Of a stretch of DNA of 64,000 nucleotides, positions 1-64,000 are shown one piece after another. How positions within the stretch are numbered: position 1 is the first letter of the stretch; each line of letters starts with the position of its first letter. The notes beneath the pieces are model-generated. The model was not told the DNA's origin, ran no database searches, and saw nothing but the letters and a program-made list of their open reading frames with translations. Position numbers and translations under genes: made by a program. This DNA is from Magnolia sinica (Eukaryota; Streptophyta; Magnoliopsida; Magnoliales; Magnoliaceae). Where the stretch lies: assembly GCF_029962835.1 (NCBI RefSeq), contig NC_080577.1, forward strand, positions 5,518,001 to 5,582,000. The letters are read 5' to 3'.

Positions 1-772
1 CTGAAGAAGCCTGGATCGTGCGTCCGGCTATCAGCACCAAGAGGATCCGCATTTCCCCACTCAGGCTTTCCAACATTTTGTGCATGGGCATTCAGCGAAG
101 CAATCATGTACTGACATGTGAAAGAAGAAAGGAGATCGATACAAAGCATGGTGTAGAAGAAATTATTTGAATAAATGAGAAGAAAAGGAGAAGATGGACA
201 AAAGAGTTCTTCAAAGCACAGGAACAGTAGATTAGTGGGCAAGAATCCAAATGTAGTCAAATCCTTGCATACCTTATCATACCACTGAAACTCTCCAGCT
301 TGCCGCAAGTGCCGCCATGCCCAGGATAGCTTTTCGGAAGGGCGAGAAGGATATATCAGTTCACCAGCAGGACCCATCCCGACTCGAATGGCCTACAAAA
401 TAAAGTAACAATCTCTGGTACAGGCTACATTCGGCTACATTTGAAATGGTTTACAACCCATGTATACACCTGAAATCCAGAATCTTATGAGTCAACCAAA
501 AACATCTTACTGTTATGACAACTCCAAGATACTCTCTGAAAGTGTCTCAAATATTCCTCATAAAATCCGAATAGGCTTGAATAGGAGATCAACCTCTAAG
601 AATGGGCACCTCATCGCATCCTAGGGATATGTATTCCTGGTTTCTTATTCCAAACCTATCTGAATGAGCCAGATCTGGTTCCTTGTCCATCTCTTCAAGC
701 ACCCATTGAGGAAGAGGGATCCTTTGACATAGGAAGTAGATAAAAGGGAGAGAAAAAAACTCAGTGCCAATA

Positions 773-1118
773 CATATTTTTTTTATTAAAGATGAAGCAA
801 TTTATTAGGTAGAGCCAAAAGCTAACCAAACTACACAGGAAAAGAAAAACCTACAACTAGAAAACAAAGAGAATCAGAAGAACAAAAAAACTAATAAACT
901 AAAACTAAAATACAACAGGAACAACAGCCCATGGGCTGGAAAACCTCTCAGGAAAAAAGGACCTTAAGGCACCCAATCCCTCAAGTACAACTTTACCCAA
1001 TCTAACACCCCTAATGAGGAAAGACTCTTGTTACAAAAGCAACGGTTATTCCTTTCTCTTCAAATAACCCACAGAGCAGCAAGAAGGGCTAATATCCAGT
1101 TCTTCCTACCGAGCTTCC
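773..1118 (-). mobile_element. LINE 3' fragment with target-site duplication (copy A)
   Basis: A short, 5'-truncated L1-type piece. The minus strand codes the C-terminal zinc-finger-like tail typical of plant L1 elements (WVIWRERNNRCF in the equivalent piece in copy B) and ends in an A-rich tract at the low-coordinate side. It is flanked by the direct repeat CTCAGTGCCAATA (760-772 and 1119-1131). The same insertion is in copies B and C. Copy D has the uninterrupted site near 28885. Confidence 0.8.
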
Positions 1119-1131
1119 CTCAGTGCCAATA

Positions 1132-2534
1132 TATCATACCGAAAGATTTCAAAAAAAAAAAAAAAAAAAAAAACCCACTGAAGAACAATCCATAACCCAT
1201 AAACAAAATTTGTTCTTTAGATGGATAAATAATGCGGACAAATGACCGATAACATCAAATGGAGAAAGAACTCAAGGAATCATAGTCCAATAAACAATCT
1301 GAACTCATATGATTGAGGAAATCAATAAAGCACCAAAAGGTACAACATAAAAACAATGACAACATTAGTGCATGTTTGTGTTGTTGCGACTCAAAAAGGC
1401 ACTAAAATTCCACAACAGGGCCTCACAAGTCATAACCAAAACCCCAGCTCCAAGTCACCAGGTCTCTTGTCGCTTGCAGCTGCAGGTACCTTTTAAGTTA
1501 GATTAAAAACAGAAAATATCAGATTCTTGTCTTGCACAAAAAGACGAGACCTAAAACCTCAAGCTACCAAAGATTTTTTCACTTCTAATCTCTTTTATTC
1601 AATAAACCCTATGACAGATGATATGGTGTCCCAAGGGAGCACCAAAGAACATTTACATGACAGAACAAATAGAACTCTCTCAACTCTGACGACTTGGAAA
1701 AAAAATATAAAGAAGGAAACAGCAAAACTCTAAAGATAACAATCGCAGGTGATAGGGACCCAAGAACATCACAAAAATTATCACAAAGAAAGGCAAGGAG
1801 TAAACAAAAAACAACACTAAAATGACAAAATAAATCAATGAGCACCATACGGACTCAAGCAAACATTGCGAACATGCAAAGTAGCGAAGAAAGCAATTCC
1901 ACAATGAAACAACTCAAAACCACTTACTCACATTGGTACAACGTGAAGTGATAAAAATGGTGGAGAAAAAAAAATGGTGTTAGTAGGTAGAGGGGGATTT
2001 TAGCAGACTATTATAGCATGGATGGGTTGGAGATCAAAACCTGAAACATTATGATGGAAAAGGTTGCAGCTCACTTGATGGAAGATATTGCCATGGAGAC
2101 AATAATGAAGGTTGCAAGTGGCAAAGGCTGGCTACATGTGCAGTTCAAAAAGAACCTGTGGGAGGCACAGAAAGAACTCCCTAGAGATGCATATCCCACA
2201 GGATCTCTGTTTGTCATGTTATTTTGCAAGGTTCACCAATAAGCAATTTTGAATTTTTTCCAAGCATGGTTTTGGAAGACCTAGAGGCTTTTATTGAGTT
2301 CAGTTCTATGGTAGGATGGTAGAGTGATACTGTGAACTCAAGAGAAAATTGTGTTCCTATTAAAAGGCTTATGCATAATGAAGAAATGGGTATGGCTCCA
2401 TCGCCTTCAATTCTAATGCTGGACTGTAGAGCTTCTAATATTATCAGGGAAATTTGGGACAATTCACTAGAACAAATGAGGCATCAAACACCTATAATTT
2501 ATTTTGAAATGAATAAAAGTTAATTTTTTAAAAG
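1132..2534. other. Intron 1 of copy A, part next to exon 2
   Basis: Intron sequence homologous to about 9869-11394 in copy B and 28890-30270 in copy D. No exon, RNA gene or convincing ORF is seen. Relative to B, 134 bases are missing here between two GACCT repeats (the join is at 1548-1552). Confidence 0.7.
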
Positions 2535-3133
2535 ATGATTTAAAAAAATAAAAAATAAAAAAAGAAATATTCTTAAACCACAAAAAAGAAAAAAAACAAA
2601 CAAACAACAACAAAACAAAACAAAACACAAGAAGCAAAGAGAATAACAAAAGAAAATTAGCAAAGAAAAAAACAAAACAAAACTATACAACAGCCAGCCC
2701 CACCACTGGCCAACCCCAAGAAAACCCCCCAACAACTCAAGGCACCCAATCCTGAACAAAGGACTTCGTTGTACACTCCGGCAACAGATGCTCTCATATT
2801 CCAGAAGCAACGATTATTTCCCTCAAGCCAAATAGACCAAAGAACAAAAGAAAAATGATGTGCCACTTCTTCCTGCCTAAGAGACCTCATCTTCCGCATG
2901 CCACAATCGGAAAAGACCTTTAACAAACGTTGGCATCACTTAGGAACTCCCAGCCATCTGAAACACACAACTCCAAATCTCCAAGGAAAAACAACAATGG
3001 ATGAAGAGATAATTAACGAATTCTTCAACTTGGAGACAGAGACTGCAGGCATTGGGCAAAACCATACCCCTTTCCTGAAGGTTATCTATGGTGAGAACAC
3101 GGGTGTTCCCAGCAAATCAGGTGAAGGCTGCAA

Positions 3134-3186
3134 GTAAGTGTGTGTGTGCGTGTGCGCGTGCACGCGCGTGTGCATGTGTGCGGGGG
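3134..3186. repeat. GT/GC dinucleotide tract (with 11987-12036 in copy B)
   Basis: A mixed (GT)n/(GC)n microsatellite within the LINE 3' half. The paralogous tract in copy B differs in length and pattern, as expected for slippage since duplication. Confidence 0.8.
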
Positions 3187-3987
3187 GGTTGATCAAATGA
3201 AATGAGATGTTGATAACAAGGGACTGAAAAGGGTCCTGAGCTCTCCAGATTCTTAGTAGGAACATCTTCCTCTCCAGAAGAAGGGAATAAACCCTACAAT
3301 CAAGAAAGGAGAGATGTGAGATCCAGGAATTCCTCATCGAAAAGATTCCTCCAAAGCAAAAGGACCCAAATACCGTCTTCTCCAGTCCCCAAGAAACAAT
3401 CTGCCACCAAAATATCCTTTACAGAGCTTAGGGAAGCTAAAAGCATGAAGGAAGACCCAAGGGAAGAGGTCCCACACCAGGGGTCCTCCCAAAATCCGAT
3501 TCGTTCACTATTACCTAGAGCAAACCTGAGTTCTGAAAAGACTTTTAGGGCCAATTTAACAATTCCTTTCCACAAAAAAGAAGACCGATAGAGAGAGAGG
3601 AAGGTTTTGTCTCCCAACCACCTGGGGTTGGACCATATTTTGCTGTAATAACAGACCTCCATAAGTTGGAATTCTCCAAAGCAAACTCCAGAGCCATTTA
3701 CCTAAGAAAGCCTCATTGACCAAATCAAGACACCTTATCCCAACCCCTCCCTCCACATAGGGGGAGCAAACCTCCTAATAGTTTGCTAAGGGAAACTTTT
3801 TAGAGGAGGAGCCCCCTTGCCACAAAAAGTCTCTCCAAAAGTTTATCCATACAATCAATGACCGACTCAGGGCAAGGGAACAAAGACATATAATATTAGG
3901 GCAGGTTCAAGAGCGAGGCCTTAATGAGAGTAATCCTGCCTCCTAGAGAAAGTAACTTGCTCTTCCAAGGAAAAACTTGATGCAGGA

Positions 3988-4420
3988 TGGCCACGAGGTG
4001 GGACCCATTGTGGGACTATGCGATTCGGGGACCTGTGCAATGCGGGGGTTGCCCACGGGGAGGACTCACCTAGGTTTGCATGAGAGAGCCGGAATATATG
4101 GATAAATTGGTGCTCCCCCAACAACTCTGAAGCTTTTGGTGCATTAGCCAGTTGTCTGCCATCAAAGTGCTATCAGAGCGGGAGCCCAGGGATCAAGTCT
4201 CCTCACCGGTGTGAGTGGATGATGCGGGAGCATCTTGGTGTGACTTGCCACGAGGTGGGACCCATTGTGGAACCATGCGATTCGAGGAACCGTGCAACGC
4301 ATGGGTTGCCACGGGGAGGACTCGCCTAGATTTGCCTCAGAGAGCCTTAATATTGGGATAAATTGGTGCTCCCCCAATAGCTCTGGAGCTTTTGGTGTGT
4401 TGGCCGGTTGTCGGCTATCA
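3988..4420 (+). mobile_element. TRIM (miniature LTR retroelement) inside the LINE, copy A
   Basis: Two direct repeats of about 175 bases (3988-4164 and 4245-4420), each starting near (T)TGGCCACGAGG and ending in TATCA/CATCA, flank an internal part of only 80 bases. The internal part opens with TGCTATCAGAGC at 4168, one base off the usual primer-binding site for initiator-methionine tRNA (TGGTATCAGAGC). No coding capacity: the structure of a TRIM. The repeats differ at more than ten positions, so it is not recent. It interrupts the LINE reading direction. No clear target duplication was found. Confidence 0.7.
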
Positions 4421-6339
4421 AAGCCTTTCTTTCCATATGCTCTATGATTTTGTCCCACAGGTGCAAGGTTGGTTTTCCCACACAAAGAAGGTAGCCTAAA
4501 TACATGGTAGGAAGAGAACCAACACCACAAGCAAAGGACTTTGTCAGAGAAACAGTGACATCTCTAAACAAATTGATTCTGAAGAATTCACTTTTTGCAA
4601 TGTTAACCTTCAGACCTGAAACAACTTGGAACCACCCTATAGTCATATTAAAAAATAAAAATAAAACAAATCAACCATATAATCCTTGGCCTCACTCAAA
4701 ATAAAAAGAAGCAAGGAATCATCTACAAACTGAAGGTAATTGATACACTGGAGGAAATTTTCAACCTTAAAACCTTGGAAAAGACCCGCCTCTTGGCTCT
4801 TGGAAAGCATGTGGCTGAGAGCCTCCACAACGAAAACAAATAGAAAAGGAGATAAAGGGTCCCCATGTCTAAGGCCTCGGGAAGCTCTAAAGAAAACAAA
4901 AGAGACCCATTGATTAAAACAAAGAACTTTGTAAAAGAAACACATAAATAAATCAAACCCTTCCATTTAGCCCCAAGACCCATCCGAACCATCATGTTAT
5001 CCAAAAAAGACCGTTCCACATGGTCATAAGCCTTTTCCTCCACCTTACACATAATGGAACAAGAGTCACGGTATTCGTGTGCAATCAGCACGCTATCTAG
5101 AATCTCTCATGAAAACAAAAGCACCATGAAAAAGGGGAGATGATATCGGAAGAGCATTCCTCAGTCTTTGACATAGGACCTTTGCCAGGATCCTGTAAGG
5201 ACTATTGATTAAGCTTGTAGGTCTTAAGTCTTTAAGATTCTCAGTACCCTCCAGTTTTGGAATTAAGGCAATAAAGTATAGCCCATTTCAGAAGGCAAAC
5301 GGCTAAAAAGGAAGAAATCTTCAACCAAACCCATCAGATCATCCTTCAACGAACCGCTAAGATGAGAAACTCTTTATTGTTTCAACATTAGATTTTATTT
5401 TTACTTCTAAACAACAAAGAAAATTACAAGAAAGAACAACCATACTACACTCTGGCAAAGTAAGGCAACATGCACTCAATCCAAGCCGTCCAAACAGCAG
5501 ACTCAATGTCCATGATGGGGAGTAGCCCAAAATTTCATCCTGATCGGATTCTTCTAACCATCAGTTAAGTGACTATTAAACAGATATCAGAAAGAACAAA
5601 ATTTTCAAGTTTCAAAATTCAATGGGCAAACAACCATCAATTGTGCAATTAGAATTGTTCGTGCCTGTGCTATGCGCCGTCCATGGTGGGGCCCACATTT
5701 TGGACGGTAAAGACAACTTCCACAACATAATAATTCAAGAAAGCAATAAACACAACAAGAACCAGAATTCCAAGCAAGAAATCAGGAGAATGTTCGAATA
5801 CTTACAAGCAGGGATCGCCGCACCACACTCCACACCGATGGAAAGCCATGATCGCGAGCACCTTTAGCCCAAACCGCTGCGCCAATTGAACGATGTCCAA
5901 ATACCCGGCCCAATCATAAACTCCGGGAGCATCTCTTTCAACAATCCCCCACCGGACCTCGACTACGATGCCCTCCACGCCAGAAAACGCCAATGCTCTC
6001 AACGAAAATATTATCATTTGGCGCTGAGTCACCAGCCATGACGAGCTGTAGGTGTCAGGCGGAAGGGTCACGAAGACGGCAATCGCCTTGCGGGAGGAGT
6101 GAGGCTGCAGTTGGAAGTCGTGCATGAACTAGTTGGGAAAACCATTAATGGAAGGATCGGAGCCATCCGAACCGGAGGAGGGCTTGGAATAGTAAGATGC
6201 GGGAAGAGAAGCTGGGTCCCTAGTGGAGGGAGGGAATGGTCGTGACTCGGACGAGTCGGACTGGGTCGGAGCGAGTCGTTCGGGTGTAGGGAATCGCGAT
6301 GCTACATGGAGGGGGAGAGCAAATCGACATTGCATTAGA

Positions 6340-6403
6340 GAGAGAGAGAGAGAGATCCTTGGAATCTTGGATTTTTGGAAATCGGGCTTGGTGAGAAAGA
6401 GAG

Positions 6404-6448
<45 letters not shown>
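6340..6448. repeat. GA microsatellite at the start codon of copy A
   Basis: Two (GA)n runs (about 6340-6354 and 6401-6447) lie directly upstream of the amylase ATG, as CT repeats in the 5' leader on the gene strand. Copy B has one long run at 15163-15213. Copy D has no such tract at the same place. Confidence 0.9.
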
Positions 6449-6451
<3 letters not shown>

Positions 6452-6566
6452 TTTTGAAGAGGAAATGGGAGGGAGATGAAATCAGTGGAAATGGGAAAAG
6501 GATAAGAATACCCATTGTAGTATATGATTTTACGCCACTAGCTAGCTGGACAGGGAAAAATAAGAG

Positions 6567-7060
6567 GGAAGAGGATTGCGTCCTACCCTTGCCAGGAGAG
6601 ACTCGGTCTTGGCAGGGGCTTTGTGGGACCCACCGTGATGTATTTGTTTTATCCACACTGTCCATCCATTTTAACGGATTGTATTGAGGCATGATCCCAA
6701 AAAGGAGGCAGATCCAAGGCTCAAGTGGGCCACATCATAGGAAGTTGTGTTGATCTTGACGCCACCGTTGAAACCTTCCTAGGGCCCACCGTGATGCTTA
6801 TTTGTCATCCAACCTGTTCACAAGGTCACGTAGACCTGGATGAAGGGAAAATACAAATATCAGCTTATTCTATAACTTATATGCCCTTCAAGCGTTCAAT
6901 CCTCACTCTTTCACTCTTTCCAATAGTGAAGGATTTGCCTCCATTTTTGTCTCATATGTTAAAATGGAGGGACAACGTGGATAAAACATATACATTATGT
7001 TGCTAGGTCCCACGGAACCCATGCTAGTACCGATGCATCCCAAGATAAGAACCGGAATCC
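6567..7060. mobile_element. Palindromic Mutator-like MITE upstream of copy A
   Basis: Member of the palindromic family that recurs across the window. The left end GGAAGAGGATTGCGTCC resembles the better-preserved terminus GGAAGCGGATTG at 35853. The core has GGGACCCACCGTGATG, a hairpin half TTTATCCACACTGTCCATCC, and the matching opposite arm near 6960-7010. The right end is worn, so the boundary is approximate. No coding capacity. Confidence 0.7.
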
Positions 7061-8034
7061 TCGTAAAGACTGGGTTGGGAGGTTGTAAATATAATTAAAA
7101 TGAAATTCATTTTTCAATTATACTCTAATTTAAATGGAATCTAAAGTTATATTTGAGTTGGAGTAAAGAGCAGGAAATGGAATGCTTTTGAACTCTTCAA
7201 TGTTGATAAGAACATGTGTAATATCTCAAATCAACTTTAATATTTCAAATTAGTATTTATATATGATATTTGAGAAAATGACTATGATAAGCCCATTGAA
7301 ATATAGACTTTGGCCAAAGATGAGAAAATTCCAAACCGTGGGTAGGATGCATATGCAAGGATCACAAGCAACTTGCCAACAATTTTTACCGTTCATTCAG
7401 TTGGCCAACTCTTGGACAGTTTAGATCATTCCATCTGTGTGATTTTAGTGATGTAGGTGATAATTTGATTGTTTTGAAGCATCATCAATGTGCTAAGTGT
7501 ACGGTGAATTAGGAGCATAGCGACACTTAAAAAAGCATTTTACACCAATTACTCTTAAATCTCTACTCTTTCTTAGGATTTTAAATCAGCCTCATTTACT
7601 CTCTATTCTAGTTACCACCATTTACTTCCATTTAAATATTAGGCATTGAAATCCCTTAACGGGCGCAAAAGCAATCTCAGAGTGAATCAAACACATAATA
7701 AAAAATAAAAAAGATAAGCAAACAGAGAATACATAGATTTTTGGATGAACCATCTAAATCGGAGGCTTCAAAGTAGATTGGCTTGGATCATAGCACAGTG
7801 GGGCAGGAGGGGCAATAGGTGGGCCACCTTCTTGCGGCAAACGTGAAAAACAAAAATATAGGAAAGAAAGAAACCTCAACCTCTGCTTGCATTTTACACG
7901 CGAGTCTGAGTCTGTAACTGTCGAAAATCTCACTATAGAATTGTATTGAAATGGAATTTCAGATGATTTCTCAGTGCTGTTACAAAAAATACACAGCTCA
8001 TGTTACAGTGTATAGACAAGAGACGGAAGGCATT
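7061..8034. other. 3' flank of copy B
   Basis: Near-identical to 15826-16791. The 300 bases next to the stop codon also match the flank of copy D (22060-22341), so they are probably the old 3' UTR. About 100 bases near 7640-7740 resemble part of the LTR remnant at 19010-19090 (GGCATTGAAACCCCTTAAC-like). No other gene is seen. Confidence 0.6.
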
Positions 8035-9505
8035 TCAGTAATATGCAAAATCTATTACCACTTCATATGTTTGCACTTCCTCAACTCCTAACACAGCATC
8101 TGAAGATCGGCATGAGTCCCTCCCTCCCAAACCTAACTTGGCCTGAAAAGTGTTGGCGTCTGACATCCACTTAACAAACCGAACAAAGCAGCTCCAATTA
8201 TCAAGCTCAAATATGTTTTATCCATCCTCACAAAGTTGAAAGAGAGAGACTTCTTGGGCATTCCATCCATGTAAAGCTTCGAGTTCTTCACAACCTGCTC
8301 CAACGATATATCACCATACCACCTTGTGGAGTTCTCACCCATGAGCGGTATCTCACTATTCCTAGTGGCAAACATAACTTGTCTGACAAACACTTCGGGT
8401 GTGCTGCTCCAGTCAATCTTTATCTCATCTTTGTCTCAGAGGTCGAAGCATTTGCAGCACAACATCATGTTGTACATGCCGAGCATGCAGGCAATCAGGA
8501 GGTAGCCATGATTGATCAATGTATTGTTACAGCCAGCTGTTAATTTAAACAGATGAGAGCGTGTAGTGTAGTGCCAGTGAATGGCAGCCACTTTTACGGA
8601 AATCTTAACACCAGTACCCAAGAAGATGGTCGCTGCAGCCATGGAGAGCCTCTCCCCATGTTGAAGCAGCATCCCAGAATACCACTTGATAAAGAACTGA
8701 CCATAGGGTGTGTTCCAAGTACCATCATCACTTCTGAAGAAGCCTGGATCATGTGTCCGGCAATCAGCACCAAGAGGATCCACATTTCCCTTCTCAGGCT
8801 TCCCAACATTTTGTACATGGGCATTCAGCGAAGCAATCATGTACTGACATGTGAAAGAAGAAAGGAGATCGATACAAAGCGTTGTGTAGAAGAAATGATT
8901 TGAATAAATGAGAAGAAAAGGAGAAGATGGACAAAAGAGTTCTTCAAAGCACAGGAACAGTAGATTAGTGGGCAGGAATCCAAATGCAGTCAAATCCTTG
9001 CATACCTTATCATAGCATTGAAACTCTCCAGCTTGCCGCAAGTGCCGCCGTGCCCAGGATAGCTTTTCGGAAGGGCGAGAAGGATATCTCAGTTCACCAG
9101 CAGGACCCATCCCAACTTGAATGCCCTATAAAATAAAGTAACAATCTCTGGTACAGGCTACATTCGGCTACATTTGAAATGGTTTACTACCCATGTATAC
9201 ACCTGAAATCCAGAATCTTATGAGTCAACCAAAAACATCATACTGTTATGACAACTCCAAGATACTCTTTGAAAGTGTCTCAAATATTCCTCATAAAATC
9301 CGAATAGGCTTGAATAGGAGATCAACCTCTAAGAATGGGCACCTCATCACATCCCAGGGATATGTATTCCTGGTTTCTTATTCCAAACCTATCTGAATGA
9401 GCCAGATCTGGTTCCTTGCCCATCTCTTCAAGCACCCATTGAGGAAGAGAGATCCTTTGACATAGGAAGTAGATAAAAGGGAGAGAAAAAAACTCAGTGC
9501 CAATA

Positions 9506-9855
9506 CATCTTTTTTTATTAAAGATGGAGCAATTTATTAGGCAGAGCGAAAAGCAAACCAAACTACACAGGAAAAGAAAAACCGACAACTAGAAAACAAA
9601 GAGAATCAGAAGAATAAAAAAAAAAAACTAAAAATCTAAAACTAAAATACAACAGGAACAACAGCCCATGGGCTGGAAAACCTCTCAAGAAAAAAGGACC
9701 TTAAGGCACCCAATCCCTCAAGTACAACTTTACCCAATCTAACACCCCTAATGAGGAAAGAATCTTGTTACAAAAGCAACGGTTATTCCTTTCTCTCCAA
9801 ATAACCCACAGAGCAGCAAGAAGGGCTAATCTCCAGTTCTTCCTACTGAGCTTCC
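9506..9855 (-). mobile_element. LINE 3' fragment with target-site duplication (copy B)
   Basis: Same insertion as at 773-1118, carried by the second repeat unit. The flanking direct repeats are at 9493-9505 and about 9856-9868 (the right copy has lost agreement at two bases). The minus-strand peptide includes ALWVIWRERNNRCFCNK, typical of the L1 C terminus. Confidence 0.8.
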
Positions 9856-9868
9856 CTAAGTGCCAATA

Positions 9869-11394
9869 TATCATACCGAAAGAATTCAAAAAAAAACCAC
9901 TGAAGAACAATCCATAACCCATAAACAACACTTGTGCTTTAGATGGATAAATAAAGCGGACAAAAGACCAACAACATCAAATGGAGAAAGAACTCAAGGA
10001 ATCATAATCCAATAAACAATCTGAACTCATATGATTGAGGAAATCAATAAAGCACCAAAAGGTACAACATAAAAACAATAACAACTTTAGTGCATGTTTG
10101 TGTTGTTGCGACTCAAAAAGGCACTAAAATTCCACAACAGGGCCTCACAGGTCACAACCAGAACCCCAGCTCCAAGTCACCAGGTCTCTTGTCACTTGCA
10201 GCTGCAGGTACCTTTTAAGTCAGATTAAAAACAGAAAATATCAGATTCTTGTCTTGCACAAAAAGACGAGACCTGGTGATGCCGAGCCACAGGCACCAAA
10301 TAGTCAGGCCTTGTTTGATTCCAAAAGGATTTTGAGATACAACTACATACAAAGGACCTTGGGACAAAATTAAAATGTGTTTTAAACATGGGGGCCAATA
10401 AAATGACCTAAAACCTCAAGCTACCAAAGATTTTTTCACTTCTAATCTCTTTTATTCAATAAACCCAATGACCGATGATATGGTGTCCTAAAGGAGCACT
10501 AAAGAACATTTACATGACAGAACAAATAGAATTCTCTCAACTCTGACAGCTTGGAAAAAAATATAAAGAAGGAAACAGCAAAACTCTAAAGATAACAACC
10601 ACATGCGATAGAGACCCAAGAACATCACAAAAATTACCACAAAGAAGGGCAAGGAGTAAAAAAAAAACAACACTAAAATGACAAAATAAATCAATGAGCA
10701 CCATAAGGACTCAAGCAAACATTGTGAACATTCAAAGTAGCGAAGAAAGCAATTCCACAATGAAACAACTCAAAACCACTTGCTCACATTGGTACAACAT
10801 GAAGTGATAAAAATGGTCGATAAAAAAAAAAAATGGTGTTAGTAGGTAGAGGGGGATTTTATTAGACTATTATAGCATGGATGGGTTGGAGATCAAAACC
10901 TGAAACATTATGATGGAAAAGGTTGCAGCTCACTTGATGGAAGATATCACCATGGAGACAATAATGAAGGTTGCATGTGGCAAAGGCTGGCTACATGTGC
11001 AGTTCAAAAAGAACCTGTGGGAGGCACAGAAAGAACTCCCTAGAGATGCATATCCCACAGGATCTCTGTTTGTCATGTTATTTTGCAAGGTTCACCAATA
11101 AGAGATTTTGAATTTTTTCCAAGCATGGTTTTGGAAGACCTAGGGGCTTTTATTGAGTTCAGTTCTATGGTAGGATGGTAGAGTGATACTATGAACTTAA
11201 GAGAAAATTGTGTTCCTATTAAAAGGCTTATGCATAATGAAGAAATGGGTATGGCTCCATCGCCTTCAATTCTAATGCTGGACTGTAGAGCTTCTAATAT
11301 TATCAGGGAAATTTGGGACAATTCACTAGAACAAATGAGGCATCAAACACCTATAATTTATTTTGAAATGAATAAAAGTCGATTTTTTAAAAGG
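9869..11394. other. Intron 1 of copy B, part next to exon 2
   Basis: Counterpart of 1132-2534. It keeps the segment between the GACCT repeats at 10271-10275 and 10405-10409 that copy A lacks. Copy D keeps most of it but not an inner piece of about 70 bases. Nothing coding is seen. Confidence 0.7.
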
Positions 11395-14210
11395 TGATTT
11401 TTTTTTTTAAAGAAATATTCTTAAACCATAGAAAAGAAAAAAAACAAACAAACAAACAACAAAAACAAAACAAAACACAAGAAGCAAAGAGAATAACAAA
11501 AGAAAAATAGTAAAGAAAAAAATAAAATAAAACTATACAACAGCCAGACCCACCACTAGCCAACCCCAAGAAAACCCCCAACAACTCAAGGCACCCAATC
11601 CTAAACAAAGGACTTTGTTGTACACTCTGGCAACAGAAGCTCTCATATTCGAGAAGCAACGTTTATTTCCCTCAAGCCAAATAGACCAAAGAACAACAAG
11701 AAAAATGATGTGCCACTTCTTCTTGCCTAAGAGACCTCCATCTTCCGCATGCCACAATCGAAAAAGACCTTCAACAAACGTTGGCATCACCTAGGAACTC
11801 CCAGCCATCTGTAACACACAACTCCAACTCTCCGAGGAAAAACAACAATGGATGAAGAGATAATTAACGAATTCTTCATCTTGGAGACAGACTGCAGGCA
11901 TTGGGCAAAACCATACCCCTTTCCTGAAGGTTATCTATGGTGAGAACACGGGTTTTCCCAACAAATCAGGTGAAAGCTGCAAGTAAGTGTGTGTGTGCGC
12001 GCGCGCGCGCATGCATGTGTGCGTGTGTGTGTGGGTAGGTGGGGGGGTTGATCAAATGAAACGAGATGTTGATAAAAAGGGATTGAAAAGGCTCCTGAGC
12101 TCTCCAGATTCTTAGTAGGAACATCTTCCTCTCCAGCAGAAGGGAATAAACCCTGCAATCAAGAAAGAAGAGATGTGAGATGCAGGAATTCCTCATCGAA
12201 AATATTCCTCCAAAGCAAAAGGACCCAAATACCGTCTTCTCCAGTCCCCCAAGAAACAATCCACCACTAAAATATCCTTTCCAGAGCTTAGGGAAGCTAA
12301 AGGCAGGAAGGAAGACCCAAGGGAAGAGGTCCCACACCAGGGGTCCTCCCAAAATCCAATTTGTTCATTATTACCTAGAGCAAACCTAAGTTCTGAAAAG
12401 ACTTTTAGGGCCAATTTAACAATTCCTTTCCACAGAAAAGAAGACCGATAGAGAGAGAGAGAGGAAGGTTTTGTCTCCCAACCACCTGGGGTTGGACCAT
12501 ATTTTGCTGCAATAACAGACCTCCATAAGTTGGAATTCTCCAAAGCAAACTCCACTGCCATTTACCTAAGAGAGCCTCATTAACCAAATCAAGACACCTT
12601 AGCCCAACCCCTCCCTCCACATAGGGGGAGCAAACCTCCTAATAGTTTGCTAAGGGAAACTTTTTAGAGGAGGAGCCCCCATTGCCACAAAAAGTCTCTC
12701 CAAAAGTTTATCCATACAATCAATGACCGACTCAGGGCAAGGGAACAAAGACATATAATATTAGGGCAGGTTCAAGAGCGAGGCCTTAATGAGAGTAATC
12801 CTACCTCCTAGAGAAAGTAACTTGCTCTTCCAAGGGAAAACTTGATGCAGGATGGCCACGAGATGGGACCCATTGTGGGACTATGCGATTCGGGGACTTG
12901 TGCAATGCAGGGGTTGCCCACGGGGAGGACTCGCCTAGGTTTGCCTAAGAGAGCCAGAATATATGGATAAATTGGTGCTCCCCCAACAGATCTGAAGCTT
13001 TTGTTGCGTTAGCCGGTTGTCTGCCATCAAAGTGCTATCAGAGCGGGAGCCCAGGGATCAAGTCTCCTCACTGATGTGAGTGGATGATGCGGGGGCATCT
13101 TGGTGTGACTTGCCACGGGGTGGGACCCATTGTGGAACCATGCGATTCGGGGAACCGTGCGACGCGTGGGTTGCCCACGGGGAGGACTCACCCAGATTTG
13201 CCTCGGAGAGCCATAATATTGGGATAAATTGGTGCTCCCCCAATAGCTCTGGAGCTTTTGGTGTGTTGGCCGGTTGTCAGCTATCAAAGCCTTTCTTTCC
13301 ATATGCTCTATGATTTTGTCCCACAGGTGCAAGGTTGGTTTTCCCACACAAAGAAGGAAGGCTAAATACATGGTAGGAAGAGAGCCAACACCACAAGCAA
13401 AGGATTTGTCAGAGAAACAGTGACATCTCTAAACAAATTGATTCTGAAGAATTCACTTTTTGCAATGTTAACCTTCAGACCTGAAATAACTTGGAACCAC
13501 CCTATAGTCATATTAAAAAATAAAAAAAAAAATCAACCATAAAATCCTTGGCCTCACTCAAAAAAAGAAGCAAGGAATCATCTACAAACTGAAGGTAACT
13601 GATACACTGGAGGAAATTTTCAACCTTAAAACCTTGGAAAAGACCCGCCTCTTGGCTCTTGGAAAGCATGCGGCTGAGAGCCTCCACAACATGAACAAAT
13701 AGAAAAGGAGATAAAGGGTCCCCATGTCTAAGGCCTCGGGAAGCTCTAAAGAAAACAAAAGAGACCCATTGATTAAAACAAAGAACTTCGCAAAAGAAAC
13801 ACATAAATAAATCAAACCCTTCCATTTAGCCCCAAGACCTATCCAAACCATCATGTTATCCAAAAAACATCATTCCTCATGGTCATAAGCCTTTTCCCCC
13901 ACCTTGCAATCAACATGCTATCTAGAATCTCTCCTGAAAACAAAAGCACCATGAAAAAGGGGAGATGATATCGGAAGAGCATTCCTCAGTCTTTGACATA
14001 AGACCTTTGCTAGGATCCTGTAAGGACTATTGATTAAGCTTGTAGGTCTTAAGTCTTTGAGATTCTCAATACCCTCCAGTTTTGGAATTAAGGCAATAAA
14101 GTATAGCCCATTTCAGAAGGCAAACGGCTAAAAAGGAAGGAATCTTCAACCAAACCCATCAAATCATCCTTCAACGAACCGCTAAGATGAGAAATTCTTT
14201 ATTGTTTCAA
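11395..14210 (-). mobile_element. L1-type LINE, decayed, in intron 1 of copy B
   Basis: The same insertion as in copy A, duplicated with the array. It has the same motif order on the minus strand: GLRHGDPLSPFLF and FVDDS at about 13.7-13.6 kb, YLAFLLCVGKPTLHLWDKIIE at 13.35 kb, GGVGLRCLDLVNEALLGKW at 12.6 kb and WSIWLEGNKRCF at 11.7 kb. It is broken by many stops and frameshifts and split by the TRIM at 12853-13286. Ends are approximate. Confidence 0.85.
12853..13286 (+). mobile_element. TRIM inside the LINE, copy B
   Basis: Duplicate of the element at 3988-4420, with end repeats 12853-13029 and 13110-13286 and the primer-binding-like TGCTATCAGAGC at about 13033. It sits at the same place in the LINE as in copy A, so it inserted before the tandem duplication. 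Confidence 0.7.
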
Positions 14211-15159
14211 CATCGGATTTTATTTTTACTTCTAAACAACAAAGAAAATTACAAGAAAGAACAACCATACTACACTTTGGTAAAGTAAGGCAACATGCAC
14301 TCAATCCAAGCCATCCAAACAGCGGACTCAATGTCGATGATGGGGCATAGCCCAAAATTTCATCCTGATCGGATTCTTCTAACCATCAGTTAAATGACTA
14401 TTAAACAGATATCAGAAAGAACAAAATTTCCAAGTTTCAAAATTCAATGGGCAAACGACCATCAATTGTGCAATTAGAATCATCTGTTCCTGTGCTATCC
14501 GTCGTCCATGGTGGGGCCCACATTTTGGATAGTAAAGACAACTTCCACAGCATAATAATTCAAGAAAGCAATAAACACAACAAGAACCAGAATTCCAAGC
14601 AAGAAATTAGGAGAATGTTCGAATACTTACAAGCAGGGATCGCTGCACCACACTCCACACTGATGGAAAGCCATGATTGTGAGCACCTTCAGCCCAAACC
14701 GCAACGCCAACTGAACAATGTCCAAATACTCGGCCCAATCATTAACTCCGAGAGCATCTCTTTCAACGATCCCCCACCAGACCTCGACTATGACGCCCTC
14801 CATGCCAGAAAACGCCAATGCTCTCAACGAAAATATTATCATTTGGCGTTGAGTCACCAGCCACGACGAGCTATAGGTGTCGGGCGGAAGGGTCACGAAG
14901 ACGGCAACCGCCTTGTGGGAGGAGTGAGGCTATGGATGGAAGTCGTGCATGAACTAGTTGGGAAAACCGTTAATGGAAGGATCTGAGCCATCTGCACCGA
15001 AGGAGGGCTTGGAAGAGTAGATGCGGGAAGAGAAGGTGGGTCCTTGGTGGAGGGAGGGAACGGTCGTGACTAGGGCGAGTCGAACTAGGTTGGAGCGAGT
15101 CGTTCGGGTGTAGGGAATCGCGATGCTGCATGGAGGGGGAGAGCAGATCAACATTGCAT

Positions 15160-15162
<3 letters not shown>

Positions 15163-15213
<51 letters not shown>
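15163..15213. repeat. GA microsatellite at the start codon of copy B
   Basis: An uninterrupted (GA)n run of about 50 bases immediately 5' of the ATG at 15159 on the gene strand; counterpart of 6340-6448. Confidence 0.92.
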
Positions 15214-15216
<3 letters not shown>

Positions 15217-15330
15217 TTTTAAAGAGGAAATGGGAGGGAGATGACATCAGTGGAAATGGGAAAAGGACGAGAATACCCTTCATAGTGTATGATTTTGCGC
15301 CACCAGCTAGCTAGACAGGGAGAAAAGGAG

Positions 15331-15825
15331 GGAAGAGGATTGCGTTCTACCCCTGCCAGGATGGACTTGGTCCTGGCAGGGGCTTTGTGGGACCCATTGT
15401 GATGTATTTGTTTTATCCACACTGTCCATCCATTTTAACGGATTGTATTGAGGCATGATCCCAAAAAGGAGGCAGATCCAAGGCTCAAGTGGGCCACATC
15501 ATAGGAAGTTGTGTTGATCTTGACGCCACCGTTGAAACCTTCCTAGGGCCCACCGTGATGCTTATTTGTCATCCAACCTGTTCACAAGGTCACGTAGACC
15601 TGGATGAAGGGAAAATACAAATATCATCTTATTCTATAACTTATATGCCCTTCAAGTGTTTAGTCCTCACACTTTCCAATAGTGTAGGATTTGCCTCCAT
15701 TTTCATCTGATATGTTAAAATGGAGGGACAACGTGGATAAAACATGTACATTACGTTGTTGGGTCCCACGAAACCCATGCTAATACTGATGCATCCCAAG
15801 ATAAGAACCGGAATCCTCGTAAAGG
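15331..15825. mobile_element. Palindromic Mutator-like MITE upstream of copy B
   Basis: Duplicate of 6567-7060 carried by the tandem array, nearly identical. It lies between the 5' end of copy B and the 3' flank of copy C. Confidence 0.7.
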
Positions 15826-16791
15826 CTGGGTTGGGAGGTTGTAAATATAGTTAAAATGAAATTCATTTTTCAATTATACTCTAATTTAAATGGAATCTAA
15901 AGTTATATTTGAGTTGGAGTAAAGGGCAGGAAATGGAATGCTTTTGAACTCTTCAATGTTGATAAGAACATGTGTAATATCTCAAATCAACTTTAATATT
16001 TCAAATTAGTATTTATATATGATATTTGAGAAAATGACTATGATAAGCCCATTGAAATATAGACTTTGGCCAAAGATGAGAAAATTCCAAACCTTGGGTA
16101 GGCTGTAAATGCAAGGATCACAAGCAACTTGCCAACAATTTTTACCGTTCATTCAATCTTAGACAGTTTAGATCATTCTATCGGTGTGATTTTCGTGATG
16201 CGGGTGATAATTTGATTGTTTTGAAGCATCATCAATGTGCTAAGTGTATGGTGAATTAGGAGCATAGCGACACTTAAAAAGGCGTTTTACACCAATTACT
16301 TTTAAATCTCTACTCTTTCTTAGGATTTTAAATCAGCCTCATTTACTCTCCATTCTAGTTACCGCCATTTACTTCCATTTAAATATTAGGCATTGAAATC
16401 CCTCAACAGGTGCAAAAGAAATCTCAGAACAAATCAAACAATAATAAAAAATAAAAAAGAATAAGCAAACAAAGAATACATAGATTTTTGGATGAACCAT
16501 CTAAATCAAAGGCTTCAAAGTAGATTGGCTTGGATCATAGCACGGTGGGGCGGGAGGGGCAACAGGTGGGCCACCTTCTTGCGGCAAACCTCAAAACCAA
16601 AAACACTGGAAAGAAAGAAACCTCAACCTCTGCTTGCATTTTCCACACGAGTCTCAGTCTGTGACTGTCGAAAATCTCACTATAGAATTGTATTGAAATG
16701 GAATTTCAGATGATTTCTCGGTGCTGTTACAAAAAATACATAGCTCATGTTACAGTGTATAAACAAGAGACGGAAGGCATTTCAGTAATAT
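15826..16791. other. 3' flank of copy C
   Basis: Counterpart of 7061-8034, with the same LTR-like fragment near 16386-16480 and the same putative 3' UTR. No coding sequence is recognised. Confidence 0.6.
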
Positions 16792-18191
16792 GCAAAATCT
16801 ATTCCCACTTCATATGTTTGCACTTCCTCAACTCCTAACACAACATCTGAAGATCGGAGTGAGTCCCTCCCTCCCAAACCTAACTTGGCCTGAAAAGTGC
16901 TGGCGTCTAACATCCGCTTAACAAACCGAACAAAGCAGCTCCAATTATCAGGCTCAAACATGTTTTTATCCATCCTCACAAAGTTGAAAGAGAGAGATTT
17001 CTTGGGCATTCCATCCATGTAAAGCTTCGAGTTCTTCACAATCTGCTCCAACGATATATCACCATACCACCTTGTGGAGTTCTCGCCCATGAGCGGTATC
17101 TCGCTATTCCTAGTGGTAGACATAACTTGTCTGACAAACACTTCGGGTTTGCTCATCCGGTCAATCTTTATCTCATCTTTGTCTTAGAGGTCGAAGCATT
17201 TGCAGCACAAGGTCATGTTCTACCTGCCGAGCATGCAGAGGTAGCCATCATTGATCAATGTATTGTTATAGCCAGCTGTTAATTCAGACAGATGAGAGCG
17301 CGTAGTGTAGTGCCAGTGAATGGCAGCCACTTTTGCTGAAATCTTAACACCAGTACCCAAGAAGATGGTCGGTGCTGCCATGGAGAGCCTCTCCCCATGT
17401 TGAAGCAGCATCCCAGAATACCACTTGATAAAGAACTGACCATAGGGTGTGTTCCAAGTACCATCATTGCTTCTGAAGAAGCCTGGATCGTGCGTCCGGC
17501 AATCAGCACTAAGAGGATCCGCATTTCCCCACTCAGGCTTCCCAACATTTTGTGCATGGGCATTCAGCGAAGCAATCATGTACTGACATGTGAAAGAAGA
17601 AAGGAGATCGATACAAAGCGTTGTGTAGAAGAAATGATTTGAATAAATGAGAAGAAAAGGAGAAGATGGACAAAAGAGTTCTTCAAAGCACAGGAACAGT
17701 AGATTAGTGGGCAGGAATCCAAATGCAGTCAAATCCTTGCATACCTTATCATAGCATTGAAACTCTCCAGCTTGCCGCAAGTGCCGCCGTGCCTAGGATA
17801 GCTTTTCGGAAGGGCGAGAAGGATATCTCAGTTCACCAGTAGGACCCATCCCAACTTGAATGCCGTGTAAAATAAAGTAACTCTCTGGTACAGGCTACAT
17901 TCGGCTACATTTGAAATGGTTTACAACCCATGTATACACCTGAAATCCAGAATCTTATGAGTCAACCAAAAACATCTTACTGTTATGACAACTCCAAGAT
18001 ACTCTCTGAAAGTGTCTCAAAAATTTCTCATAAAACCCGAATAGGCTTGAATAGGAGATCGACCTCTAAGAATGGGCACCTCATCCCATCTCAGGGATAT
18101 GTATTCCTGGTTTCTTTTTCCAAACCTGTCTGAATGAACCAAATCTGGTTCCTTGTCCGTCTCTTCAAGCACCCATTGAGGAAGAGGGATC
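16792..18191 (-). pseudogene. Beta-amylase pseudogene, copy C (exons 2-4 only)
   Basis: Exon 2 is 17981-18191, exon 3 is 17745-17864, exon 4 is 16792-17582, on the same strand and in the same order as copy B. Exon 1 and most of intron 1 are missing: homology to A and B stops at about 18638, where an LTR-element remnant begins. Exon 2 has the arginine codon of RGRSPIQ intact (TGA in A and B) but keeps a TGA after FMRNF. The exon 3 acceptor AG is lost. Exon 4 lacks 12 bases found in B in the GYLPIACMLG segment and has a TAG just after. The codon read as TGA in B (FDL*D) is TAA here. The C-terminal part (STRWYGDISLEQIVKNSK to IDFAYY) is otherwise open and in frame, unlike B. It is a 5'-truncated relic. 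Confidence 0.85.
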
Positions 18192-18243
18192 CTTTGACAT
18201 AGGAAGTAGACAAAATGGAGAAAAAAAAAACTCAGTTCCAATA

Positions 18244-18600
18244 CATCTTTTTTTATTAAAGATGAAGCAATTTATTAGGCAGAGAGAAAAGCAAACCAAA
18301 CTACACGAGAAAAGAAAAACCTACAATTAGAAAACAAAGAGAATCAGAAGAAATTTTTAAAAAAAAAAAAACCTAAAAAATTAAGACTAAAATACAACAG
18401 GAACAACAGCCCATGGGCTGGAAAACCTCTCAGGAAAAAAGGACCTTAGGGCACCCAATCCCTCAAGTACAACTTTACCCAATCTAACACCCCTAATGAG
18501 GAAAGACTATTGTTACAAAAGCAACAGTTATTCCTTTCTCTCCAAATAACCCACAGAGCAGCAAAAAGGGCTAATCCCTAGTTCTTCCTACCGAGCTTCC
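18244..18600 (-). mobile_element. LINE 3' fragment with target-site duplication (copy C)
   Basis: Third copy of the same insertion. The left flanking repeat at 18231-18243 (CTCAGTTCCAATA) and the right at 18601-18613 (CTCAGTGCCAATA) differ by one base. Only about 25 bases of amylase intron remain beyond it before the LTR remnant. Confidence 0.78.
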
Positions 18601-18638
18601 CTCAGTGCCAATATATCATATCGAAAGATTTCAAAAAG

Positions 18639-19575
18639 GTATTTATACATATTATATCCGATTAGAAACAAAACATGTACTTATACAAAATTTGCGCCCA
18701 ATGTCGATCTGACTGTCAATTGAATCAACACCTTTGTCAATCGAATTGACACCTGTGTCGATCGAATTGATACCTTTGCTGATCGAATCGATCACGTCTA
18801 AAAACATCCAGAGAGTGAACTTAACAAACCATCCCAAGGAGTGCATGTTGCAGCCCTTGCTAAACTAGGAGAGACCTCCATAGTTGAAAATTATTTTTAC
18901 TTGTGAACCTCTCTATCTTAAACTTCACATTCGATCTCCTTGATACCATGTTTCAAGATTCAATTTTATAACCCAACCTATGTTCTAATACCTACTTGTT
19001 GGGCATTGAAACCCCTTAACAGCCGTACAGCAACATCAGAATGAATCAAACACGTAATAAAAAAACGAAAAAGAACAAGCTTAACACAAATAATACAAAA
19101 AAAAAAAAAAAAAAAATCACGTGGAAAACTCTTGCGGGAAAAAAACATAACACAAAGCGACAATCAATCCACTATGATCAGAAGAATACAATAGATAGAA
19201 CAACTTGTATATGGAAACCTTAGCTATCCCCTTCAAAACTCTCTTTAGCTCTCAAACTTTATTCATCTTAACCCTTTTTTTTTTTCCTTTTTTTAGGTTA
19301 GCTTGTTAAGTACACACCCATGTCAGTACACACACTCCATGTTAGCCACCCCCGCTAGGGATCGATACCAAGACCTCAAGTGTTGAAACGAGGTATCTCT
19401 ACTCAGTCTGCCAGTTGAACTATGGATCTGGGTGTTATTCATCTTAACCCTAATCACATAATTAAAAGGTATTTATTCATCCTGTACTTGATTAGAAACA
19501 AAACCCACATTTACATAAAACTTGTGCACATTGTTGATTAAATCGATACCTTTGTCGATTGAATAAAAAATTCTG
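18639..19575 (-). mobile_element. LTR-retrotransposon remnant
   Basis: A GGTATTTAT...GATTAGAAACAAAAC segment rich in TCGAT repeats occurs twice (from 18639 and from 19469). Between them, GATACCA|TG at about 18942-18950 reads on the minus strand as TGGTATCA, the usual methionine-tRNA primer site, next to a TGTTTCAAG LTR start. So parts of two LTRs and a scrap of internal sequence remain; coding parts are gone. It is old and heavily deleted. The SINE at 19276-19434 inserted into its right LTR. Its left edge coincides with the end of amylase homology in copy C. Confidence 0.55.
19276..19434 (-). mobile_element. tRNA-derived SINE with 17-bp target duplication
   Basis: On the minus strand the element begins CACCCAGATCCATAGTTCAA and carries box-A-like TAGTTCAACTGGCAGA and box-B-like GGTATCGATCCC, spaced as in an RNA polymerase III promoter. 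It ends in an A-rich tail. The flanks are the direct repeat TTATTCATCTTAACCCT at 19259-19275 and 19435-19451, identical in both copies. Length of about 160 bases, a tRNA-like head, an A tail and a long duplication together make a SINE. The perfect duplication suggests a fairly recent insertion. Confidence 0.85.
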
Positions 19576-22060
19576 CTTTTGGCACTAGGATTAAAGGCAC
19601 TCGATCAACACCAAATACATTTCTTACTACATTTACTCATAATTCCTCTCATTTAATCCCATCTAAACAACTCCTACAACTCTATGGTGCCCACCACTTG
19701 TATATGTAAAATCCACTTCATGCGCCCTATTCTATCCTCTAATATAAGCTCAGGAGAAAAAAAATCACCAGATAAACAACTCAATTGTGCCACTCGAGGA
19801 GGAACAATAGTGATGGGATGCCAACTATAGTTTCTTAGGGGCGAGCATGTTGTGCTTCTTTCATTAAACCTGTCAATCAGGCGTAACACACCTGGAGCAA
19901 TATAGGAAAAATTATCTTGATCCAAAACTTATACAGGCCACACCATATGAACTTATGTTAGGAAAAATTATCTTATGTAATGACAGCGTGACATCAACTC
20001 CATACACCCATAGCATCGAGTTAAGTTAGGGTGTTGTAATGACCGTGTGACATCCATTCCATATATCTATAGCATAGCTTAAGTTAGGATGCTATTGAAA
20101 AAATATTGCATTTTAAAATTTACACCAAAAACCGAGCACCTCCCTCCCCCCTATTTTTATTCCATTTTTCTCTCCCCTGAGCTTCGAGGTCTGCTAGAAC
20201 ACATTCCAATCTATTATTATAATAGGATACATGGGGACTTCAGCCTTTAAATCTAGGTATCTTCCAATCATCCAAATCATTTACATGATTAGACTCACTT
20301 TTTTTTCTTTTTTTTTTGTAGTGGACAGATAACAAACTAAAGCTCTCTAATAGATTAATTCAATCCTTCGATAATTTAGCTCTTTCATTTGAACATGGAT
20401 GGCCACAGTCACCTTTTGACGCAGGGATGAACGTGATGAGTTCGATCACCGTCTCCCTCAATGATAACTATTCCGAATCTATGGAACTTCTCTGGACTCC
20501 TCACAGAGGCCACGAGAAAGAAAGCAAGCAAAATAGAAAATAAATTCTATAAAATTCAAAATTGATTAATTTAAATAGGGGTAGCAAGCAATGGGAGAGA
20601 AATCAGAAGAAAACTACAACTAAAACTCATAGAATTCGCAGTAAACTTACTATTTATAGATGGTCATGATGTCTACTAGTGCGCAAGGTTTTCTGCCAAA
20701 AATCATAAGTGTCCTATTTGGCTTCACCAAGCTGTTCTCCCAATTATTCTAAGCCCTTTTCATGTTGGACACAACTCCTAAAGCCCAACGGATGAAGAGT
20801 TATAATCAAACTAAAACTTATTATTTATAGTAAAAACGGAATTAAAATAAGGAAACGACCGTGGATCCAAGGGTATTTCGCAAATCTGGCTTGTGCAACC
20901 CGGCGTAGCAGGGTTGGTTGGATAAAGTAGCTCGTTCTACCCCAAAATCATATATTTTACGCCTGATAACTCATTCCGGATTGTGAGATACACTTGGTCT
21001 AAGCTCCGACGGTCCGGATCACTTTTGTCGTCGACCGGGCCTTTTCTGATCCATCTTGGCCATGAAACTGTCCGCGACCCGCTCTACATCACCTCTGCAT
21101 AATCGAAGGGTTGAAATCCAATCTAAGAGTTTTTCTGTAATCCCTCGCCCAAGGGTCAGTGTTACGCCTGTTACATAGGCCCACTGGATTCTTGTTAGCC
21201 TGTTTTTTAAGCCCAGCAAATGGAAGGGTTGGAGCTGGACTCGAACATGAGAATACCCACATTTACACTGTTAATGGGTGGTGTTGGGCCTAAAATTAAA
21301 GGCCCGCAGATAAATGGGCCGGGCCAATACGGACTTTTAGGCCTGATTAGTAATCGGGTCAGCCACTGGCTGACATCGAGCTGGCCAAGACTAGGTCCAT
21401 TTCCAACACTAGGTACGATATTGGACCATACACGATGACTATACATGTGGAATACCGTCCACCAATCCTGATGATCCAGATCATGGTGCTTACTCTTTGA
21501 AAAAATGATCCTAACCGTTTGATTTATTTATTTTATTTTCATCCATCCATTTGATGGCCCACCAATCTAGCAGCTAAACCATCCAAATCCCGTAGAAATT
21601 TGGCCATACCCATCCAGAGTGGGACCCGTGGATGATAATAATAACAATATTTACTACTTCAGAAAGGTTATGAAACCAATGAGCCCAGAAAGGCCAGGGA
21701 TTGGAAAATAGCAGTTAGGTGTCCATTACCCCTAACACATCATCGCCACCTAGAGGAAGAGAAGTGACTAACAGAATGAGAGAAGAAGAGAGAACACCTT
21801 TAGACAACTCTCAGTGTGTTGCCTGGTCCCGCTCTAAGTAGTGGCGTGTTGGCTCATCTCCTTTCCTCTCCGCATCTGGTAGACAAGCTTCTCAACCAAA
21901 GGTACATGCGAACTATAATTAATTCTAGTTGTAGAATTTTTATTTAGATTTAAATATGATAATATCTAAACAGATATCTTTAAAGTTAACATATAAAATA
22001 TGGACTTCAAAGAAATTTAATTTTACATTACGTTTTGAAAACTCAACACAGAGCTGATAA
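19576..22060. other. Intergenic stretch, no gene recognised
   Basis: About 2.5 kb with no supported exon. It holds two imperfect copies of a 60-base unit at about 19977-20097 (GTAATGAC...GTGACATC...AAGTTAGG). The stretch 20600-21300 reads like repeat-derived sequence, but I cannot assign a family. Short open frames here have no recognisable motif. Confidence 0.5.
19977..20097. repeat. Two-copy 60-bp tandem repeat
   Basis: The blocks GTAATGAC, GTGACATC, CATAGCAT and TTAAGTTAGG recur in the same order at 60-base spacing. Confidence 0.65.
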
Positions 22061-22855
22061 AGCCGGAAGTTTGTTATTAATTAGGGTGATGAATTTTGAA
22101 ATGGACGGCCTGGATAGAGGTTGAGTCAAGTTATGGGCCACTTTGTAGCAAACCTCAAAACCAAGAACACTGGAAAGAAAGGGACCTCAACCTCTGCATG
22201 CATTTTCCCTGCAACTCTGCCGCTGTAAAAAAATCTCACAAAAGAATTGTATTGAAATGTAATTTCAGATTATTTCTCAGCGCCGGTACAAAGAATACAC
22301 AGCTCATGTTACAGTGTATAGACTGAGAGACAGGAGGCATTTCAGTAACATGCAAAATCTATTCGCACTTCCTCAGCTCCTAACTCAGCATCTGAAGATC
22401 GGTGTGATTCCCTCCCTCCGAAACCTAACTTGGCCTGAAAAGTCCTTCCATCCGACATCTGCATAACAAACTGAACAAAGCAGCTCCAATTATCAGACTC
22501 AAACATGTGTCCATCCATCCTCAAAAAGTTGAAAGAGAGAGACTTTGTGGGCATGCCATCCATGTAAAGCTTCGAGTTCTTCACAATCGGCTCCAATGAT
22601 GTATCATCGCACCTCTTTGTGGAGTTCTCACCCATGAGAGGTATCTTGCTCTTCCTAGAGGTAGATATGCCTTGTCTGACGAACCCTTCTGGGCTGCTGC
22701 TCTGGTCAATCTTCAACTCATCCTCATCTCGCATGTCAAAGCACGTGCAGCACAAGGTCATGTTGTACCTACTGAGCATGCGAGTGATTGGGAAGTAGCC
22801 ATCTCTAGTCAAAGTATTGTAATAGCCGGCTGTTAACTCAAATGGATGAGAGCTC

Positions 22856-23031
22856 TGTAAACCGAGAGGAGCTGAAAGCTTTTATGTATTTGAGACAACC
22901 CAAAAGGGTTGAATATATAGAGATTACAGTATCTATACATGGAAAGAAATAAAATCAGAATCATCTACCTATGGAAAACCAACTATATAAGGTATGCTAG
23001 CTATACAAGATATATTTCAGTCTGTCTAACA
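22856..23031 (-). repeat. 3' LTR of the copia element
   Basis: A 176-base terminal repeat, preceded in element direction by a GAGGGGGGA purine tract and followed by the AGCTC target duplication. Confidence 0.92.
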
Positions 23032-26000
23032 TCCCCCCTCAAACTAATGCGGGTCATCAACAAGTAATAGTTTGCCAACGAGAAATGAGTGACGTGCAGA
23101 AGTTAGGGACTTGGTGAAAATGTTTGCAATCTGATCATGGGATGCAACATGTGGTAGAGAAATGAGCCCAAACTGAAATTTCTCACGGATAAAGTGACAA
23201 TTAACTTCAATATGCTTCGTCTGTTCATGAAAAACCGGGTTAGAGGCAATCTGAATGGCACTGAGATTATCAACATGGAGTGGAGTAGGATTCTGCACAG
23301 GAATGCCGAAGTCGGAAAGAAGTCCACGTAACCAAACAAGCTCACTACACGCAGCAGACATCGCTCGATACTCGGCTTCTGTGCTTGATTTGGAAACAGT
23401 GGCCTGCTTCTTACACTTCCAAGAGATGAGAGAAGTGCAGAGAAAAACACAGTAGCCAGTGGTAGATCTTCGTGTGAGAGCGCAACCAGCCCAATCAGCA
23501 TCCGAATAAGCACAAAGGTCCAGAGTCGCCGTGGAGGAGAAGAACAGTGATCGATCTAGAGTCCCACGTAGGTACCGTATGATGCGTAACACCGTAGTCA
23601 TATGAAGAGTCCGAGGAGCAGATACAAACTGACTGACGACTTGGACAGCATAGGCAATATCAGGCGAGTCATAGTTAAGTAAACCAGACTCCCAACCAAA
23701 CGACGATATAAGTCAGGCTGTGCAAGTAAATCACCATCGTCACGGCCATAATGAATGTTAAGTTCTAAGGGAGTCTGAACTGTTTTCTGATCTGTCAATG
23801 ATGCCAAAGCGAGAAGATCCTTGGCATATTTACGCTGGCTGACCAGGATCCCACGTTTAGAACGTTAAATTTCAAGCCCAAGAAAGTATGTAAGATGGCC
23901 GAGGTCTTTCATCTTGAAGGAGGATTGCAGAACTTCCTTTAAAGCCGAGATACCAGCAGTATCGCTACCAGTCAGTAGGAGGTTGTCAACATAGACCAGA
24001 ACAATGACAATTCCGTGAGCAGTGATGCGCAAAAATAAGGATGGGTCATGACCACTTTGAGTAAAGCCAGCACCCGTAACAACATCGTGAAAACGTTGGA
24101 ACCATGCCCGAGGTGCCTGTTTGAGGCCGTACAGGGCTTTCTTTAGGCAACATACCTTATTGTCAGGGATTAAGGAGCCAGGAGGAGGTTTCAAATACAC
24201 GGTTTCTTGAAGATCTCCATGAAGAAAGGCATTTTTCACATCCATCTGAGCGAGTGGCCATGAGCGAACAGAAGATATAGCCAGAAGGGTACGAACAGTT
24301 TTCATCTTGGACACGGGAGCGAAAGTCTCATCATAATCAATTCCGTATTCCTGTTTGTATCCCTGAGCGACAAGTCGAGCCTTGTATCGATCCAATGATC
24401 CATCAGACTTGAGTTTGACCGAATAAATCTATTTGCTACAAATTAGCTGTTGGTCAGCAGGTCGAGTGACAATGTCTCACGTATGATTATCTTCCAATGC
24501 TGCAAGTTCTTCTGCCATAACCTTCTTCCAACAATCATGAGTGGCTTCCTGAGAGTATGAAGGAGGAATAGAAACGGTATCCAGAGTAGCATTCATGGCA
24601 GACATAGAGCAAATCAACCGATCAGGCGCTCGATGTTCACGAGCGGAACGACGGATCGAGGTAAGTTCGGGATCAGCAACGGGTACAGTAGGTTCGGGTT
24701 GAGTAATAGGTGGTGGATCTATACGTGGTCGACGTGAGTAAACCTGCAACGGACGAGGGAGAGTACTTGAGGCAAACGGAATTTCTGGAAAGGCAGTTAG
24801 ACCGGGAGAGTTTGGAGTGTGCGGAGGAGGAAGAGATGAATGAAAAGCAATGTGCTTAAGAAAAACAACATGTCGTGAAACCCGAACACGACGAGAAACC
24901 GGATCATAACATCGAAAACCCTTCTGAGTTTCCCCAAATCCCAAGTACATATATTTGACTGATTTTGGAGATAGTTTGTTACGTTCACGTGAAGCCAAGT
25001 GAACATAACAGATACAACCAAAAACACGAAATGTGGAATATGCAGGAGGTAAGCCAGTGAGAACAGAGTAAGGAGATTTACTGTTCAGAACTTTGGTTGG
25101 CATCCGGTTAATCAAGTAGACGGAATGTAACATTGCTTCAGCCTAGAAAGAACAAGGAACACTCATAGCTGTCATCAGGGTGTTGGCAGTTTCAACAATA
25201 TGACGATTTTTTCTTTCAGCCACCTCGTTCTGTTGTGGAGTATCAGAACAGGTGGTTTGATGAATAATTTCATGCCCTTGAAGAAATGTACGAAAATCAG
25301 TTGAGAGATATTCCCCCCCTGAGTCAGAGCGGAGAGTTTGACCTGAAACCCGAAATTGAGTCTTCACCATAGAGTGAAATAACTTGAATTTTTCAAAAAC
25401 CTGTGACTTCGATTGCAGAAAGTAAATCCAAGTGTAACGTGTGAAATCATCAATGAATATAACATAGTATCGTAACCCAGAGAGAGACATAATTGGTGAA
25501 GGACCCCAGACATCCGTATGCACAAGTTCAAACATAGAAGATGATTTTGTAGTACTTAGGGAAAATGGAACACACTTACTTTTTGAAAGACAACAGGAAG
25601 AACAAGAATAATCCAAATCATTTTTATTAAGAGAAATATTCCCTAACATGCCAGACGAAATTAACTGAAGTAACCGATCGGAATGTGGATGACCCAGGCG
25701 AAAGTGTCATAGTTTCCACAATTTATTTACCAAAGAAATATCTGATGAAGAAGGAGAAAAGAAACAACGAGCCGGAGTGACAGATGGATCAAAATCCAGC
25801 ACGTACAGACGACCATGCCGCCTACCCCTCCCAAGTACCTTCCCCGTCGCCAGATCCTGCACAAAACAACAGTTGGGAAGAAATATGACTAAGCAGTTAT
25901 TTGATGTGAGTTGACCAACTGAAATTAAATTGGAGGAGAGGTTAGGGACATGAAACACATCACGAAGGGTGAACTGGCGATGAGCAGAAGGAGAGAAAGT

Positions 26001-27501
26001 CAATGATCCAACAGACTGAATAGGTAGTCTAGTGCCATCCGCAGTAGAAATAGCCTGATTGCCGGTGTAGGGACGAATGTCACGAAGATGGGATACAGCA
26101 CCGATCATATGATTGGAAGCACCCGAATCGAAGAACCATGTAGAAGATGGGGATATACCTGACATACCGGCCGCAGAAAGGGCCTGAACGATTTGCTGGA
26201 GCATCACAGGAGTCAACGGAGATGAAAGACCTTCAGCAGAAACAGTAGATGGAGAATCAGTAACAGTCGGCTCAGAAGAAATAGTGGCAGTAGTAGCAGA
26301 AAGAGCACGACCACGGCCACGGCCACGACCACCACGTCCACGGACAGAAGAAGATGCATATGCACGTGTACGACAGTCTTGAATACCATGACCAGTTCGT
26401 CGACAATAAGCGCACCATTCTTTGCATTGAGCGACAACATGACCCACCTTGTTGCAGCCGCGACAGGTTAAAAGAGAGGAGCCACGTGTTGGTGTAGTGG
26501 TGGACACAGCAAGCACCATATCAGATGATCCCGGAGTCGAGGAAGGAAGTAATAAAACTTTCAGTCGTTGTTCCTCAGGCAATAGATCATTAATAACCGA
26601 ATTCAATGAAGGAGTAGGGCTACGGTTCAAGAGAGCAGCTCGACAATGCTCGAATTCAGGACGCAGTTTCATAAGAAATTGGCGAACTTGCGCACTCTCA
26701 CGCATAGTTTGGAAAATCCTAAAGTCATTAGGAAATATTGGATCCATCAAGGCCATCTCAGTCCAAATTGTGACAATTTTAGAATAAAATAATTGAATAC
26801 TGTCGTCACCCTGAGTAAGATTAACGAGATCCTGTTCCAGACGATATGACCGGGCCGCATTACTTTGTTGATAAATTGTCTGAAGATGGTCCCACATTGC
26901 CTTAGCTGTGCGATGAGGTGTGAGGCCAACAGCAATGGACCGATCGACCGAATCGAGAATCCAAGTAATAATCCGTCCATTGTTCATTTCCCAATCAGCC
27001 AATTTATAGGCATCCGTGAAAGTGGGAATAGTAACAGATCCATCAATTAGTCCCCACAAACCACGACCCTTCAGGAAGTTCTGAAAATGGATGGCCCATA
27101 GTGAATAGTTGGTACCATCAAAACTACACCTTGGGGCCTCTGTACGTGATGAGTTCTTGTCCATTGATCGGAATTAATATAAAGCACGCAAAGAGTTGCA
27201 GCAGAAGAATGTTTTAGGTGTACCGTACAGCCGGAGATATCCAACGGGTAGCAGTATCTGGATCTTGGCGGAATAGGAACAGCAACAGGACCTCTGGATC
27301 TGGAAAATGTAGATCCGGCGACGCAGCAGCAACAGCAACAGATTGTCAACAGATCTGGATGGGAGCAACAGATCTGGATGAGGTTGCTGGAACTTTAAGA
27401 GAACGAGCAACAGATCTGGATGAGGTGACCGGGCGACGCTGGATGAGCAGAGGGGCGACGCTGGACGAGCAGTGGTGGTCGGACGGGTGGTCAGACGGGC
27501 A

Positions 27502-27660
27502 GAGGGTGGTCGGATCTTCAACAGGGGACGGTCGGACGACACAGGGTGGTCGGATCTTCAACAGGGGACGGTCGGACGCGCAGGGGTGGTCGGATCTTCA
27601 ACAGGGGACGGTCGGACGATGCAGGGGTGGTCGAATCTTCAATAGGGGCCGCGGGACGAG
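27502..27660. repeat. Tandem 40-bp repeats in the copia leader
   Basis: About four copies of a GC-rich unit containing GGTGGTCGGATCTTCAAC and GGGGACGGTCGGAC, spaced 40 bases apart, between the 5' LTR and gag. They form a length-variable leader minisatellite inside the element. Confidence 0.8.
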
Positions 27661-27783
27661 CAGCAGATGGCGCTGGACGAGCAGAGGGATGATCGGACGA
27701 CGCAACAGGGGTGGCCGGACGACGCAGGGGTGGTCGGATTTGACAGGTGGTGCCGGATTTGGATCAGTGATGCTTTGATACCA

Positions 27784-27959
27784 TGTAAACCGAGAGGAGC
27801 TGAAAGCTTTTGTGTATTTGAGACAACCCAAAGGGGTTGAATATATAGAGATTACAGTATCTATACAAGGAAAGAAATAAAATCAGAATCATCTACCTAT
27901 GGAAAACCAACTATATAAGGTATGCTAGCTATACAAGGTATATTTCAGTCTGTCTAACA
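27784..27959 (-). repeat. 5' LTR of the copia element
   Basis: A 176-base terminal repeat, followed in element direction by TGGTATCAAAGC (primer site). The AGCTC duplication lies outside at 27960-27964. Confidence 0.92.
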
Positions 27960-28889
27960 AGCTCGTGCTGTAGTGCCAGTGAATGCCAGCTACTTTTGCT
28001 GAAATCTTTACACCAGTACCAAAGAAGATGGCCACTGCAGCCATGGAAAGCCTCTCTCCATGTTGAAGCAGCATTCTAGCATACCATTCAAGAAAGAAAT
28101 GACCATAGGGTGTGTTCCAAGTACCATCATCACTTCGGAAGAAGCTTGTATCTTCTGGAGCGTGCGTCAGGCTATCAGCATCGAGAGGATCCGCATTTCC
28201 CCACTCAGGCATCCCAACATTTTGTGCACAGGCATTCAACGAAGCAATCATGTACCGACATGTGAAAGAAGAAACAAGATCGATGCAAAGCAAGGTGTAG
28301 AAGACATGATTTGAATAAATGAGAATATTAACAAAATAGTTCTTCAATGCACAAGAACAGTAGATTAGTGGACGGGAATCCAAATGCAGACGAATCCACT
28401 TGGCTACCTTATCATAGCACCGAAACTCTCCAATTTCCCACGAGTGCCGCCATGACCAGGACAACTTCTCGGAAGGGCGAGAAGGATATCTCAGTTCACC
28501 AGCAGGACCCATCCCAACTTGAATGCCTTGCAAACTAAAGTAACAATCGCTGGTGAAGCCTACATTTGAAATGGTTTGCAACCCATTTGTGCACCCAAAA
28601 TGCAGAATCTGATGAGTTGACGGATAACATCTTACTGTTATGACCACTCCAAGATACTCTCTGAAAGTGTTTCGAAAATTCATCATAAAATCCAAATAGA
28701 CTTTAATAGGAGATCGACCTCTAAGAATGGGCACTTCAATGCATCCCAGGGATATGTATTCCTGGTTTCTTATTCCAAACCTGTCCAAATGAGCCAAATC
28801 CGGTTCCTTGTCCATCTCTTCAAGCACCCATTGAAGAAGAAGGATCCTTTGATGTAGGAAGTGGAAAGGGGGGGCTGGTGGTTTGTGGA

Positions 28890-30270
28890 ATCCCTCAGTC
28901 CCAATACATCATATCAAAAGATTTCAAAGGAAGAGAAAAAAAAAATGAAGAAAAATCCATAACCCATAAACAACCACTCATGCTTAAGATGGATAAATAA
29001 TGCAGACAAAGAAAAAACAATGATAACATCAAATGGAGAAAGAACTCAAGGCATCATAATTCAATAAACAATCTAAACTCATATGATTGAGGAAATCAAT
29101 AATGCACCAAAAGGTATAGGATAAAAACAATAACAACATTAGCGCATGTTTGGTTGTCACAACTCAAAAAGGATTAAAATTCCACAAAAGGCCTCAACCA
29201 GCAGCCCAGCTCCACATCACCAGGTCTCTTGTCGCTTGCAGTTTGTTTTTAAGTCAGAGTAAAAGCAGAAAATATCAGATTCTTTTCTTTCACAAAAAGA
29301 CGAGACCTGGAGATGTGTAGCCACAGGCCCCAAATTAAAAAATGTTCTAAGCATTTCGACCAATCAAAGGACCTAAAACCTCAGAAGCTACCAAAGATTG
29401 TTTTACTTCTGGTCTCTTTTATTCAATAAACCCTACTATAAATGGTACGGTGTCCCTAGGGAGCACCAAAGAACATTTTCGTGACAGAACAAGCAAAAAG
29501 AAGGAAACAGCAAAACATAAAAGATAAGAACCAACAGGGACGGAGACCCAAGAACAGCACAAAAATTACTAGAAAGAAAGGCAAGGAGTAAACAAAAAAC
29601 AAATACTAAAATGGCAAAATAAATCAACGAGTGCCATAAAGATTCAAGCAAACATTTTCAAAGCAGTGAAGAAAGCGATTCAAAACCACCTGCTCACATT
29701 GGTACAACATTAAGTGATAAAAATTCGGGGGGTGGGTGGGTGGGGTGGGGTGTGCTATTATAGCACGGATGGGTTGGAGGTCAAAACTGGAAACATTATA
29801 ATGGAAAAGGCTAATGCAGCTTACTTGATGGAAGATATTGCTGTGGAGATAATAGTGTAGGTTGCATGTGGCAAAAGCTGGCTATATGAGCAGTCAAAGC
29901 GAACCAGTGGGAGACACAAAAACAACTCTGTAGTGGTGCATATCCCGCAGGATCTCTGTTTGACCTGTTATTTTGCAAGGTTCACCAGGCAGAGATTTTG
30001 AATTTTTCTAAGCATCGGTTTGGAAGACCTAGAGACTTTTACTGAACTCAGTTCTATGGGAGGATAGCAGAGTGATACTATGGACTTGAGAGAAAATTGC
30101 AGTCCTATTAAAAGGCTTATGCATAATGAAGAAATGGGTATGGCAGTGGTTCCATTGCCTTCAATTATGGTGCTGGGATGTAGAGCTTCTAATGATATCG
30201 AGGAAAATTGGGACAATTCATTAGAATATGTGGTAAAATGCAGGCAGAAAAGGTGTCTTCCAGATACCGC
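28890..30270. other. Intron 1 of copy D, conserved part
   Basis: Homologous to 1132-2470 of copy A and to the same part of B. It begins with the empty LINE target site (CCCTCAGTCCCAATACATC near 28885). It contains a G-rich tract at about 29728-29752. No coding sequence is seen. Confidence 0.7.
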
Positions 30271-30379
30271 AGTCTGAGGAAAGATGGGGAATTGGGTGAT
30301 GAACCTCTCTAATGGCAGAATGGTGAGAGAGTTCTACCTCAGGAAGGGATTAGTTAGATGCCAGAGTTGTTGGAGAGTC

Positions 30380-30960
30380 AGGAAGCATCATCATCATCAT
30401 AGCCTTATCCCCACTAATTGGGGTCCACTAGATGAATCCTATTACATCATTCCACTCTACCACTGGCCATAACTTCAGTTATAGACCAAAGGGCTTCAAG
30501 TCTATTCTCACTTACCCCCACCCACATCTTTTTGGACCTTTCCCTTGCCCTTTTAGAGCCTTTAACTTGTACCAATTCACTCCTAATTTGTGTAGTTCTT
30601 AGTCTCTGATGCACATGACCAAACCATCTAAATTCTATGTTCCTTCATATTATCACCTATTGGTGCTACTCCTAAATTCCCTCGAATGCATTCATTTCTA
30701 ATTCTGTCCTTGTTTTGCCACTAATCCAATCTCAACATCCTCATTTCAGCTACACTCATCCTATGAAGTATGAACATGTTGTTCCTTAACAGCCCAGCAT
30801 TTTGCCATAAAGCATGGCAGGTCTTATAGCCATCCCATAAAATTTCCCTTTTGTCGAGGTTCTGTTGAGGTTCATATAATAAATTTGTTGAGGATAATCC
30901 CCCAAGTTTTGCAACCCGACTGCTAATCATGTTAACCACAGAGAAGCTTCAAATTATGAA
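30380..30960 (-). mobile_element. RTE-type LINE 3' fragment
   Basis: The minus strand reads ...MFILHRMSVAEMRMLRLDSGKTR, the conserved C-terminal tail of plant RTE LINEs, followed by a 3' UTR with AATTAGTGGGGATAAGGCT and a terminal (ATG)n repeat at 30387-30400. RTE elements are known to end in short simple repeats rather than poly(A). It is 5'-truncated with several stops, and lies in intron 1 of amylase copy D. Confidence 0.78.
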
Positions 30961-32952
30961 GATGGTGGTAATTCTTGAGATGATGAATATGCAATCTGAC
31001 AAATTGGAAAGTGGAACAGAGAAGTCCAGCAGAAGTAGGTTGTGATTAGATACTTATAACTGCACATTGGTGCTTTGGATGCCATACAAGGCTCTATTCT
31101 AGATACAAGTGCAAGCTTGGTTGATAAGGCAAAGTCCACAATGAGATCAGGGGAAGGAGCAATTTCCAAAAGTTGAAGGGAGGTAACTCAATGTTGTCAG
31201 CAAGGGTTTTGTCCTGTATAAAATCTTAAACATCGACATAATGTGTACACTAGCTTGGCTACAGCTAAGAAATTTGGCCTTTATTCTCCAGATGACAAAC
31301 ACAAAAGGCCCTGAGAAATGCCAAAAAAAAAAGGGACAGAAGGGAGCAATATCATTGGGAATGGAGTAAAGATCAGGTTCTCAGACCTCCTTGCATTGCA
31401 TCCTTTATACAAGCAAATAAACAGATAATTGACCACTATCGCAGAATCACATCCATCACCATCCGTTGTGATATTCAAGACATGCATCAGATTAAGTAAC
31501 TCAAATGTTTCAAGGATGAGTCCAGCAAATTTGCATTGTGTTTCAGCATAAAAATCTCCGGTTCCTTACCATGAAATGCCACTTCACATGAACTAAAAGA
31601 CATTGCACAAAGCTCTTAGCACAAGTCCAATGGGTGCAGCAAGCTACAATAAATAACAAAATGAATCTAGCACTCACAAGCCGGCCATCACCTCTCCACA
31701 CATAGTTCAACAAGCTATCCGACAGGCATCAATGATGGCTGCAAGCAACCCGCTGGCATATGGAACACATTAATCGAAAGGGATGAGTGATCCCACAGCC
31801 ATCTGTTTTTTACACACATCAACAAGGACCATCCCATGGATGCAGCAAGCTAAAACATGAACATAAGTCTTGCATTCACAAGCCTGCTGAGTGCAATCAC
31901 ATCTCCACAGTTGAATAAGCTACCCTACAGGTGTGGATCATAGCTCCAAACAACTCACTGGTATAAGGTCCCACACCTTTCTACCACAAGGGAATGTCCC
32001 ATCTTCTAAGGGACAGCAAATGCCTGGCAATTGCCTTTACTGGTTTGTGCAAAGAATGTATCATTATTCATTATCACATAAAATATCTCATTTTTCAAAC
32101 TTTGTGCAGAAACAATTAAATCATGATTACATACTAATGAGTTCATAAGAATTTTAGGGACAGGGGCCTTATTTGGTTGCTACATATTCTGTCAAAAACT
32201 GATAGGTGTGGAGAGAAGGTGCATCCATTCATTTAAGCACATGCCTAACAGACATTTGTATAAAGGTTAGACAAAGTTCCTCAGAAGAAATAAAGTAACT
32301 ATAGCATTTAGACGGGCCAAAGGCCTCAAGTTTGGAGGTGGAACCTCATGGTCTTTTTGGTTTCCAAGATCTGGAGGTGCTGGTTGTTATGGAAATATGT
32401 GAGGATTCTTCTAGCATCACAAGCCATTTGCTCCTTTTGAGATTCCTCGTTTTGTTGGTTGTTTGAGCAAGCAACAAAAAAGAATCAATTAAAAATCAGA
32501 AAGGAATTGAGCTTCCAATATACAAGGATGGGTGATTAGGGCCCTTTTTCTCATGGATCTAAAGCTACAATATTTATGTCCTTATTGGCTAGGTAAAACA
32601 AAATATTTGACCTGACTCTTCTTGATATTCCTTTTTCTTTGAGCATTTCTAAGTTGTGAAATATCAAATCTGGCGTTGCACCTATAGTTGCATGAAGCAT
32701 GAAGCAAAGCAGCAACAAATTCAGGTGCAGGAGTGGGGAAGCTTCTTCTTCAAAATGCAAACAAATATAAATAAATAGGAAGCAAGAGTGGGAGTGGGAG
32801 CAAGAGTCCAAAGCAGGGAAGCATGGGTGATGCCTAGTTAGAAGGATCTTGCACCTAAGGTTGCACCCAATCAGAGAAAAAAGAAAAAAAAAATGTGGTT
32901 TTGCCCTAAGATTCAAGGATATGAATGTGGCACATGTGGGACTTAATCTTTA
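30961..32952. other. Intron 1 of copy D, unassigned sequence
   Basis: No exon or known element was recognised. It contains an imperfect direct repeat with units at about 31624-31760 and 31833-31965 that share TGCAGCAAGCTA, CTCACAAGCC-like and ATCACCTCTCCACA-like blocks. Confidence 0.5.
31624..31965. repeat. Imperfect tandem repeat, unit about 200 bp
   Basis: Two diverged copies share the ordered blocks GGTGCAGCAAGCTA, CACTCACAAGCC, CACCTCTCCACA and CAAGCTATCC (or close variants). It looks like an old local duplication. Confidence 0.55.
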
Positions 32953-35571
32953 TGCGGAATAGGCCCAAGGATCTGTCTGTGCATGGGACATGGCGAGCAA
33001 GGGTTTAGATAGCGCACCTAGATGAGACGCCACCATGGAAGCCGGATAAGAATACCAGAATTTCTGTAGAGCTTAGGATCTTCCTCTCCTTCACACCCTT
33101 TCTGCAATTCACAAGATGGGACTCGAATTTCTGCCGTGGTGTAGGATCGGGGACCCAGCTCTCTAATATAGAGTTTGTGGAGAGAGAGTTTGAAACCCAT
33201 CACAACTCTCTCTCTCCCACGCTCCACATTGTAGTATCCTAGTTCAGCTCAAACTGCTGTCTGCGTAAGACAGCTATAGCATTCTAGCCCTAGTACGCAG
33301 AGCTGCACAGATAGACTACGCAACGCATCACCTGAAGTGGGGCCCACTAGTCTACTCAATCATCCAGTCCATCTGTATGACAATCCAGACCGTTGATCAG
33401 TGAGGCCCACTAAATAGAGTTCTTACATTCTCCCACTTGGGCCTCATTGAGCAACGTTGATGATAGTCATATAGAATTATTTTGAAAACAAGTTTTGATC
33501 TTTTAAGAAAATATTCAAATGGTTAACCAATGAAAACAGTTGGACAGTATGAGTAATGCTATTCAATCTGGTCCATCAAGATAGTCAGTATCGAAACGCG
33601 GCAGTCATCACAACATTTAATTTAGGCGAAGTGAGTCTAAGCGCGATTACAAATACTTGCAATCTTAACGACATAGATCACGAACTAGGAAATGTGGTAT
33701 AAGGATTACACACTTTAGTGTGATGTTATGTGTCTATCCTTAAGAGGTCTTGAAGCTTTTACATGTCTCTAACGAGACACGACTATAGTTCTACTTACTC
33801 AAAATTTGCGCATATATATAGAGAAGTAGAAATAAATCTTTATATCAAAATCATCCTAACAAACTGTATAAAACGAGATCTCTAAGTGTCTGTGAAAATC
33901 AAAGTACGCTCAACTCCCACTAACTGAAAACATCTGTGGGATCAATGACTCCCATGGATGTTACATGCTCCTGAAATGGCATGATAGGGAGCCCTTTAGT
34001 GAGCGGATCTGCAATCATCTGCTTAGTGTCGATGAATTCCACGGACACTTGATGATTCTGAACCCTTTCTTTTACAACAAGATACTTGATGTCGATGTGC
34101 CTCGACCTTGACGAATGCTTGTTGTTACTAGAGAAGGAAATAGCAGTCGAATTATCGCAAAATATTCTCAATGGTTTCGGGATATGCTCCAGTACCCGCA
34201 AACCTGAGAAGAAACTCTGTAACCATAGTGCCTGATTAGATGCCTCATGGCAGGCAATAAATTCAGCTTCCATAGTGGATGAGACTGTGGTAGATAGTTT
34301 CATGCTTTTCCATGACACAGCTCCTCCCACCATCATGAAGATGTATCCTGAAGTAGACTTCTTAGTATCAACGCAGCCTGCGAAGTCTGCATCTGAATAT
34401 CCGATCAATTCCAATTGATCAGACCTTCTGTATGTGAGTCTGAAGTCTTTCTTTCTCTGAAGATACCATAATGCTTTCTTTGCAGCTATCCAATGTTGCA
34501 TTCCTGGATTAGATAGATATCTTCCCAACATTCCAGTGACAAAGGCAATGTCCGGTCGCGTACAGACTTGAGCATACTGCGTACGGAAATTCTTTCATTC
34601 GATTCTTTTCTAAATCATTCTTTAGACACTGAAATAAACCAAATTTGTCGTCATTCACAATGGGCGACTTTCCTGAAGCACAATTTTGCATGCCATACCT
34701 TTCGAGTACCCTAGTAATATAAGCCCTCTGTGACAAGCTGAGCAGTCCAAGTGTTCTGTCACAGCAAATCTCAATGTCGATGACGTAAGAAGCTTCACCA
34801 AGGTCTTTCATTTGAAACCTTTGAGATAAGAATTTCTTGGTGTCGCTCAACATCCTGGTATCACTGCTAGCTAACAGAATGTCATCAACATACAAAATCA
34901 TCATAACGAACTTACTCCCACTGGTTTTAATGTATATACATTCATCTGCAGTGTTTTCTACAAATCCATATGAAGAAATTACTTCATGAAACTTAAGGTA
35001 TCACTGTCGCGATGCCTGTTTCAACCCATAGATGGACTTCTTAAGTTTGCAAACCAAATGTTCTGAGCCATTAGCTACAAAACCTTTATGCGGAATAGGC
35101 CCACGGATCTGTCTGAGCATGGGACATGGCGAGCAGGGGTTTAGATAGCGTACCTAGATGAGACGCCACCATGGAAGCCGGATAAGAATACCAGAATACC
35201 AGAATTTCTGTAGAGCTTAGGATCTTCCTCTCCTTCACACCCTTTCTGCAATTCACAAGATGGGACTCGAATTTCTGCTGTGGTGTAGGATTGGGGACCC
35301 AGCTCTCTAATATAGAGTTTGTGGAGAGAGAGTTTGAAACCCATCACAACTCTCTCTCTCCCACGCTCCACATTGTAGTATCCTAGTTCAGCTCAAACTG
35401 CTGTCTGCGTAAGACAGCTATAGCATTCTAGCCCTAGTACGCAGAGCTGCACAGATAGACTGCGCAGCGCATCACCTGAAGTGGGGCCCACTGGTCTACT
35501 CAATCATCCAGTCCATCTGTATGACAATCCAAACCGTTGATCAGTGAGGCCCACTAAATAGAGTTCTTACA
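32953..35571 (-). mobile_element. Ty1/copia element, internally deleted
   Basis: LTRs of about 474 bases at 32953-33427 (3') and 35099-35571 (5') begin TGTAAGAACTC and end CCTATTCCGCA on the minus strand. A purine-rich AAGTGGGAGAA precedes the 3' LTR. The inner part keeps only the reverse transcriptase end (YGLKQ-like, ILYVDDILLASSD) and RNase H (DADFAGCVDTKKSTSGY, VSWKSMKLSTTVSSTMEAEF). The 5' LTR abuts this coding part directly, without primer site, gag or integrase. The outer flanks do not match as a duplication. By eye about 11 substitutions separate the LTRs. It is broken and cannot move alone. Confidence 0.88.
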
Positions 35572-35852
35572 GCACATCCCAAGTGGGTTGATAACGTTGT
35601 TATAAAAAATTAAAATTAAAATCACCGAACCCATTATTATGGTTCTTGTAATGGGAATGATCACCTTCCATCATGTTAATAAAACACCTGCTAAGTGACA
35701 GCCATATTTTCAAAATGATGGTCAGTTTCTCAATAATGGCAGAATTATGACTGAATATTTTAAAAAACATAACGGCAGCCACTACAACAGTTGTTAATTC
35801 AGGAACAATCATTTTCAGTTGTGTAATGTAAAGAAATGCCTATTGAATAATG

Positions 35853-36528
35853 GGAAGCGGATAGCATCCTGCCTCTACCTGGACCATAATCCGTCCAGGC
35901 TGGGCTTTGTGGGGTCCACCGTGATGTATGGATTTTATCTATGCCATCCATCCACGTTGAAAGATCATTTTAGGTTATGAACCCAAAAATGAGGCAATGG
36001 GAAGCGGATAGCATCCTGCCCCTACGCGGACCATAATCCATCTAGGCAAGGCTTTGTGGGGTCCACCGTGATGTATGGATTTTATCCAAGCTGTCCATCC
36101 ACTATGAAAGATCATTTTAGTGTATGAACCCAAAAATGAGACAGATCCAAGGCTCAAGTGGACCACAGATTGGGGATTGAATGCTCACCATTAAAAACTT
36201 CTTGGGAGCTGCAGAAGTTGTGGATCAAGGTGATAGTTGTGTTTCCCCTTCATCCAAGTCTATGTGACCTTATGAACAGGTTGGAAGATAAATAAACATC
36301 ACAGTGAGCCCTACAAAGGTTTCAACAATGGGCATCATCATCACCGTTGCTTCCTGTGGTGTAGTCCATTTGACCATTGGATATACTTCGTTTTTGGCCT
36401 ACTATATTAAAATGATTTGGAAAAATGGATGAACGGCGTGGATAAAACCCATACATCACAGAGGACCCCACAGAGCCCCTGCCTGGACCGATGTCCGTCC
36501 AGGCAGGGGCAGGACGCAATCCGCTTCC
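35853..36528. mobile_element. Palindromic Mutator-like MITE with exact 9-bp TSD
   Basis: The termini are GGAAGCGGATAGCATCC and, inverted, GGAAGCGGATTGCGTCC. The flanks are the identical 9-mer TGAATAATG at 35844-35852 and 36529-36537. The right end carries a hairpin (CCTGGACCG...CGTCCAGG). The arms form a long inverted repeat around a loop with TTCATCCAAGTC. The left end is present twice: about 145 bases from 35853 are repeated from 35998. There is no ORF of note. The 9-bp duplication is the mark of the Mutator superfamily. It lies in intron 1 of amylase copy D. Confidence 0.88.
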
Positions 36529-37430
36529 TGAATAATGATTAATGACCCATATTAATTTATAACAAATAGAGAGTTATGTATGGAAGCCATTTCTTTAAAA
36601 CCATGGCAGCAATACAGAATGGATTATAGCACCATTTTCAATGAAAAACACCTACTCCCTTGGGCAAGATGTTCTGTGCTATTCTTTTTTCTTTTTTCTT
36701 TTTTTTATGTTATTCTGTTTCACGGCTGCTTTAGCACCGGCCTGCTGTTACAGGGTCATAACACCGTGTTGAAGACCTGGTAATAGCTATTATTTCAGTT
36801 TGATGGTTTTCAAATATAATGGTGTGATGTTATGGAATATAACGCCACTTCTTGCAAGAAGAATGAAGGCTGATGAATAAAATAAATTTTAATAAATTTT
36901 GTTATTTCACTGAAAAACAATTCAGAAGAGCAAAAAATTGCAGTAAAAATAAAAAAATAAAAAATCAATGTTTCCAAACTCCAATACTCCATGAGCCCCA
37001 CCACAGCTCATATTCCCATTTTCCTGCTTTTTATGTTTTATTAGAATAGATACGACCATGGTAAAACCCATTTGGCCATTAAAAGGTCGTAACCATTCTT
37101 TAGGCCCAGGGTGATAGTTAGAACATTTCTACAGTAATCAGTCCTTGCAATTGGAAGGCCGAATTCAAAAACTTATTGCCATGGGTTCTTGTTCTGGCAT
37201 TGGAGCACAAGGCGGATCAACCTCTCTGAGAGTGAAAGATGAGGCAGTAATTTCAAGAATAGCCTAATATCATATGATCTTTTATCTAGATTGCACGTCT
37301 GTTGAAATGCTGGCACAAGCATGGTAGAATTCAGCTGCAGGATTATCTTCTCACACTAACAATTTGGTAGGCAAGCGAGGGAAGAAGACAGCAAGACGAG
37401 AGACTTGATCATTTCAACGCCAGATTATTT
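36529..37430. other. Intron 1 of copy D, AT-rich, nothing recognised
   Basis: No exon, RNA gene or element could be supported. From about 37430 to 37850 the sequence is again homologous to the exon-1-proximal intron of copies A and B (5390-5800, 14215-14630). Confidence 0.5.
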
Positions 37431-38329
37431 TTTTTTCAAAACAACTAAAAAAAATAAAAAGGAAGAACAACTAAACTACACTCCGGCAAAGTAAGGCAAC
37501 ATGCACTCGATCTAAGCCATCCAAACGGCAGACTCACTATCAATGATGAGGCATAACCCAAATTTTCATACTGATCGGATTCTTCTAACCATCAGATAAG
37601 TGACCATCAAACAGGTTACAGAAAGGGAAAAAAATTACGAGGATCGAAATACAATGGGGAAACGACCATCAATTGCGCAATTAGAATAGTCCGTGCCTGT
37701 GATACTTTGAGCTATGCCCCTCCATGGCGGGGTCCACATTTTGGACAGTAAAGACAACTTCCACATCACAATAATTCAAGAAAGCAATAAACACAATCTC
37801 GTGAACAAGAACCAAAATTCTAAGCAAGAAAGCAAGAGAATGTTGAAATACCAATCGCCGAGCTGTTTCCGGTACTGATGGAAAGCCATCATTGCGAGCA
37901 CGCCCATACTGCTGCGCCAACTGTACAACGTCAGAATACCCGGCCCAATCATAAACTCCGGGAGAATCTCTTTCAACGATCCCTCACCTCGACTACAACG
38001 CCCTCCACGCCACACGACGCTTGTGATCTCAACGAAATCGATAACAGCTGTCGCCGCGTCACCGGCCACAAAGAGTTGAAGATGTCGGGCGGGAGGGTCA
38101 CGAAGATGGACACCGCCTTGCGGGAGGAGTGAGGCTGCGGATGGAAGCCGGGGAGGAAATTGCCGGGAATATCGTCATCGGGAGGATCGGAGCCATCCCC
38201 GCCGGAGGAGGGCTTGGAAGAATAGATGCGTGAAGAGAATGCGAGTCGGTGGCGGAGGGAGGGAATGGTCTTGACTCGGGCGAGTTGGACCGTGCCGGAG
38301 CAAGCCGAGCTGGTGCAGGGAATCGCAAC

Positions 38330-38869
38330 TAGAGCTGTACACGAGTCGAGCCGAGCCGAGTATTGACTCGGCTTGCACTGCCCTTGTCCTACGCGTACTC
38401 GGCTCCACTCGAGCATGAGTTTGAATTTCCCGCTGGTGCTCTACTTGTCCGATCATGCGCAGAAATCGAGCCAAGTTGAGTTCGAGTTTACGAGTCCAAA
38501 TCTGAATTTGAGCCTAATTCAAGTAGGATTTTCAAGCAACAAATTTAGCATATATTAACTGTATTAACATATATTAATAATTTTAACATATATTAACTAT
38601 ATTAACATATATTAACATTTTAGCAATTTTTATATTAACATATATTAACAATTTATTAAAAAAACTACTGATAATAAATCAATACACCATAGTACAAGTC
38701 AAGTACCGAGTTGAGTACGAGTCAAGCACATGAGTCAAGTATCAAGTCAAGTGTTACTCAGCTCGTACTCTAATCGTAATCAAAACGCGTATTAAACTCA
38801 TGTCGAGTCGAGTAATTTTAAATCGAGTCGAGTGAGTAATCAAGTTTACTCGGCTCGTGTACAGCTCTA
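38330..38869. mobile_element. hAT-type MITE in exon 1 of copy D
   Basis: A 540-base element with perfect 16-bp terminal inverted repeats TAGAGCTGTACACGAG / CTCGTGTACAGCTCTA. It is flanked by an 8-bp duplication ATCGCAAC (38322-38329) / ATCACAAC (38870-38877), one base different. An 8-bp duplication with such ends fits the hAT superfamily. The middle holds a run of ACATATATTAA-type repeats (38548-38660). No transposase. It interrupts the transit-peptide codons of amylase copy D. Confidence 0.88.
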
Positions 38870-38994
38870 ATCACAACGATGGATGGAAGGGGAGAGCACA
38901 TCGACATTGCATAATAAATGGAAATGGAAAAAGATGAAAATACCCCTCCAGGTGTATGATTTTACCCATGCTTCCTGGGCGTTGCCCATTGGTA

Positions 38995-39508
38995 GTGACC
39001 CAACACGACGTAGCTACGCGTATTAACACCACGTAGCTACGGGGTGTCAGGACTCCGTGGAGCCCACCGTGATTTATGTGTTTTATCTACGCCGTCCATA
39101 CGTTTTTCTATATCATTTTACTGTAGTAGCCCAAAACTGAAGCGTATATAAAGCTAAAGTGGACCATACAACAGTAAAGAGTGGGGTTGAACGCGTACCG
39201 TTGAAATCTTCTTAAGAGCCAGATCAACTTTATATTTGATTTTTCCCCTCATCCAGGTCTGTTCGACCTTATGAACAGGTTGGATTACATAAAAACATCG
39301 ATGTGTGCCCTAGGAATGTTTCAACGGTGGACGTCACTATCCCACTGTTTTCCGTAGTATGTTCCACGTGAGCTCTGGATATGCTTCAATTTTGGGCTCA
39401 TGCCCTAATATTATATGGAAAAACGGATGGACGGCGTGGATAAAATACATACGTCACCGTGGCCACAATAGAGTCCCGACATCATGTAGCTACGTCGCAT
39501 TGGGTCAC
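38995..39508. mobile_element. Palindromic MITE, CGTAGCTACG-end variant
   Basis: The core is the shared palindrome (GGAGCCCACCGTGATTTATG ... CGGCGTGGATAAAATACATA). The ends are GTGACCCAACACGACG and its inverted match CGTCGCATTGGGTCAC. The end module contains ACGTAGCTACG twice. The 9-mers CCATTGGTA (38986) and CTGGTGGTA (39509) agree at six of nine positions, a weak duplication. Confidence 0.75.
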
Positions 39509-39555
39509 CTGGTGGTAAGGCATCATCTTTCCCGCCAATATGCCACTTGTGTAGG

Positions 39556-40755
39556 AAATTACAAAGCGGAATGGCTGGTGTACCACACACGGCACACCAG
39601 CGATCTAGTGGTATGTTGACGTCAGCAAGTTCTATGGGTCTCATTACTAGGTATGTGTTATATCCAAACTGTCCATCCATATGGAGAGATAGTCGTAATT
39701 CTTGAGCCGAAAAATAAGATACATCTAAAGATAAAGTGGATTACACTGCAAAATGAAGTGTGGGATTGAACGGTTACCATAGAAACTCTTTTGGAGTCAC
39801 AGAAGTTTTGGATCAATGTCATATTTGCTTTTACACTTCATCCATGTCTTTGTGACCTTATGAATAGATTAGATGGAAAATAAACATCAAGGTGGCCCTA
39901 CAAATGTTTTAAAGGTGAAAATGATTATACCACTGTTATTTGTTTCTTGGTTAAGCTGAGCATTGGGTATGATTTTTTATTTTTCTTTAACTAATGCTAT
40001 AAAACGATCTTCAAAGTGGATGAATAGTGTGGATATAATAAATACATCGTTTTGGAGCCCATGTAACTTTGATCTCCTTTGAATTGACAAGGTCTGGCTA
40101 GTGATGCTGCCACCGGCCATGTGGCTATTGGTCAGTGCTATGTGGACCCACCATGATGCATGTGTTTTATTTAAGCCATCCATCCAATTTGAAAGATAAG
40201 ATAATTTTAAGGCTACACCATGTGATTGAATGTCCACCATTAAAAACCTACCAGGGAACCTCCTAGGGGACACTATAATGGTTATTTGACATCTAACCGG
40301 TTGACCAGGTCATACAGAAGAATAAATAAATAAATTCAGCCAGATCCAAAACTGTCATGGCCCCAAGAAGTTTTTAATGGTGGGCATTCAATCAACACTT
40401 TGTGGTCCACTTGAGATTTGGATCAACCTTATCTTTGTGCTCATTAAACATGAAGCAGCGTTGATAATGACACCCACACCCACTGTTGAAACATTCCAAT
40501 GGCCCACCATGATGGTTAATTGCCATCCAAACTGCTCATAAAGTTACATGGACTTGGATGGAAGGAAAACACAAATATCAGCTTGATCCACAACTTGAGT
40601 GGCCCCGAAGAATTTCTCAACAGTAGGTGTGTTTAATCCCCACTGTGTGGTCCACTTGAGTCCCGGATCTGCCTCATTTTTGGGCTTAGACCCTAAAATG
40701 ATAGGGCAAAATAGATGCACGGTGTGGATAAAACCCGTGATCCCATTCCGTTCGT
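39556..40755. mobile_element. Composite of rearranged palindromic MITE copies
   Basis: Several arms of the family in succession (39620-40070, 40130-40300, 40340-40740), with truncated or inverted joins. The left part has a small hairpin GCTGGTGT...ACACCAGC at about 39571-39601. No clean duplication could be assigned, so the individual boundaries are uncertain. Confidence 0.6.
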
Positions 40756-43014
40756 AGCTAAGCAAACCCAATCTACGTCCATAGTTGCCCCACTGCCAGA
40801 CCAGACAGATCGCTCGACCAAGCAATTACGTTCCACTTCCCTTCGGGGAAATACTGCAGCTTTTGCAGCTGGAAAACGCATCCCACTGGAGGTGCGCGTC
40901 AGTATCATGGTGACTTGTGGAAAACCCAACATCCAGACGAGGACCCAACCATTGGTACCTGTTTACCGTTTTCTTTCAGATCACACATGATTTGTACCCC
41001 AACTCACTGCCTCATGTCTGCAACATAATAAGAAATAAAATAGAAAATAATTCTATTGGAAGAGATTTTAGAGGAGATGGCCTACTACCCGATGTGCATT
41101 GCCAGATGCTCCGATTCCTGACCAAAAAAAAAAGACACTGCCATCAATGGGGATTTGCTCATCCTGCTCTCGGGTATAGCCAACCCACAATACGTGCACC
41201 TGCATGTGCTAATGTTGTACACATCTGGCACCTCCTATCTATCCACCCATCAGGTGGCCCAGCTGCCCTCCTCCAAGAATCGGGCCTGACCAGTCATCAG
41301 GCATGCTGGCGTATGAAACAAGATGGATGGTTAAACCAAGTATCCTCTGTAGCATTGCCCATTTGTCCTAGACAGAGTGGCCCACCTGATGAGTGGGCTG
41401 GCCTAATTCCCAGGGCCACCAGCCCAACTGGTCAACACGTCAAATATCAAAGACTTGATCTCTTTGCTGCCATTCTGGAGGTATCTACCGGGGTCGGGGT
41501 AAAACCATACAGGATCTGAGATTAGCAAGACCTCTATAAACACATGGTAATGCAGTTTGGTCATCGATGGCAAAGGCTTTCTGCTTAGAGGCCAGCCCGG
41601 TCTGTTCGCCCCTTCTGCCCCAACAACTGATGGGTTCATCTATGCATCCCCACACCGTGCATAGGTTCATCTGGAAAGAATCTCACTTGTCAGGGGCCTC
41701 ATCATCTATTTGCAAAGATGCATAAAAACAACCACCCACAAAAAAGCAGTCTCTAACTCACCTTAGCAGGAATGGCAATGATTCTTCCTATCAGTAATCA
41801 GAAATCCAACGTCATCACTACGAAAAGCACGTTCTATCTCACATTAGCATGGTGGATGAATTCATCAACAGGATGCTTTCCACATTAACCATATACTATG
41901 TGAGCTTCTGGATGAATGGTCAGGATCATCACGTGGTGGAGCAGAAGGTGAAAAGGCAAAAAACTCATTCGATGTAGAAAGCAACACTAAAAAAACCTAG
42001 GCTGGTGAAGAATTAGAATAATGAAAAGAGCCCATTTATTGAAGACCATATGTCATATATGGAAATAAGGAAAAACTGAGGTTGCCTCAAAAACCCATAA
42101 AAATTTTCATATATCACCTGAAAACTGAACACAAGGGAGAGAATTACAAAGGATACACAGCCTCATTCCAAACCCACCCATTTCATGATGATATCGCCTT
42201 TACCAATAGTAATGATAAATGACTACACATAGCAAAATAGATGATGATGGAAAAAAAATGCAAGAAATAAGGCAAGCATGATTTAATTGATCCAGCAATA
42301 TCAAACACTTGACTACTTAAAAACTATAATGATGGAAAATGACTAGTGCAGGGTATGAAATGCCTAAGTATGGGAGTAATGCAAAAGTCCTGAAAGATCT
42401 TCCAGGGACGACTACCGAGTATACAGAAGGGAGACGCGACTGTGACAGACAGAACTGGAACAATGCAAGACCAATACAAGATTTCAAAAATATGCAAAAG
42501 GGAGGAAAGAAAAAGTGGATTTGCCGCTGGATGATTTTAGCGCCACGGTCGACTCTGGACAAATCAAAGCCCGCGCCGCATTTTTTGGGGGTCATTGACT
42601 CGAAATGCCTGACCATTGATTGACTGCTTACCTGTTGAAAAGAGAGACAGCCCATGAGGTTCTGTTGACGCCTCGGCGAGCAGGACCCAATGAAGAGGTT
42701 GGTGGAGAAAGAAACTTAGGCAGGCAAGGACAAAGTGGCTTCAGCTGTGTTGCTGACAAGAACACAACTCCCTCCCCCTTTCTGGAAGGGAGGACTTGAG
42801 CCACATTCTGCAAAGTTAGCAGAGGTGGGTCATCACTACCCACTTCCTCATGAGAAAAAACCCGACTCCATGGTGCTGACACGAGAGTTAGTGACGACCT
42901 CCGACTCCACCCGAACCTTCATGCAAATATGGCGACCCCAGACATGAATGCAATCCCGGACCAAACTCGACACACTCGAATGCATGCATAGACTTCTACC
43001 AGGACCAAGTAGCA
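40756..43014. other. Intergenic, downstream of importin beta
   Basis: No second gene is supported. A 200-codon open frame at 40917-41519 has no recognisable domain and a repeat-like composition. The part nearest 43014 should contain the 3' UTR of the importin gene, but I see no decisive polyadenylation signal. Confidence 0.5.
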
Positions 43015-45731
43015 TCAACCGGAAATTGCTCGACTGACAGCCAACTGAGCCCAATCAGCAGATTCTTTAATCAAATGATCATCTGATGATAAGCATTCAT
43101 TTAAGAAGTCTTTGCTTGCAACAGCTTGACTAATCAGAGGACCAGCATTACCGCCAAGCGTGTCAGCAAGATCTCCCAGGACTCCAATTGCAGTCTTAGT
43201 CACAACATCATCCCTGCTAACAAAACAAACAGTGAAGGGAGGAGTCAATAACAGAAACAATACAGGGCATGCAGGAATCAAGACAAAAGCATAGTCATGC
43301 ATTACAGAACTTACATGTCCTTTTCCATGTATAAGCTATCCAAGAACTGAAGGATGTGTGGTGCATAAGGCATCAGTAGCTGAGTCTTTGGGGAGTTCTT
43401 AAAACCTTGGAAAATACCAGAGTATGCTTCAAGGATTCCATTTCTTAGAAGATTGGTGTACTCTGTCATCTCATCATCAGCACCTGATGCATGTGCAGAT
43501 AGCTCTGCAGCACTCTGGAGCATGGGCATGGCATATGTCAAGTACTTCTCGAAGTTCTCTCCTATTGCCAGAGCAATGTCACCAAAGCACGAGAATATAG
43601 GAGGCTTCACAGACCGATGTAGCTGATTACTTGACAAATCCTTCAGCAGTTGTGTCATAATTCCATCACAGTAAGGAAGTATCTTTTCCTCCAGAGCCCT
43701 ACACAAATCCCCAACTACACCAACAGTAATAGCACAGACCTGGTACTCCTCAAAATTTTGGAGGCCCATTTCCAGATAAGGATAGAATTCTTGCATGTAC
43801 TTTGTAAAATCTGCACCAGTTGCATATGCCAGGGCCCCAATGGCAAGCATAGCCTCTTCATGCACTGTGGCACTTCTGCAAGCAAAAACCCTCAAAAAGA
43901 GACCCATGATCTGGTCTGCATACTGCATGAAGACATACTTGGTCGATTCGGCCCCTCCCAACTTCTGTATGATAACCTGCAAGCACCCACAAAGGAGCCC
44001 TTGCAATTCATTCTGCTTCTCCCTCTCATCTGATGACAGCTTCTGTGCTTCAAGAGTCTGGCTGAGCTCCATCATGATAACTGGAACCAGTTGCATGACT
44101 GTAGGAGCCGTCTCATCAGTTGAACACCTAACGACTTCATTCAAAGCCTCATAGGCAGCAGTCCGGAGGCGGGATTCTCCAGCATCTTCTCTGTGGGTCA
44201 CAGTTAGAAGAGCCTGAATGATGTCTTGAAAGAAAGGTGACAACGGGGAAGATGGACCCACGTCTTCATAACCTTGAGCAAGGAAATAGAGAGCCCCACA
44301 TGCCTTCTCAGCAACATTAGGAACATCCTTCATGCTTTGAAGCAAAACCATAAGGATCTGTTGGCAGTTCGCATTGGTGATTATGGGGGTCTCAACAGTT
44401 GAGCCATGAAGGAACTCAAATATTCTTCCAAGGGTCCATGCAGTGGTGTCCTTGACATGATTATTTGGATCTTTTGTCAAGGCTGTAAGCATAAATCCAA
44501 GAGCAACATTGACAATAGGCGTAAGCTTATCTGGGGATGGACCCTCCAAGATTGAACCAAATGCATACGTGGCTGCCTCTCTCTGCCTCCAATCAGGCTT
44601 TGTTATGTTTTCTTCAATGAACGGCATCACAAGGGGGACAATGTCATCCCCGACCGTCCGTGCAACTAAGCCCAAGCAAGTTCCCCCAGCCATTGCAAGA
44701 TTCCAAGCACCTTCATCCTGATCTTGATCCTCTTCCTGTTTAAGGAGCGTCTCCAGTAGCATAGGAACTAGAGCAGGGAGTGCCTGCTTAATAAAGTAAA
44801 AACACGGAATCTCAGAGTCACCACTGAAATCACCTCCGTACTCTTCTAAGATATCGATTTCCTCATCACAGATTGAGCTCCAAAACTCAATAGCCTGAAG
44901 AGCAACAGGCTCTTCGTCCTCCCTCACAGCTTTCGCAGTGATGTTAAATATGTCATGAATGTAGGGTGAAAGCTTCTCATAGTACGTAGATGAAATGGAA
45001 ACCAAACACTCAAATGCTGCTTGCCGTATCTTCACCTCAGGGGACAGAGTTGCCTCGCAAACAACTCTCATGATATAGTCCCGCTCCATTTCGTTTGTGA
45101 AATTCGCCTGAGCAAATCCCAAGGCATTATACAGAGCTCGAGTGGCAGCGAGCCTGACATCAGTGTTTCCTTCAGAAGAGTTCATACCCTGGACTACAGC
45201 TGTAAGTATCTTATTCACATGGTCTTGATCAACAACATCCGGAGACACTTCCTCACATAAATACCCAAGAGTTTCCAGAGTGGCCTGCTTGACATGAGCT
45301 GGAAGTTGGTGTATGTTCCCCAACAGAGATCCTATAAGCTCAGGCCACTGATTGTGTGGCAACTCGATACCTGCGATCTTCGCAATGACTTGGGATGCAG
45401 TAGATCGTGCATCTGGCACAGGAGAAGAAAGGGTCTGCAACAAGCATCCTTTAACCGGAGTCTTCACGGCTGTGTCTAGAGACAACCATCTCTGTACAAG
45501 CTCAAATTTTCTATGCTGCTCCTTGGCATCCAAGGTGTTCTTGAGGATCAAACCTGCTAATTTACGACTATCCACAGGTTTATCGTCATTTGCCAATTCC
45601 CCAGAGAGAGATAACAAAAATCCAGGAAGATTTTGATCCTGAAACTGTTTCAGGTTGTCTTCTGCATGTTTCCGCACAGTACCATCTACTGATTGCGCAT
45701 TCAGAAGAATTTGGGTGACTTCCATTGCCAT
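43015..45731 (-). CDS. KPNB1: Importin subunit beta-1 (karyopherin beta 1)
   Basis: Nuclear import receptor: it binds importin alpha (or cargo directly), docks at FG-nucleoporins and releases cargo on Ran-GTP binding. Coding exons are 43315-45731 and 43213-43015, joined across a short intron (GAC AT|GTAAGT ... TTAGCAG|G GAT), giving 871 residues; the plant family is about 870. The protein starts MAMEVTQILLNAQSVDG, with an importin-beta N-terminal domain at about residues 20-100 (RKLAGLILKNTLDAK). HEAT repeats follow throughout, with the acidic loop EEDQDQDEGAWN in the middle and an end of ESADWAQLAVSRAISG. The frame is open throughout and the splice sites are good. A second ATG two codons on is also possible. 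This is the one clearly intact gene wholly inside the window. Confidence 0.96.
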
Positions 45732-47375
45732 TATGTATCTGTAAAAGACAGCAAAAAAAGTACATGGCTTTCATATAGCAGCCAACTAACGACAGTTTCA
45801 CATAGTATATGGAAAAGAAGCTGCATACAAAAGCATGGTATGGGCCAAATGGCCTACATAGGGTATTAGTGTTCTGAATCCATATTCTAAAAACTCAAAA
45901 TCATTGATAACGATGTTGGGAGCAGATTCTAGAAAGAAGCCAATCAATCAACAATAGAAAACCCTCCAGAAATTGATTCAAGCTAATTTCATGAAAAATT
46001 TTACCAAACCAAAGTAATAATAGGGCATTACAGACACCTTTAAGTATGAAATCAATTGTACAAAAATAACATAGATATTTTATCTTATTAGACAGATCTA
46101 AGCAATCCAACAGAATTAAAAATTGTTCAGAAACAGCAGAGAACAAAGAAATCTCTCAAAAAAACAAAAAAGTCGGCAAATCCTAATACAAGCACAGACA
46201 GAACAATCCATAAAGTTCCTTCTATGCAAACAAAAATACAGTAAATCAAGTACCCATTCATATTTCAGATGAGACAAAGGAAATTTGATAACGACAAAAG
46301 GCCATGCAAATTGTTTTTCTACAGATGTTTTTCTACAGAACAATCAATCTGGGTAAATCATGAATTCAAAAAACCATGGAGTAAAATGGCCATCAATTTT
46401 ATAGTAAGATAAAAATCGTTATACAAATCAAACAGCCATACTAAGAAACAATCCACGAACCAAACAAGACACCCTTCTATAAAACCAACAAACACAGTAA
46501 ACCAAACGTGTGAAACCACTGGAAATCGATTGTCAAGAAGGAAGGCAGATCTAAATATATCAAAAACTTGACTTTTTACTCAATTCTATAACTGAACTAA
46601 CACTCCCGACACATGAATAAATTTTCAATCTGTAACAAATGAACCATGGGAAACAACATAATAGAAAAAACAGAACAAGATTCAATGGAAAAAAAATGCA
46701 CCCTAATTTCGAATACTAAATAAGCATTCATTAAGGACAAGGAAACTAATTCCGTATTCCTAAGCACTAAATGGGGAAAACCCCCAATTCAAAGCAGTAG
46801 CAACATCAAAGGTCAAAACTACATCAACAGAACAAAGAAAACAGATCTAAATACATAAAAATTCGACATTTTCACAAATATCCATCCCAAATACCCCTTC
46901 TAATGCATCGATAAGTTCCGATCAAGAAAATAATCAAAGATGCCAGTCTAAGATTGAAATTACAGCCTCTTCGTAAATATCATGATCGTTCTTCCCATTG
47001 AAACTACAATCCAGATTCAGTGGGGGAAAAAAAAAATTCAAGATCGAAAATAAGGGCATCCGATAACACAAACAAAAACCTAATTTCAAGCTTTGAATCA
47101 CTTGACGATAACTTCAAAAAAAAAAAACTAAAAACAGACGCATCAAAACTACATCAACAGAACAAGAACAGGAGAAATTAAAAACCTTAAATAAAATGAA
47201 ATCCAACTCAAATCCCTTATCAGAAACCACGGATTAGGGTTTGGGATCCGCAAATCGAATCGATAAAGATCGGAAAAAGGGGAGTTGGGGGTACTTACAT
47301 GGATTTCGTAGAAATCAACGACGGAGAGATCTCTAAAAAGCGATCGACGATCGGAGCGAGGAGGCGCGGGGACGA
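45732..47375 (-). other. 5' UTR exon and 1.56-kb leader intron of importin beta
   Basis: A non-coding first exon (about 47375-47299) ends CCAT|GTAAGTACC. The acceptor CTTTTACAG|ATACATA lies at 45739, seven bases before the start codon. The intron (45739-47298) is AT-rich and has no exon-like frame. Long leader introns often raise expression of plant housekeeping genes (known for the class, not shown here). Confidence 0.8.
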
Positions 47376-47382
47376 ATCTCGG

Positions 47383-47410
47383 AAACCCTAGGAGAGAGAA
47401 ATATAAGTAG
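47383..47410 (-). promoter_or_regulatory. Core promoter of importin beta: TATA-like site and telo-box
   Basis: On the minus strand CTTATATTTC (47398-47407) would be the TATA element, placing the transcript start near 47370. The plus strand has AAACCCTA (47383-47390), a telo-box, common near the start of plant genes for translation and cell growth. Position fits the splice donor at 47299. Confidence 0.5.
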
Positions 47411-47502
47411 AAGAAGACATGAATGCGGAGCTGGATTTGTGATTTTACGATCTACATCTATTTCTTTATTATTTTTATTTTAGGAGTTTTAATGAGCGGA
47501 CA

Positions 47503-47849
47503 GAGTACAGATATCTATACACACTCAAAAACTTATTGTACGTGTGACATCCATGTGACTCAATCCAAACCGTCTAAACATTCCCCCTATAAACCATTTA
47601 TTAAAAAATAATTTTAAAAAATCAGTAATATGGTGTACATTTATCTTATATTTTTCGTGGACAAATATCAATGGTCCAAATTTAAAGAAAGAATATTTAA
47701 TAAATTTATGAATAAGATTGATCAGTAGATATGGATTTTTAATCAATGGCTATCTAAGTGCATCACAGTTTCTACGTATTTTAAGGACGCAAATATACGC
47801 TATGCCTGTAGAAGTTGTGTGCATGTCTACGGATGTTTGTACTCTACCA
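47503..47849. mobile_element. Possible short MITE upstream of importin beta
   Basis: Imperfect inverted ends: AGAGTACAGATATCTATACA at the left and, inverted from the right, AGAGTACAAACATCCGTAGA. An AT-rich interior and no ORF. No convincing target duplication, so this call is tentative. Confidence 0.35.
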
Positions 47850-48486
47850 GTGTATCAGTGTCTTCCCTCTCGTTATTATTATCAGGGCCAGCCTTCCGAG
47901 TCCTTCATGGACACGGAAAGCCCGTGTCCTTGATTGGAATCACCCGTATATGTGATTTACAACACCTGAACATCCAAGTTCTTTGGGGTCCCACTTGTTT
48001 TATGTGAAATCCAATCCGTCGATCAGGCGGTAAGACTTCATTAAACCGTACATGAAAAATACCAACCTAATAGAAGTTTGCCATGGGCCACGAAACAATG
48101 TACAACCTAAACCTCTATGTTCAACCGTTGTGCCTCGACTAAGGTTTTAATCAGGCTGATTTTTTTATTTCCTCTGTCTTCATGAGTCACATACGATGAA
48201 TGGCTTTGATGATGTACACGCGACATGGTGGCGCCACAAACAAACCTATGTTTGTTGTCCCATATCCATTGTTTTCTGTGGTGTGGCCCACCTTAGTTAT
48301 GGATATGGCTGATATTTGGCCCCACGATCTAGCATCGAGGAGAGCTCCTGATGGAAGTAACGGATTTTCGTATATAAAATATGGTGGGGCATAGAGAGCT
48401 TGTGTGTTTTATACACTAGGCAAAACCGGTGTTGTAGAGGAATCCGATATGACGGGATCGGACCGTCCATTCGGGGGCTCACTGTT
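47850..48486. other. Intergenic, MITE-like sequence of a second type
   Basis: Contains GGGGTCCCACTTGTTTTATG and GTGGTGTGGCCCACCTTAG, blocks related in style to the palindromic family but without its inverted structure. No gene is seen. Confidence 0.4.
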
Positions 48487-48495
48487 GTTAAAATC

Positions 48496-49014
48496 GGACG
48501 CGGATTTCCTGCAAATGGCTCCTGCGCTGGGATGCTAGGTGGGGGCCACCGTGATGTTTGTGAGATATCCACCCCGTCCATCTGCCCTGAGAGATCATTT
48601 TAGGACGTGACTGAAAATGAGTTGGATCCAAAATTCAAGAGGACCCCACGAGAGGAAAAAGTAGGGATTCGGTGAGCATTGTTGAAACATTTTCATGGTA
48701 AACAAAGTTTAGTACGAGACTAACATTTTGTGTTTTCATTTTATCCCGGTGGGAATGACCTTATAAACAGTTTGGACGGAATATATACATCAAAGTGGGG
48801 CGCAGGAAGGTTTCAACTATAGGAAACTCTTTCCCCTTAGTTCCCTCTAATATGGCCCACTTTGGTTTTGTATCCCCTTATTTCGGCCACATGTCCTAAA
48901 ATGATCTCTCAAAAGGGATGGTCGGGATGGATTTCTCACAAACATCGCGGTGGGCCCACTTAGCATCTTAGCGCAGGAACTTTCTGTGAAAAGCTTTGGC
49001 AGGAAATCGCATCC
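48496..49014. mobile_element. Palindromic Mutator-like MITE with exact 9-bp TSD
   Basis: A 519-base element with ends GGACGCGGATTTCCTGC and, inverted, GGATGCGATTTCCTGCC. It is flanked by the identical 9-mer GTTAAAATC at 48487-48495 and 49015-49023. Long arms: GGGGGCCACCGTGATG ... CATCGCGGTGGGCCCAC. It is the clearest standard-length copy. Confidence 0.9.
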
Positions 49015-49023
49015 GTTAAAATC

Positions 49024-49689
49024 GTAGTAGCTGCGTACGACAGCCATCCGATCAGGACTTTGATAATTGCATGTCTACCCCCTTTTTGCATGCATTCGTG
49101 GACCATTCATCTGATCATTAGATTTTTTGAGCTACTGACCCAGGCAGTGTTTCCCACCTGATTAACGGTCAGATCTTGTCTCCATTACTCTACGTATATA
49201 AGATCTTTTTTTCATCAAGGGAGCAGGCTTTTTGTGTGCTCTACAAGGACAGGCATTATTTCCAGTAATTATTGTTATCATTTACCTTTTATCATTTATT
49301 TATTAATTTAATATTCTTTATTTATCCTATCTTTCTTTCTGCTTATGCAAGAAATCTCTAAGACGGTGGTGAACCATGCACCGTACACATTTGAAATTCG
49401 CATTTATCGAGTGATCCTAACCATCTACTCCATTATTCCAAAATAGACTGATAAAACTACATTTTTCAACGGTCAATATCACATGGTTCTGATCAACGTT
49501 CTTTCAGGATATGCTCCATCCACGACGGATCCCACGATTTTGCACGGTCCTAATTGATATGCATGCGTACCACATGTACGGGCCCACCTGAGAAAAAGGA
49601 CGTCTATGATACTCAGGCAGCGTCTGGCGCTTGATACGTAGGAAATCAGAAATCATGCACGTGGCATGCGAAAACTCGACTTAAAAGGC
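49024..49689. other. Intergenic between two MITEs, nothing recognised
   Basis: No exon, RNA gene or element is supported in this stretch. Confidence 0.5.
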
Positions 49690-50178
49690 CCGGATTAGGT
49701 ACTAAGCCCCCCCCCCCCCCCCCCCCGGACCTGGCTACGAGCTATAGACGGACGGTCCTTGAAAGGGGCTCCGTGGGGCTCACATTAATATATTTTTTTA
49801 AATCCACGCCGTTTATACATTTTAACAGATCATTTTAACACAAGATCCCAAAAGGTAGGAAGATCAAAGGCTTGAGTGTCCCACACCACTGGAAACGGTG
49901 TTGATTGATCGCCTACTGTTGAAAGCTTCTTGGGAATCATAGAAAATTTGGATCAAGGTAGTATTTATGTTTTCACTTTGTGCGGATACGTGTAACCTTA
50001 TGAAAAGACGATGGAAAATAAACACCACGGTACGCCTATAAAGGTTTTGATGGTTGGCAGCACTATCACCGCCGCTTCTTGTTGTGTGGTCCACTTAAGC
50101 CATCGTTACGTCTCCGATGTGGGTTCATTACTAAAATGATCTGTCAAAATAGATGGTGATGTGTAATGAACACATGCA
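49690..50178. mobile_element. Palindromic MITE, right end lost
   Basis: The left end GGCCCGGATTAGGTAC is followed by a run of about 20 C (49707-49726) and the family core (CCGTGGGGCTCACATTAAT ... AATAGATGGTGATGTG). The right terminal module is missing. The sequence continues into an unrelated GAGCT-rich region. Confidence 0.65.
49707..49726. repeat. Poly(C) run
   Basis: About 20 consecutive C inside a palindromic MITE end module. Run length may be affected by sequencing or assembly. Confidence 0.85.
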
Positions 50179-50185
50179 TAATGAT

Positions 50186-50910
50186 TGGAGATGTAAACGA
50201 ACTGAGCTAGCTCAATTTGGTCACTCCAATTCACTCGAAAAGCTTAGCTGGACTTTGATCGCAGTTGTGTTCGGCCGAGTTGAGGTAGTTTCACTGAGCT
50301 CGAAAATTTTCGAGCCCAGAACGAGCTGAACCAAGTTCGACCTTGGCTTGATTCAACTCGACTTAATTTTTTCATTAGATATATATATTTCAAAAAAAAA
50401 AAAAATCATAACTCACTTTAGTTTTAGCCATTCGCGAACGCCCGATCCTAAAAGCTTTAACTCACTTCAGTCGTTCAGCAATAGTGCCCAACCCAGACCC
50501 CATTAATCCCTCTCCTCTCATCTCTCTCTCATTGTTCTCCAACGCTTGACCGGCGACTGCTATCCTCTCCTCTCTTTTTCACTGTTCTCCAGTACTCTAA
50601 CGGTGATCAACGACTACTCTCTTATACTCTCTCTATATTCTCCAACATCTACCTAAACAACCAACAACGAAAGATTCTCTCTCATGCTCCTCTCATCATC
50701 TCTCTATTCTCTAGTGTCTGTACAATTAGCGGACCCTGCCCGACCATTGACTTGGTAGTTGTGGCCCAATCAAATAATCAAATCCCACTCGAAAAACTTA
50801 AACTTGGCTCGAACTGGACCAAGTTGCTAACTGAGTCAAGCCCATTTGCTAACCTAATTGGACCAAGTTTGAGCTGAGATATCTTGCCGAGCAAAGCTCA
50901 ACTCTAACCC
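50186..50910. other. GAGCT/ACTCG-rich repeat region
   Basis: The margins are rich in GAGCTG/ACTCGAA words: GATGTAAACGAACTGAGC at the left and GAGCAAAGCTCAACTCTAA at the right, in loose inverted arrangement. The style recalls the hAT-type MITE at 38330, but no clean ends or duplication are found. The middle is CT-rich. Confidence 0.35.
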
Positions 50911-52196
50911 ATGAATAGTGGACCCTTGTTTGTGAAAAGACGGCCATAAGATATTTTCATTTTTGTCCACCTAAGAATGCCCACCGATTCAATAGGCAGA
51001 TGATCAGTTATAAATCTAAAGCGGGAACCATAATTTGGACGGTATAAATTTGACTTAGGTGCATGCCACGCGTGCAATTTATAAGTGATTTCTAAATGCC
51101 TGCGTGTTATCCATCACAATCCGCCGGAGTATCAAAAGAACCGTAGTGCGCCGGGACACCATGCAAAGAAATGTACGGCACGGATGGCCCAATCAATGAA
51201 AACCATTTGGAAAGCCGGTCCGAGCCATCGGGTGAATGAGTCCCAACCGAAGACCATTGGGTCCCACGTTTCCTAGGCCGAGTACTGAGACAGCCATGCA
51301 TTTCTCTCTATCTAATTAGTGTTCTCACATGCATTAGTTGGACTACTAAGCTACCGTACAGCACGTTCATAATTGCACACGTGCCATGTATGTGTTACCT
51401 CCAAACAAACTAAAGGTTGGTTCAGACATGAGGCTCGATTAGTGAGAAAATGAGACTAATCCGTTCACAGGTGGGCCAGGCGAGTACCTTAAATTATATC
51501 GGTGGTGGCACATTATTTTCTACATTTTTAGCTATGTTATGAGTGGATAGTATGAAATATTTTTTTCATTCGATTATTTCAGTGGGACTAACCTTTTGGA
51601 CGGTTTGGATTTTTTATACAGCAGACAAGTTATCAATTATGCTGTAGTTGGACTGGAGACTCTGTCTAGCTGGTTGCTCCTAACAACTCTTCTAATTGTT
51701 CTATTTTTTTGATAAAAAGGTTCCTACGCAGAAAAAGAGAAATATCTTGTACAGCGTTGTATGTTGAGTAACATACGACGTCTTCATTATAGGCTGACTT
51801 ACCAATTTTTCTAACATCCAAGCCGTTCAAAAGGTGGAAAGTATCATAAATATCAAGAAAAATGAAAACTAATGTCCATTCGTTGTGGGGGATACATGAT
51901 TGAAATCAGCGCATAAGCTTAACTTGTATTTTTGTCCCACCCAGTGAGTGGATTGTTCCGATTTCTGCTACAGTTGTGGATTGAATATTCAAGGGAAATG
52001 ACAGGTAAGAGGAAAATAGAAAACCAGTGTATGCTAGGTCACGTGCAATGTTGTATTGATACAAGGGTCAGTCACTTGGACCCATTTAAAAAATTTTGGA
52101 ATCGAATTGGTACAAAAATGTATTATCACGATTCCCAAGATGAAAGATGGTTTTGTGTAAAAGGTGTGGTCCTAATTGAAACTCCTGGTTTTATTT
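50911..52196. other. Intergenic, nothing recognised
   Basis: No gene or element could be supported. Short open frames here lack motifs. Confidence 0.5.
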
Positions 52197-52368
52197 GGAC
52201 GCGGATTGCCTGCACTTATAGGCTAGGTGGGGCCCACCGTGCTGTTAGTGAGAAATACACTCTGCACATGCAAATTCAAAACTAAAATTTGGCAGTTCAC
52301 CGTTGAAACATTCGTGGGGATGGAGAGGTTTTGTATCTTTTGTGTTTTCAATGGCATATAAACATTAC

Positions 52369-53413
52369 GGAAACGGATTGGCTGGGAACGGATTGGCTAC
52401 TCCCCCTGCCACCAGCCGATTGCTGGTGGTCGGTGCTCTGTGGGCCCCACCATGATGTATGTGTTTCATCTATGCTGTCCATCTATTTTTCCTGATCATT
52501 TTATGGTATGGCACCAAAAATTACATATATCACAATCTCAAGTGGACTACATTACAGAAAAGTGTTGAATGAGTGACGACCATTAAAAACCTTTTGGGGT
52601 CAATAAAAGTTTTGGATCAAGCTGATCTTTATTTTTCCCCTTCATCTGGGCCTGCATGACATAATAAACAGATTGGATGTTAGATAAAAACTAAAGTGGG
52701 TCTTGGGAAGAATGTAATGATGGATATCCAATCATTATTGTTTTCCTATGGTGTGTTCCATGAGATTTATATCTCTCTAATTTTTGGGATCTAGGTACTA
52801 AAATAATCTTTAAAAATGGATGAACGGAATGGATGAAACACGTACATCATGGAGGGGCCCACAGAGCACCGACCATCAGCCTCGGGATTGGGTACTCCCC
52901 TCACACCAGCCAATGCCTGGTGGTCGGTGTTCTGTGGGCTCTACCATGATGTATTTGTTTCATCCATGCCGTCCATATATTTTTCTAGATCATTTTATAG
53001 TATGAGACCAAAAATGAGGTATATCCAAATCTCAAGTGGACCACATTACAGGAAAGAGTGTTGAATGAATTTTGATCATTAAAAACTTTTTTGTGGGCCA
53101 TAAAAATTTTGGATCAAGCTTATTTTTATTTTTTCCTTTCATCTAGGTTTGTATGACCTAATCAACAGATTGGATGTCAAATAAATGGTACATTAGGCCT
53201 TAGGAGGATTTTAATGGTGGATATCTGATTACTATTGTTTTCCTGTGCTGTTTTCTACCTGAAATTTATATCTCTTTCAATTTTGCGATCAAGCCTTAAA
53301 ATGATATCTAAAAATAGATAAATAGAACGAATGAAACACATACATTATGACGGGGCTCACAGACCACATGCCACCAGCCGCTGGGCTAGCAGGGGAGTAG
53401 CCAATCCGTTTCT
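52369..53413. mobile_element. Nested double palindromic MITE with 9-bp TSD
   Basis: It begins GGAAACGGATTGGCT (the first 15 bases are repeated at once) and ends AGCCAATCCGTTTCT. The flanks are AAACATTAC (52360-52368) and AAACATAAC (53414-53422), one base different. It consists of two tandem full cores, about 52400-52868 and 52880-53390. Each has end hairpins built on CACCAGCC...GCTGGTGG. Confidence 0.82.
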
Positions 53414-53574
53414 AAACATAACAGTGTATTCGGGGAGGTTTCAGCTTTCCTGAGGGCGCTTCCCACAACGCGCGAATACACGAGCGCGTGTATACGCGCG
53501 CGCGCATATAATTTACGTTGTACGGCTGGCTTTAGTTTTGAATGCGCTTTATTTTTAAACTGTTCTTTTTAAAA

Positions 53575-54016
53575 GGAAGTAGGTTGCGTCCTACCCCCGC
53601 CCGGTCCATAATCCGTCCGGCTAGGGCTATGTGGGCCCCACTTAATGTAAGGGTTTTATCCATGCCTTCCATCCATATTTACAGATCATTTTAGCATATG
53701 AACCCAAAAATTAAGTAGAAAAAAAATTATCGGTGGATCACAAATTGGGGGTTGAACGCTTACCATAAAAATCTTCAAGTATAAGTTTCAAATTAAGCTG
53801 ATATTTATATTTTTATTTTCACTTCATCCAGGTATACAAGACCTCATGAATAGGTTGGATGGTTAAAAAACATAACGGTGGCCCTTATAAAGGTTTCAAC
53901 GGTGAATGTCATTATTAATGCTACGATGAACGGCGTGGATAAAGTACTTACATCACTGGCCCAAACAGCCTTGGCCGGACGGATTATCGTCTGGGGGTAG
54001 GACTCAATCTGCTTCC
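53575..54016. mobile_element. Second nested palindromic MITE
   Basis: The ends are GGAAGTAGGTTGCGTCC and, inverted, GGAAGCAGATTGAGTCC, with a CCGGTCCATAATCCGTCCGG hairpin module. The same end type occurs at 35853. The flanking 9-mers (TTTTTAAAA, GATTTAACG) agree poorly. Confidence 0.75.
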
Positions 54017-54144
54017 GATTTAACGTGATCTGGTAAAACGGATGGATCAAGTTCATTTCTCATAAACATGACGGTAGGCCCCACCTGGCTGTTGAGCGCA
54101 GGAACTTCCTGCGAAATGGTTTAGCAGCCAGGAAATCCGCGTCC

Positions 54145-54846
54145 ATTTTTCTATTGGGGAGTTATTTGATACTCCGTTGCACATGCCGCCTGATACGCAG
54201 GTGCTCAGAAATTATACACGGGACATCGTGAACTCAAATTAACAGGATAAATGGTGGAAATTTTGTATCTAAGTCCCCGTACCAAAATCAGATGGGTCTC
54301 TATGCTCCGATCGGTGGACACTTGTTTGTCAAAATAGGTCCTTTATTCTGAACCGTCCAATTGTCCACCAATTCGATAGTTGCATAATAAAATAAGCGCA
54401 ATTTTTGGGTTGTGGTACACCTAAAATTGATCCCATAATTGGGACGGTACAGGTTGAATTAAAATAATTCCAACTAAGCAATTTGTAAGTAATTTATAAG
54501 TGCCTGCGTATCATGCATCATACTCCGCCCGAGTATCAAAGTTTTTCTCTTTATTCTTTTCACCTCTTTCCGAGAATTGCTATTCAAAACAATTGATGAT
54601 CCGGACCATTCATCCAAAAGTCGCCATAGTTTTTGTTGGAAAAGAACGGTATCTCTGATTAAAGATCCCCCACCGTCCATACAAAAGTGAGTGATAAGTT
54701 GCATTTCCAGAACCGTTCTTTCTAAGTTTCTGCATGTGGACGATGAGATCACTGATGAATAGTATTTTTCTTCATGGAGACCACCTAAGTCGGAACTCCT
54801 GGGTAAACGGATTGGATCATTGCCTTAGTTGGCAGAGCCTCTGGGC
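54145..54846. other. Intergenic, nothing recognised
   Basis: No exon, RNA gene or element is supported between the outer MITE and the next copy. Confidence 0.5.
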
Positions 54847-55313
54847 GGACGCGGATTAGCTAGTGAAGTGACGTCACTGCCCCACCATGATATATGTTTT
54901 GTATCCACCGTTCATTCATTCAGAGAGATCATATTAAGGCATTATCCAAAGAATGTGTCAGATCCAAAGCTCGAGTGGACCCACCACAGAAAACAGTGGG
55001 TTAATGACGTCCATCATTAAAAACTTCTAAAGGCCGCAAAAAGTTTTCGATCAAGCTGATATTTATGTTTTCCATCCTTTCACGTCTGCTTTAACACATT
55101 AACAGGTTGGATTTCAAATAAACGTCATGGTGAGGATTTCAACGGTGGACGTCACTTTTCCCACTGTTTTCTATGGTGGGGTCCACTCCAGATCTGCTTC
55201 ATTCTTTGAATTGAAATAATATCTCTAAAATTGATGAACGGTGTGGATACAACACATACATCATGGTTGGATTCAAATAACTTGGTGACGTCACTTCTAG
55301 CTTATCGGCGTCC
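54847..55313. mobile_element. Palindromic MITE, GTGACGTCAC-end variant
   Basis: The ends are GGACGCGGATTAGCTAGTG and, inverted, GGACGCCGATAAGCTAG. Both end modules carry GTGACGTCAC, itself a perfect palindrome. The flanking 9-mers CCTCTGGGC and CTCTTGGGC are similar, a probable worn duplication. Confidence 0.78.
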
Positions 55314-55440
55314 CTCTTGGGCGAGCCTGGCTGGCAAACCGCTTTTGGCTTTTAAAGCAGTTTCCACGATATTTCCTTTTACCCGGGGTTTCTTGGGTTG
55401 GACTCCAACTTAAGCTCTCATATAATGACTACACACCCAG

Positions 55441-55941
55441 GGAGCGGATCAGGTGCGGCACTTAACGTGGGGCCCACCTTGATGAAATCATACTATATCC
55501 ACGCCGTTCATCAGTTTTTCCGGATCATTTTAGAGTTTGAATCCAGAATAAAGCATATCCAATTCTCAGGTAGACCATACTATAAGAAACAGTGCTGACT
55601 GACCATTAATGGGCCATGAAAGCTTTAGACCAATGTGATATTTGTTTTTCCCCTTCATCCAGGATTATGTGAGTTTATCAACAGGTTTGATGGAAAATAA
55701 ACATTATGGAAGCATCACGGTGGGCGCTAGGAAGTTTTAATGGTAGGGCATTCAATCACCATTATTTCCTATGGTATGGTTTACCTGAGATTTGGATCTT
55801 CTTCAATTTTAGGTTAAAAAGCTAATATAATCCTTAGAAACGGATGGACGGAGTGGATATAGAATACATATATCAAAGTGGGCCCCACTGCATGGGTCGC
55901 ACCATCTTGGGTACGGCTCCGGCCGCACCTAATCCGTTTCC
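55441..55941. mobile_element. Palindromic MITE, GCGGC-end variant
   Basis: The ends are GGAGCGGATCAGGTGCGGC and, inverted, GGAAACGGATTAGGTGCGGC. The core has CGTGGGGCCCACCTTGATG ... CAAAGTGGGCCCCACTG. No matching flanking 9-mer was found. Confidence 0.75.
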
Positions 55942-56556
55942 AGTCATTTAAGGAATACGTGGAATAAATGTAGGCAAATACAAACCCTCCAAATTGTGAG
56001 TTGTAGATACAGCATGCGAAAAAAAAATAAAAATCAGAAGGAATAAATAAATAAATTCTAATAGACGTTCTTAATGATCCAAGTCGGCCATTTAGTTTGA
56101 TTTGGTTGTCACGTTCAATTTTTACCATCCATTTGATGGGCACGAATTGGATGGTTATGATCGTTTGATATGTGAAGTTTTGGGATATGACATATCCAAG
56201 ATGGGACATTGAGTTGCACAGTCAGGATCTGGCACGTTTGCAACACGAGTCAAAGTGGGCGAGTCACTGCCGCTCGAGTATGATGATCCCATGTACTCTA
56301 CGGGGTAGTCAATTGATACTCTGGCGGAGTATGACGCTTGACACGCGGGTATTCTAGAATTTTAGCTGTAGACTTGGTGTCCACCAACTGGAGTAAAACC
56401 GACTAAATAGCGGAATCAGTGTCGCTAAGTCACAGACCCAAAATCAGATTGATTAAGCAATCCTGACTTCTGATTGGCGGTCACTTGGTCGTTAAAATAG
56501 GACCGTTCTTTTTTTATTTTATTTTTTTAGAAAAAATAGGACCGTTCTATTTTTTA

Positions 56557-56877
56557 GGACGCGGCTTTGGTGGATACCCAGTCGGTGGATCCCTGACTGT
56601 ACATCCACTCTGTCCATCGATGTTGACAACTCATTTTAGGCATGATTTAAAAAATGAAGCAGATCCAAATCTCAGTTGAGCCACGCCATAGGAAACAGTG
56701 GTGATTGAATACCCACCATTAAAAACCTATCGGAGTCTATTGGAATGTTTATTTGCCATCCAACCCGTTTAAAACGGATGGACAGCGTGGATATAAGTAA
56801 CACATGTCACGGCGGGCCCCATAGTGAAGGATCCACCAACCTCGGTGAATCTTGGGCATCCATTGAAGCCGTGTCGA
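56557..56877. mobile_element. Short palindromic MITE, GGTGGAT-end variant
   Basis: The left end is GGACGCGGCTTTGGTGGAT; inverted from the right is GACACGGCTTCAATGGATG. A GGTGGATCC/GGATCCACC module occurs at both sides. Possible duplication TATTTTTTA / TATTTTTTT. The core is shorter than usual, apparently deleted. Confidence 0.68.
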
Positions 56878-57466
56878 TATTTTTTTCATTTTTAACCGGC
56901 CAATAAGTCCCTACCAAATCTGATTTTACATATCAAACAAGAGTAATTTTGATTCATGATACATCTAACAGCGACTCATAATTTAAACGGCTTATTTCAA
57001 ATTACCTGCATGCCACGCATGTGATTTCCGAGTAATTTCTAAGTTCCCGAGTATCGTCATGGTCTCAAGGTTTTCAGGTTCCAATTCTTGCCTCGTGGCA
57101 GACTTCACGGGTTTCAACACGAGGTCAAAAGTTCTTTAGTTGGAATAGCTGTACAATCGATTGCAGCACACCTACAGATATTACATGTGACTGAATTTTG
57201 CATTAGAGAGGACAACACCTCCATCGAGTGGGCCACCGTGTTCTCGGCTTTGATTCTAAAAAGCAAGCTTACGCAAAACTTAGGTGGGATGGGCCATAGA
57301 GAACAATGTAAAATAGTGCTGGAATTTTCTAAATTTAAGTAATGTGGAACGGGTTGATTTTTGTTGTTCATTGAGAGGCGCGTATGTGAATGGATTGGAT
57401 GGAGTATAAAAATTACCATGGGCCGTGCACACAACTAACCTATGTGGTGGCATACCTGATAAACAT

Positions 57467-57939
57467 GAAATCGGATTGCATACTAAGTTATTCAATATGC
57501 TTATCATACTGTGTAGACCCAATTGGGCCCACCATAAATGTATGTACTCTATCTATGTTGTCCGTCTGCCTTTCCATATAATTTAAGGGGTTGAGCCCAA
57601 AATTATAGCATATCCAAAGATCAAGCAGTTCATACCACAAGAAATAGTGTGAATAATGATTTCCATTGTTGAAACCTTGCTAGGCTCCATGGTGATGCTT
57701 ATTTGTCATGCAACCTATTCATAAGATTATACGGACATGGATAGGGGAAAACATTAAAATAAGTTTGATCCAAAACTTCTATAGCCCTCAAGAAATTCTC
57801 AATAGTAGATGTTCACTTCACACTTTTTCTTATGGTGTGGTCCTTTTGAGCGTTTGATATGCTTCATTTTTAAGCTCAAGGCTTAAAATTATTTATTAAT
57901 ACATTAATTATGGTGAACCTCAGCATGCAATTTGCTTCC
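57467..57939. mobile_element. Palindromic MITE, degraded
   Basis: The left end GAAATCGGATTGCATAC and the inverted right end GGAAGCAAATTGCATGC match at most positions. The flanks GATAAACAT (57458) and TACAAACAT (57940) agree at seven of nine. The arms (TTGGGCCCACCATAAATG; ATTATGGTGAACCTC) are worn. Confidence 0.65.
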
Positions 57940-58277
57940 TACAAACATGGTGTATCTCTTGGCAATCACCTACGTGGTAACAGATTAGTGTTTGGGGTTC
58001 AAAAGTGTGTCAAATAGGTATTTCACCGACCACTTCCAAATATGTTTTTGCCACTACTTAAAGGAGCCACATATGACCCAGTCAAATCCCACTATGTTAA
58101 GGCCTTAGTGTTTAGAGAGGTCCGATCCAATCTACTTCAAAGCCGCGTGGGTCGCTATTAGAGATGTTGTCATCATGGAACATGTTTAAAAGTAGTTCCA
58201 TCAAATGCATATTTGGTCAAATACACTCCCTTGGTCCAGAGCAACATCTCTATGCCACCCAAACAGCTTCCTTCCTG

Positions 58278-58712
58278 TTACGGCGAGCTGTTGACCCTAA
58301 GCTGGGTGGGGCCAAATGCCTACTTTTTTGAGATCCGCTCCATCTATCAATTTCCCTAGCACATGCTAGGACTTGAGCTCAAAATTGAGATAAACCAATA
58401 ACTCAAGCATGCCTTTCCACATGAATTGTGTAATGCACACAGTCACCTTTAAACCTTTCTGCACCCACCTTCATATTTATATCCCATTCAACCCCTTCGT
58501 AAGGTGATTCTCAGTTGGGTGAAGGTATATCACAAATATAAGCCTAATCAAAAACCTTTTTTTGTGACCCATATATAGGATAAACTATGAACATTCAATC
58601 CCCATTCTTTCTTGTGGTGTGGTGCACTTAAATTTGGATTTGAATGGTGGAGTAGATGTGTGACGCTCATATATCACTATGGGCCCCATTGAGCTTATGA
58701 CCTGTTTCGGAG
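58278..58712. mobile_element. Palindromic MITE just upstream of the DTW-type gene
   Basis: The core GGTGGGGCCAAATGCC ... CACTATGGGCCCCATTGAG has loosely matching outer parts. The ends are worn, so the coordinates are approximate. It lies within 300 bases of the start codon at 58990. Confidence 0.6.
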
Positions 58713-58989
58713 CCTATATTTCAAATAACCCCATTGAGCCAGGCTCAATCGAAGTGGGCCTCTGGCTAATGGCATTAAACTCTCCCACGTGGCTGCTGCT
58801 CTGGCACGTGGGCGGGGCCTGGAGTTGAACGGCTATGCCAGTATCACTTCCCCATCGAAGAAAGGGACCATCGCAGGCCAACTGCACAGCACGCGCACCC
58901 GCGAAAAACCTCAACAAAGCATGCTATACACGGCCCGCGCGTTGGGCTTTAGATGTCCTTCGCCTCCTCCCATACGCAACCACAGGAGC

Positions 58990-60532
58990 ATGGATTCCCA
59001 GGCCAAAACCGCCCGCGGGTCACCCAGAACTGGTGCTCCATCGCCTCCCAAAGAAACGGACGGGGGCGATGCCATCACCCTCCGAGAATGGCAGGGCTGG
59101 GGCACCTCCTCCCCAATACCAGCACTGGTGGCCGACATCATCAACGATCTGAAGGCCCTGGAACGAGACATGGATGCCCAGATGAGCTTTGGAGGCCTTG
59201 GAGGGAAGCTCCAGGTAGAATTCTTGCTCCGCTTGTTGGACACTCTCTACTGATCAAGACCGTTCATATGGTGGGCCCCACCTTCGATGCCCTGTTCGCC
59301 GAAAATTTTCTGGATTTAATTCTAATGCTAGATATCTGGCCACTAGTGAAGGGTTAGGATTTTCCGATGTAGGAGATATATGGTCCATGGCCCAGCGGCA
59401 ATGCGACTGATCGTATCAATGGTCTGGATGACTGGAACGTGGGCCCACTTGTACAAACTATATAAAAATAAAAAAACCTGGGCAGCTTATCACACCTCCA
59501 TAATGTTATTATCCTACACCAAGAGCTGTTTTGACAGGTATTACAAAATGGGGACTGTTTGGTTGTTTTATTTGAAAATTTGAATATCTTGTGATCTTAT
59601 TATGTGGAGAAGTTGCATAGTTGGTACTTTCTTTGAATTGGGTTTTTCATGTAATTTGGAAAGAACTCGCTGGTTTTGGGGGCGGTGATCAATCAGTCAC
59701 GTTCAATTCATGTTTTTATTTTATTTATTTTTTATTTTTTAAATAAGATGGCTGGTTATCGAATATATTCACTGGTGTAGGAATTTCCGGTTAATTGGTT
59801 GTTCTCATCCCTTACTTTTGTGGATTGGGATTTGCTGGAATGTTGGGAATACGTGCATAAAACAGTATAGTATGGATTCCAGCAGCCATTTCTTACACGG
59901 CATTTGTTGAATATCATTCATGGTTAAAGGAAAAAAATCCTACAAATTGTTCACCAGAATTACAGAGTTATATATGATTTTCAGAATTAAAGAGATGATT
60001 TTTTTGTTACTTAATTCCTTAAAATATCTGATAGGATTCTCCTAGTTTGTTATACTAGTGGAATTCACATCACAGCTGCTCGATTGCTTTTGATAAATTT
60101 TCTGTTTTGTATTCAGTATTCCAATTTTTATAGTAATATGAACAAATGCATTTTTCAATATGCACAGGACCCACCTGTGGTGATGTTGTCATTTCATCTA
60201 AGATTGCATTTGTTAGCTGATTTCAGTTTTTGTTTTCCTTATATATATATATAATCCCCTTCTTTATGCTCAATTATGTTATATTTGTTATTGTTTATAC
60301 TGCTACTCTCTCTACTGATTTTTGCTGGTATAAACATGATGCAATTGTCTGTATGAAATGCTTCATTACATCTTGCAACTTTCCCTTACAGGGCGATTTT
60401 AAGGCTCAAGAGGATAAGAAACATAGAGCGACGTACCGGGCTCTAACTGATTCCGAAAAGAAGCTTCAATTCTTTGCTGCCCGGCAGATAGCTTGCCGTT
60501 TGCTTGGGAGTAGGGGATACCTTTGCCAGAAG
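58990..60532 (+). CDS. DTW-domain protein, 5' part (probable tRNA aminocarboxypropyltransferase)
   Basis: Exon 1 is 58990-59214 (75 codons: MDSQAKTARGSPRTG ... LREWQGWGTSSPIPALV ... MSFGGLGGKLQ), with donor CAG|GTAGAA. Exon 2 is 60392-60532 (47 codons: GDFKAQEDKKHRATYRALTD ... ARQIACRLLGSRGYLCQK), with acceptor TTACAG and donor AAG|GTACTC. Both introns are in phase 0. From memory this matches the N-terminal part of the plant protein like Arabidopsis At5g54880. There CQK is followed by a Cys-rich motif and the DTW domain, which in this family transfers an aminocarboxypropyl group to tRNA uridine; the catalytic part is outside the window. An in-frame ATG at 58789 would extend the start, but the MDSQ start fits better. 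No disabling change is seen. Confidence 0.7.
59215..60391 (+). other. Intron 1 of the DTW-type gene
   Basis: An AT-rich intron of 1.18 kb with standard GT-AG ends and a pyrimidine-rich acceptor (CAACTTTCCCTTACAG). A GGTGGGCCCCACCTTCGATG-like scrap near 59270 recalls the palindromic family. Nothing else is recognised. Confidence 0.65.
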
Positions 60533-60654
60533 GTACTCATGCACCCTGATGAAATATAAACAACATTGTTTTTGGTCGCTGTTGTTTTCTTTATGCTTTT
60601 ATATTCATTTTGTTAGGGCATGAAGAAAAGTTACACCACCATGTCATGTTTTAG

Positions 60655-61010
60655 ATTTTTTTTTCAACCTAGTAGCAACAAAAATTAATTAAAGAGTGAA
60701 AAGAATACAACCGTCCACTAAGATAGTTGATAAGCATTGCCAATGAAAAACAGTAACCTAGCAGTGTTGTCTTTGCTAGAACATCCGCAAAGGTGATTGC
60801 TTCTCTTGAAGCATGCCTAAAAGAAATTGAAGGGATGGAGGCAACTTCTTAATCTCATTGCTGATGAAACAGTGCATCCAAGCAGTGATGCTCAAATCAG
60901 AAGCTCATAGTTGCATTCAAAAAATCACCTTCCACAATTAAGGGCTTGGGAAGGAGTTTTGAGCAAGTCTTTAGGCCAACCTTGATGGCTTTGGAGGGAG
61001 ATAGGAATAC
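60655..61010 (-). mobile_element. L1 LINE tail with RNase H remnant
   Basis: The minus strand reads ...ACFKREAITFADVLAKTTLLG, matching the REAN..AD.LA end of the RNase H domain that some plant L1 elements carry. It is followed by an A-rich end at about 60657. It is short and broken, with orientation opposite to the next LINE. It lies in intron 2 of the DTW-type gene. Confidence 0.6.
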
Positions 61011-62278
61011 CAGTTTCTTCCATGGTACAGCCAGTGACCGCCTGCTCGGGCTCACGTCAATTCTATCTCCTCCCTCAAGGTTAATGGTTTAAATTTTGAT
61101 GATAAAGATTTTATTTGTAATGCCATTGTTGAATTTTATGCTGATCTTCTTTCGGATGAGGGCCGCGAGAGACCCTCCTTGGATAATCTAGTCTTTGATT
61201 CTATCTCCTGGGAGGATGCCCTTGGTTTGGAATGGCTCATTCTTCTCGATGAGACTAAGACAACAGTTTGGGACTTAGGAAGGGATAAAGCCCTGGGTCC
61301 TAATGGCTTTCCGTTGGCTTTCTTCTAGTCTTTTTGGGAGATGGTGAAACTCGATCTCTTGGCTTTTGCGGAGGTTTTTTTTTTGGCCTTGGGTTATATT
61401 TTGAAAGAGTTGGGTTGCACTTTCCTAGCCCTTATTTTGAAGGTGGATGGTGCAGAGTCCAGTCTTTTGGGAAGTCCTTATAAGATCATTGCTAAGGCCT
61501 TGAGTTAGAGGTTCTCGACTATTCTCCCCAAGGTCATCTCGTCTTATCGGAGAGCTTTTATTGCAAGCAGGCATATTGCTGATAGTGCACTGATTGCAAT
61601 TAATATGTGGACTCATGCCATAGGTCTGGAAAACAGGGGGTTTTATATAGATTAGACATCAAGAAGGCATATGATCATGTTAATTGGTTTTTACTGGATT
61701 ATTTGTTAGGTTGGATGGGCTTCAGGGAGAAATGGAGACTCTGGATGAGGCATTGTGTCTCTTTGGCTACTTTCTCGGTCCTAATTAACGAGTCCCCTTT
61801 TGGTTTCTTTAAATCTACTCGGGGTATTAAACAAGGGGATCCTGTTTCCCCATTCTTTTTTCTGGTTATAGCTGAGGCTCTTAGCAAAGTACTATCCAGA
61901 GGGTAGTCGATAATTTCCCTCAAGCCGATTAATCACTTGCAGTTTGTGGATGATATAATTTTATTCTATGAGGCTGAGGAGTTGATGATATTGAATTTAA
62001 GGATCTTAATAATTTGGTATGAGGTGGTGTTGGGGATTAATATTAATTTGTCAAAAAAGTGAGATTCTTGGGATAAACACCCCTGAGGAGGTTCTATCTC
62101 ATTTAGTTAGCATTTTTAGCTGTCGTGAAGGCTCTTTTACCTCCACTTATCTTGGCCTCCCACTTAGTTTGGGTAAACCCGCGGCCCACCTTTGGGACAT
62201 TGTGGTGGAGAGGATGGAAAGAAAACAAAGCCCCTAGAAGAGCAAATTGCTCTCCCTGGTGGGTAGGTTGACTCTTAT

Positions 62279-62511
62279 GGCTCGTTTGGGAGCTTGGATT
62301 TGGAATGCATTGGAATCCCAAAAAGGCATTTCATTTGGATTACACCGAAATCCCAACATTTTGCTGAGATTTCAAAACACACCAAAATGGTGTATTTAAA
62401 ATACCTCAGATTCCATTCACCTCCAAATCCATGGCCACCAAATGCAAAAAGTAGCTACTTGGATTTGGAATACACTCATTTACCTCCAAATACAATGTGC
62501 CAAATGACCCC
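62279..62511. mobile_element. MITE in the LINE, Tourist-like
   Basis: A 233-base element with imperfect inverted ends GGCTCGTTTGGGAGCTTGGA and, inverted, GGGGTCATTTGGCACATTGT. The flank is TTAT on both sides (or TTA, depending on one ambiguous T). On either side the LINE reading continues (RLTLM before; KSSLLNLP after), so the target site is clear. A 3-bp TTA target would fit PIF/Harbinger (Tourist) elements. Confidence 0.7.
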
Positions 62512-63727
62512 TTATTAAATCTTCTCTTTTGAACCTTCCTCTTTGTTATGTCTCTTTTCTAGTGTCCTAAATAGGTGATCGTGTGTATTGATAAGCTAAG
62601 AAGGTCTTTTTTTTTTTTTTGGTAGTAAGGATGTGTCTCTAAAGGCAAATTCCATCTTTGGAAGTGGTCTGATGTTTGTTGGCCCGATGAAAAGGGGGTT
62701 GGGATCAGATGCTTGGAGGTTATGAATTTAGTGTTACTGGGTAAATGGATCTAATGTTTTGGGGTGGAGGATTATGCTTTGTGGAGGCAAATTTTATAGC
62801 TAAGTATGGAACCTCCCCCAATGGCTGGTGAATTAGAGATTCTTCTCTTTATTGCGCATCATTCTTGTGGAAGGTGGTGGCGAGAATGGCTGCAGATGTT
62901 TTTCGGGGCTTCATTCTTGTTATAAGGGAGGTATCTAGGGTCAGATTTTGGCATGATATCTGGTGTGGTGATGCCACACTTAGATAATCATTCTTGACAT
63001 TGGCCAAGCTATGCCTGGTGGTAGATGTTTCAAGTGTGAGCTATTTCTCTTTGGAGGAATTTGGAGTTTGGGCATCTCTTTGCAGGACGGACCTAAATGA
63101 GTCTGAATGTAATGATTTACTATCTTTTATGTCGTTTGCAAAGGACTTTGATATCACTGGAAATGGATGACTTTCTGGTTGATGCTTTGGGAGCTCAGGT
63201 AGATTTTTTATTCTCTCTTTGTAATACTTCTTGTCTTGATCCTTTCAAGGGGAAGATACCCGCTTTACTGCCTTCATGTGGTCTTTTAGAGCTCCTCCTA
63301 AAATCTCAGCCATTGCTTGGCTGGTGGGAAGGAATAGGATTTTAATGATGGACAACCTTCAGAAACACGTGACGTTCCTCCCTAATATGTTTCTAATGTG
63401 CTTGAGTGGAGAGGAATTTGTCGATCATCTCTTCATTCACTGCTCATTCTCGAGAATAGTGTGGTCGGGGATTCTTCGAATGTCAAGTGTTTGTTGGGTG
63501 ATGCTAAACTCTATCAATCGTCTTTTTAAAGTTTGGCAGGAGGGAAGGGGCGGGAGTTTAGGCCGTTTGAAATGGAGTTTGGCTTTGCTGTGGGCTACTT
63601 GGTTGGAAAGAAACAACCATTGCTTTCGAAATCAAAGTTCTACAATGCTTAGGGAGTTAGGGTTCTCAATCAGATATTGATGTATATTTCGGAGTGGGCA
63701 ATCTGAGCTCTTTTTTTTTTTTTTTTC

Positions 63728-63733
<6 letters not shown>

Positions 63734-63782
<49 letters not shown>
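63734..63782. repeat. AT microsatellite in the LINE 3' end
   Basis: About 48 bases of uninterrupted (TA)n after a T-rich run, in the 3' untranslated part of the LINE. Confidence 0.92.
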
Positions 63783-63784
<2 letters not shown>

Positions 63785-64000
63785 CGGTTTTCCTTTATAG
63801 GGAGTTTGGCTTGTATCTTTGTCCTTTTGTTGCATTTGTTTTAATTTGTCTTGTTTGTTGTTTTGTTTCACTTTTTTGGTTGCTTGGCCCTAATAAATTT
63901 ACTTCATCTTTGACAACCCCCCCCCCCCCCAAAAAAAAGAAGGAAAAAAAAAAAAGAAGAAAAAACCTTAAAGGCTTTGAATTTTATATAGTTTGAGTCA

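Follow-up and report, generated by a model that had tools for sequence, protein, structure and literature searches.

Known Foldback Elements and the Family Described Here

Among plant MITEs, elements of the Mutator type account for 41.5% across 207 genomes in the part of PMC12550479 drawn on here, and TIR-MULEs are characterised, in the passages cited from PMC3903597, by TIRs of 100-500 bp and duplications of 8-11 bp. The MuTAnT family of Medicago truncatula is presented in the cited sections of PMC4486113 as a non-coding foldback MULE with a long inverted-repeat hairpin and 9-nt duplications, and the same sections class with the MULEs the foldback group of Arabidopsis FARE1 (Windsor and Waddell 2000), a foldback element in which each end carries long palindromic repeats. 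The family that is the subject of this report appears to be like MuTAnT in these features, and like FARE1 as far as that description goes. It was found in a 64-kb stretch of DNA (the window), presumed to come from a plant nuclear genome, and it is very probably a non-autonomous foldback MITE of the Mutator (TIR-MULE) type, an assignment made because of the length of its duplications and the structure of its ends.

Sequence Context

The window contains multiple copies of beta-amylase exons (Glyco_hydro_14) as well as copia retrotransposon domains, pieces with RVT_1 and zf-RVT domains, and an importin beta-1 gene, which lies on the minus strand at 43311-45770 with an open frame of 819 residues. 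A copia retrotransposon occupies the minus strand at 23865-27173, its gag, integrase and RVT_2 domains falling in separate open frames, and a 272-bp direct repeat (33156-33427 and 35300-35571, 98.5%) flanks a copia-type RVT_2 fragment, of which the two repeats are possibly the LTRs. A duplication of ~4.1 kb (5080-9200 and 13905-17937, 92.7% identity) carries beta-amylase exons together with one copy of the MITE; further partial matches are present at 22134-22853 and 27969-28586, with beta-amylase domains near both, and at 37393-38326. A separate inverted-repeat element at 38330-38869, with ends TAGAGCTGTAC and flanks ATCGCAAC/ATCACAAC (7/8, by eye), looks like a hAT-type MITE with an 8-bp duplication, and a paralogous stretch near 6292-6306 is without it.

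Copies of the Family

A profile built from nine copies recovers 17 merged stretches, or 8,618 bases (13.5% of the window), and gives no hits in four controls, one of them the window in reverse and the other three Markov sequences. The first-pass annotation had spoken of at least a dozen copies, a figure that this census bears out, the nine seed copies matching by construction. Common to the copies are outward-facing ends that form inverted repeats, mostly starting GGA, and that vary in type (GGACGCGG, GGAAGCGG, GGAAACGG).

Exact 9-bp repeats had been reported around two copies, and both pairs were found in place: the 519-bp copy at 48496-49014, with ends of type GGACGCGGATTTCC, is bordered by GTTAAAATC on both sides (48487-48495 and 49015-49023), and the 676-bp copy at 35853-36528, whose left end is doubled, by TGAATAATG (35844-35852 and 36529-36537). 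The third reported pair, with one mismatch, was likewise recovered around a dimeric member at 52369-53413, where AAACATTAC (52360-52368) and AAACATAAC (53414-53422) agree at 8/9 positions. Next in quality is the member at 57467-57939, with a 7/9 duplication (GATAAACAT/TACAAACAT). The flanks of the member at 54847-55313 (CCTCTGGGC/CTCTTGGGC) agree at 6/9 positions ungapped, the remainder being explained, by eye, by a one-base indel; under a rule that places ends without regard to flanks, its right end moves to 55365 and the match falls to 2/9. Flank agreement of 5/9 is seen for an older host member at 52197-54144 with GGACGCGGATT ends, for a member nested in it at 53575-54016 (TTTTTAAAA/GATTTAACG), and for a short member with T-rich flanks at 56557-56876, and the member at 55440-55941 has no recognisable duplication (4/9).

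The member at 6566-7044, near a beta-amylase exon, has a possible 8/9 duplication (AAAATAAGA/AAGATAAGA) if its end is read as GGGA, a by-eye pick that was left out of the counts; the flank-blind rule gives 3/9 for this copy, placed from 6567 with another right end, and 2/9 for the copy at 15331-15785. These two represent a single insertion spread by the ~4.1-kb duplication, the second lying within the duplicated segment, and the copies of the family are therefore not all independent. A paralogous empty site for this insertion was sought, and none was found. The degraded members comprise a cluster at 39016-40738 (39016-39494, 39616-40097, 40112-40444 and 40448-40738, all approximate end points) and those at 49754-50183 and 58277-58694, together with a weak, degraded member at 47980-48399 and a weak, partial one at 19680-19941.

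Eleven units of 436-531 bp show 73-83% identity to a consensus that all 11 contributed to building, which amounts to a divergence of ~22%, and the copies are old. With respect to the properties that define MITEs (50-800 bp, non-coding, multi-copy, inverted ends), units measure 320-531 bp and occur in the 17 stretches, the dimer and the copy with the doubled end exceeding this range of unit lengths, and no Pfam match was obtained among the ORFs that overlap family copies. Viral contigs scanned with the core pattern of the family yielded no matches. In one open-access collection of papers, six sequence strings of the family were without match, which says little on novelty, and no paper combined at least four of five terms, namely two magnoliid genera, MITE, Mutator and terminal inverted repeat. 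The core repeat may be widespread in early-branching angiosperms.

The 9-bp Duplication

How unusual the best flanks are can be judged from the window itself, where the positions that match equally well at each element's own spacing, the element counted, number 2 of 63,306 and 2 of 63,463 for the two 9/9 pairs, 20 of 62,937 for the 8/9 pair and 175 of 63,509 for the 7/9 pair; among 56 non-cognate pairs of left and right flanks, the best match is 5/9. In a set of eight elements, flank agreement reaches 74% at k=9 against 16-42% at the other values of k from 4 to 15. Addition of the host member gives a nine-element set with 58/81 matches at k=9 (9, 9, 8, 7, 6, 4, 5, 5 and 5 of 9 per element) against a permutation mean of 27.4, a value reached by 1 of 20,000 permutations, as compared with 440 for k=8 and 1,348 for k=10. 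The ends in these two sets were assigned by eye and by reference to the inverted-repeat motif, once the flanks had been seen, and where left-end alternatives existed (35853/36000, 52369/52384 and 54847/54803) the end judged to be true was retained.

Because the flanks had already been seen when those ends were chosen, a flank-blind test was run on 19 units of the family, with ends placed by motif mismatches alone, the motif itself being derived from the finding. When up to three mismatches per end are allowed, both ends are located in 11 of the 19 units, a pair of ends being absent for the other eight, and k=9 gives 59/99 matches, a level attained by none of 5,000 permutations; for each of the remaining lengths between k=6 and k=12 the count is at least 207 of 5,000, this being the figure for k=10, the next best. 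The outcome is similar with at most two mismatches (7 of 19 units, 40/63 at k=9, 4 of 5,000 permutations, lowest other count 519 at k=12) and with at most four (16 of 19 units, 68/144, 0 of 5,000, lowest other count 130 at k=8). The 9-bp signal is carried by four elements, which among the 11 units match at 9, 9, 8 and 7 positions; the other seven, at or below 5/9, a level that non-cognate pairs also reach, are decayed or have misjudged ends. The duplications of these best four elements are 78% A+T, against 58% in the window.

A scan with tighter requirements on the paired ends (TIR of at least 9/14, first two bases equal, duplication with at most one mismatch) gives hits for 2 of 18 copies, those at 35853 (9/9) and 48496 (9/9, plus an overlapping 7/7); the copy at 52369 is missed because its right end starts AG. 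Among 60 random places, the same scan produces 7-bp hits at two, an 8-bp hit at one and 9-bp hits at none.

One rival explanation is that the family belongs to another cut-and-paste superfamily (hAT, P or Merlin), its duplication having been misread as 9 bp. Target duplications measure 8 bp in hAT and P elements and 8-9 bp in Merlin, so that a 9-bp Merlin duplication would also be compatible with the observed length; the end motifs by themselves name no superfamily, and no transposase was seen among the 75 ORFs of at least 100 aa in the window. On the other hand, the exact pairs are 9 bp long with GGA at both ends, and in the flank-blind test k=8 yields 33/88 matches, a level that 274 of 5,000 permutations attain, compared with none for k=9. 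The hAT-like inverted repeat at 38330-38869 displays an 8-bp pattern, which indicates that lengths of 8 and 9 are separable within this window. Taken together, these observations make membership in another superfamily improbable.

For a Mutator-type element, by comparison, the expected duplication is of 8-11 bp, usually 9, and here k=9 is the sole peak, with 2 of 11 units exact and 4 of 11 within two mismatches. Mobilisation was presumably effected by a MULE transposase; no MULE domain was detected at E 0.01 among all 75 stop-to-stop ORFs of at least 100 aa in the window, and such an enzyme would be encoded elsewhere in the genome. It would bind ends of the type GGA(A/C)(A/G)CGGATT, the element would be joined to its target at staggered cuts 9 bp apart, and repair would then create the duplications. 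The family would have been active long ago, its copies having decayed since.

Palindromic Structure and Fold

The family had been described as nearly fully palindromic, and this holds: an alignment of the 48496 copy with its reverse complement extends to 469 columns at 65%, with one ungapped arm pair of 68 nt at 84%, and for the consensus such an alignment covers the full length at 75%. The 65% of this single copy lies below the likeness of >75% used for TIR-MULEs in the passages cited from PMC3903597. Arms of over 200 bases around a loop of about 90 had also been proposed, a description that is overstated for the 48496 copy but that fits the consensus better. In the minimum-energy fold of this copy, the segment from 48496 to ~48612 pairs with ~48885-49014 in a strong symmetric stem that takes up the outermost ~115-130 bases of either arm, and pairing is irregular across the inner ~270 bases. 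The foldback character is evident from fold z-scores of -14.75 for the 48496 copy (100 shuffles) and -14.11 for the 35853 copy (20 shuffles).

Hairpins of such stability evoke the question of whether the elements are now of use to the host, for instance as precursors of small RNAs, and MITE-derived miRNAs, many of them from Mutator families, are reported in the cited part of PMC12550479. However, Rfam gave no matches at the gathering threshold across the whole window, and the ~22% divergence of the copies from their consensus also speaks against such a role, which we regard as quite improbable. Explaining the family as a foldback MITE requires no host function.

Nested, Tandem and Doubled Copies

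Several members are composite. In the 35853 copy, the first 147 bp are present in tandem (35853-35999, and then from 36000 onward), and the member at 52369-53413 consists of two direct-repeat units (~52384-52882 and ~52883-53413) that are joined via a shortened middle end, with the duplication lying outside the whole. This dimer and the member at 53575-54016 both interrupt the host member at 52197-54144. The host was rejoined in silico by removal of each nested element and one copy of its duplication, and the product gives one alignment with the 48496 copy (joined positions 271-443, 70% identity, E 8e-20) that crosses the second junction (position 324), although the flanks of the second nested element agree at no more than 5/9. 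No BLAST match covers the first junction, which falls in the poorly conserved middle. The alignment across the second junction can be read, from sequence comparison, as an intra-family argument for an empty site.

The possibility that these are non-mobile palindromes, generated by inverted segmental duplication or replication errors and flanked by repeats through chance, is very remote. In its favour, the doubled and tandem units (35853, 52369-53413) and the crowded 39016-40738 region indicate that local rearrangement also occurs, but dispersed copies with common ends, 9-bp flanks above permutation and the one presumed empty site argue against it.

A weaker point concerns the 5' arm of the consensus (~47-323), which is itself a faint palindrome centred near 185, with a score of 53 versus 15.6 ± 3.2; for the 3' part, the corresponding score is 15 versus 14.2 ± 3.3. 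Of 11 single copies, 3 have a 5' part that outscores every one of 60 shuffles. Of 12 split-half consensuses, the halves of which overlap between repeats, six have a 5' part that outscores every one of 100 shuffles, and none has such a 3' part. That the 5' arm is itself an inner palindrome is thus a possibility. It is tentatively suggested, as a somewhat doubtful extension, that the element is a palindrome of smaller palindromes, and that the 5' arm, the doubled end of the 35853 copy and the 52369 dimer may record stepwise growth by inverted and tandem duplication of ends. MuTAnT is likewise described as 'four similar segments' in the cited sections of PMC4486113, and the pattern of inner palindromes may therefore be already known.

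Significance and Comparison with Known Systems

The reading of a Mutator-derived foldback MITE, put forward in the first-pass annotation, is supported by the fact that k=9 alone stands out, by the inverted, mostly GGA ends, the fold-back, the absence of Pfam matches in overlapping ORFs and the nesting, a combination that in plants is indicative of Mutator-like elements (PMC3903597, PMC4486113). The kind of element is real but ordinary, the family being very probably a further member of the known foldback Mutator-type MITEs, and the accepted view of how foldback Mutator elements work is unchanged by it. What it adds is a dense, old family of this type in a plant region with beta-amylase copies and importin beta-1, and its modular copies (doubled end, dimer and nested members) would offer good material for work on how foldback MULEs arise.

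With regard to individual systems, the TIR-MULEs of maize and rice resemble the family in their duplications of 8-11 bp and probably in their long TIRs, and the doubled left end of the 35853 copy is similar to a subgroup with tandem TIRs (two consecutive TIRs); in the passages cited from PMC3903597, however, those elements were selected by transposase sequence, whereas the family shows none within the window. Tm1 of root-knot nematodes is also similar, being a Mutator/Foldback family that includes MITE-like members and whose duplications are mostly of 9 bp, but differs in its animal host and in TIRs made of ~14-bp tandem repeats (PMC3169594, in the part cited). MuTAnT, as portrayed in the cited sections of PMC4486113, is mostly 200-300 bp long, as opposed to units of ~320-530 bp here; it targets (TA)n microsatellites, whereas flanks of TA repeats are absent, by eye, at the four best sites of the family; it has distal GGGG/CCCC stretches in place of GGA(A/C)(A/G)CGGATT ends; and it has a known putative autonomous partner, whereas none was seen for the family within the window. 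On the best reading, and as far as those sections describe MuTAnT, the family is close to it in design.
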